This document shows, one piece after another, positions 1 to 32,924 of a stretch of DNA of 32,924 nucleotides. The DNA is taken from the NCBI GenBank assembly GCA_902798105.1, contig CADBVG010000006.1, forward strand, positions 1 to 32,924, read 5' to 3'. Numbering within the stretch: the first letter of the stretch is position 1; every line of letters begins with the position of its first letter. Both the position numbers and the translations under genes were made by a program. This stretch comes from an uncultured Eubacteriales bacterium. Its GTDB lineage: Bacteria; Bacillota; Clostridia; Christensenellales; Aristaeellaceae. Under the pieces are notes generated by a model that searched no databases, had not been told where the DNA came from, and saw only the letters and a program-made list of their open reading frames with translations.

Positions 1-2
1 AA

Positions 3-60
3 AGAAATCCGCAAGGATTTCTACCTTCCCTAACACCTACAACCTAAAACCTAAAACCTG
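3..60. repeat. Short hairpin plus CCTAAAAC-rich repeat tract
   Basis: An 8-bp perfect hairpin (arms AGAAATCC at 3-10 and GGATTTCT at 15-22) is followed by CCTTCCCTAA and several CCTA(A/C)AACC-type units up to about 59, directly before a perfect palindrome. Nearly the same order (CCTTCCCTAAAACCTAA, then a palindrome) occurs at 29977-30051, and the GAAATCC/GGATTTC pair recurs inside the element at 26127-26249. It is probably the tail of a repeat element that starts upstream of the window. No gene is visible before position 132. Confidence 0.6.
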
Positions 61-95
61 AATTCTGATTTGTCGCGGAGCGACAAATCAGAATT
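61..95. repeat. Dispersed palindrome, copy 1
   Basis: This is a perfect 16-bp inverted repeat with arms AATTCTGATTTGTCGC (61-76) and its complement (80-95) around the 3-nt loop GGA. It is the best-preserved member of a family also found at 6167-6207, 12871-12897, 28821-28847, 29714-29730 (half) and 30013-30051. It lies 36 nt upstream of the first gene. No T-tract follows it on the plus strand, so it is not a typical terminator. Confidence 0.85.
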
Positions 96-131
96 TACCG
101 AACCGAACCCTACCTTCAGGAGTCAGCTATA

Positions 132-935
132 ATGGACAATAAAGAAAAAGCGCGGCTATTCTCAGCACTCTTGGAAGCGGAACGCCCTTCTGTGTATCTC
201 CGCGCCATGCTGGCTTCGGGGGAGATGGCGAAGGACCTCCCGGAGCTGGCGGCATGCGTGGGCGTGCCCCAGAACCCGGTGTACCACCCGGAGGGGGACG
301 TGTTCGAGCATACGATGCTGGTGGTGGACTGTGCCGCAGCCCTGCGGGCGCAGGCGAAGAACCCGCTGGGCTTTATGCTCTCGGCGCTGACCCATGACCT
401 GGGCAAGGCCATTGCCACCCAGGTGCGGGAGGATGGCAAGATCGTCGCCTATGGCCATGAGGTGGCAGGCCTGCCCCTGTGCCGGGATCTGCTGGGCAGA
501 CTGACGGACGACGGCGCGCTGATCGACTATGTAGAGAACATGATGTGGCTGCACATGCGGCCCAATGTGCTGGCCAAGTGCCGATCGAAGAAGAAAAAGA
601 CGCGACAGCTGTTCGATCTGAGCTTGTGCCCCGAGGACCTGATCCTGCTGTCCCGGGCGGATGCCTCGGGCAAGCTGGACGCGCCCTACGATGAGGAATG
701 CGAGGCCTTCCTGCGCCAGCGGCTGGAGGACTATCGCCGGGTCGCCGCCCTGCCGATGGTCTCCCGGGAGGAACTGCGGGACGCGGGCTTCGACGGTGAC
801 ACTCTGGAGGCGGCCTCTAACCGCGCCCGCCAGCTGCACTTTTCAGGCTACGACCGGCAGCGCGCACTCCGGCAGGTGACGGCGGAGGCGCGGAGCAGGA
901 CAAAATTGAGAATTGTGAATGATGGAGATATGTGA
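132..935 (+). CDS. HD-domain phosphohydrolase (Cca-like HD module)
   Basis: This is a 267-residue soluble protein with an HD metal-dependent phosphohydrolase domain. The motif reads H60 (in HPEGDVFEHT), H88-D89 (in LTHDLGK) and a further histidine in YGHEVAG. This spacing and wording resemble the C-terminal HD region of bacterial CCA-adding tRNA nucleotidyltransferases, which has 2',3'-cyclic phosphodiesterase and phosphatase activities. No nucleotidyltransferase domain precedes it here, so the protein is a stand-alone HD module and its substrate is unknown. The start is ATG 132, with AGGAG at 118-122 nine nt upstream. The gene after it has its own candidate promoter, so this may be a single-gene unit or the end of an operon that begins outside the window. 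The domain is certain and the exact role is not. Confidence 0.85.
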   Translation: MDNKEKARLFSALLEAERPSVYLRAMLASGEMAKDLPELAACVGVPQNPVYHPEGDVFEHTMLVVDCAAALRAQAKNPLGFMLSALTHDLGKAIATQVREDGKIVAYGHEVAGLPLCRDLLGRLTDDGALIDYVENMMWLHMRPNVLAKCRSKKKKTRQLFDLSLCPEDLILLSRADASGKLDAPYDEECEAFLRQRLEDYRRVAALPMVSREELRDAGFDGDTLEAASNRARQLHFSGYDRQRALRQVTAEARSRTKLRIVNDGDM

Positions 936-941
936 TATACT
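913..941 (+). promoter_or_regulatory. Candidate sigma-A promoter for the MATE fusion gene
   Basis: TTGTGA (913-918) and TATACT (936-941) are 17 nt apart, within the 3' end of the HD gene and the gap before the next start at 987. The -35 matches the consensus at four of six positions, so it is plausible but not strong. Confidence 0.5.
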
Positions 942-986
942 GGTATTCCGAACACTGAATACAACGAGGATGGAGATCATGACGCC

Positions 987-2726
987 ATGATAAAGAAGCT
1001 GGTTGGACAGATGCTGGCCGCGCAGATACTCTCCGCGCTGACGGTATCGCTGTGTTTGCTCATCGACAACCTGATGATCGGGCGCTTTCTGGGCGAGGGC
1101 GCGCTGTCGGCCTACGGCTTGGCCGGCCCGGTGCTGCTGATCATCGGCGCGATCGGCAGTATGCTGTGCGCCGGGGCGCAGGTGGCCTGCGGCAAATCCC
1201 TGGGCCGGGGCGACAAGCTGGAGACGGACGTGGGCTATTCCTCCTCCGTGGCCCTGGCCGCCGCGCTTTCGCTGGTCTTTACGCTGCTGGTAGCGCTTCT
1301 GCGCGTGCCGCTGGCGCGCTTGCTCGGCGCGAAGGACCCGGTTTTACTGGCGGACACCAGCAGCTACATGGCGGGCTTCGTCATCGGCGCGCCGGCTTCC
1401 ATGGGGGCGCTGATACTCGTGCCCTTTTTGCAGATGGCCGGGCAGGGGAACCTGCTGATCGCGGCTGTGCTGGGTATGACCGTGGCGGATGTGGCCCTGG
1501 ACTGGCTAAACGTCGTCGTGTTCCACGGGGGCATGTTCGGCATGGGCTTGGCCTCGGCGCTGAGCTATTACGTGGCCGTGGTCATCGGCGGCAGCTATTT
1601 TCTGTCGAAAAACTGCGTGTTTACGTTTTCAACCGGGAATATCCGCTGGCGCAAGATCCGCGAGCTGGTGGCCGGCGGCATTCCCACGGTGGTCGGCATG
1701 GCCTCCACCGTGGTGCTGATCTTCGCCGTGAACAAGCTGCTGTTGGACCTGGGGGGCAAGGCGGCGGTGGCGGCCTATGCCGTGATCACCTCCGTGTGCA
1801 ACGGCGCCAACTGCATCAGCACGGGCATGGGCGGCGTGGCGCTGACCCTCTCCGGCGTGCTGTACAACGAGGAGGACCGCGCCGGGCTGTCGGACCTGCT
1901 GGGGCTGATCGCCCGGTGGGCGGTGGTGCTGGGCGTGGCGGCGATGGCGCTGCTGATGCTCTTCGCAAGCCCGCTGGCGACGCTGTTCATTCCCGAGGCG
2001 GGGGAGAGCCAGGTCATGGCGACAGCGGGGCTGCGGATGTTTGCGCTGGGGCTGATCCCCTGCTGCCTGAGCAACGGGCTGCGCAATTGCTACCAGGGCA
2101 CGGGGCGGGTTCGACTGATGGAGGCAATCAGCGTGATGGCCAACGCGGTGGTGCCGACGCTGGCGGCGTTCGCGCTGGGCAGGCTGACGGGCCTGAAGGG
2201 CGTGTGGCTGTACTTTGCTGCCGGTGAAACGCTGACACTGCTGGGCATCCTGGGCTATGTGTGGCTTAAAAAGGGTGGCGTCACCTGGCGGGCGGAGGAC
2301 ATACTGCTGCTTCGGGACAACTTTGGCGTGCCGGAGCGGGACCGGCTCGAGGCGATACTGCGGGACATGGACGGGGTGATGGACTATTCCCGTGCCGCGT
2401 CTGAGTTCTGCGTCGCCCACGGTGGCAGCGCGCGCCTGGCCGGCCATTTGGCGCTGTGCGTGGAGGAGATGGGCGGCAACATCGCGATCCATGGCTTTGG
2501 GGCGGATGGGAAGAACCAGCTCGCCATGCGCTTGCAGGTGAAGGACAGGCGCTGGACGTTGCGCTTCCGGGACGACTGCATGGCATTCGACCCCATCAGC
2601 CATGTGGGTCAAGGCGATGACGGGAGCCTGGGCATACGGCTGGCCATGCGCATGGCGGATGAGGCGCGCTACACCTATTCCATGAACCTGAACAACCTGA
2701 CCCTCGTGCTGAGGGACGCCGCCTGA
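987..2726 (+). CDS. MATE-family transporter fused to an RsbW-like HATPase domain
   Basis: The protein has 579 residues. Residues 1 to about 430 form a polytopic membrane region of the MATE/MOP superfamily (cation-coupled drug or metabolite export), beginning with the typical helix around QMLAAQILSALTVSLCLLIDNLMIGRFLG. The remaining 130 or so residues are cytosolic and resemble the HATPase fold of RsbW/SpoIIAB anti-sigma kinases. The N-box is E494-M-G-G-N498, a DDCMAFDP segment at 529-536 sits at the G1 box, and a GSLGIRLAMRMAD segment acts as the G2 region. Cys531 stands where a glycine is usual. The start is ATG 987 after GGATGGAG. An upstream ATG at 979 opens a three-codon frame that overlaps the start. 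The transporter call is firm. The ATPase role, either regulatory or as a partner-switching kinase, is inference. Confidence 0.88.
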   Translation: MIKKLVGQMLAAQILSALTVSLCLLIDNLMIGRFLGEGALSAYGLAGPVLLIIGAIGSMLCAGAQVACGKSLGRGDKLETDVGYSSSVALAAALSLVFTLLVALLRVPLARLLGAKDPVLLADTSSYMAGFVIGAPASMGALILVPFLQMAGQGNLLIAAVLGMTVADVALDWLNVVVFHGGMFGMGLASALSYYVAVVIGGSYFLSKNCVFTFSTGNIRWRKIRELVAGGIPTVVGMASTVVLIFAVNKLLLDLGGKAAVAAYAVITSVCNGANCISTGMGGVALTLSGVLYNEEDRAGLSDLLGLIARWAVVLGVAAMALLMLFASPLATLFIPEAGESQVMATAGLRMFALGLIPCCLSNGLRNCYQGTGRVRLMEAISVMANAVVPTLAAFALGRLTGLKGVWLYFAAGETLTLLGILGYVWLKKGGVTWRAEDILLLRDNFGVPERDRLEAILRDMDGVMDYSRAASEFCVAHGGSARLAGHLALCVEEMGGNIAIHGFGADGKNQLAMRLQVKDRRWTLRFRDDCMAFDPISHVGQGDDGSLGIRLAMRMADEARYTYSMNLNNLTLVLRDAA

Positions 2727-2739
2727 TCAGCGGCGTCCC
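2713..2739 (+). terminator. GC-rich hairpin over the MATE stop codon
   Basis: A perfect 10-bp stem (GGGACGCCGC at 2713-2722, GCGGCGTCCC at 2730-2739) has the TGA stop in its 7-nt loop. No T-tract follows, so it is a weak or factor-assisted terminator, or an mRNA 3' stabiliser. Confidence 0.55.
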
Positions 2740-2787
2740 GGGTATCCCCGAAACATATTCAGGCGGTGGCAACTTTACACAAAGCCG

Positions 2788-2817
2788 TTGACAGCTAAAA
2801 TAAGAAGGTGTTATACT
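2788..2817 (+). promoter_or_regulatory. Sigma-A promoter of the ilvBN operon
   Basis: A perfect TTGACA (2788-2793) and TATACT (2812-2817) are separated by 18 nt. Transcription should begin near 2823-2825, only about 12 nt before the leader hairpin. Confidence 0.85.
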
Positions 2818-2822
2818 TTTTT

Positions 2823-2906
2823 ATGATGATGCCGGATGCGCCCGCGGGTCTGATACTGGGACCGGCGGGCGCTTTTATGATCGACTGGAGGGTACAGCGA
2901 TGCTGA
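2823..2906 (+). other. Possible leader peptide ORF upstream of ilvB
   Basis: An in-frame run of 27 codons starts ATG-ATG-ATG at 2823 and stops at TGA 2904-2906, overlapping the ilvB start at 2900. It carries Leu-Ile-Leu codons (2850-2858) at the apex of the leader hairpin. No ribosome site can precede it if the transcript starts near 2824, so translation would be leaderless. Treat it as a hypothesis tied to the attenuator. Confidence 0.25.
2838..2876 (+). promoter_or_regulatory. Terminator-like hairpin in the ilvB leader (candidate attenuator)
   Basis: The arms are GCGCCCGCGGGTC (2838-2850) and GACCGGCGGGCGC (2860-2872). They pair at 12 of 13 positions around a 9-nt loop and are followed by TTTT (2873-2876). 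This has the form of an intrinsic terminator, yet it lies between a strong promoter and ilvB. That position suggests transcription attenuation, as is common for branched-chain amino acid operons. No T-box signature is visible. Confidence 0.65.
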
Positions 2907-4603
2907 TGACCGGGGCGCAGATACTGATGGAATGCCTGCTGGAGCAGGGGGTGGATATCGTCTTCGGCTTTCCGGGGGGGACGATACTGCACGTCTACGA
3001 CGCGCTGGCGGGCTATCTCAGCATTACCCACGTCCTGACGGCCCACGAACAGGGGGCCTGCCACGCGGCGGACGGCTACGCCCGCGCCACCGGCAAGGTG
3101 GGGGTGTGCTTCGCCACCTCCGGCCCCGGGGCCACCAACCTGGTCACCGGCATCGCCACCGCCTACATGGATTCCTCGCCGGTGGTCTGCATCACCTGCA
3201 ATGTGGGGCTGCCCCTGCTGGGCAAGGATTCCTTCCAGGAGGTGGACATCACCGGCGTCACCATGCCCATCACCAAGTGCAACTATCTGGTGCGGGACGT
3301 GGCTGACCTGGCAGACACCGTCAGGGAGGCCTTCGCCATCGCCCGCAGCGGCCGCCCCGGCCCGGTGCTGATCGACATTCCGAAGAACGTCACCCAGGAC
3401 ATGGCCGACTACGCGCCCCTCGACAGAAACGAGCACAGCAAGGCGGGGCGGCTGGCGCAGCTGATGAAGCGCTCCAGCCAGGATTTCCGCGCCCCGGAGC
3501 CGGATTACTGGGACATCGACATCCTGGCTGACATGCTCCGCGCGTCCCAACGGCCGATGCTGATCTGCGGCGGCGGCGTGGTGCGCAGCCGGGCCGACCG
3601 GGAATTCGAAGCCTTCGCCAACCGCATCGACGCGCCGGTGGGCATTACCGTAATGGGCGCGGGCGGCTTTCCGGGGCTGAACCCGCTGGCCACGGGCCTG
3701 GTGGGCATGCACGGCAGCCAGGCCAGCAACATTGCCGTGGACGCCTGCGATTTGCTGATCGCCGTGGGCTGCCGCTTCTCGGACCGGGTGGCCCTGAAGC
3801 CCGGCAGCTTTGCCCGCAACGCAAAGATCGTGCAGATCGACATCGACCGCAGCGAGATCAACAAGAACGTGGAGACCGACCACCACATCGTCGGCGACGC
3901 GAAGCGGGTGCTGCAGCTGCTGAACGAACGGCTGGAGCAGCTGGAGCACGCCAAGTGGAAGGACTACGTGTTCTCCTTCAAAACCGAGACAGAGTACGAC
4001 GAGGCTGGCGACCATATGACGCCCGGTCAGGTACTGGACATCATCGCGAAGGTCGTGCCCCGCGACGCCATATTCGCCACCGACGTGGGCCAGCACCAGA
4101 TGTGGGCCATACAGCACCTGCACTTTGAATACTCCGGCCAGCTGGTGACCTCGGGCGGCTTCGGCACGATGGGCTTCGGACTGGGCGCGGCCATCGGGGC
4201 CCAGGCGGGCAACCTGGATAAGCCTGTCGTGCTGATCACCGGCGACGGCAGCTTTCGCATGAACCTGAACGAGCTTTCAACGGTTCAGTACTACGGCCTT
4301 CCGGTGATCATCGTAATCTTCAACAACGGGACGTTGGGCATGGTGCGCCAGTGGCAGACGCTTACCTGCAATGGCCGCTACAGCGAGACCACGCTGGACC
4401 GGGGACCGGATTTTGTAAAGCTGGCGGAGGCCTACGGGCTGAATGGCCGCAGGGTGGCGGATGTGGCTGAGCTGGAGGTGGCGCTGGAGGACGCCCTTGC
4501 GGGCAGACAGGCGACGGTGATCGACTGCGCCATCGATATTGACGAAATGGTGCGGCCCATGGTGGGCGGCGGCAGCGACATCACCAGGTTCATGGTGGAT
4601 TGA
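2900..4603 (+). CDS. ilvB: Acetolactate synthase, large (catalytic) subunit
   Basis: This 567-residue ThDP enzyme condenses two pyruvates to acetolactate, or pyruvate with 2-oxobutyrate, as the first common step of valine, leucine and isoleucine synthesis. The N-terminal PYR domain carries the cofactor-activating glutamate E50 in AHEQGACHAADGYA. A central FAD-binding-type domain follows. The C-terminal PP domain has the metal/ThDP motif G448-D449-G450 with the paired asparagines N475-N476 in FNNGTLGMVRQWQ. The length is normal for the family. The start is ATG 2900 after GGAGGG; an ATG two codons later is the alternative. The regulatory subunit follows after 17 nt. No ilvC, ilvD or leuA lies in the window. 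The call is secure. Confidence 0.97.
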   Translation: MLMTGAQILMECLLEQGVDIVFGFPGGTILHVYDALAGYLSITHVLTAHEQGACHAADGYARATGKVGVCFATSGPGATNLVTGIATAYMDSSPVVCITCNVGLPLLGKDSFQEVDITGVTMPITKCNYLVRDVADLADTVREAFAIARSGRPGPVLIDIPKNVTQDMADYAPLDRNEHSKAGRLAQLMKRSSQDFRAPEPDYWDIDILADMLRASQRPMLICGGGVVRSRADREFEAFANRIDAPVGITVMGAGGFPGLNPLATGLVGMHGSQASNIAVDACDLLIAVGCRFSDRVALKPGSFARNAKIVQIDIDRSEINKNVETDHHIVGDAKRVLQLLNERLEQLEHAKWKDYVFSFKTETEYDEAGDHMTPGQVLDIIAKVVPRDAIFATDVGQHQMWAIQHLHFEYSGQLVTSGGFGTMGFGLGAAIGAQAGNLDKPVVLITGDGSFRMNLNELSTVQYYGLPVIIVIFNNGTLGMVRQWQTLTCNGRYSETTLDRGPDFVKLAEAYGLNGRRVADVAELEVALEDALAGRQATVIDCAIDIDEMVRPMVGGGSDITRFMVD

Positions 4604-4620
4604 CGGGGAGGCGAGCGTCG

Positions 4621-5172
4621 ATGAATGAAATCAGCAGGCACACCCTGGCGGTGCTGGTGGACAACGAGGCGGGCGTGCTGTCCCGCGTGGCGAGGCTGTT
4701 CTCCGGAAAGGGCTACAACATCGACTCGCTGGCCGTGGGCACCACCTACGACCCAGACATCTCCCGCATCACCATCGAGGTTTTGACCAGTGAAAAGCAG
4801 GCCAGGCTGATTTGCAGCCAGCTGCGCAAGCTGATCTGCGTCCACTCGGTCAAGCGGCTGGACGCCGCGAAATCCATCCGGCGGGAGCTGGTGCTGATCA
4901 AGGTGGCCGCGCCCACCCACGAGGTGCGCAACGAGATCATACAGATCGCCAACATCTTCCGCTCGTCCATCATCGATGTGTCCACCAGCTCGCTGACCAT
5001 CGCGGTGATCGGCGACGACAGCAAGGCCGAGGCTATACTGAACCTGCTGGGCGAGTTCGGTATACTGGAACTGGTGCGCACCGGCATGGTCGCCCTGGAG
5101 CGCGGCGAGGATACCATCGACGCGCAGACCAAGGTGAAGGACGAGTACGATTATGGAAAGAATGTACTTTGA
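4621..5172 (+). CDS. ilvN: Acetolactate synthase, small (regulatory) subunit
   Basis: This 183-residue subunit has an N-terminal ACT domain (about residues 8-80: HTLAVLVDNEAGVLSRVARLFSGKGYNIDSL) that binds valine and gives feedback control and full activity to IlvB. A C-terminal small-subunit domain follows. The frame is open from a TTG at 4600, but ATG 4621 is the better start because GGGGAGG lies at 4605-4611, nine nt upstream. The conserved N-terminus of the family also begins here. It is co-transcribed with ilvB. Its last codons overlap a 14-codon frame described separately. Confidence 0.95.
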   Translation: MNEISRHTLAVLVDNEAGVLSRVARLFSGKGYNIDSLAVGTTYDPDISRITIEVLTSEKQARLICSQLRKLICVHSVKRLDAAKSIRRELVLIKVAAPTHEVRNEIIQIANIFRSSIIDVSTSSLTIAVIGDDSKAEAILNLLGEFGILELVRTGMVALERGEDTIDAQTKVKDEYDYGKNVL

Positions 5173-5197
5173 CATAGAAGGGATGACACATGGGTAA
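5153..5197 (+). other. 14-codon ORF resembling the start of ilvC
   Basis: ATG 5153 to TAA 5195-5197 encodes MERMYFDIEGMTHG. It overlaps the ilvN end and the next gene's start. The first seven residues look like the opening of ketol-acid reductoisomerases from Clostridia (M-x-x-MYYD/F-type), and ilvC commonly follows ilvN. It may be a relic left when ilvC was lost or replaced, or chance. There is no separate evidence of translation. Confidence 0.2.
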
Positions 5198-6167
5198 ATC
5201 CAATTTTGCGGTATTCGTTGATTTGGAGAACGTGGGGGCGAAGGAATCGCTGCTGCTCTCCATCATTGAAAAAGTGAAGATTCGCGGGGACATCCTGCTG
5301 GGCAAGGTATACGGCTACACCGACCGCTACACCGATCTGAAGCCGGTGCTGCTGTCGAACACCTTCGCGGTGGTGCCCTCGCTGCGCTGGGGCAAGGTGC
5401 AGAAGAACAACCTGGACATCCAGCTGGTGATCGACGCCATGGAGGTGGCCTACACCAACCCGCTGATCGACAGCTTCTGCATCGTCTCCGGCGACAGCGA
5501 CTATACCCCCCTGGTGGGGCGGCTGAAGAGCATGGGCAAGCACGTGCTGGGCATCTCCCGCTCGGAGGCGGCCAGCGGCATATTCGTCAACGCCTGCAAC
5601 GAGTTCGTGTTCCTGGAGTCGGTGGCCAAGCGCCAGCCCAAGAAGAGCAAGAAGCAGGAGAGCATTCCCGAGGAGGGCGACATCAACGAGCTGGTAGCGC
5701 AGGTGGAGACCATCGTGGGCGACCAGGACGAGGAGCAGATGTACGCCAGTGAGCTGAAAGACACGCTGAACCGCCTGCGCCCGGACTTTTCCGAGAAGAG
5801 CTACGGCTGCGCCACCTTTGGCAAGCTGGTGCAGCAGATCACCCGCAACTCCGACAAGCTGACCAGCTGGATGGAGAATTCCAGCCTGATGATCGGCCTG
5901 GATACCGAGGACGAGGGCGAGGCCAAGCTGGACAAGACCAACTGGGTGCACGCCTTCGAGCAGGCCCTGGCGCACTTCAAGGACGAGGGCTTCGAGCGCG
6001 TGAACCCCTCCATCCTCAAGGCCACCATACAGGCCGATTACCCCAGCTTCGAGGAGAAGCAGATCGGCTTCAAGCGCTTCAGCGACGTGATGAAGGCCCT
6101 GGAAAAGAAGGGCCTGCTGGTGATCGAAATGGACGACGCGCACACGATGCTGCTGAGGATATGCTGA
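5190..6167 (+). CDS. NYN-domain (LabA/DUF88-like) protein with two OST-HTH/LOTUS domains
   Basis: The protein has 325 residues. Residues 1 to about 145 form a NYN/PIN-like nuclease fold with the acidic residues expected of an active site: D11 and N14 (VFVDLENVG), D76 (NNLDIQL), and D102 and D104 (VSGDSDYTPLVGRL). After a charged linker come two regions resembling OST-HTH/LOTUS RNA-binding domains, about 170-240 and 255-325 (WVHAFEQALAHF to the C-terminus). NYN proteins are metal-dependent RNases or RNA-binding factors, and the NYN plus LOTUS layout also occurs in eukaryotic MARF1-type proteins. The start is ATG 5190, 17 nt after ilvN and preceded by AAGGGAT, so it is probably read from the ilvB promoter. 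The domain calls are good and the RNA target is unknown. Confidence 0.85.
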   Translation: MGKSNFAVFVDLENVGAKESLLLSIIEKVKIRGDILLGKVYGYTDRYTDLKPVLLSNTFAVVPSLRWGKVQKNNLDIQLVIDAMEVAYTNPLIDSFCIVSGDSDYTPLVGRLKSMGKHVLGISRSEAASGIFVNACNEFVFLESVAKRQPKKSKKQESIPEEGDINELVAQVETIVGDQDEEQMYASELKDTLNRLRPDFSEKSYGCATFGKLVQQITRNSDKLTSWMENSSLMIGLDTEDEGEAKLDKTNWVHAFEQALAHFKDEGFERVNPSILKATIQADYPSFEEKQIGFKRFSDVMKALEKKGLLVIEMDDAHTMLLRIC

Positions 6168-6207
6168 TAAATTCTGATTTGTCGCGCTGCGACAAATCAG
6201 AATTTAT
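6167..6207. repeat. Dispersed palindrome, copy 2
   Basis: A 19-bp perfect inverted repeat has arms at 6167-6185 and 6189-6207 around the loop GCT, sharing the core CTGATTTGTCGC. It begins at the last base of the TGA stop of the NYN gene and ends 13 nt before the ribosome site of the next gene. Confidence 0.85.
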
Positions 6208-6233
6208 TAAACCAAACCACGGAGGAAGAAGAC

Positions 6234-7991
6234 ATGACCTGGGATCTTTCAAAGCTCTATGCGTCTTTTGACGCGCCGGAATACCTGAACGACATCGAAG
6301 CACTGAAGCAGGCCGCGGAGGATGCCGTGAACCAGGCGCGGAGCATGGAGGTTTCCGTGCCCGCGCTGGAGGCGGCCATCCGCGTGAACGAGAGGGCGGC
6401 GACGCTGGCCACGAAGACCATGTCCTTCGCCCAGCTGACCCTGGCTGCGGACGCCAACTGCGAGCCGGCCATGGCGGCCTATGCCCGCCTGTTGCCCATC
6501 ATGAACCGCCTGGAGGAGGCTACCAGCGCCCTGAGCGCGAAGCTGGGCCCCGTCGGCAGCCTGGACGAACTGATCGAACAGAGCGACCTTCTGAAGGCCC
6601 ATGCCTTTCTGCTGCGCAGGCTGAAGGAGAATGCCAGGCACGTGATCGACCCTGCCTTGGAGCCAACGGTACTCAGGATGCAGATGACCGGCGGCTCGGC
6701 CTGGGAGCAGCTTCGGGACCAGCTGGACGGAAACCACACGGTGGACATGACCCTGGACATGGAAACCCGCACCCTGCCCCTGTCAGCAGTGCGGGGCATG
6801 GCCAACAGCCCCGAGGCCGACGTGCGCAAGGCCGCCTACGAGGCCGAGTTGGAGGCTTATCCGAAGATGGAAATACCGATGGCCGCCTGCCTGAACGGTA
6901 TCAAGGGCGAGGCCCGGACGATGGCCGAATTGAAGCACTACGATTCCGTGCTGGACATGGCCCTGGACGGGGCCAACATGGACCGGGCCACCCTGGACGC
7001 GCTGATGCAGGCCATGGAGGAGAGCCTGCCCATGTTCCGACGCTACTTCCGCCTGAAGGCGAAGCTGCTGGGCTATGATGGCGGGCTGAAGTTCTACGAC
7101 CTGTTCGCGCCGGTGGGGAAGGCGAAGGGGGATTACACCCCTGAGGACGCCCGGGAAATCCTGGTGCGCGAGCTGGGCGCGTTCAGCCCCCGCATGGCGG
7201 ACATGATCAACCGGGCCTTCGACGAGCGCTGGATCGACATGTTCCCCCGGGAGGGCAAGGGCGGCGGCGCGTTCTGCAGTGGCATGCACCCGCTGGGCAT
7301 CAGCTATGTGCTGGCCAACTTCGAGGGCAGCTACGGCTCCGTGAGCACCCTGGCCCACGAGCTGGGCCACGCTTACCACAACGAGTGCATGAAGGACCTG
7401 CCCATACTGATGGCCGACTATCCCATGCCCCTGGCGGAGACGGCGTCCATCTTCAACGAAACCCTGCTGGCCCAGAAGATATTGGAGAAGGCGGATCGGG
7501 ACACCCGTATCGCCCTGCTGGAGCAGCAGCTGTCCGACGCGGCCCAGGTGATCGTGGATATCATGAGCCGCTACCTGTTCGAGAGCGAGGTCGTCGCCCG
7601 CCGGGCCGATACCACCCTCAGCCCCCGGGAGCTGTGCGAAATCATGCTGGACGCACAGAAAAAGACCTATGGCGACGGATTGGACCCCGAATGCCTGCAC
7701 CCCTACATGTGGGCCTGCAAGAGCCACTACTACTCCACCGACGTGCATTTCTACAACTTCCCCTACGCTTTCGGCCAGCTGTTTGCCGTGGGCGTGTACG
7801 CCCTGTATGAAGAGAAGGGCGCGGACTTCCTGCCGGACTACGAGAAGCTGCTGCGCTCCGCCGGCAGCGGCATGGTCCGCGATGTCGCCGCCTCGGTGGG
7901 CATCGATGTGGCCGACGTGAACTTCTGGCGAGGCAGCCTGAAGGTGTTTGCGGACAAGCTGGACGAGCTGGAGCAGCTGGCGGGGGCCTGA
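6234..7991 (+). CDS. pepF: M3-family oligoendopeptidase (PepF-like)
   Basis: This 585-residue cytosolic zinc metallopeptidase probably trims short peptides taken up or released in the cell. The zinc motif is H375-E376-L377-G378-H379 in LAHELGHAYHNECM. The third ligand is likely E402 in PLAETASIFNE, at the distance expected for family M3. The N-terminal helical half (PepF N-domain type) and the conserved C-terminal tail YNFPYAFGQLFAVGVYALY are present, and the length is typical. The start is ATG 6234 with GGAGG at 6221-6225. There is no signal peptide. The next gene follows after 25 nt, suggesting co-transcription. M3B oligopeptidase is certain; the pepF name is by family. Confidence 0.93.
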   Translation: MTWDLSKLYASFDAPEYLNDIEALKQAAEDAVNQARSMEVSVPALEAAIRVNERAATLATKTMSFAQLTLAADANCEPAMAAYARLLPIMNRLEEATSALSAKLGPVGSLDELIEQSDLLKAHAFLLRRLKENARHVIDPALEPTVLRMQMTGGSAWEQLRDQLDGNHTVDMTLDMETRTLPLSAVRGMANSPEADVRKAAYEAELEAYPKMEIPMAACLNGIKGEARTMAELKHYDSVLDMALDGANMDRATLDALMQAMEESLPMFRRYFRLKAKLLGYDGGLKFYDLFAPVGKAKGDYTPEDAREILVRELGAFSPRMADMINRAFDERWIDMFPREGKGGGAFCSGMHPLGISYVLANFEGSYGSVSTLAHELGHAYHNECMKDLPILMADYPMPLAETASIFNETLLAQKILEKADRDTRIALLEQQLSDAAQVIVDIMSRYLFESEVVARRADTTLSPRELCEIMLDAQKKTYGDGLDPECLHPYMWACKSHYYSTDVHFYNFPYAFGQLFAVGVYALYEEKGADFLPDYEKLLRSAGSGMVRDVAASVGIDVADVNFWRGSLKVFADKLDELEQLAGA

Positions 7992-8016
7992 GCGATCAGC
8001 CCCGGGGGTCAATACC

Positions 8017-9441
8017 ATGGATGCATTTGAATACGACGCCTTTATCAGTTATTCCCACCGCGACCTGAAGTGGGCCAAATGGATTCAGGAGAAGCTGGAG
8101 ACCTTCCACATTCCCGACGGCGCCGATGAACCGTTCACGAATCGCCGCAGGATGCGCGTCTTCCGGGATCAGACGGACCTGGCCGGGGTGGAGGTAACGA
8201 CCTCGCTGCGCCGGGAGCTGCGCCTGTCGCGCTTCCTGGTGGTCGTCTGTTCGCCCAACAGCGCCGCCTCCCGCTGGGTCAACGACGAGGTGGCCTACTT
8301 CGGGGGCCTGGGGCGGCAGGACAAAATCATCGCCTTCATCGTCGATGGCGAGCCCGACAGCGACAACCCGGCGCTGGAATGCTATCCCCCGGAGATGCGC
8401 AGCACCGCCGAGCGCGCCATGCTGGGCGCGAACGTACAGGAGATCGGCAAGGCCAAGGCGCTTTTGAAGGTCGTCTCGCTGCTCATCGGCGTGCGCTTCA
8501 ACCGCCTGGTGGACCGGGAAAAGCAGCGCAGGCGCCGCAGCGCGATTACCATCGCCGCCATATTGTTGGTGGTCTCCGCGTCGCTGGCGGCGCTGCTTTG
8601 GCGAAACGCTCAGATATCCCGCCGGAACCGGGCGCTGTCCCGGGACGTCTACGGGGCTGCCATCGTGGCCTTCGCCCAGAAGGAGGTCCTCTCCCCGGAG
8701 GACTTCGACCGCATCCGGGAATCGGCGGAGGCGGGAAACACCTATGCCGCAACCCTGGTGGGCGACTGCTACGGCAAGGGCTGGGGCGTGCAGCGGGACG
8801 ACGCGGCGGCCGTCGCCTGGTACAGGCGGGCCGCGGAGGCCGGGGACACCATGGGGATGATCGCGCTGGCGAACTGCTACCTGTTCGGCACCGGCGTCGA
8901 GGTCGACGCGGGGAAGTCCTTCGAGTGGAACATGCGGGCCGCGGAGGCTGGCTCGCCGGAGGCCATGCTGAACGTGGCCCTGGACTACGAGGGCGGACAC
9001 GGCGCGCCGCAGAGCCCGGAGGCGGCGTTCATGTGGTACAGCCGGGCGGCGACGGAGGGGAATGACCTGGCCATGTACAACCTCGCGCGCTGCTACCGCA
9101 CCGGCTATGGCACCCCGGCCAGCCCTGACAAGGCCTTCTACTGGATGAAGGAGCTGGCGGAAAAGGGGAACACCGAGGCCATGTATAACCTGGCCATCAT
9201 GTACCAGGGGGGCTATGGCACCGCGGAGAACCCGAAGGCGGCCTATGCCTGGTACCGGAAGGCTGCGGACGCCGGGGACGCCGACGCCCTGTACATGACC
9301 GGCTGGTGCCTGGAGAACGGCTACGGCGTGGACGATCCTGCCCTGGAATGGTACACCCGGGCGGCCCAGGCTGGAAACGAGGACGCGGCAAGGGCACTCG
9401 AGCGGCTGGAAATGCCTGCGGGTCAGCCCTCCGTTGGTTGA
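8017..9441 (+). CDS. TIR-domain protein with one TM segment and Sel1 repeats
   Basis: The protein has 474 residues. Residues 1 to about 150 form a TIR domain: YDAFISYSHRDLKWAKWI at the start, FRDQTDLAGVEVTTSLRREL, and the putative NADase glutamate E91 in R86-W-V-N-D-E91, the WxxxE position used by catalytic TIR domains. A basic stretch (RRRRS) precedes a single TM helix at about 176-195. From about 240 onward six Sel1-like repeats follow (pattern A..G...A...L...Y..G.GV), a solenoid for protein binding. The frame is open from 7948, but ATG 8017 gives the clean TIR N-terminus. The ribosome site is weak (GGGGGT). It lies 25 nt after the peptidase and ends before a strong terminator. Signalling or defence is inferred from the family only. 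Confidence 0.88.
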   Translation: MDAFEYDAFISYSHRDLKWAKWIQEKLETFHIPDGADEPFTNRRRMRVFRDQTDLAGVEVTTSLRRELRLSRFLVVVCSPNSAASRWVNDEVAYFGGLGRQDKIIAFIVDGEPDSDNPALECYPPEMRSTAERAMLGANVQEIGKAKALLKVVSLLIGVRFNRLVDREKQRRRRSAITIAAILLVVSASLAALLWRNAQISRRNRALSRDVYGAAIVAFAQKEVLSPEDFDRIRESAEAGNTYAATLVGDCYGKGWGVQRDDAAAVAWYRRAAEAGDTMGMIALANCYLFGTGVEVDAGKSFEWNMRAAEAGSPEAMLNVALDYEGGHGAPQSPEAAFMWYSRAATEGNDLAMYNLARCYRTGYGTPASPDKAFYWMKELAEKGNTEAMYNLAIMYQGGYGTAENPKAAYAWYRKAADAGDADALYMTGWCLENGYGVDDPALEWYTRAAQAGNEDAARALERLEMPAGQPSVG

Positions 9442-9452
9442 CAATCACTTAC

Positions 9453-9491
9453 ATATGCGCTGTTTTGACACAAAAAACGGCGCATATTTTT
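9453..9491 (+). terminator. Strong intrinsic terminator after the TIR-Sel1 gene
   Basis: The stem ATATGCGCTGTTTT (9453-9466) pairs with 9474-9487, with 13 Watson-Crick pairs and one G-T pair, and ends in a TTTTT run at 9487-9491. Further T-rich sequence follows. Confidence 0.88.
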
Positions 9492-9513
9492 GCCTTTTTG
9501 GCGATTCTGTGAG

Positions 9514-9542
9514 TTGACAGCGCGCAATAAATCGTGTATAAT
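9514..9542 (+). promoter_or_regulatory. Consensus sigma-A promoter of the ABC importer operon
   Basis: A perfect TTGACA (9514-9519) and a perfect TATAAT (9537-9542) are 17 nt apart. This is the strongest promoter in the window, in keeping with the high expression usual for binding proteins. Confidence 0.93.
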
Positions 9543-9551
9543 CTTAACATG

Positions 9552-9563
9552 GTTCTTATGAAC
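9552..9563. promoter_or_regulatory. Small palindrome at the expected transcription start
   Basis: GTTC-TTAT-GAAC lies about 10 nt beyond the -10 box, with weak extension on each side. It is a plausible operator half-site pair for a local repressor, but it is short enough to occur by chance. Confidence 0.3.
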
Positions 9564-9585
9564 TAAATCAACAGGAGGAAGTATT

Positions 9586-10824
9586 ATGAAGAAGATTCTC
9601 GTACTCGTACTGGCTCTGGTCATGGCGCTGAGCGCCGTGTCCGCCCTGGCCGACATCACCATCGTCCAGAACAAGGTTGAGATCGACGCCGCGCTGCAGG
9701 AGTATGCGGCTGAGTTCTCCAAGGACGCCGGCTACAATGTGAAGGTCATCACCGCTGGCGGCTCCAGCGACTACAACACCGCCCTGAAGGCCGAGTTCGC
9801 CTCCGGCAAGGAGCCCGACATCTTCGTCATCGAGGGCCCCACCGGCTACGAGCTGTACAAGGACAAGATCGCCGATATGACCGGCGAAGAGTGGACCCAG
9901 TACACCGCAGCCGCCTACATGGACGGCGACAAGGTCGTCGGCTTCCCCGTGGCCGTCGAGGGCTACGGCATGGCCTACAACAAGGACATCCTGGACAAGG
10001 CCGGCATTGATCCCGCGACCCTGACCAACGTGGACGCCTATCAGGCCGCCTTCGAGAAGCTGGATTCCATGAAGGAAGAGCTGGGCCTGGACGCCGTGGT
10101 GTCCATGGTCGCCGGCACCGCCCCGGGCATGACCTGGGTCACCGGCCTGCACAACTTCAACATCTACCTGACCGTGGGCCTGGACCGCAACGACACCTCC
10201 ATCATCGACCAGGTGCTGGAAGGCAAGGTTGACGAGGACCGCTTCCATGCGTACTGCGAGTACGTCGCCCTGATCTTCAAGTACAGCGATCCCGAGATGC
10301 TGATCAACGGCACCCAGGATATGCAGCTGGCCGCCTTCGCCAACGGCAAGACCGCCTTCTACCACCAGGGCAACTGGATGGACCCCAACATCGTGGCCCT
10401 GAACGTGAACTTCCCCATGGCCTACGCCCCCCATGCGTTCCTGCATGAGGACACCGACGGCATCCTGGTGAACGCGCCCTCTTGGTACGTCGTGAACGAG
10501 AACGCCGGCAACGCCGAGCAGGCCATCGACTTCCTGAACGCGCTGGCAGATACCGAGGCCGGCCATGACTACATGGTCAACAAGGCCGCCATGGTGCCCG
10601 CCTTCACGAACGTGACCATCGAGCCCGCCACCCCCCTGTCCAAGTCCGTCATGGAGTGGAACGCCGCCGGCAAGACCTACAGCTGGCAGCAGTACAAGCT
10701 GCCCGACGGCTTCGGCATGGGCACCCTGGGCCCGATCTACGAGATGCTGGCTTCCGGCGCGATCGACGAGCCGACCTTCGAGCAGATGATGAAGGACGCC
10801 ATCGCCACCATCCCCACCCTGTAA
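9586..10824 (+). CDS. Extracellular solute-binding protein (family 1, sugar-type ABC importer)
   Basis: This 412-residue secreted binding protein has a signal peptide at residues 1-22 (MKKILVLVLALVMALSAVSA) cut after ALA, followed by a family-1 periplasmic-binding fold (FASGKEPDIFVIEGPTGYE; late segment MVNKAAMVPAFTNV). It should capture an oligosaccharide or related solute for the two permeases downstream. No lipobox cysteine is present, which is unusual for a Gram-positive binding protein that needs anchoring. The start is ATG 9586 with AGGAGG at 9571-9576. Codon choice is strongly biased (AAG, ATC, GCC), consistent with high expression. The substrate cannot be read from the sequence. Confidence 0.93.
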   Translation: MKKILVLVLALVMALSAVSALADITIVQNKVEIDAALQEYAAEFSKDAGYNVKVITAGGSSDYNTALKAEFASGKEPDIFVIEGPTGYELYKDKIADMTGEEWTQYTAAAYMDGDKVVGFPVAVEGYGMAYNKDILDKAGIDPATLTNVDAYQAAFEKLDSMKEELGLDAVVSMVAGTAPGMTWVTGLHNFNIYLTVGLDRNDTSIIDQVLEGKVDEDRFHAYCEYVALIFKYSDPEMLINGTQDMQLAAFANGKTAFYHQGNWMDPNIVALNVNFPMAYAPHAFLHEDTDGILVNAPSWYVVNENAGNAEQAIDFLNALADTEAGHDYMVNKAAMVPAFTNVTIEPATPLSKSVMEWNAAGKTYSWQQYKLPDGFGMGTLGPIYEMLASGAIDEPTFEQMMKDAIATIPTL

Positions 10825-10847
10825 TCTACGGGCATTCAACCACTTTT

Positions 10848-10880
10848 CTGCCGGAGGGGTTTCCTCTCCGGCAGAATTTC
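10848..10880 (+). terminator. Hairpin after the binding-protein gene (partial terminator or mRNA stabiliser)
   Basis: A perfect 9-bp stem, CTGCCGGAG (10848-10856) with CTCCGGCAG (10866-10874), is followed by AATTTC. Such hairpins between a binding-protein gene and its permeases commonly allow more binding protein than permease to be made. Confidence 0.65.
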
Positions 10881-10935
10881 TAAATGCGCATCCCTCGATG
10901 TGGGTACACCATGGACCAAAGCCTGGGGATGCGGC

Positions 10936-10965
10936 GGCGGCGCCTGCGCCGCCAGGGCAATTTTT
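10936..10965 (+). terminator. Second intercistronic GC hairpin
   Basis: A 7-bp GC stem (10936-10942 with 10947-10953, tetraloop CCTG) lies seven nt before a TTTTT run at 10961-10965. It lies between the binding protein and the permeases and may reduce read-through further. No promoter is obvious between this site and the permease start. Confidence 0.4.
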
Positions 10966-10991
10966 CAATATAAGCGAGAGGGGGAGATCGC

Positions 10992-11909
10992 TTGGAAAAG
11001 CAAAAGCTTTTCTACGGCCGGCGTGAGCGCAAGATCACCGAATTTCTGTTCCTGGTGCCGACGGTGCTGGCGTTCCTGCTGGTCATCATTGTACCGTTCA
11101 TCATCGGTATCTACTATTCCTTCACCGACTGGGACGGCGTGAATGCCGCCAAGAACGTGGTTGGTTTGGCCAACTACAGGGCTATCTTTACCGAGCCCGG
11201 CTTCCTGCACGCCTTCCTGACCACGGTGCTGTTCACACTGTTCAACGTCATTGCAGTGAACGTGGCGGCCTTCCTGATGGCGCTGCTGGTCACCAGCAAC
11301 GTCAAGGGCCGCAACCTGTACCGGGCCGGTTTCTTCGTGCCGAACCTGATCGGCGGCATCGTGCTGGGCTCTATCTGGCAGTTCATCTTCTCCAGCATAC
11401 TGCCTGCCGTGGGCAAGGCGCTGGGCTGGGGCTGGCTGTCGGCATCGCTGATCACCAACCCGAAGACCGTCGTGGGCGCGATGGTCACCGTGAACACCTG
11501 GCAGTACGCCGGCTACATCATGATGATTTACGTGGCGTCCATCCAGGGCATCAGCCAGCAGGTCATGGAGGCCGCCAGCGTGGACGGCGCCACCTACTGG
11601 ACCCGCGTGTTCAAGATCCTGATGCCGCTGATGGCCAACGCCTTCACGATTTCTCTGTTCCTGACGCTGACCAATTCCTTCAAGATGTACGACGTGAACC
11701 TGGCCCTGACCAACGGCGGCCCGACCACCCTGTTCATGGGCAAGCCGGTCCAGGCCTCCGAGCTGCTGGCGCTGAACATCTACAACACCGCCTTCAAGTA
11801 CTCGAAGATGGCCCTCGGCCAGGCCAAGGCCGTCATCTTCTTCGTGGTGCTGGTGGTCGTGTCGCTGGTTCAGGTCTCCATCAATAAGAGCAAGGAGGTG
11901 GAGATGTAA
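10992..11909 (+). CDS. Sugar-type ABC transporter permease (MalF-like)
   Basis: This 305-residue membrane protein has about six helices, the first at FLFLVPTVLAFLLVIIVPFI. The cytoplasmic EAA loop is QQVMEAASVDGATYWTRVFKILMP, which docks the ATPase. It forms the heterodimeric channel with the next gene. The start is TTG 10992, preceded by AGAGGGGGAG with about seven nt spacing. No ATG lies near the right place in this frame, and the first helix would be cut by any later start. Its stop overlaps the next ATG (TAATG), so translation is coupled. Confidence 0.92.
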   Translation: MEKQKLFYGRRERKITEFLFLVPTVLAFLLVIIVPFIIGIYYSFTDWDGVNAAKNVVGLANYRAIFTEPGFLHAFLTTVLFTLFNVIAVNVAAFLMALLVTSNVKGRNLYRAGFFVPNLIGGIVLGSIWQFIFSSILPAVGKALGWGWLSASLITNPKTVVGAMVTVNTWQYAGYIMMIYVASIQGISQQVMEAASVDGATYWTRVFKILMPLMANAFTISLFLTLTNSFKMYDVNLALTNGGPTTLFMGKPVQASELLALNIYNTAFKYSKMALGQAKAVIFFVVLVVVSLVQVSINKSKEVEM

Positions 11910-12802
11910 TGAGCCAGAACGCGCTGGATATCGTGGGCCAGAACAAGGCCCGGCAGAAGCGTCTGAGCATCCTGGCGGAGATAGGCTGCATACTGCTGTT
12001 CATACTGTTCATGATGCCCTTCTTCATCGTGCTGCTGAACTCCGCCCGTACCAACGCAGAGATCATCAACTCCGCCGTAGGCATGCCCGAGAACTGGGCA
12101 AACTTCAAGGAGAACATCGTCGCCGTCTGGAACAACCCCACCTTCAACTTCCTGAAGGCCCTGAAGGACTCCGTCATCATCACCGTGCTGTCCCTGGCGA
12201 TCATCTCCGTGTGCTCCGCCATGACGGCCTGGGTGCTGGTGCGCAACAAGACCAAGTGGTCCACGGCGTTGTTCATGATGTTCGTGGCGGCCATGGTCAT
12301 CCCCTTCCAGGTGGTCATGTTCCCGCTGATCACCTGGTTCAAGGACCTGGGCGATTTCCTGCACCTCCCGCTGCTGCGCAGCCACGGCGGTTTGGTGTTT
12401 GCCTACCTGGGCTTCGGCGAATCGATGACCATCTTCATCTTCCACGGCTTTGTGAAGAACATACCGCTGGAGATCGAGGAGGCGGCCGACATCGACGGCT
12501 GCTCCCGCGCGGGCACCTTCTTCAGAATCGTGTTCCCGCTGTTGCAGCCGGTGTTCGTCACCGTGTTGGTGCTCAACGGCCTGTGGATCTGGAACGACTA
12601 CCTGCTGCCGCTGCTGCTGCTGGGTTCCAATGGCGAGGTGCGCACCATCCCGCTGGCGGTGCAGGGCTTCATCGGCTCCTTCGTCAAGCAGTGGAACCTG
12701 ATCATGGTCTCCACCCTGCTGGCAATGCTGCCCATCATCATACTCTACATCTTCGCGCAGAAGTACATCGTGCAGGGCATGGTGGAAGGCGCGGTGAAGT
12801 AA
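11909..12802 (+). CDS. Sugar-type ABC transporter permease (MalG-like)
   Basis: This 297-residue membrane protein carries the EAA motif EIEEAADIDGCSRAGTFFRIVFPLL and a C-terminal helix set ending IILYIFAQKYIVQGMVEGAVK, typical of MalG/CUT1 permeases. It partners the gene just upstream, which it overlaps by one base. The gene is followed by a perfect hairpin and no ATPase gene. CUT1 importers often share one MsmK-type ATPase encoded elsewhere, so its absence does not imply a defect. Confidence 0.93.
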   Translation: MSQNALDIVGQNKARQKRLSILAEIGCILLFILFMMPFFIVLLNSARTNAEIINSAVGMPENWANFKENIVAVWNNPTFNFLKALKDSVIITVLSLAIISVCSAMTAWVLVRNKTKWSTALFMMFVAAMVIPFQVVMFPLITWFKDLGDFLHLPLLRSHGGLVFAYLGFGESMTIFIFHGFVKNIPLEIEEAADIDGCSRAGTFFRIVFPLLQPVFVTVLVLNGLWIWNDYLLPLLLLGSNGEVRTIPLAVQGFIGSFVKQWNLIMVSTLLAMLPIIILYIFAQKYIVQGMVEGAVK

Positions 12803-12820
12803 AAACAATGGTTTTCCCGC

Positions 12821-12848
12821 AAAGGCGACGGCTTTGGCCGTCGCCTTT
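12821..12848 (+). terminator. Terminator hairpin of the ABC importer operon
   Basis: A perfect 11-bp stem AAAGGCGACGG (12821-12831) pairs with CCGTCGCCTTT (12838-12848) around a 6-nt loop. The T-run is short (three, within the stem end). Confidence 0.75.
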
Positions 12849-12870
12849 GTACATGAGTTGGGTTGAGCAG

Positions 12871-12897
12871 CTGATTTGTCGCTCCGCGACAAATCAG
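12871..12897. repeat. Dispersed palindrome, copy 3
   Basis: The arms CTGATTTGTCGC (12871-12882) and its complement (12886-12897) surround the loop TCC, followed by AATTTAT as in copy 2. The loop is the reverse complement of the loop in copy 1, so this copy may be inverted. It lies between the importer terminator and the next promoter. Confidence 0.82.
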
Positions 12898-12908
12898 AAT
12901 TTATCGTA

Positions 12909-12937
12909 TTGACCGCATTGCCGCTTTGGAGTATAAT
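12909..12937 (+). promoter_or_regulatory. Sigma-A promoter of the sensor cluster
   Basis: TTGACC (12909-12914) and TATAAT (12932-12937) are 17 nt apart, immediately after palindrome copy 3. It probably drives the three genes from 12994 to 18748, which follow without a clear internal terminator. Confidence 0.88.
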
Positions 12938-12993
12938 AAAATTAGATGAGTATGAAATTTATGTTATCTGCCTTCTGGCTGCGAGGTGATCTC

Positions 12994-13935
12994 ATGGGAT
13001 ATAAACGCTGTTTGATGTGTCTGGTCCTTGTCGTGCTGGCGGCATTCACCGCATTGGCGCCGGCAATGGCGGAGAGCCTGGAGGATGGCGAAGCAGATGT
13101 GCGCTTCATGGAAAACGAATGGAATTACGTGGAAGAATCCATAGATGCCTCCGCCGGAATCCCCATGGACGCTACGGGCGTGCTGGCCGACATCCGCGAG
13201 GCGGGGGTGCTTCGGGTGGCTACCGAGCCCTACTTTCCGCCCCAGGAGTTCATTGATCCCGACCTGGAGGGACAGGACAGCTATGTGGGTTCGGACATGA
13301 AGCTGGCCCGCCTGATCGCCCAGCGCATGGGCGTGGCGCTGCAGATCGTGCCGATGGACTTTTCCGAGGTGCTGAACGCCGTGGCGGACGGCAGCTGTGA
13401 CCTGGCCATCTCGGCGCTGTCCTATACGCCGGGGCGCGCTTCCCGTATGACAATGTCCAAGGGTTACTATTACGCGGGCAGCCGCGCCGGCAGCGGGCTG
13501 ATGATTCGCGCCGCGGACAGCGGCCGCATCACCGGCATCGCCAACCTGGTGGGGCGTAACATCGGCGCCCAGAGCGGTTCGCTGCAAGAAGTGCAGATGT
13601 ACGAAAACGTCTTCCATTACCGGGAATTCCGGCGCATGAATTCGGTGCAGGAGTTGTACAATGCCCTGATGAACGGCACGATCGACGCGGCCATGGTGGA
13701 CGCGGGCACCGGTCATGCCTACATCGACAGCAATCCCCGCTGCGGCCTGATGATGGTGCCCGGGGTGCACTTTACGCTGGAGGAGCAGTTCGACGGCGAC
13801 CGCATCGCCGCCCGGAAGGGCGAGGGCCGGCTGATTGCGTTTGTCAACGGCGTAATCGACGAGGTGCTGGCCTCCGGTGCGTACATGGAATGGTATGAGG
13901 AAGCGGCAGCCCGGGCAAACGCGCTGGGATTATAG
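12994..13935 (+). CDS. Exported family-3 substrate-binding protein
   Basis: This protein has 313 residues. A signal peptide (MGYKRCLMCLVLVVLAAF, cut near AMA at 26) precedes a SBP_bac_3 fold: VLADIREAGVLRVATEPYFPPQEF, then VGSDMKLARLIAQRMGVALQIVPMDFSEVLNAVADGSCDLAISALS. Such proteins bind amino acids or similar small ligands, either for ABC import or as sensor domains. The frame is open from ATG 12946, but ATG 12994 is preferred because GAGGTGAT (12983-12990) sits just upstream and the signal peptide starts here. There is no lipobox cysteine and no amino acid permease or ATPase nearby. The large HD-GYP receptor follows instead, so a sensory role is inferred. Confidence 0.87.
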   Translation: MGYKRCLMCLVLVVLAAFTALAPAMAESLEDGEADVRFMENEWNYVEESIDASAGIPMDATGVLADIREAGVLRVATEPYFPPQEFIDPDLEGQDSYVGSDMKLARLIAQRMGVALQIVPMDFSEVLNAVADGSCDLAISALSYTPGRASRMTMSKGYYYAGSRAGSGLMIRAADSGRITGIANLVGRNIGAQSGSLQEVQMYENVFHYREFRRMNSVQELYNALMNGTIDAAMVDAGTGHAYIDSNPRCGLMMVPGVHFTLEEQFDGDRIAARKGEGRLIAFVNGVIDEVLASGAYMEWYEEAAARANALGL

Positions 13936-13997
13936 ATGCGGCGGCACCCCGCTGCCAGGGAAGGATTTCATCGGCCTGAAAGGGAGGGATGCGACAA

Positions 13998-16900
13998 ATG
14001 AAACGGTGGAAGATCTGGCAGATCAGCCTGTTTGTCGTGTTTTGCATATTGATCAATTACGGGGGCAGGGTGTTTACCAAGCGCTACGATCTGCCCCTGT
14101 GGCTGGATGCCTACGGCACGGTGCTGTGCGCTTACGCCGGCGGACCGGTGTGCGGCGCGGTGGTGGGCCTGGCCAGCAACCTCATCTATGGCATGATGAA
14201 CGGCGTTTCTTACATCTATGCGCTGACCAGTGTGGCCATGGGCCTGATCGTGGGTTTCCTGGCGCGTCGAAAGAAGCTGAACAACATGTTCAACACCATG
14301 ACGGTGGCGGCGCTCACGGCCTTTGCCGCGATGGCCATCTCGGTGCCGCTGAACATGATCTTCTACGGCGGCAATACCGGCAACCTGTGGGGCGACGGCG
14401 TGATCGGCTTCCTGCGGGAGCGGGGATTGCCGCTGGTGCCCTGCCAGATCCTGGGCCAGTTCTACGTGGAATTCCTGGACAAGCTGCTGACGCTGGTACT
14501 GCTGTTCGTGACGGTGCGACTGGTGCGCCGCCTGCGCCGCCGTGGCGCGGCGGCGCAGGCGGCCGGGGAGACGCTGGCAGCGCTGATCGTCGCCCTTGCG
14601 CTGGGCTTTGCTGTGACCGTGCCCGCCGCCAAGGCGGAGGACAGCGAGGCCATCGACTACAACGATTACGTGCAGACCGTGTACAACAGCAACAACGGCC
14701 TGCCCTGCGGCGAGGCCAACGACATCGCCCAGACCAACGACGGCATCCTGTGGATCGGCACCTATGCCGGCCTGTACCGATACAACGGCCGGGAATTCAC
14801 CTGGATGGACGGCTACGAGTCCGTGCGCAACGTGAACTGCCTCTATGTGGACGAGGAAGGCCGCCTGTGGATCGGTACCAACGATAACGGCCTGTCCATC
14901 TGCATCAACGAGCGCATCTCCAATGTGGTGGACCAGTCCAAGGGCCTGCCTTCCAACTCAGTGCGATCCATCATACAGAGCGCTGATGGCTACTACTACG
15001 TGGGCACTACCAGCAGTATGCAGATACTGACCCTGAAAAACGGCCTGAAACGGGTCGGTACGCTGAGGGAGGTCAACTACGCCGACAAGATTGCCGCTGA
15101 CAATGCGGGCCATGTGGCGGCGATCACCTCCGACGGCCGGCTGTTCCTGATGCAAAAGGGTGTGATCCAGAGCTCGCTGCAGCTGCCGGAGGGCGAGGAG
15201 CTGTTCAACAGCGTCTGCTTCGACCAGGACGGCGTGCTGCTGGTGGGCACCTCTACCAACCACATCTATGTGTTCGAGGTGGGGGAGGGCTGGTTCGACG
15301 AGAAGACCGTGCGCACCGGTGAAGGGCTGAAGAACATCAACGACCTCTACTACGTGGGAGGCGGCGAACTGTTCATCTCTGCCGACAACGGCGTGGGCTA
15401 CATCAGCCGGGAGAATGAATTCGAAGCCGTCAACACCAACGACTTTAACAACTCCATCGACAACATGCTGATCGACTACCAGGGCAACCTGTGGTTCACC
15501 TCGTCCCGCCTGGGCCTTCTGCGCATGGCGCCATCGGCCTTCAAGGACGTGTACACCACCGTGGGCATGGACAGCCGGGTGGTCAACGCGGTGGAGCGCT
15601 GGCAGGAGGAGTACTACTTCGGCACCGATAAGGGCCTGGACGTGGTGGACGCCGCCTGCAAGAATCGCATCAGCAATGCCCTGACGGAAAAGCTGGACGG
15701 TGTGCGCATACGCTGCCTGCTGGTGGACACTCAAAACCACCTGTGGATATGCACCTACGGCAACGGCCTTCTGGAGGTGGAGCCCGATGGCACGGAGCAC
15801 CTGTACAACAGCGACAGCGGCAGCTTCGGCAACCGTGCCCGGGTGGTGACGGAGCTCTCCGACGGCACCATCATGGCAGGCGGCGACACCGGCATCAGCT
15901 TCATCAGGGATCATGAGATCGTGGAAACCATCGGCTATGCCGACGGGCTGATCAATTCAATGATCCTCACCGTGACCGAGCTGCCCGACGGCCGCATATT
16001 GGCCGGTACCGACGGCGATGGCATCGCGGTGCTGGTGGACGGCAAGGTGGACCACATGCTGACCCGGGAAAACGGGCTCAGCTCCGGCGTGATCCTGCGC
16101 ACCATCTCCGACCCCAAGGGGGAGGGCGTTTTCATCGTCACCAGCAACGGCCTGTGCTATATGGACCAGACCGAGGTCGTTCGCAGCCTCGATAACTTTC
16201 CCTATTATAACAATTACGACATTTGGCCCCGGGACAGGAACACGCTGTTTGTGATGAGCAGCGCGGGCATCTACGTGGTGGACCGGGACGAGCTGCTCTC
16301 CGGCAGCGAGAGCATCACCTATGATCTGCTGGACGCCCGCCGGGGCCTGACCAGCGCCCTGACCGCCAACTCCTGGAACTACTGCGACGATCACGGCGAC
16401 CTGTTCCTGCCCTGCGACAAGGGCGTGTTCATCATCGACACCGAGCGCTACACCTCGGGCATCAACGCCTACCGTATGTCGGTCAAGAGCGTGAAGCTGG
16501 ACAACACCGTCAAGAGCGTGGGTCGCCGCAGCACCATTGAAATCGGCCGCGGTGTGGGCAAGGTGGAGCTAATGCCGGAGATCATTAACTACACCATTCA
16601 GGATCCCTATGTGGGCTACTGGCTGGAGGGCTTCGACAAGGAATGGACCATCATGCCCCAGAGCGCGCTGGGGGCTATCACCTACACCAACCTCGCTTCC
16701 GGAAGCTACACCTTCCATCTTGCGGTGTTTGACAACAACAAGGGCAACATACTGGGCGAGCGGGATTATACCCTGGTCAAGGCCAGGGAGATCTACGACA
16801 ATCCCTGGTTCGTGGCCTACATCGTGCTGGTGCCGATGCTGATGGTCATCTGGGTCACCTGGTACAGTATGCGCAGGCGCATGCAGTACGCCCTGGAGCG

Positions 16901-17537
16901 CCAGGCCCACGAGATGGCCCTGATGAAGCAGCAGATTCAGATGGGCAACGAGACCATCATCGCCATCGCCAAGGCCGTCGACGCCAAGGACGAACGCACC
17001 AGCCAGCACTCCCAGCGGGTGTCCCAGTATTCGGTGCTCATCGCCAGGGAACTGGGCTTCAGCGAGAAGGAATGCGAGAACCTGCGCCGTGCCGCCCTGA
17101 TGCACGACATCGGCAAGATCGGCATCCCTGACCGCATCCTCAACAAGCCCGCCCGCCTGGATGACGACGAGTATGCGATCATGAAGTCCCACGTTACACG
17201 CGGCGCTGAGATCCTGAAGGATTTCACGCTGATCGAGAACGTGGTGGAGGGCGCACGCTACCACCACGAGCGATACGACGGCCGCGGTTATCCCGACGGT
17301 CTGAAGGGCGAGGAGATTCCGCTGTACGGGCGTATCATCGGCGTGGCGGACGCCTTCGACGCCATGACCGCCAATCGCGTCTATCGCAAGAAGATGGACT
17401 TTGGCTATGTGCTCAATGAGATGAAGAACGGCCGGGGTACCCAGTTCGACCTGCAGATCGTGGATATCATGCTGCGGCTGATCGACGAGGGGAAGATCGA
17501 CCTGAACACGCTGTATCCGCCCAAGGCGGACGAGTGA
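13998..17537 (+). CDS. Membrane receptor: S-component-like N-terminus, sensor propeller, Y_Y_Y domain, HD-GYP output
   Basis: The protein has 1179 residues. Residues 1 to about 210 are polytopic, with several helices resembling ECF-type S components (LDAYGTVLCAYAGGPVCGAVVGLASN). From about 215 to 820 there are many two-component-regulator propeller blades (DGILWIGTYAGLYRYNG; EGRLWIGTNDNGLSI; QGNLWFTSSRLGLLRM). A Y_Y_Y domain (about 850-935) and a TM helix (about 937-957) follow. The C-terminal HD-GYP domain has H1036-D1037 (HDIGKIGIP), HHERYDGRG and G1097-Y1098-P1099, all intact. It should therefore hydrolyse c-di-GMP in the cytosol in response to extracellular binding. ATG 13989 touches the ribosome site, so ATG 13998, about ten nt after AGGGAGG, is chosen. 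Exported binding proteins flank it. Confidence 0.9.
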   Translation: MKRWKIWQISLFVVFCILINYGGRVFTKRYDLPLWLDAYGTVLCAYAGGPVCGAVVGLASNLIYGMMNGVSYIYALTSVAMGLIVGFLARRKKLNNMFNTMTVAALTAFAAMAISVPLNMIFYGGNTGNLWGDGVIGFLRERGLPLVPCQILGQFYVEFLDKLLTLVLLFVTVRLVRRLRRRGAAAQAAGETLAALIVALALGFAVTVPAAKAEDSEAIDYNDYVQTVYNSNNGLPCGEANDIAQTNDGILWIGTYAGLYRYNGREFTWMDGYESVRNVNCLYVDEEGRLWIGTNDNGLSICINERISNVVDQSKGLPSNSVRSIIQSADGYYYVGTTSSMQILTLKNGLKRVGTLREVNYADKIAADNAGHVAAITSDGRLFLMQKGVIQSSLQLPEGEELFNSVCFDQDGVLLVGTSTNHIYVFEVGEGWFDEKTVRTGEGLKNINDLYYVGGGELFISADNGVGYISRENEFEAVNTNDFNNSIDNMLIDYQGNLWFTSSRLGLLRMAPSAFKDVYTTVGMDSRVVNAVERWQEEYYFGTDKGLDVVDAACKNRISNALTEKLDGVRIRCLLVDTQNHLWICTYGNGLLEVEPDGTEHLYNSDSGSFGNRARVVTELSDGTIMAGGDTGISFIRDHEIVETIGYADGLINSMILTVTELPDGRILAGTDGDGIAVLVDGKVDHMLTRENGLSSGVILRTISDPKGEGVFIVTSNGLCYMDQTEVVRSLDNFPYYNNYDIWPRDRNTLFVMSSAGIYVVDRDELLSGSESITYDLLDARRGLTSALTANSWNYCDDHGDLFLPCDKGVFIIDTERYTSGINAYRMSVKSVKLDNTVKSVGRRSTIEIGRGVGKVELMPEIINYTIQDPYVGYWLEGFDKEWTIMPQSALGAITYTNLASGSYTFHLAVFDNNKGNILGERDYTLVKAREIYDNPWFVAYIVLVPMLMVIWVTWYSMRRRMQYALERQAHEMALMKQQIQMGNETIIAIAKAVDAKDERTSQHSQRVSQYSVLIARELGFSEKECENLRRAALMHDIGKIGIPDRILNKPARLDDDEYAIMKSHVTRGAEILKDFTLIENVVEGARYHHERYDGRGYPDGLKGEEIPLYGRIIGVADAFDAMTANRVYRKKMDFGYVLNEMKNGRGTQFDLQIVDIMLRLIDEGKIDLNTLYPPKADE

Positions 17538-17557
17538 GGGGAGGGGTGACGACGGGC

Positions 17558-18748
17558 ATGAAGCGCGTATACATAACCACGATCGTGACGGCGCTGGTGG
17601 TGGTCGTGGCGTTCAGCATGGTGTATTCCGTCTGGGACGGCACCACCCGGATGGATGCCCTGAAGGTGGGCTTCATCTATGAAAACGACGAGAGCACGCC
17701 TTACACCTACAATTTTATGCTGGCCCAGGAGGCGCTGGAGGCCAAGCTGCCAGGGCGGGTGAGGGTATATACCCACACCAACGTGCCCGAGGACGAGAGC
17801 GCCGACGCCCTGCACGCCCTGGTGCGGGAAGGCTGCGCCATCGTGTTTACCAACAATTACAGCCCCAAGATCGTCGAGGAGGCACGGCGATACCCCGACA
17901 TTCAGTTCTGCCAGACCTCCTACAACGCCGCGAACCATGACGACTATCCGTCGAATTACCATACCTTCAACGGCGCGATTTACCAGGCCCGCTATGTCAG
18001 CGGCATTGCCGCCGGGCTCAAGCTGAGGGACCTGATCGACAACCACATCATCGATTCCGACGCGGCGCTGGTGGGCTATGTGGGCGCCTATCCCTCGGTG
18101 GAGGTGGTCTCCGGATATACGGCTTTCCTGCTGGGGGTGCGCTCGGTGGCCCCGGAGGCGACCATGCGCGTGCGCTATATCTACGCCTGGAGCAGCTACA
18201 ATCGGGAGAAGGCCGCCGCCCGGGCCCTGATCGACGAAGGCTGTGTGGTGATCGGCCAGCATACTGACACCATCGGCCCTGCCATGGCCTGCGAGGAGGC
18301 AAACGTCGCCCATCCCGTCGTGCATGTGGGCTATAACCAGAGCATGGTGGACATCGCCCCATCCACATCTCTGATCAGCACCCGGGTCAACTGGGTGCCC
18401 TACGTGCTGGGCGCGGTGGAGGCCCTGCTGGAGGGCAGGGAGATCGAGAAGAACGTGCCCGGCAGCGTCTTTGGCAACGACATGTGTGCCGGCTTCGACC
18501 ACGGCTGGGTGGAGCTGACCGAGCTGAACCGCCAGCTGGCTCCATACGGCACCGAAGCAAAGATAAACAAGGCCATTGACGCCATGCGCAGGGGTACGCT
18601 GGAGGTGTTCAAGGGGAACTATACCGGCGTCGATCCTGACAATCCCGGTGATACCATCGACCTCAGCCAGGGGTATAAGGAAAACGCGAATACGTCCTGG
18701 CCTACATTCCACTACCTGCTGGACGATGTGATTACCGTGGAGGAGTAG
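17558..18748 (+). CDS. BMP/PnrA-type substrate-binding protein, membrane anchored
   Basis: The protein has 396 residues. An N-terminal hydrophobic segment (YITTIVTALVVVVAFSMVYSVW, about 4-25) with no clear cleavage site or lipobox suggests a membrane anchor. It is followed by a basic-membrane-protein fold (ALKVGFIYENDEST; GCAIVFTNNYSPKIVEEARRYPDIQFCQTS; VGYVGAYPSVEVVSGYTAFLLGVRSVAPEA; DEGCVVIGQHTDTIGPAMACEE). BMP-family proteins usually bind nucleosides for ABC import. No such permease or ATPase is near, and the gene follows the HD-GYP receptor directly. The frame extends to GTG 17534, overlapping the receptor stop. ATG 17558, after AGGGGAGGGG, is chosen as the likeliest start, though GTG 17546 cannot be excluded. 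It is probably a ligand sensor for the receptor. Confidence 0.86.
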   Translation: MKRVYITTIVTALVVVVAFSMVYSVWDGTTRMDALKVGFIYENDESTPYTYNFMLAQEALEAKLPGRVRVYTHTNVPEDESADALHALVREGCAIVFTNNYSPKIVEEARRYPDIQFCQTSYNAANHDDYPSNYHTFNGAIYQARYVSGIAAGLKLRDLIDNHIIDSDAALVGYVGAYPSVEVVSGYTAFLLGVRSVAPEATMRVRYIYAWSSYNREKAAARALIDEGCVVIGQHTDTIGPAMACEEANVAHPVVHVGYNQSMVDIAPSTSLISTRVNWVPYVLGAVEALLEGREIEKNVPGSVFGNDMCAGFDHGWVELTELNRQLAPYGTEAKINKAIDAMRRGTLEVFKGNYTGVDPDNPGDTIDLSQGYKENANTSWPTFHYLLDDVITVEE

Positions 18749-18768
18749 TTATTTAACTGACTTGACAC

Positions 18769-18797
18769 TTGACAATACCCCCTGGGGGTGTTATACT
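18769..18797 (+). promoter_or_regulatory. Sigma-A promoter with an internal palindrome
   Basis: TTGACA (18769-18774) and TATACT (18792-18797) are 17 nt apart. The spacer holds a perfect palindrome, ACCCCC-T-GGGGGT (18777-18789), placed where a repressor or MerR-type activator could sit. A second TTGACA at 18762 would give too long a spacer. Confidence 0.82.
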
Positions 18798-18829
18798 ATC
18801 CCCATCAAATACCGGGAAGGGGTATATGG

Positions 18830-19525
18830 ATGTCGAACGAAATGAACAACGAAGCCTTGCAGGAGGGCATCTATCAGCAGGCGAAGGACAAATTCCTGCA
18901 CTATGCCGGGGCGGAGGATCTGCGCAATGCGGAGGCACTCTTCCACAAGATCGAGGATTACAAACAGTCTGCGGCCTACATCGAAAAGTGCGAAACGCTG
19001 CTGGCCTACATGCCGGGCTGCACGGTGACCTTTGGCAGCTTCGAGGGCGAGCCCATCCGATGGCGGATCGTGGACCAGCGGGGCAAGATGCGCCTTTTGC
19101 TTGCCGAGGAGATCGTCACCCGCCGCTGTTATCACCGCACCACGCTGGAGGACGCCACCTGGTCGGATTGCTCGCTGCGCAAGTGGCTGAACAAGGACTT
19201 CCTGGAGAGCGCCTTCACTCCCGCGGAGCGCATGAAGATCGTCCCCAACAAATTGAAAAATTTGCGCAACCGCAAGTTCTATACCCAGGGTGGCCCGGAC
19301 ACCATGGACCGGGTACACGTTCCCGGCGTGGAGGAGATCGAGCGCTACATGCCCGAACAGGCCGACCGCGCCGGCAGCGACTGGTGGTGGCTGCGCTGTC
19401 CCGGCAGCAATCTTTTCAGCACCGTGGCTGTGTATGACGACGGCACCATCTATGAAAACGGCATACACATCGACTACGAGGGCGGCGGGGTGCGGCCCGC
19501 GGTGTGGGTGCTTCTGAAGGTATAA
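18830..19525 (+). CDS. DUF6273 domain protein
   Basis: The protein has 231 residues. It opens with a helical, TPR-like pair (residues about 5-60: DLRNAEALFHKIEDYKQSAAYIEKCETLL), then a DUF6273 domain: VTFGSFEGEPIRWRIVD, MRLLLAEEIVTRRCYH, WSDCSLRKWLNKDF, WWWLRCPGSN and the ending GVRPAVWVLLKV. This domain is widespread in gut Clostridia and has no established function. The fold is thought to be related to C-type-lectin or formylglycine-generating-enzyme-like domains, which is not testable here. No signal peptide or TM is visible, so it is cytosolic. The start is ATG 18830 with AAGGGG at 18817-18822. It is a single-gene unit with its own promoter and terminator. Confidence 0.82.
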   Translation: MSNEMNNEALQEGIYQQAKDKFLHYAGAEDLRNAEALFHKIEDYKQSAAYIEKCETLLAYMPGCTVTFGSFEGEPIRWRIVDQRGKMRLLLAEEIVTRRCYHRTTLEDATWSDCSLRKWLNKDFLESAFTPAERMKIVPNKLKNLRNRKFYTQGGPDTMDRVHVPGVEEIERYMPEQADRAGSDWWWLRCPGSNLFSTVAVYDDGTIYENGIHIDYEGGGVRPAVWVLLKV

Positions 19526-19538
19526 ATCAATCGTATGC

Positions 19539-19581
19539 AAACAACAGGAATGGCGGTAAAAAAACGCCATTCCTGTTGTTT
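19539..19581. terminator. Bidirectional intrinsic terminator between convergent genes
   Basis: A perfect 17-bp stem has its left arm at 19539-19555 (AAACAACAGGAATGGCG) and right arm at 19565-19581. A run of seven A is in the loop, and A/T-rich ends flank both sides. It lies between the DUF6273 gene and the 3' end of lexA and can serve both strands. Confidence 0.92.
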
Positions 19582-19596
19582 CTACATTGTGCGCCG

Positions 19597-20196
19597 TCAG
19601 AACTGCCGTATCAGCGCCACCAGCTTGCCCAGCACGGTGACGCTGTCCACATAGATGGGGGCCATCGTGCTGTTTTCCGGCTGGAGGCGCACCCGGCCAT
19701 CCTCGTAGAAAATGCGTTTCAGCGTGGCCTCGTACTCGGGGGTCATGGCGACCACGATCTCGCCGTTCTCGGCGGTGTCCTGTTGGCGCAGCACCACGAT
19801 GTCGCCATCCAGGATGCCCGCGTCGATCATGCTCTCGCCCTCCACCCGTAGCGAGAACATGTCACCCTGGCCCAGCACGCTCTGGGGCAAGGACAGGTAT
19901 TCCTCGATGTTTTCGATGGCCAGGATCGGCTGGCCGGCGGTTACGCGTCCCACCAGCGGCACGCTCCGCCCCCGGGCCTGTGTGCCGTCCAGTACCTCCA
20001 ATGCCCGGGGCTTGGTGGAGTCCCGGCGAATCAGGCCCTGCTCTTCCAAATGGTTCAGGTGGGCGTGGACCGTGGAGGTGGAGCGCAGGCCTACAGCGGC
20101 GCATATCTCACGCACCGACGGGGGATAGCCCTTTTCCTCGATCTCCGATTTGATAAAATCCAATATCCGCTGCTGGTTTTCATGGGAAGCGCGCAT
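19597..20196 (-). CDS. lexA: LexA repressor (SOS regulator, S24 autoprotease)
   Basis: This 199-residue protein represses DNA-damage genes until RecA filaments trigger self-cleavage. The N-terminal winged helix (residues 1-65: QQRILDFIKSEIEEKGYPPSVREICAAVGLRSTSTVHAHLNHL) binds the operator. The cleavage bond A87-G88 lies in GRVTAGQPILA. The catalytic dyad is S122 (VEGESMIDAGI) and K160 (ATLKRI). The frame extends to a TTG at 20211, but those codons overlap the GGAGGA ribosome site. ATG 20196 lies seven nt after it and is the proper start. Two LexA boxes and a promoter lie just upstream, so it is autoregulated. It is divergent from mraZ and convergent with the DUF6273 gene. Confidence 0.96.
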   Translation of the reverse strand: MRASHENQQRILDFIKSEIEEKGYPPSVREICAAVGLRSTSTVHAHLNHLEEQGLIRRDSTKPRALEVLDGTQARGRSVPLVGRVTAGQPILAIENIEEYLSLPQSVLGQGDMFSLRVEGESMIDAGILDGDIVVLRQQDTAENGEIVVAMTPEYEATLKRIFYEDGRVRLQPENSTMAPIYVDSVTVLGKLVALIRQF

Positions 20197-20209
20197 GGTC
20201 ATTTCCTCC

Positions 20210-20221
20210 AAACAAATGTTC
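20210..20221 (-). promoter_or_regulatory. LexA box 1 (downstream operator of lexA)
   Basis: On the minus strand this reads GAAC-ATTT-GTTT, one base from the Gram-positive SOS box GAAC-N4-GTTC. It lies between the expected transcription start (about 20222) and the ribosome site. Confidence 0.8.
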
Positions 20222-20228
20222 TGCCAGT

Positions 20229-20257
20229 ATTATAACACGTTTTTCTTCGAAATGCAA
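20229..20257 (-). promoter_or_regulatory. lexA promoter
   Basis: On the minus strand, TTGCAT (20257 to 20252) and a perfect TATAAT (20234 to 20229) are 17 nt apart. LexA box 2 overlaps the -35 and box 1 lies just after the start site. Confidence 0.85.
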
Positions 20258-20267
20258 ACACATGTTC
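20256..20267 (-). promoter_or_regulatory. LexA box 2 (upstream operator of lexA)
   Basis: On the minus strand this reads GAAC-ATGT-GTTT, again one base from GAAC-N4-GTTC. Its centre is 46 bp from box 1, and it touches the -35 element of the lexA promoter. Confidence 0.8.
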
Positions 20268-20324
20268 TGATAAGCCTGTGTAAATGTCCATAAATATGAC
20301 AAAAATCTGAAAAGATATGAAATA

Positions 20325-20383
20325 AGTGTCAAAAAGTGGCGAAAAGAGTATTGGTGTGGTATAATGTGGGGTACAAAGTGGGG
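20325..20383 (+). promoter_or_regulatory. Direct GTG repeats across the mraZ promoter (candidate MraZ operator)
   Basis: GTG occurs at 20326, 20336, 20356 and 20366, with GAG at 20346, giving a run of five motifs at exact 10-bp spacing. A sixth GTGGGG stands at 20378. MraZ proteins are known to bind direct TGGGN/GTGGN-type repeats with about one helical turn between them upstream of their own gene. The run covers the -10 box, so bound MraZ would block transcription. Confidence 0.65.
20337..20365 (+). promoter_or_regulatory. mraZ / dcw promoter
   Basis: A perfect TATAAT lies at 20360-20365. The -35 at 20337-20342 (TGGCGA) matches only three of six bases, so the promoter may rely on an extended region or be weak. 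The start site would be about 20372. Confidence 0.65.
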
Positions 20384-20400
20384 CAAAGGGGGTGAATCCG

Positions 20401-20880
20401 ATGCCGGGCGCTGAATTTTCGGGCAACTACACGCATAATATTGACCCCAAGGGCCGGGTGACCATTCCCGCCGCCTATCGTGAGGCGCTGGGCTATGGGT
20501 TCACCATCGGCTTGAACAATGCGTTCAATGCCATCGCGCTGTACCCCATCGACAAGTGGCAGGACATGAGCGAGCGCCTGGACCGCATCCCCGACAGCGA
20601 TGTCCGGGGCATGGCCTACGTGCGACTGATCAAGGCCTTCTCCTTTACCAACCAAAGCCTGGACGGCCAGGGACGGGTGCTGCTGCCCGCGGTACTGCGT
20701 CAAAAGGCGGGCATGGATAAGGCCATTCGCTTCGCCGGCATGGGCCGCTGGCTGGAGATATGGGACGAGGACCGCTTTGCAGAGACCTGTGAAAAGGCAG
20801 AGACGGACATCGACGCGCTGCTGGACTATGTAAACGATCGCTACTACAGTACCCCGGCCGGCGGCAATGCCAAAGAATAG
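20401..20880 (+). CDS. mraZ: MraZ, transcriptional regulator of the dcw cluster
   Basis: This 159-residue protein has two AbrB/SpoVT-like swapped-hairpin DNA-binding repeats. The first begins FSGNYTHNIDPKGRVTIPAAYREALG and the second includes FSFTNQSLDGQGRVLLPAVLRQKAGM. The family forms ring-shaped oligomers that bind repeated operators and repress their own operon. A GTG at 20392 would add three residues, but ATG 20401 has GGGGGTG six nt upstream and is preferred. It is the first gene of the division cluster. Unusually, rsmH (mraW) does not follow; the ftsL-like gene comes next, 30 nt later. Confidence 0.95.
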   Translation: MPGAEFSGNYTHNIDPKGRVTIPAAYREALGYGFTIGLNNAFNAIALYPIDKWQDMSERLDRIPDSDVRGMAYVRLIKAFSFTNQSLDGQGRVLLPAVLRQKAGMDKAIRFAGMGRWLEIWDEDRFAETCEKAETDIDALLDYVNDRYYSTPAGGNAKE

Positions 20881-20910
20881 TGTTCTACCCTTGGCGGCGG
20901 AGGAATAGAT

Positions 20911-21276
20911 ATGAAAAGGATGCCAGCCTCCAACAGGTTGCGTGAGCAAAAGCTGAGCCGAGTGCTCATGATCGCCTTTGCGGTGGTGGTGCTCCTCGGC
21001 GTGATCGCCCAGATCACGATGATGGCGCAGTTGTCCACGCAGAGCAAGCAGACTTACGCGCTGCGCAGCGAGTCCAAGGAGCTCACGAGCCGAATCCAAA
21101 ACCTGAACCGCAGCCTGGATCAGTTCCACAATCGGGAACGGATCACGGCCAGGGCCCTGAAACTGGGTATGCAGCTGCCGGATGAAACGCAGCTCCGGGT
21201 GGTAAACCTGCCCGGGCTGTCCTACAGCACAACCGCGCAGAGCGCCGAGAATACCGGCGCTGGGGAAATGGAGTAA
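20911..21276 (+). CDS. ftsL: FtsL-type septum protein
   Basis: This 121-residue bitopic protein has a short basic cytosolic tail (RLREQKLSR), one TM helix (about 18-40: VLMIAFAVVVLLGVIAQITMMA), and then a predicted extracytoplasmic coiled coil (STQSKQTYALRSESKELTSRIQNLNRSLDQFHN). The tail reads RITARALKLGMQLPDETQLRVVNLPG, the usual FtsL/DivIC ending. It should bind FtsQ/DivIB and help activate the septal synthase pair. The start is ATG 20911 after GGAGGA. The assignment rests on size, layout and its place before the division PBP; sequence conservation in this family is low. Confidence 0.85.
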   Translation: MKRMPASNRLREQKLSRVLMIAFAVVVLLGVIAQITMMAQLSTQSKQTYALRSESKELTSRIQNLNRSLDQFHNRERITARALKLGMQLPDETQLRVVNLPGLSYSTTAQSAENTGAGEME

Positions 21277-21306
21277 ACTATTTTTCCAGGGCGGGGAGGG
21301 GTGCGC

Positions 21307-23424
21307 TTGGTTCTCACAGGGCCGGTCATCCGTCGCCGCCTTGCGCTATGCATGGCTGCTTTTTTCCTGCTGTTCACCGCGCTGGGCGGACGACTTTTCT
21401 GGTTGCAGGTGGTCGAAGGCAGAGCCTTACAGCGGCGGGCCCAGTCCCAGTGGACCAGCGAGAGCGCCATACGGCCCACCCGGGGCCGCATACTGGACCG
21501 AAAGGGCGCGGTGCTGGCCCAGAGCGCCACGGCCTACACCGCCTCCGCCAGCCCGCGGCAGGTGGTGGACACCGATCGGTTCGCCGCGCTGCTCTCGCCG
21601 GTGCTGGACATGGAGGCCGCCGTCATCCACAAGAAGGTGTCCGACACCAGCCGGGGCGGGGTCACGCTGAAGCGCCAGCTGTCCCGGGAGACGGCGCAGC
21701 AGCTCAAGCGCATGAAGGCTGAATACGCCGCCGCGGGCTCCGACGCACTGAACGGCCTGTACCTGGAGGAGGAGAGCAAGCGCTACTATCCGATGGGCGA
21801 ATTCGCCACCCAGCTGATCGGCCTGACCACCATCGACGGCGTGGGCCAGGCGGGGCTGGAGCAGTCGCTGGACCGCTACCTTTCCGGCAAGGCAGGGCAC
21901 GTGCTCAGCCAGGTGGACGGCAAGGGTCGCACCCTGGGCTACGGCGAGACGGAGTACATAGCTGCCATCAATGGCGGGTCAGTGACGCTGACCATCGACG
22001 CTTCCATACAAAGCTTCGCCGAGCAAGCCGCCCGGGAGGCCCTGGAGGTCAACAACGCCAAGGCGGTGCGGGTGCTGGCCATGGACCCGGCCACCGGCGA
22101 GATCCTGGCGATGGTCAACAAGCCGGACTACGACCTGAACAACCCGCCCCGCGACGACGTGGAGACCCTGACCACCCGGATGCGCAACCGGGTGCTCACC
22201 GACGCCTATGAGCCGGGTTCCACCTTCAAGACGCTTACCGCCGCCGCTGCGCTGGACGCGGGACTGGTGTCGGTGGACGAGGGCTTTTACTGCGCGGGTT
22301 CCGTGGTGGTGGATGGTGGAAAGATCCGCTGCTGGGGCAAGCCACACGGCGCGGAGACCTTTGCCCAGGCGCTTCAAAATTCCTGCAACCCTGTGTTCGT
22401 GGAGATGGGCCTGCGCCTGGGGACAGAAAAGCTGTACCACTATATCGACGCCTTCGGCATCGGCAGGCGGACCGGGGTGGACATCCCCGGCGAGGCCGAC
22501 GGAATCGTGATTTCAAAGCAGGCCGTCAAGCGGGTTGACATCGCCCGCATCGGCTTCGGCCAGTCGGTGGCTGTGACGCCGATCCAGCTGCTTACCGCCG
22601 TGTGCGCCGTCGTCAACGGCGGCAACCTGATGAAGCCCTGGGTGGTGAAGTCCGTCTGTGACGCCGACGGGGAAATCATCCGCCGGGGCGCGCCGCAGGT
22701 GGTGGGGCATCCCATTGCCCCGCAGACCTCTGCCGTGATGCGTCGCCTGCTGGAGGATGTGGTCACCCTGGGCGGCGGCAAGAACGCCTACATCCCCGGT
22801 TACCACGTGGGCGGCAAGACCGGTACGGCCCAGGTCTACATAGACGGCGTGGTGTCAAGGGAAACCCACATCGGCTCCTTCGTGGGTTTCGCTCCGGCCA
22901 ATGACCCGCGCATCGCGGTGCTGTTGGTGGTGGACGAGGCGGACGTGCCGGTGGACTTCGGTTCGGTGACGGCAGCGCCTTTCGCCAGGGAGATCCTCGA
23001 AAAGTCGCTGCCCTACCTGGGCGTGGCCCCGGACACCGGCGAGACGCCCGCCCCGGGGGTGACGGTGCCCGACGTGACTGGCCTGGACGTGGATGAGGCC
23101 CGGAAGGCCCTCGCTGAGGCGGGACTGGACAGCGTGCTGGATGGGGCGGGGGGCAAGGTGATCCGCCAGCTGCCGGTGGCCGGCGCGCAGATGAGCGCCG
23201 GGGCGCTGGTGATGCTGTACGTGGCCGGGCCCTCGGCGGATGGCGAATCGGTACAGGTGCCCGACGTGGCGGGTATGCCCGTGACCGAGGCCAACCGGCT
23301 GCTGAAATCCTACGGGCTGGAGATGCAGATCGAGGGCAGCGGCCTGGCGGTGAGCCAGTCGCCGGCTGCCGGGACAACGGTGAATCCAACGACGCGGGTC
23401 GCGGTGCGCTTCCAGCCGCCATGA
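21307..23424 (+). CDS. ftsI: Division penicillin-binding protein with two PASTA domains (FtsI/PbpB/SpoVD type)
   Basis: This 705-residue class B PBP is the septal peptidoglycan transpeptidase that works with FtsW. It has a TM helix (LALCMAAFFLLFTALGGRLFWLQ), a dimerisation/pedestal region (RPTRGRILDRKGAVLAQS), then the transpeptidase domain. The catalytic S305-T-F-K308 lies in EPGSTFKT, followed by SCN in QNSCNPVF and KTG in VGGKTGTAQVY. Two C-terminal PASTA domains follow (VTVPDVTGLDVDEARKAL and VQVPDVAGMPVTEANRLL). The frame begins at GTG 21301, only one nt from GGGGAGG (21293-21299). TTG 21307, seven nt away, is better placed and is used. SpoVD, the sporulation paralogue, has a similar layout, but the dcw position favours the division enzyme. 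Confidence 0.93.
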   Translation: MVLTGPVIRRRLALCMAAFFLLFTALGGRLFWLQVVEGRALQRRAQSQWTSESAIRPTRGRILDRKGAVLAQSATAYTASASPRQVVDTDRFAALLSPVLDMEAAVIHKKVSDTSRGGVTLKRQLSRETAQQLKRMKAEYAAAGSDALNGLYLEEESKRYYPMGEFATQLIGLTTIDGVGQAGLEQSLDRYLSGKAGHVLSQVDGKGRTLGYGETEYIAAINGGSVTLTIDASIQSFAEQAAREALEVNNAKAVRVLAMDPATGEILAMVNKPDYDLNNPPRDDVETLTTRMRNRVLTDAYEPGSTFKTLTAAAALDAGLVSVDEGFYCAGSVVVDGGKIRCWGKPHGAETFAQALQNSCNPVFVEMGLRLGTEKLYHYIDAFGIGRRTGVDIPGEADGIVISKQAVKRVDIARIGFGQSVAVTPIQLLTAVCAVVNGGNLMKPWVVKSVCDADGEIIRRGAPQVVGHPIAPQTSAVMRRLLEDVVTLGGGKNAYIPGYHVGGKTGTAQVYIDGVVSRETHIGSFVGFAPANDPRIAVLLVVDEADVPVDFGSVTAAPFAREILEKSLPYLGVAPDTGETPAPGVTVPDVTGLDVDEARKALAEAGLDSVLDGAGGKVIRQLPVAGAQMSAGALVMLYVAGPSADGESVQVPDVAGMPVTEANRLLKSYGLEMQIEGSGLAVSQSPAAGTTVNPTTRVAVRFQPP

Positions 23425-23459
23425 CGGGCAGCGCGCATTGTCTGTCGGCAAAACCGCGT

Positions 23460-23490
23460 CATGGCGCGAAACCGTAGCGGTGGCGCCATG
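23460..23490 (+). terminator. Hairpin after the PBP gene
   Basis: The arms CATGGCGC (23460-23467) and GCGCCATG (23483-23490) enclose a further ACCG/CGGT pairing. There is no T-tract. It could slow polymerase or stabilise the mRNA. Confidence 0.4.
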
Positions 23491-23520
23491 GCCATGATGT
23501 GAACGACGCGTATAGAAGGT

Positions 23521-23599
23521 CCTTCGACTCCGGCTGCGCCTCCGCTCAGGATGACGCCGCCGCGCAAATGTGTCATCCTGGACGAAGCGAAGGATTTTT
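23521..23599. repeat. MITE-like inverted repeat ending in a T-run
   Basis: CCTTCG (23521-23526) pairs with CGAAGG (23588-23593), and TCAGGATGAC (23546-23555) pairs with 23572-23581 at nine of ten positions. A TTTTT run (23595-23599) follows. The wording (CCTTCG...CTCAGGATGAC) is of a kind of short hairpin repeat scattered in many bacterial genomes. Here it could also act as a terminator between the PBP gene and murE. Confidence 0.65.
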
Positions 23600-23648
23600 G
23601 ATTTGAAAATAGCATGATACATATCGTCATTCTGGGGGAGGCTGTCGG

Positions 23649-25100
23649 ATGAAACTGAATGCGCTGATCGGGAGGATTCCCGGAGAAGTCAGTACAAGGG
23701 GCAATACAGATATTGAGATCGCGGAGCTGTGCGTCGATTCCAGGCGGGCGACGCCCGGCGCGCTGTTCTTCTGCACCCCCGGCCTGCACATGGACGCCCA
23801 CGACTTCGCCCTACAGGCGGTGGAGAAGGGCGCATCGGCGCTGGTGGTCCAGCGCTTCCTGCCGCTGGATGTGCCCCAGGTGAAGGTGGAGGACGTGCGC
23901 GTGGCGGTTTCCTACATCGCCTCCGAATACTTCGGCAATCCCTCGGAAAAGCTGATGATGTTGGGCATCACCGGCACGAAGGGCAAGACCACCACCAGCT
24001 TCCTGGTGAAGGCCATCATGGAGGCCGCCGGGGTCAAAACCGGCCTGATCGGTACCGTCTGTTCGATGATCGGCGACGAGACCATCCCCAACCGCCTCAC
24101 CACCCCCGATCCCATCGAGACCCAGACCCTGCTGCGTCGCATGGTGGACGCGGGCATGGAGTGCGTGATCATGGAAGTCTCGGCCCACGCGCTGGACATG
24201 CACCGGCTGGCGGGCATGAAGTTCAAGGTGGCGGCGTTCTCCAACTTCTCCCAGGATCACCTGGACTACTTTCCCGACCTCGATGCCTACTTTGCCGCGA
24301 AGATGAAGCTGATGGTTCCCGAGGTGAGCGAGAACATCGTCTACAACGTGGACGACGAGCGGGTCAGCGCGGGCGTGCGTGCGCTGGGCCGCCAGGCCAT
24401 GCGCATCGGCATCCGGGAGAGCAGCGACGTCTACGCCAACGACATCGAGATTGGCGAACGGGGCTGCAGCTTCCTGATGACCTGGCACAAGCGCTTCCGC
24501 ACTACCATATCGCTGCACCTGGCGGGCATATTCAACGTCTACAACGCCCTGATGGCCGCGGGCATCTGCATCTGCGCCGGTGCGGGCCCCGAGAGCATCC
24601 GCCAGGGCCTGGAGAGCGTGTACAACGTGCCCGGGCGCATCGAGCTGCTGGACACCGGTACCGCCTACCGGGTGATACTGGACTACGCCCACTCCCCGGA
24701 CAGCCTGGAAAACATCCTGAAGGCCGTGCGCCAGACCACCAAGGGCCGCATGATCGCGCTGTTCGGCTGCGGGGGCGACCGGGACCGGAGCAAGCGCCCG
24801 GTGATGGGCGAGATCGCGGGGGAGCTGGCCGATTACTGCATACTGACCAGCGACAACCCCCGCAACGAGGACCCCATGGCCATACTGGACGCCATTGAGG
24901 CGGGCATCAAGCCCACCGGCTGCGAGTACGTGGTGATCGAGAACCGCCGGGAGGCCATACGCTACGCGCTGAAGTTTGCCGGCGCGGGCGACGTGGTGGT
25001 GCTGGCCGGCAAGGGCCACGAAACCTACCAGGAGATTTGCGGCGTCAAGCATCCCTTCGACGAGAAGGTGGTCGTGCGGGAATTGCTGGAGGAAATGTAA
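23649..25100 (+). CDS. murE: UDP-MurNAc-tripeptide ligase, meso-DAP adding
   Basis: This 483-residue ATP-dependent Mur ligase adds the third stem residue to UDP-MurNAc-L-Ala-D-Glu in the cytosol. The N-terminal UDP-binding region contains ELCVDSRRATPGALFFC. The P-loop is G109-T-K-G-K113-T-T in GITGTKGKTTT. The C-terminal domain carries D402-N403-P404-R405 (TSDNPRNEDP), the motif that recognises meso-diaminopimelate, so the organism's peptidoglycan is DAP-type. The start is ATG 23649 after GGGGGAGG. The usual next gene, murF, is missing and mraY follows after 26 nt. Confidence 0.96.
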   Translation: MKLNALIGRIPGEVSTRGNTDIEIAELCVDSRRATPGALFFCTPGLHMDAHDFALQAVEKGASALVVQRFLPLDVPQVKVEDVRVAVSYIASEYFGNPSEKLMMLGITGTKGKTTTSFLVKAIMEAAGVKTGLIGTVCSMIGDETIPNRLTTPDPIETQTLLRRMVDAGMECVIMEVSAHALDMHRLAGMKFKVAAFSNFSQDHLDYFPDLDAYFAAKMKLMVPEVSENIVYNVDDERVSAGVRALGRQAMRIGIRESSDVYANDIEIGERGCSFLMTWHKRFRTTISLHLAGIFNVYNALMAAGICICAGAGPESIRQGLESVYNVPGRIELLDTGTAYRVILDYAHSPDSLENILKAVRQTTKGRMIALFGCGGDRDRSKRPVMGEIAGELADYCILTSDNPRNEDPMAILDAIEAGIKPTGCEYVVIENRREAIRYALKFAGAGDVVVLAGKGHETYQEICGVKHPFDEKVVVRELLEEM

Positions 25101-25126
25101 GATTCAAGGAAGGAACATAACATAAG

Positions 25127-26122
25127 ATGCAAAGACTGATCTGGACCGTAATCGCGTCGTTCGCAATGGCGATCGTGCTGGGCCCGATTGTGATTCCCTG
25201 GCTGAAGCGGATGAAGTTCGGCAAGGAGATCTACGACCTCGGCCCCCAGACCCATAAGAAGAAGCAGGGGACGCCCCAGATGGGCGGCATCATATTCGCT
25301 GTACCGGCGCTGATTGCCACGCTGGCCTTTTCTTACGGCACCGCCCGGTGGGATTTCATGCTGATGGCGGTGGTGTCGGCGGTGGGCTTCGGCCTGATCG
25401 GCTTTGTGGACGACTGGATCAAGATCAGGCTGCACCGGGCAGAGGGCCTGACGCCCAAGCAGAAGCTGGCTCCCCAGATCGTGTTGTCCATCGGCCTGGC
25501 CTTCTGGGCTTACTTCAACCCGAATATCGGTTCGTCGCTGACGGTGCCCTTCGTCAATGTGGAGTGGAACCTGGGCTGGTTCTACATCCCGGTGATGGTG
25601 TTTGTACTGGTGGGCACGGTGAACTCGGCCAACCTGCTGGACGGCCTGGACGGCCTGCTGGCCGGCTGTTCGCTGTTCGACTTCGTGACCATGGCGCTGA
25701 TCTGCGTGGCCCTTGCGGCAGCCAACCCGGCCCAGGCTGACAACCTGCTGAACGTCGCCATCTTCGGCGGGGCGATGGCGGGCGGCCTGCTGGGCTTTTT
25801 GCGCTACAATTCCCATCCGGCCCGGGTGTTCATGGGCGATGTGGGCTCTTTCTTCATCGGAGGCGCGCTGGTGGGAATGACCCTGGTGACCCGGCTTTCG
25901 CTGCTGTTGCCCATCATCGCGCTGGCAATGGTGCTGTCCAGCCTGTCGGACCTGATCCAGTTCGCCTACTTCCGGGCGACCCACGGCAAGCGCTTTTTCA
26001 AGATGGCGCCGCTGCACCACCACTTCGAGCTGAGCGGCATGCCCGAGACCAGCATCGTGGCCATGTACTACATCGCCACCGCCGTGCTGTGCCTGATCGC
26101 GCTGTTGGGATTTGTGGCGTAG
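25127..26122 (+). CDS. mraY: Phospho-MurNAc-pentapeptide transferase (lipid I synthase)
   Basis: This 331-residue integral membrane enzyme has about ten helices and transfers phospho-MurNAc-pentapeptide to undecaprenyl phosphate, making lipid I. The family's catalytic and Mg-binding sites are all visible: D95-D96 in FVDDWIK, N169-L-L-D-G-L-D175, D238 in FMGDVGS, and H297-H-H in LHHHFEL. The early motif KKKQGTPQMGG is also normal. The start is ATG 25127, with AAGGAAGG rather far upstream (about 12 nt), so translation may be partly coupled to murE. A hairpin element separates it from murD. Confidence 0.97.
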   Translation: MQRLIWTVIASFAMAIVLGPIVIPWLKRMKFGKEIYDLGPQTHKKKQGTPQMGGIIFAVPALIATLAFSYGTARWDFMLMAVVSAVGFGLIGFVDDWIKIRLHRAEGLTPKQKLAPQIVLSIGLAFWAYFNPNIGSSLTVPFVNVEWNLGWFYIPVMVFVLVGTVNSANLLDGLDGLLAGCSLFDFVTMALICVALAAANPAQADNLLNVAIFGGAMAGGLLGFLRYNSHPARVFMGDVGSFFIGGALVGMTLVTRLSLLLPIIALAMVLSSLSDLIQFAYFRATHGKRFFKMAPLHHHFELSGMPETSIVAMYYIATAVLCLIALLGFVA

Positions 26123-26126
26123 CGGA

Positions 26127-26249
26127 ATAATGAGGAATTAGGAATGAGGAATGAGGAATTGTGGAGTGCCTCCCGGTGGATTTCAATCAATGAAATCCGT
26201 CAGGATTTCCACAACCATTCCTCATTTCTAATTCCTCATTCCTAATTAT
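26127..26249. repeat. MITE-like 123-bp hairpin element
   Basis: The left arm (26127-26165, rich in GAGGAAT and GGAAT units) pairs imperfectly with the right arm (26208-26249). Inside is a perfect 8-bp hairpin, GGATTTCA (26178-26185) with TGAAATCC (26191-26198). No ORF or transposase is present. It sits right after the mraY stop and before murD, as if inserted in the operon, and shares GAAATCC/GGATTTC wording with the hairpin at 3-22. Confidence 0.75.
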
Positions 26250-26287
26250 CGGATTCACGACAAGTATTGGCATTTGGAGGTATCGGC

Positions 26288-27661
26288 ATGATGAAAGACA
26301 AAAAGGTCCTCGTCTTCGGCATGGCGCGCAGCGGCATCGCGGCGGCGAAACTGCTGCTGCAAAATGGCGCGAGGGTGTGGGTTTGCGACGGTAAGGCCGA
26401 GGCAGACTTTAACGGCGCGCTGGATGAAATCAAGGCCGCGGGGGCGGTGCTGTGCCTGGGAGAAGAGCACCCTGAAAACCTGGTGGAGGGCATGGACGCG
26501 ATGGTCGTCAGCCCCGGCATCCCGGTGGAGCATCCGGCGGTGGTCCGGGCGAAGGCACTGGGCGTCGACGTGATGGGCGAGATCGAGTACGCCTATCGCG
26601 AGGCCAAGGGGCTGCTGCTGGCCATCACCGGCACCAACGGCAAGACCACCACCACCACGCTGCTGGGTGAAATCTTCAAAAACGCCGGCCGACGCACCTT
26701 CGTAGTGGGCAACATTGGCACGCCCTACAGCGGCGCGGCGGGGGAGATGAAGCCGGGGGACGTGACCGTCTGCGAAATATCATCCTTCATGATGGAGACC
26801 TCCCGGGACTTCCATCCCGCGATCTGTGCGGTGCTGAACATCTCGGAGGATCACCTGAATCGCCACGGCACGATGGAGAAGTACATATCGCTGAAGGAGC
26901 GCATCTTTGAAAACTGCGCCGGGGACGACGTGGTGGTGCTGAACTGGGACGACCCCGTCACCAAAGACATGGCCAGCCGCGTGAAGAGCAAGGTGGCCTG
27001 GTTCTCCTCCCGGAATCCGGTGCCCTTCGGGGCTTTCGTGCAGGCGGGCAACATCGTCTATGGTACCCCACAGGACAACAAGTCCGTTTGCGCCGCCAAT
27101 GAGGTCTATATTCCCGGCGAGCATAACCTGAAAAACGCCTTGGCAGCCACGGCCATGGCCATGGCGGCGGGCATCCCCGCGCCGGTCATCCGCCACACGC
27201 TGCGCAACTTCAAGGGCGTGGAGCACCGCATCGAGTTCGTGCGGGAACTGGACGGCGTGCGCTTCATCAACGATTCCAAGGGCACCAACGTGGATTCCAG
27301 CATCCAGGCCGTGCGGGCCATGAAGCGGCCCACGGTGCTGATCCTGGGCGGCTACGACAAGCACACCGATTTCACGCCCCTGTGCGAGGAGATCATGAAG
27401 TGCCCCATTTCCCGGATCGTGCTGATCGGGGATACCGCGAAGCAATGCGAGGAAACCCTCGAAAAGGTGGGTTATCACGGCTGGGTGCACTGCGGTTACG
27501 ACTTCAGAACGGCGGTGGAAAAGGCCTTTGAGCTGGCCAATCCCGGCGGAAACGTGCTGCTGTCCCCCAGCTGTGCCTCCTTTGACATGTTCAAGGACTA
27601 CGAGGAGCGGGGCCGCGTCTTCAAGGACATCGTGAACAAGCTGGAGGGTCGCAAGGCTTGA
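26288..27661 (+). CDS. murD: UDP-MurNAc-L-alanine:D-glutamate ligase
   Basis: This 457-residue Mur ligase adds D-glutamate to UDP-MurNAc-L-Ala. The N-terminal Rossmann-like domain starts KKVLVFGMARSGIAAAKLL. The P-loop is G115-T-N-G-K119-T-T. The central motif SSFMMETSRDFHPAICAVLNISEDHLNRHG and the C-terminal GGYDKHTDF and LLSPSCASFDMFKDYEERGRVF are diagnostic of MurD. The frame extends to a TTG at 26267 within the spacer, but ATG 26288 follows TTTGGAGG by seven nt and is the start; ATG 26291 is equally possible. Its stop overlaps the likely start of ftsW (TTGA), giving coupled translation. Confidence 0.96.
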   Translation: MMKDKKVLVFGMARSGIAAAKLLLQNGARVWVCDGKAEADFNGALDEIKAAGAVLCLGEEHPENLVEGMDAMVVSPGIPVEHPAVVRAKALGVDVMGEIEYAYREAKGLLLAITGTNGKTTTTTLLGEIFKNAGRRTFVVGNIGTPYSGAAGEMKPGDVTVCEISSFMMETSRDFHPAICAVLNISEDHLNRHGTMEKYISLKERIFENCAGDDVVVLNWDDPVTKDMASRVKSKVAWFSSRNPVPFGAFVQAGNIVYGTPQDNKSVCAANEVYIPGEHNLKNALAATAMAMAAGIPAPVIRHTLRNFKGVEHRIEFVRELDGVRFINDSKGTNVDSSIQAVRAMKRPTVLILGGYDKHTDFTPLCEEIMKCPISRIVLIGDTAKQCEETLEKVGYHGWVHCGYDFRTAVEKAFELANPGGNVLLSPSCASFDMFKDYEERGRVFKDIVNKLEGRKA

Positions 27662-28824
27662 TCCTGCGGCCCGCCATCGGAGCCAATGAGGCGCGTGTCA
27701 ATGCGCAGAGAGATACGGGACGGGGCATGTTCTCCGGAATCGACAAAGGGCTGGCGCTGACCACGGCGCTGCTGCTGGTGACGGGTTTGGCGACGCTGTA
27801 CGCCGCCAGCTACTACAATGCCCAGGATCACGGCGGCGCGTTCTCCGAAGTGCTGTCTCAGCTGTTCGGCGTGGGCGTGGGCGCGGTGGCGATGGTCGTG
27901 ATACTGCGCATGGACTATCGCATACTGGCCAAGCCCTGGCTGTGCGGCGGGCTGCTGGCGGTGAGCCTCATCATGCTGGCGCTGGTAGCGGTGCCGGGCA
28001 TCGGGAAGATGCTCAACGGCTCCCGGCGATGGCTGAGGCTGGGACCGGTCAGTTTCCAACCGTCTGAGCTGGCGAAATACGCGATGATCGTCTACCTTGC
28101 CCGGGCGCTGAGCCAGAAGCGGCGGGACGTGACCCGGTTCTTCCGGGGCCTCGCGCCGCTGTTCGTGCTGCCGGGGATCGTGTTTCTGCTGATCCTGATG
28201 CAGCCAAACCTGTCCACTGCGGGCAGCATACTGATCGTTACCGCCGTGATGGCGATGATCGCCGGGGCCCGATGGCGGCACTTGGGATTGGTGGGCGCGG
28301 CAGGCATGGCGCTGGGCACGTACTACGCCCTGTCCGAGGACTACCGGCGGGCGCGGCTGATGTCCTTTCGGCACCCCTTTGACTTCATGACCAATGAGGG
28401 CTACCAGCTCTCCCAATCGCTGCTGGCCTTTGGCTCCGGCGGGCTGTTCGGCATGGGCCCGGGCATGGGCCGGCAGAAGTTCGCCTTCCTGCCCTATCCG
28501 GAGTCGGATTTCATTTTTGCCGTGGTGGGGGAGGACCTGGGCTGGGTGGGGTGTGTGGCGGTGCTGGCGCTGTTTGGAGCCTTCCTCTTTTTCGGCCTGA
28601 GGGTGGCCATGAATTGCCCGGACCGCTTCGGAGCCATGCTGGCCGGGGGAATCACCTGCATGATCGGCGTGCAGTGCGTGCTGAACGTGGCCGTGGTCAT
28701 CGGCATGATGCCCACCACTGGCCTGCCCCTGCCCTTCTTCAGCGCCGGCGGCACCTCCGTCAGCATACTTATGGCCGCCGTGGCGGTGCTGATGAACGTT
28801 TCGAGGGAAGATGGTAAATCCTGA
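27658..28824 (+). CDS. ftsW: FtsW, SEDS-family septal glycosyltransferase
   Basis: This 388-residue SEDS protein has about ten membrane helices and polymerises lipid II at the septum together with the class B PBP encoded at 21307-23424. Family signatures are WLRLGPVSFQPSELAKYAMIVYLAR, the FDFMTNEGYQLSQSLLAFGSGGLFGMGPG loop and the closing GLPLPFFSAGGTSVSILM. TTG 27658 overlaps the murD stop and has GGAGGG nine nt upstream, so it is taken as the start. ATG 27727 (MFSGIDKGLAL) is a shorter option that keeps all helices. The stop codon TGA (28822-28824) lies inside palindrome copy 4. The gene then gives way to ftsQ, with murG, murC and murB missing. Confidence 0.94.
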   Translation: MILRPAIGANEARVNAQRDTGRGMFSGIDKGLALTTALLLVTGLATLYAASYYNAQDHGGAFSEVLSQLFGVGVGAVAMVVILRMDYRILAKPWLCGGLLAVSLIMLALVAVPGIGKMLNGSRRWLRLGPVSFQPSELAKYAMIVYLARALSQKRRDVTRFFRGLAPLFVLPGIVFLLILMQPNLSTAGSILIVTAVMAMIAGARWRHLGLVGAAGMALGTYYALSEDYRRARLMSFRHPFDFMTNEGYQLSQSLLAFGSGGLFGMGPGMGRQKFAFLPYPESDFIFAVVGEDLGWVGCVAVLALFGAFLFFGLRVAMNCPDRFGAMLAGGITCMIGVQCVLNVAVVIGMMPTTGLPLPFFSAGGTSVSILMAAVAVLMNVSREDGKS

Positions 28825-28847
28825 TTTGTCGCGGAACGACAAATCAG
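28821..28847. repeat. Dispersed palindrome, copy 4
   Basis: The arms CTGATTTGTCG (28821-28831) and its complement (28837-28847) surround the loop CGGAA. Relative to copy 1 one inner base pair is lost (G to A). The TGA at its left edge serves as the ftsW stop, so the copy either inserted into the gene end or supplied the stop. Confidence 0.82.
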
Positions 28848-28883
28848 AAATAACCGGGATGCCACACGCATCCGGAGGAATAA

Positions 28884-29708
28884 ATGCGCAAGAGGAACAA
28901 ACAACCTGTCATCCCTTTGCTCGCGGCCATTGTCGTGCTGGGAGTGGCCTTTTGGCTGCTGCTGGTAAACGTGGTGTTCGTGGTGAGGGGGGTGCAGGTG
29001 GAAGGCGCGGGGGATGTTCCGGTCAACGAAGTGATTCGCCTGAGTGATATACGGCTGGGCGGCTCCATGCGCCGGGTGGATCCGGAGCAGGTGCGCCTGG
29101 CGGTGGAAAGCGACGGCCGACTGGCATTCGTGGAGCTTGAAAAGCGCTATCCCAACCGGATTCTTCTGAAGGTGCGCCCCCGCAGCCACGATGCGGTGAT
29201 GCTCCAGGGGGGCAATGTACTGGTGCTGGATTCCGGGGGCTACGTGGCCCAGGTACTCGAACGGATACCGGAGGGACAGATGCCCTATGTCAGTGGGCTT
29301 CGGACATCCTACTATGTGCTGGGGCGGCAGCTGGACACCGCCGACGGGCGGGTTGACGCCATGGGGGTCGTGTTGGATGCGCTGAAGGCCCGCGGGGCGA
29401 TGCAGTACGCCTCGGAGATCAGCGTAGAGAACCTCGAGGATTTGCGCATCATCACCCGCACGGGCGTGACGGTGCTGCTGGGCAACAGCGACAACATGCC
29501 CGACAAGATCGTCTGGATGGCCGGGGCCCTGGCCGACCTTGAAGCCCGGGGCGAGCGGGGCGGGAAGCTGGACGTGGTCAGCGGCACCAAGGCCGACTAC
29601 ATCCCCGAGGCGACCCCGGAGGCCAATCCTTTGCTGTACGGCTATAACGGCGCATCGCAGCCCACGTCCACTCCCACCCCGGGGGAAACGCCAGCGCCGG
29701 AGAGTTGA
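28884..29708 (+). CDS. ftsQ: FtsQ/DivIB division protein
   Basis: This 274-residue bitopic protein has a short basic N-terminus (MRKRNKQ), one TM helix (about 10-32), then a POTRA-type domain (VVRGVQVEGAGDVPVNEVIRLSDIRLGGSM, with RYPNRILLKVRPR) and a beta domain (SVENLEDLRIITRTGVTVLLGNSDNMPDKI). It should scaffold FtsL and the FtsW/PBP pair outside the membrane. The C-terminus is low-complexity, rich in Pro, Thr and Glu. The start is ATG 28884 after CGGAGGAA. The POTRA-type layout and position between ftsW and ftsA support the name; divIB is the usual Firmicutes synonym. Confidence 0.9.
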   Translation: MRKRNKQPVIPLLAAIVVLGVAFWLLLVNVVFVVRGVQVEGAGDVPVNEVIRLSDIRLGGSMRRVDPEQVRLAVESDGRLAFVELEKRYPNRILLKVRPRSHDAVMLQGGNVLVLDSGGYVAQVLERIPEGQMPYVSGLRTSYYVLGRQLDTADGRVDAMGVVLDALKARGAMQYASEISVENLEDLRIITRTGVTVLLGNSDNMPDKIVWMAGALADLEARGERGGKLDVVSGTKADYIPEATPEANPLLYGYNGASQPTSTPTPGETPAPES

Positions 29709-29713
29709 GGGGC

Positions 29714-29730
29714 AAATTCTGATTTATCGC
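29714..29730. repeat. Dispersed palindrome, half copy 5
   Basis: AAATTCTGATTTATCGC matches one arm of the palindrome family with one change (G to A, the same change as in the left arm of copy 6). The matching arm is missing; the large inverted element begins four nt later. It may be a copy broken by that element. Confidence 0.6.
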
Positions 29731-29733
29731 GCA

Positions 29734-29973
29734 GATGCGTCAGCCCAAAGCCTTCCCCAGGCAGCGAAGCTGCCGGTTCAGGGGAAGGTGGATTTCCCGG
29801 AAAATGCTTGCATTGTTCCGGGAAAGACGGAAGAGGTCGTTCACTTATATGATAGCGCGCAAACCGTCGATACCGCAGGGGGACCGACCTCTTCCGACCC
29901 GGCCTTGCGGCCGGCCCACCTTCCCCTGAACCGCTCCCTTCGGTCGCTGGGGAAGGCTTTGGGATGCGCCATC
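29734..29973. repeat. Large structured inverted-repeat element (240 bp) between ftsQ and ftsA
   Basis: The outer arms, 29734-29791 and 29916-29973, are about 58 nt each and pair over most of their length (shared blocks include CCCAAAGCCTTCCCCAG and GGTTCAGGGGAAGGTGG). Inside are three hairpins. The first pairs TTTCCCGGAA (29793-29802) with 29816-29825. The second pairs CGGAAGAGGTCG (29828-29839) with 29885-29896, perfect over 12 bp. The third pairs CCGGCC (29899-29904) with 29909-29914. No convincing ORF is present. It is a non-autonomous mobile element of MITE type, or a structured RNA. The gene-free stretch 29709-30235 holds this element, palindromes 5 and 6 and the ftsA promoter. Confidence 0.8.
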
Positions 29974-30012
29974 TGCCTTCCCTAAAACCTAACCCCTAAA
30001 ACCTGATCCCTC

Positions 30013-30051
30013 AATTATGATTTATCGAGCTCTGCTCGACAAATCATAATT
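30013..30051. repeat. Dispersed palindrome, copy 6 (covarying)
   Basis: The arms AATTATGATTTATCGAGC (30013-30030) and 30034-30051 pair at 17 of 18 positions around the loop TCT. Compared with copy 1, a C-G pair became A-T near the outer end, and the inner part reads CGAGC/GCTCG. In both places the two arms changed together. It is preceded by the CCTTCCCTAA/CCTAAAAC tract also seen before copy 1. Confidence 0.82.
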
Positions 30052-30145
30052 TGTCCTCCCCTTAGAATTCTATGACAAACCCTTGCCTCAAATTTGAAAG
30101 TATTTTGAAAACTGTCGAAAAACGGAAAAATTCGGGGTTTGCGGT

Positions 30146-30174
30146 TTGCATATCGAAACAATTCCATGTATAAT
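30146..30174 (+). promoter_or_regulatory. Sigma-A promoter of ftsA-ftsZ
   Basis: TTGCAT (30146-30151) and a perfect TATAAT (30169-30174) are 17 nt apart in AT-rich sequence, 62 nt upstream of ftsA. The pair has the same hexamers and spacing as the lexA promoter. Confidence 0.85.
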
Positions 30175-30235
30175 AACGATGTATGTTGGGCTATACGTAG
30201 CGCGTAACAAAGGATAGGGTGGGTCGACTACAGAT

Positions 30236-31426
30236 ATGAAAACGCAAATTGCGGCCATTGAATTCGGAACGTCCAAGATCGTGACGGTGATTGCCCAGAG
30301 CGGCGGCATGGACCGCCTGGACATCATCGGTTCGGGCACCGTGCCCTACGACGGTTATTCCGACGGCGACTGGAACACGCCGGGCCAGATGATACAGCGC
30401 GTGCGCGATTCCATCGCTGCGGCAGAGCTGGAGGCCAACTCCAAGATCAAGGAAATCTACGTGGGCGTGCCCGGTGAATATATCCATGTGCGCACCTGCG
30501 AAACTGAGGTTGAGCTGCCTGACGGCGTGGTGGACGAGGCGGCAATCAACGCCGTGCAGGACGCCGCGGCGGACCAGCTGCACATCGCCGACGAGGGTGG
30601 CCTGGTGATGCACCGCACACCCTCCTGGTTCATCGTGGACGACGGCAAGAAGACCATGATGCCCGGCGGAAAGGGGAGCCGTCTGCGGGCCAAGACCACC
30701 TTCATCGTGGCTGATCCCCAGTTCATCGACGACGTATCCGAGATGATCGGGCGGCAGAACATCACGATATTGGGCTTCCTGTCCACGACGCTGGGCGAGA
30801 GCCTGTTGGTACTGTCGCTGGAGGACCGCGACCGGGTGGCGGTGCTGCTGGACGTGGGTTACCTGAATACCGAGATCAGCGTGGTGGAGGGCGACGCCAT
30901 CGTCTATCACGCCATACTGCCCCGGGGCGGCGGCCACATCACCGCCGACCTGGCCATGAAGCTGCGCATACCGATGCGCGCCGCGGAGCAGATTAAGAGG
31001 GGCTTCGTGTTTAACCCCGACGAGTTTGACGCCAATTCCTTCTCTGAGGTGTTCGACGACAAGGGTCGCCGCATGACTTTCCCGCGGGACCAGGTGGGCA
31101 AGATCGTCGAGGACAGCTTCCAGGAGCTTGCGGACATGATCGACATGACCCTGCGCAACGACGTGGAACCCCTGCTGGGCAAGCGCTCACAGGTGTTTCT
31201 CACCGGCGGCGGCATTGCGCTGATGCGCGGGGCACGGGAGGCCCTGACCGCGAAGATCAACCGGCCGATCAAGGTTTCCGCCGCGAAATCATCGAAATTG
31301 AACAGCCCGGTATTTTCGGCGTCTCTGGGACTGGCTGACCTGGTGTTTGATTCCATCGAAAACCAGGGCGGGCAGGACGAGCGCCTGTCAAGCCGCCTGA
31401 AGAACCTTTTCGGCGGCCGCGGCTGA
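30236..31426 (+). CDS. ftsA: FtsA, actin-like Z-ring membrane anchor
   Basis: This 396-residue actin/Hsp70-fold ATPase links FtsZ filaments to the membrane. The phosphate-1 loop is AIEFGTSKIVTVIA, an SHS2-type subdomain follows (KIKEIYVGVPGEYIHVRT), phosphate-2 is LLDVGYLNTEISVVEGD, and the adenosine motif is VFLTGGGIALMRGARE. The C-terminus LSSRLKNLFGGRG looks like the amphipathic membrane-targeting helix of the family. The start is ATG 30236; the ribosome site (GGGTGGG) is distant and weak. It has its own promoter and is followed 42 nt later by ftsZ. The sequence is rather divergent in the middle, but order and motifs make the call firm. Confidence 0.92.
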   Translation: MKTQIAAIEFGTSKIVTVIAQSGGMDRLDIIGSGTVPYDGYSDGDWNTPGQMIQRVRDSIAAAELEANSKIKEIYVGVPGEYIHVRTCETEVELPDGVVDEAAINAVQDAAADQLHIADEGGLVMHRTPSWFIVDDGKKTMMPGGKGSRLRAKTTFIVADPQFIDDVSEMIGRQNITILGFLSTTLGESLLVLSLEDRDRVAVLLDVGYLNTEISVVEGDAIVYHAILPRGGGHITADLAMKLRIPMRAAEQIKRGFVFNPDEFDANSFSEVFDDKGRRMTFPRDQVGKIVEDSFQELADMIDMTLRNDVEPLLGKRSQVFLTGGGIALMRGAREALTAKINRPIKVSAAKSSKLNSPVFSASLGLADLVFDSIENQGGQDERLSSRLKNLFGGRG

Positions 31427-31468
31427 TGCGATATACTTACCAAATTATACTGACGAGGGGGATGCCTT

Positions 31469-32755
31469 GTGTTGGAATTTGAAATGGAAGACAAGAACAT
31501 CAATAATGAGGAAGAGAACACCAACTTTGCGGCCATAAAGGTCATTGGCGTTGGCGGCGCGGGTACAAACGCGGTCAACCGCATGGTGGATTCCGGCCTG
31601 AGAGGCGTGGATTTCATCGCGGTGAACACCGACAAGCAGGCGCTGGCCATGTCCAAGGCCCCCATCCAGATCCAGATTGGCGACAAGCTGACCAAGGGCC
31701 TGGGCGCGGGCGCGAACCCCGAGGTGGGCCAGAAGGCCGCCGAGGAGAGCCGTGAGGATATCGCCAACACCATCAAGGGCTCCGACCTCGTATTCGTCAC
31801 ATGCGGCATGGGCGGCGGCACTGGCACCGGCGCGGCGCCCATCATCGCCGAGACCGCCCGGGAGATGGGCATACTGACCATCGGCGTGGTCTCCAAGCCG
31901 TTCCTGTTCGAGGGCAGGCAGCGCATGAAGAACGCCGAAAACGGCATCGAAAAGCTGAAGGCCAACGTCGATACCCTGGTGGTGGTTCCCAACGACCGGC
32001 TGCTGTCCGTGGTCACCAAGGGCACCACGATGACCGACGCCTTCAAGATCGCCGACGACACCCTGCGCCAGGGCATCCAGGGCATTTCCGACCTGATCGC
32101 CGTGCCTTCGCTGATCAACCTGGACTTCGCGGATGTGCGCACGGTCATGCAGTCCCGCGGCCTGGCCCACATGGGCATCGGCATCGGCAAGGGCGAGAAC
32201 CGCATGGTGGATGCCGCCAAGCAGGCCATCTCCAGCCCGATGCTGGAGACCTCCATCGACGGCGCGCGCGCGGTGCTGATCAACATCACCGGCGGCCCCG
32301 ATACCTCCATCATCGACATTAATGAGGCGGCTCAGCTGATCACCGCCGCCGCTGACCCCGAGGCCAACATCATCTTCGGCGCGGGCATCGACGAATCCAT
32401 GGACGACGAGGTCAAGATCACCGTGATCGCCACAGGCTTCGAGAAGCCCAGCTTCACCGAGACGCTGAAGCCCTCCATCGGCGAGAACCGCGAAGAGGAA
32501 GGCGAACCCGCCCGCGGTCCCCGGCCTTCCCGCTACGACGAAGAGCAGGTTTCCCCGATCTTCGAGCGCCGCGCCCGCAGCGAGCGTCCGCCCCGCGAGG
32601 CCTCTGACACCGGCTATGAGCAGCGCGAACAGCGCCGCGCCGAGCGCCAGCAGACCCGTCGTCCCCGCGTCTATCAGGACGAGGGACCGGAGCCCCGCAG
32701 CCAGAACCGCCGCGGCTTCACCCCTGATGTGCCTAGCTTCATGAAGCGGAAGTAA
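31469..32755 (+). CDS. ftsZ: FtsZ, tubulin-like division GTPase
   Basis: This 428-residue protein polymerises into the Z-ring at mid-cell. The GTP-binding signature is G115-G-G-T-G-T-G121 in [13 protein letters not shown]. The T7 catalytic loop is NLDFADVR and the N-terminal nucleotide loop is [13 protein letters not shown]. After the globular part comes a long Arg/Glu-rich disordered linker and the C-terminal peptide DVPSFMKRK that binds FtsA. The start is GTG 31469, seven nt after GAGGGGG (31455-31461). The resulting MLEFE N-terminus matches that of Bacillus FtsZ, which favours it over ATG 31484. It is the last gene of the window. Confidence 0.98.
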
Positions 32756-32778
32756 GCGGTTTTAGAGGATTCAATGCG

Positions 32779-32802
32779 CCGCCCTGCCGGAAGGCAGGGC
32801 GG
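32779..32802 (+). terminator. Terminator hairpin after ftsZ
   Basis: A perfect 10-bp stem CCGCCCTGCC (32779-32788) pairs with GGCAGGGCGG (32793-32802) around GGAA. The T-tail is poor (TT), so efficiency is uncertain. Confidence 0.65.
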
Positions 32803-32816
32803 TTGGCGTATGGGAA

Positions 32817-32842
32817 CGGTAAATTCCTTTAAGGAAATACCG
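32817..32842. repeat. Small hairpin downstream of ftsZ
   Basis: CGGTA (32817-32821) pairs with TACCG (32838-32842), and TTCCT (32824-32828) pairs with AGGAA (32832-32836) across a small internal loop. It may be part of another repeat. From here to the window end (32924) no gene is seen. Confidence 0.45.
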
Positions 32843-32924
32843 CACAAACGGGCGGCATGTCTGGCGGTGCCATTTCCGCCATGCACATCCTGCAAATTCC
32901 TTGACTTGCCGCCAGCAAGCCTGC

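Follow-up and report, generated by a model that had tools for sequence, protein, structure and literature searches.

Several described systems share parts of the three-gene locus analysed here, which we call the trio (SBP3, REC and BMP). In NspS–MbaA of Vibrio cholerae and Sinorhizobium meliloti (PMC8967002, PMC9993111), the c-di-GMP enzyme spans the membrane and is informed of an external metabolite by a binding protein in the periplasm. The trio resembles this system in that a binding-protein gene is fixed beside a receptor gene, and it would work in a similar way, but it is not a member: the output of NspS–MbaA is GGDEF–EAL and that of the trio HD-GYP, and the trio has two classes of binding protein, a propeller/Y_Y_Y sensor and an S-component-like module. 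NspS is a PotD-like, polyamine-type binding protein, and neither SBP3 nor BMP is of that kind. Receptors of the 5TMR-LYT or S-component-fold type (LytS, BtsS and YpdA) carry an N-terminal S-component fold from which the AXXXA motif is mostly missing, as it is in REC; REC differs from them in lacking helix H0 and the NXR motif and in having an internal signal peptide-like segment and a large outer propeller after the module. Many domains fused to such receptors are described in PMC11109136, whose main text contains neither the word HD-GYP nor the word propeller. Reg_prop–Y_Y_Y receptors (hybrid two-component, Reg_prop–HD-GYP and Reg_prop–SpoIIE proteins) combine an outer propeller with a cytoplasmic output, like REC, and Reg_prop paralogues of REC exist in the same family and in the same genome. 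Unlike REC, the six paralogues compared have no S-module, and no SBP3 or BMP match lies beside such paralogues in the five loci fetched (L076–L080). In the FbcH-type bacterial polyprotein a membrane protein is joined to a signal-peptide-bearing protein and is cut after the internal signal peptide to give two products; FbcH-type proteins are respiratory, whereas REC is a putative sensor. No described system of the trio's make-up appeared among the matches listed in open-licence literature and a few subscription journals, and the matches listed for bacterial internal signal peptides were viral papers only.

The trio lies on the forward strand of the window, by which we mean the whole stretch of DNA analysed (32,924 nucleotides, contig CADBVG010000006.1, from an uncultured Eubacteriales bacterium). 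The ORF listing gives one tight cluster in which SBP3 (12994..13935), a secreted family-3 (amino-acid type) binding protein, is followed after 62 nt by REC (13998..17537), a receptor of 1179 residues, and after a further gap of 20 nt by BMP (17558..18748), an N-terminally anchored PnrA/BMP-type binding protein. The first-pass annotation had described such a cluster, and the ORFs and the Pfam matches in the window (SBP_bac_3, 79 bits; Reg_prop and Y_Y_Y; HD_5, 139.5 bits; Bmp, PF02608, 66 bits) agree with it. A longer SBP3 ORF from 12946 is possible, but the ATG at 12994 is the better start: GAGGTGATC stands before it, and a signal peptide begins with it (MGYKRC...APAMA/ES, 12994..13071). BMP may start at ATG 17558 or at GTG 17534, the latter overlapping the REC stop. 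A terminator-like hairpin (12871–12897) and a candidate sigma-70-type promoter-like site found by consensus scan (TTGACC-17-TATAAT, 12909..12937) set the trio apart from the upstream genes. A single promoter ahead of the trio, as annotated, has a site to correspond to it, but this is only suggestive because the region contains four promoter-like sites where shuffles give 3.0 (terminator-like sites, seven against 4.5).

The three-gene order was looked up in related genomes and is kept. Among relatives selected by REC, SBP3 lies upstream in 32/32 assessable loci and BMP downstream in 32/32, and in loci selected by BMP, REC adjoins BMP in 78/78 assessable cases with a median gap of −4 nt, that is, with overlapping genes. 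The median SBP3–REC gap is 35 nt in those BMP-selected loci that have SBP3. Truncated contigs were counted as not assessable (11/78 BMP-selected loci for SBP3; L109 and L154 for REC). Chance neighbourhood is ruled out by these counts and the order is far beyond chance. From the REC set, sequences shorter than 1100 aa (12/111) and 13 duplicates were left out; L075 was omitted from alignments A1 and A2, and L054 (without BMP) and L069 (partial BMP) from A4. Pairwise identities of SBP3, REC and BMP correlate at 0.72–0.83, which is uninformative because such values are expected from gene linkage alone.

With moderate confidence we favour the reading that the operon is one sensory unit, a binding-protein-coupled REC with predicted c-di-GMP output that is probably cut internally. 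The starting points are the observed gene order, domains and pocket, catalytic and cleavage-site residues, from which we infer docking, ligands, cleavage and the direction of the response. REC would be translated as a fusion of a six-helix S-component-like module with a following internal signal peptide, which signal peptidase I probably cuts, so that S-module and propeller receptor would be made 1:1. The S-module probably serves as an assembly partner or as a third sensor, embedded in the membrane and with a ligand of its own. BMP, anchored on the outside of the membrane by its probably uncleaved N-terminal helix, would bind a purine base, and secreted SBP3 would bind an amino acid. BMP and/or SBP3 would dock on the propeller/Y_Y_Y region outside the cell, and a single transmembrane helix would relay docking or ligand binding to HD-GYP, which would hydrolyse c-di-GMP. 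SBP3 would be a second input on a REC–BMP core, kept by many lineages and lost in one clade. The fullest version, a three-input polyprotein receptor in which signal peptidase I frees an S-fold sensor from the propeller/HD-GYP protein and these two, together with the anchored purine BMP and with SBP3 docked by its N-terminal tail, integrate three nutrient signals in one c-di-GMP output, is offered tentatively and with some doubt.

The outer part of REC consists of a propeller region of Reg_prop repeats (residues ~216–870, 14643..16607; PF07494, 88.6 bits), with a median identity to the window of 0.66, and a Y_Y_Y domain (residues 874–915 matched, 16617..16742; PF07495, 33.6 bits). Hydropathy, for which the numbering runs from 13989 and is therefore 3 higher, places a membrane-spanning helix at residues ~938–956 (16809..16865), after Y_Y_Y and before HD-GYP. 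The HD-GYP (HD_5) domain follows at 16968..17456 and contains HDIGK...HHERYDGRGYP at residues 1036–1099; its catalytic motif (HD, His, HH, GYP) is complete in all 86 REC proteins. In the window's genome GGDEF is matched 35 times above cut-off and HD_5 five times. The best reading of the trio output is a predicted c-di-GMP phosphodiesterase coupled to the binding proteins.

Between the S-module and the propeller lies an internal signal-peptide-like helix ending in an AKA/ED site (residues 193–213, 14574..14636, LAALIVALALGFAVTVPAAKA). A strict −3/−1 signal-peptidase-I-type site occurs here in 82 of 86 REC proteins, compared with 16/79 for the BMP anchor; in a second count the figure is 83/86, against 17, 43 (H3) and 3 of 86 at the other outward helix ends of REC, the value for H3 being a point against the reading. 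When the Ala-rich segment after the helix is shuffled a strict site still arises in about 65/86 against the 82 observed, so the count alone is moderate evidence; the −1 column, which is Ala in 93% within a region of identity 0.23, is the stronger point. That REC might remain uncut, the internal hydrophobic segment being a plain seventh transmembrane helix, is quite possible given how often Ala-rich segments yield such sites by chance, but the −1 Ala and the E/D that comes next in 62 of 82 strict sites, in a linker otherwise unconserved, argue against it. So does the position of the segment, as it corresponds to the N-terminal, signal-peptide-like helix of the six paralogues compared by eye, which have no S-module. 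Two matches to Peptidase_S26, the signal peptidase I family, are present in the window's genome. The conserved peptidase-I site of the internal segment suggests that REC may be a polyprotein.

In SBP3 a strict signal-peptidase-type site was found in 43/47 proteins scored. The region that aligns with solved binding proteins is preceded by a conserved N-terminal extension (N..N[YF]V...GIP, 13105..13179), a candidate docking segment, in which N57 and I72 are kept in 50/50 and V62 and P73 in 49/50 (median identity 0.60 for the extension vs 0.57 for the body). It is absent from the six transport-type SBP3s compared, L001 having been left out of that comparison. Family-3 binding proteins use an Arg for the α-carboxylate and an Asp for the amino group of the ligand; the corresponding pocket residues of SBP3 are R164 (50/50) and D252 (45/50), which predict an amino acid as ligand. 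The core of the system is REC with BMP, and SBP3 is not universal: it is absent from 34/67 assessable BMP-selected loci, 32 of these belonging to a single Butyrivibrio/Lachnospiraceae clade and the rest being L138 and L161 (the last not on the tree). No SBP3 orthologue lies elsewhere in 7/7 tested genomes of the SBP3-less clade, so the dual-ligand complex of the first-pass annotation is not supported as obligatory. A universal dual input is ruled out by that clade and by the SBP3-less loci. These losses would fit a receptor of REC and BMP that responds to purine alone, SBP3 having its own job in amino-acid scavenging or presenting and making no contact with REC. The relaxed-constraint footprint points the same way, as no clear SBP3 docking site emerged from it in REC or BMP: seven REC positions (897 and 911 among them falling in the Y_Y_Y region) and no BMP position are relaxed after SBP3 loss, the reverse pattern occurring at 137 and 62 positions because the SBP3-less clade is less diverse, which makes this a weak test. 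We nevertheless regard an independent SBP3 as unlikely, since the gene stands before REC in every assessable REC-selected locus at a short distance, has kept its specific N-terminal extension and fold, and its absences fall almost wholly within one clade. When 114 trio loci (13 of them duplicates) were screened by blastp with ten ABC proteins, a single locus, L071, had an amino-acid-type permease and ATPase together.

The N-terminal membrane module of REC (residues 1–182, 13998..14543) is, judged by its profile matches, a relative of ECF S-components. NF045596 (ECF_S_CD3073) matches it at 85 bits, which falls short of the family's cut-off (180), and matches 33/33 members; PF07694 (5TM-5TMR_LYT) scores 31.6–35.9 bits in the window against a cut-off of 24.6 and is matched in 23/33 members at E ≤ 0.01. 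The latter match starts at profile position 15, the second residue of REC, leaving no helix H0. A sequence search of solved structures with the module gave no match at E ≤ 1. The first-pass annotation contained neither this membrane module nor the putative internal signal peptide. No NXR motif occurs between helices 1 and 2 in any of the 86 REC proteins. One could suppose that the module and a shared ECF module together transport a vitamin, the receptor being fused to this transporter and sensing it, as the family that matches best is that of a putative ECF S component and EcfT-family genes are present in 8/8 relatives tested. This is improbable, because the AXXXA motif of helix 1, needed for ECF coupling according to PMC11109136, occurs in only 10/86 REC proteins and is absent in the window. 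The draft genome to which the window belongs (89.7% complete) has no EcfT match, which is not a main argument for a receptor role because the relatives do have EcfT.

In BMP an aromatic sandwich (Y57, 78/83; W219, 83/83) and the pocket residues E190 (79/83) and H243 (80/83), all numbered from 17534, match the guanine pocket of AtzT as given in PMC6834077. The comparison predicts a purine base as ligand and favours it over the 'nucleoside-like' ligand annotated earlier. AtzT and Brucella 3s99, purine-binding BMPs, are the best solved relatives and have the sandwich and the Glu in common with the trio protein; the trio BMP lacks the AtzT residues S97 and N169, and it differs from both proteins in being membrane-anchored and in having a receptor gene, not an ABC importer, as its partner. 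Outside the trio group, the closest BMP relatives, read by eye, sit in ABC operons in 7/7 cases, so the trio BMP looks taken over from transport; such linkage is not without exception, because C34, a BMP in the same genome whose score (297 bits) puts it in the next class, has no nucleoside-type ABC genes visible beside it. The annotated lack of permeases nearby does not hold literally, as two BPD_transp_1 permeases end at 12802, upstream of the trio, but these have their own sugar-type binding protein. As partners of the trio they were rejected: close homologues (85–89%) adjoin it in only 1 of 33 relatives' loci (L049), and in another three (L054, L069 and L070) there are weak permease matches (22–34%) at a greater distance. 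That SBP3 and BMP instead feed shared ABC permeases elsewhere, with REC merely tuning behaviour to the same nutrients, is the least probable alternative, for although SBP3 and BMP belong to families of classical ABC subunits with other members in the same genome, one a separate BMP followed (by eye) by an apparent ABC ATPase and permeases, that nucleoside-type operon thereby has its own BMP, the blastp screen of the 114 trio loci turned up no permease of BMP type, and the scores of ABC-linked BMPs, at most 335 bits, are clearly separated from the 545–683 of the trio group. The evidence supports the view that the trio binding proteins go with the receptor and not with an ABC importer.

If the sensory-unit reading is right, a single c-di-GMP receptor of Clostridia has recruited two classes of transport binding protein, Reg_prop–HD-GYP receptors gain a ligand route, and architectures with HD-GYP and a propeller join the S-component-fold receptors; a bacterial sensor would possibly be matured by internal signal-peptidase cutting. 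The SBP3-less clade offers a natural experiment on an optional second input, and the two-gene core is present in named isolates (Butyrivibrio sp. NC2007, Butyrivibrio sp. FCS014 and Lachnospiraceae bacterium MC2017), so the system is testable. The conserved trio is carried by rumen bacteria.

The gene for a family-3 binding protein (SBP3, 12994–13935, Pfam SBP_bac_3), that for the 1179-residue propeller/HD-GYP receptor (REC, 13998–17537, Pfam Reg_prop, Y_Y_Y and HD_5) and that for a BMP-type binding protein (BMP, 17558–18748, Pfam Bmp), all on the + strand, form a real and strongly conserved cluster, here called the trio. Ahead of it lie a hairpin (12871–12897) and, between the hairpin and SBP3, a promoter-like site (12909–12937); the intergenic gaps of 62 and 20 nt given in the first-pass annotation are correct. 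The draft genome comprises 3.24 Mb in 146 contigs, the window being part of contig C6; the nearest named records are Clostridia of rumen and gut, metagenome bins for the most part. With REC as query against 200 genomes of the window's family, 32 full-length orthologs and a partial copy were found apart from the REC of the window itself (57–76% identity), long paralogs being clearly separate (about 31–38% identity, matching from residue ~170–225 or later). The order of the three genes is kept in the 33 loci read: SBP3 is immediately 5′ of REC in 32/32 assessable cases and BMP immediately 3′ in 32/32, L075 and L054 each being unassessable for one neighbour because the contig stops on that side. 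Two genomes carry two clusters each, G150 (L052 and L073) and G186 (L053 and L072). In L073 and L161 REC is broken by stops with otherwise normal neighbours; G150 has a second, intact REC copy. A further set was selected with the BMP alignment against named genome contigs, the best 80 of 361 relatives being kept (an uneven sample, consisting of the top BMP matches). REC lies immediately upstream of BMP in 78/78 assessable loci of these best 80, and SBP3 is present in 33 of the 78, absent in 34 and unassessable in 11; 13 loci duplicate the REC-selected set, leaving 20 with SBP3 and 34 without.

The trio order from which the first-pass annotation proposed a dual input is kept in the REC-selected loci (32/32), but an obligatory dual input is not supported, given the 34 BMP-selected loci, among the best 80 of 361, in which SBP3 is absent. 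In a tree of 86 REC proteins, rooted at the midpoint for drawing only, the rows lacking SBP3 are L138 and a single group (32 rows, SH-aLRT 100) that carries mostly Lachnospiraceae names and is nested within SBP3-bearing rows; three loci labelled as lacking SBP3 (L083, L090 and L113) are cut contigs, with part of an SBP3 gene in L090. A single loss of SBP3 would be the simplest reading, simplest rather than proven because of the way in which the tree was rooted. SBP3 matches did not exceed 111 bits in any of the 7 SBP3-less genomes tested, compared with 443–483 bits for the cluster copies of three control genomes; from this and the nesting in the tree, the trio is probably the older form and the REC and BMP pair probably the core. 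No clear footprint of the loss was found in the partner sequences.

Whether the binding proteins serve transport was judged from their neighbours. In a class-wide BMP search of 391 genomes, BMPs above 500 bits occurred in the window's own genome and two others only, the next class being separate at 335 bits and below. Nine BMP loci were read, namely the high scorers of those two other genomes, the following six in the ranking and a lower one from G701. Both high scorers lie directly 3′ of a REC-type gene, and in all seven lower-scoring loci an ABC ATPase and two permeases adjoin (translations judged by eye). One high scorer (L230) is followed ~2 kb downstream by ABC genes of the SBP3 type that include a binding protein of their own. 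Ten ABC proteins were also compared by blastp with 114 trio loci (the window, 33 REC-selected and the 80 BMP-selected, best of 361, with 13 duplicates). A BMP-type permease was found in 0/114 loci, the flanks in many being a few kb, and an amino-acid-type permease and ATPase in one (L071, about 2.7 kb 5′ of SBP3). The window's genome has an ABC operon carrying its own BMP (by eye); another of its BMPs, on contig C34 (297 bits), had no visible nucleoside-type ABC genes next to it, so not every non-trio BMP is ABC-linked. Immediately 5′ of the trio is a sugar-type ABC importer (9586–12802, +; SBP_bac_8 and two permeases) with no ATPase among the genes scanned, near homologs of which adjoin the trio in L049 alone among the 33 relatives' loci. 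Just 3′ is a DUF6273 protein (18788–19525, +), with a promoter-like site at its gene start (TTGACA-17-TATACT, 18769–18797) and no match in the 33 REC-selected loci.

The best solved relatives of BMP are Brucella 3s99 (141 bits), modelled with adenine, and AtzT (117 bits), in which guanine is sandwiched by Tyr45 and Trp194 and held by Glu165, Asn218, Asn220 and Ser97 (PMC6834077). When this pocket was mapped by hand on the printed alignment (BMP residues numbered from the alternative start 17534), the aromatic sandwich was retained (Tyr45 as Y57 in 78/83 proteins, Trp194 as W219 in 83/83), as was Glu165 (E190, 79/83); Asn218 corresponds to H243 (His in 80/83), Asn220 to D245 (D in 65 and N in 15 of 83) and Ser97 to N108, which is variable. 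The QHTD stretch is closer to 3s99 than to AtzT, and the ligand is likely to be a purine base. SBP3 has amino-acid-binding proteins as its best matches and keeps R164 (50/50) and D252 (45/50), assigned by motif, which we take to be the family-3 positions holding the carboxylate and amino groups of the amino acid. A segment ~25 residues long, lying ahead of its fold, is as conserved as the fold itself (a loose motif fits 62/65 proteins) and may have a docking role. Elsewhere in the genome (L198, G000:C30:10001–30000) a 1035-residue open frame has three consecutive SBP_bac_3 matches above cut-off and a fourth below.

For REC, the propeller and HD-GYP domain of the first-pass annotation were borne out by Pfam, a membrane module at the N-terminus (residues 1–182) having been overlooked. 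It matches NF045596, a putative ECF S-component model, at 85 bits (E 3e-24 when the module is taken alone; below the naming cut-off of 180 bits), and Pfam 5TM-5TMR_LYT (PF07694) at 31.6 bits, above cut-off; 33/33 members of the REC alignment match the former and 23/33 the latter at E ≤ 0.01. The ECF-coupling motif AXXXA in helix 1 is present in 10/86 REC proteins, the window's not among them, and the NXR motif of LytS-type receptors in 0/86 (motifs from PMC11109136). Given both profile matches and these motif counts, the module is, as judged from sequence, related to ECF S components and LytS-type receptors and a standard member of neither. HD-GYP domains and propellers are absent from the main text of PMC11109136 on S-component-fold receptors. 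EcfT (CbiQ family) has no match in the window's own draft genome, through either loss or an assembly gap, yet 8/8 relatives have one, so its absence from the draft counts little against a possible transport role for the module. A second receptor with an N-terminus like an S component and HD-GYP output (L195:7202–9343, −, on C34; 53.7 bits to alignment A2) lies ~3.6 kb from the C34 BMP (297 bits to the BMP alignment, A4), on the same strand and non-adjacent; the opposite strand (L195:5222–6650) encodes a permease and an ATPase that by eye belong to another type.

Behind the module, a linker with a positive charge (median net +3) leads into a strongly hydrophobic helix (residues about 193–208) that ends AKA|ED at 211–215. 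A strict peptidase site (A, V, S or T at −3 and A at −1) follows this helix in 82 of 86 different full-length REC proteins, compared with 16/79 BMP anchors of the same loci and 43/47 SBP3 signal peptides; the REC count is explained in part by composition, since shuffled post-helix segments already give about 65/86 (22/79 for BMP). At REC's other outward helix ends the pattern occurs in 17, 43 and 3 of 86. Ala at −1 is conserved to 93% despite a median identity to the window of 0.23 in linker and helix (0.46 for the module, 0.66 for the propeller). Six REC paralogs that lack the module, with starts read by eye, open with a signal-peptide-like helix at the homologous position. An internal signal peptide with a cleavage site is thus probable on sequence grounds, and the simplest history would be that an S-component gene became fused to the gene of a receptor with its own signal peptide, selection having retained the site. 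With a linker Met in 26/86, translation could start internally in some REC proteins, not in most.

The HD-GYP catalytic motif is complete in 86/86 REC proteins, and c-di-GMP signalling is plausible in the window's genome given its 36 GGDEF matches (35 above cut-off) and 5 HD_5 matches. Stimulation of receptors by binding proteins, c-di-GMP enzymes among them, is established (PMC9602780, PMC8967002); according to a 2022 review (PMC8846402), only one member of the binding-protein clan, the SBP_bac_3 domain fused in RmcA, had by then been examined for a part in c-di-GMP networks. No description of the trio operon was found among the open-access literature matches listed.

Elsewhere in the window, a 579-residue protein (987–2726, +) joins a MatE transporter (87 bits) to HATPase_c_2 (34 bits), and another locus of the genome has a Reg_prop-SpoIIE protein (L081:732–4007) followed by a 574-residue MATE-like protein (by eye); possibly these represent one theme, a transporter with a phosphatase/kinase-like switch. 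A TIR-domain protein (TIR_2 and ThsB_TIR above cut-off) with Sel1 repeats (7948–9441, +) may act in defence or as an NAD-consuming effector, and 5190–6167 (+) encodes NYN nuclease-type and OST-HTH/LOTUS domains. A cell-wall and division cluster (transpeptidase, Mur ligases, FtsW, FtsQ-type, FtsA and FtsZ) occupies 20911–32755 (+), with LexA at 19597–20211 on the opposite strand.
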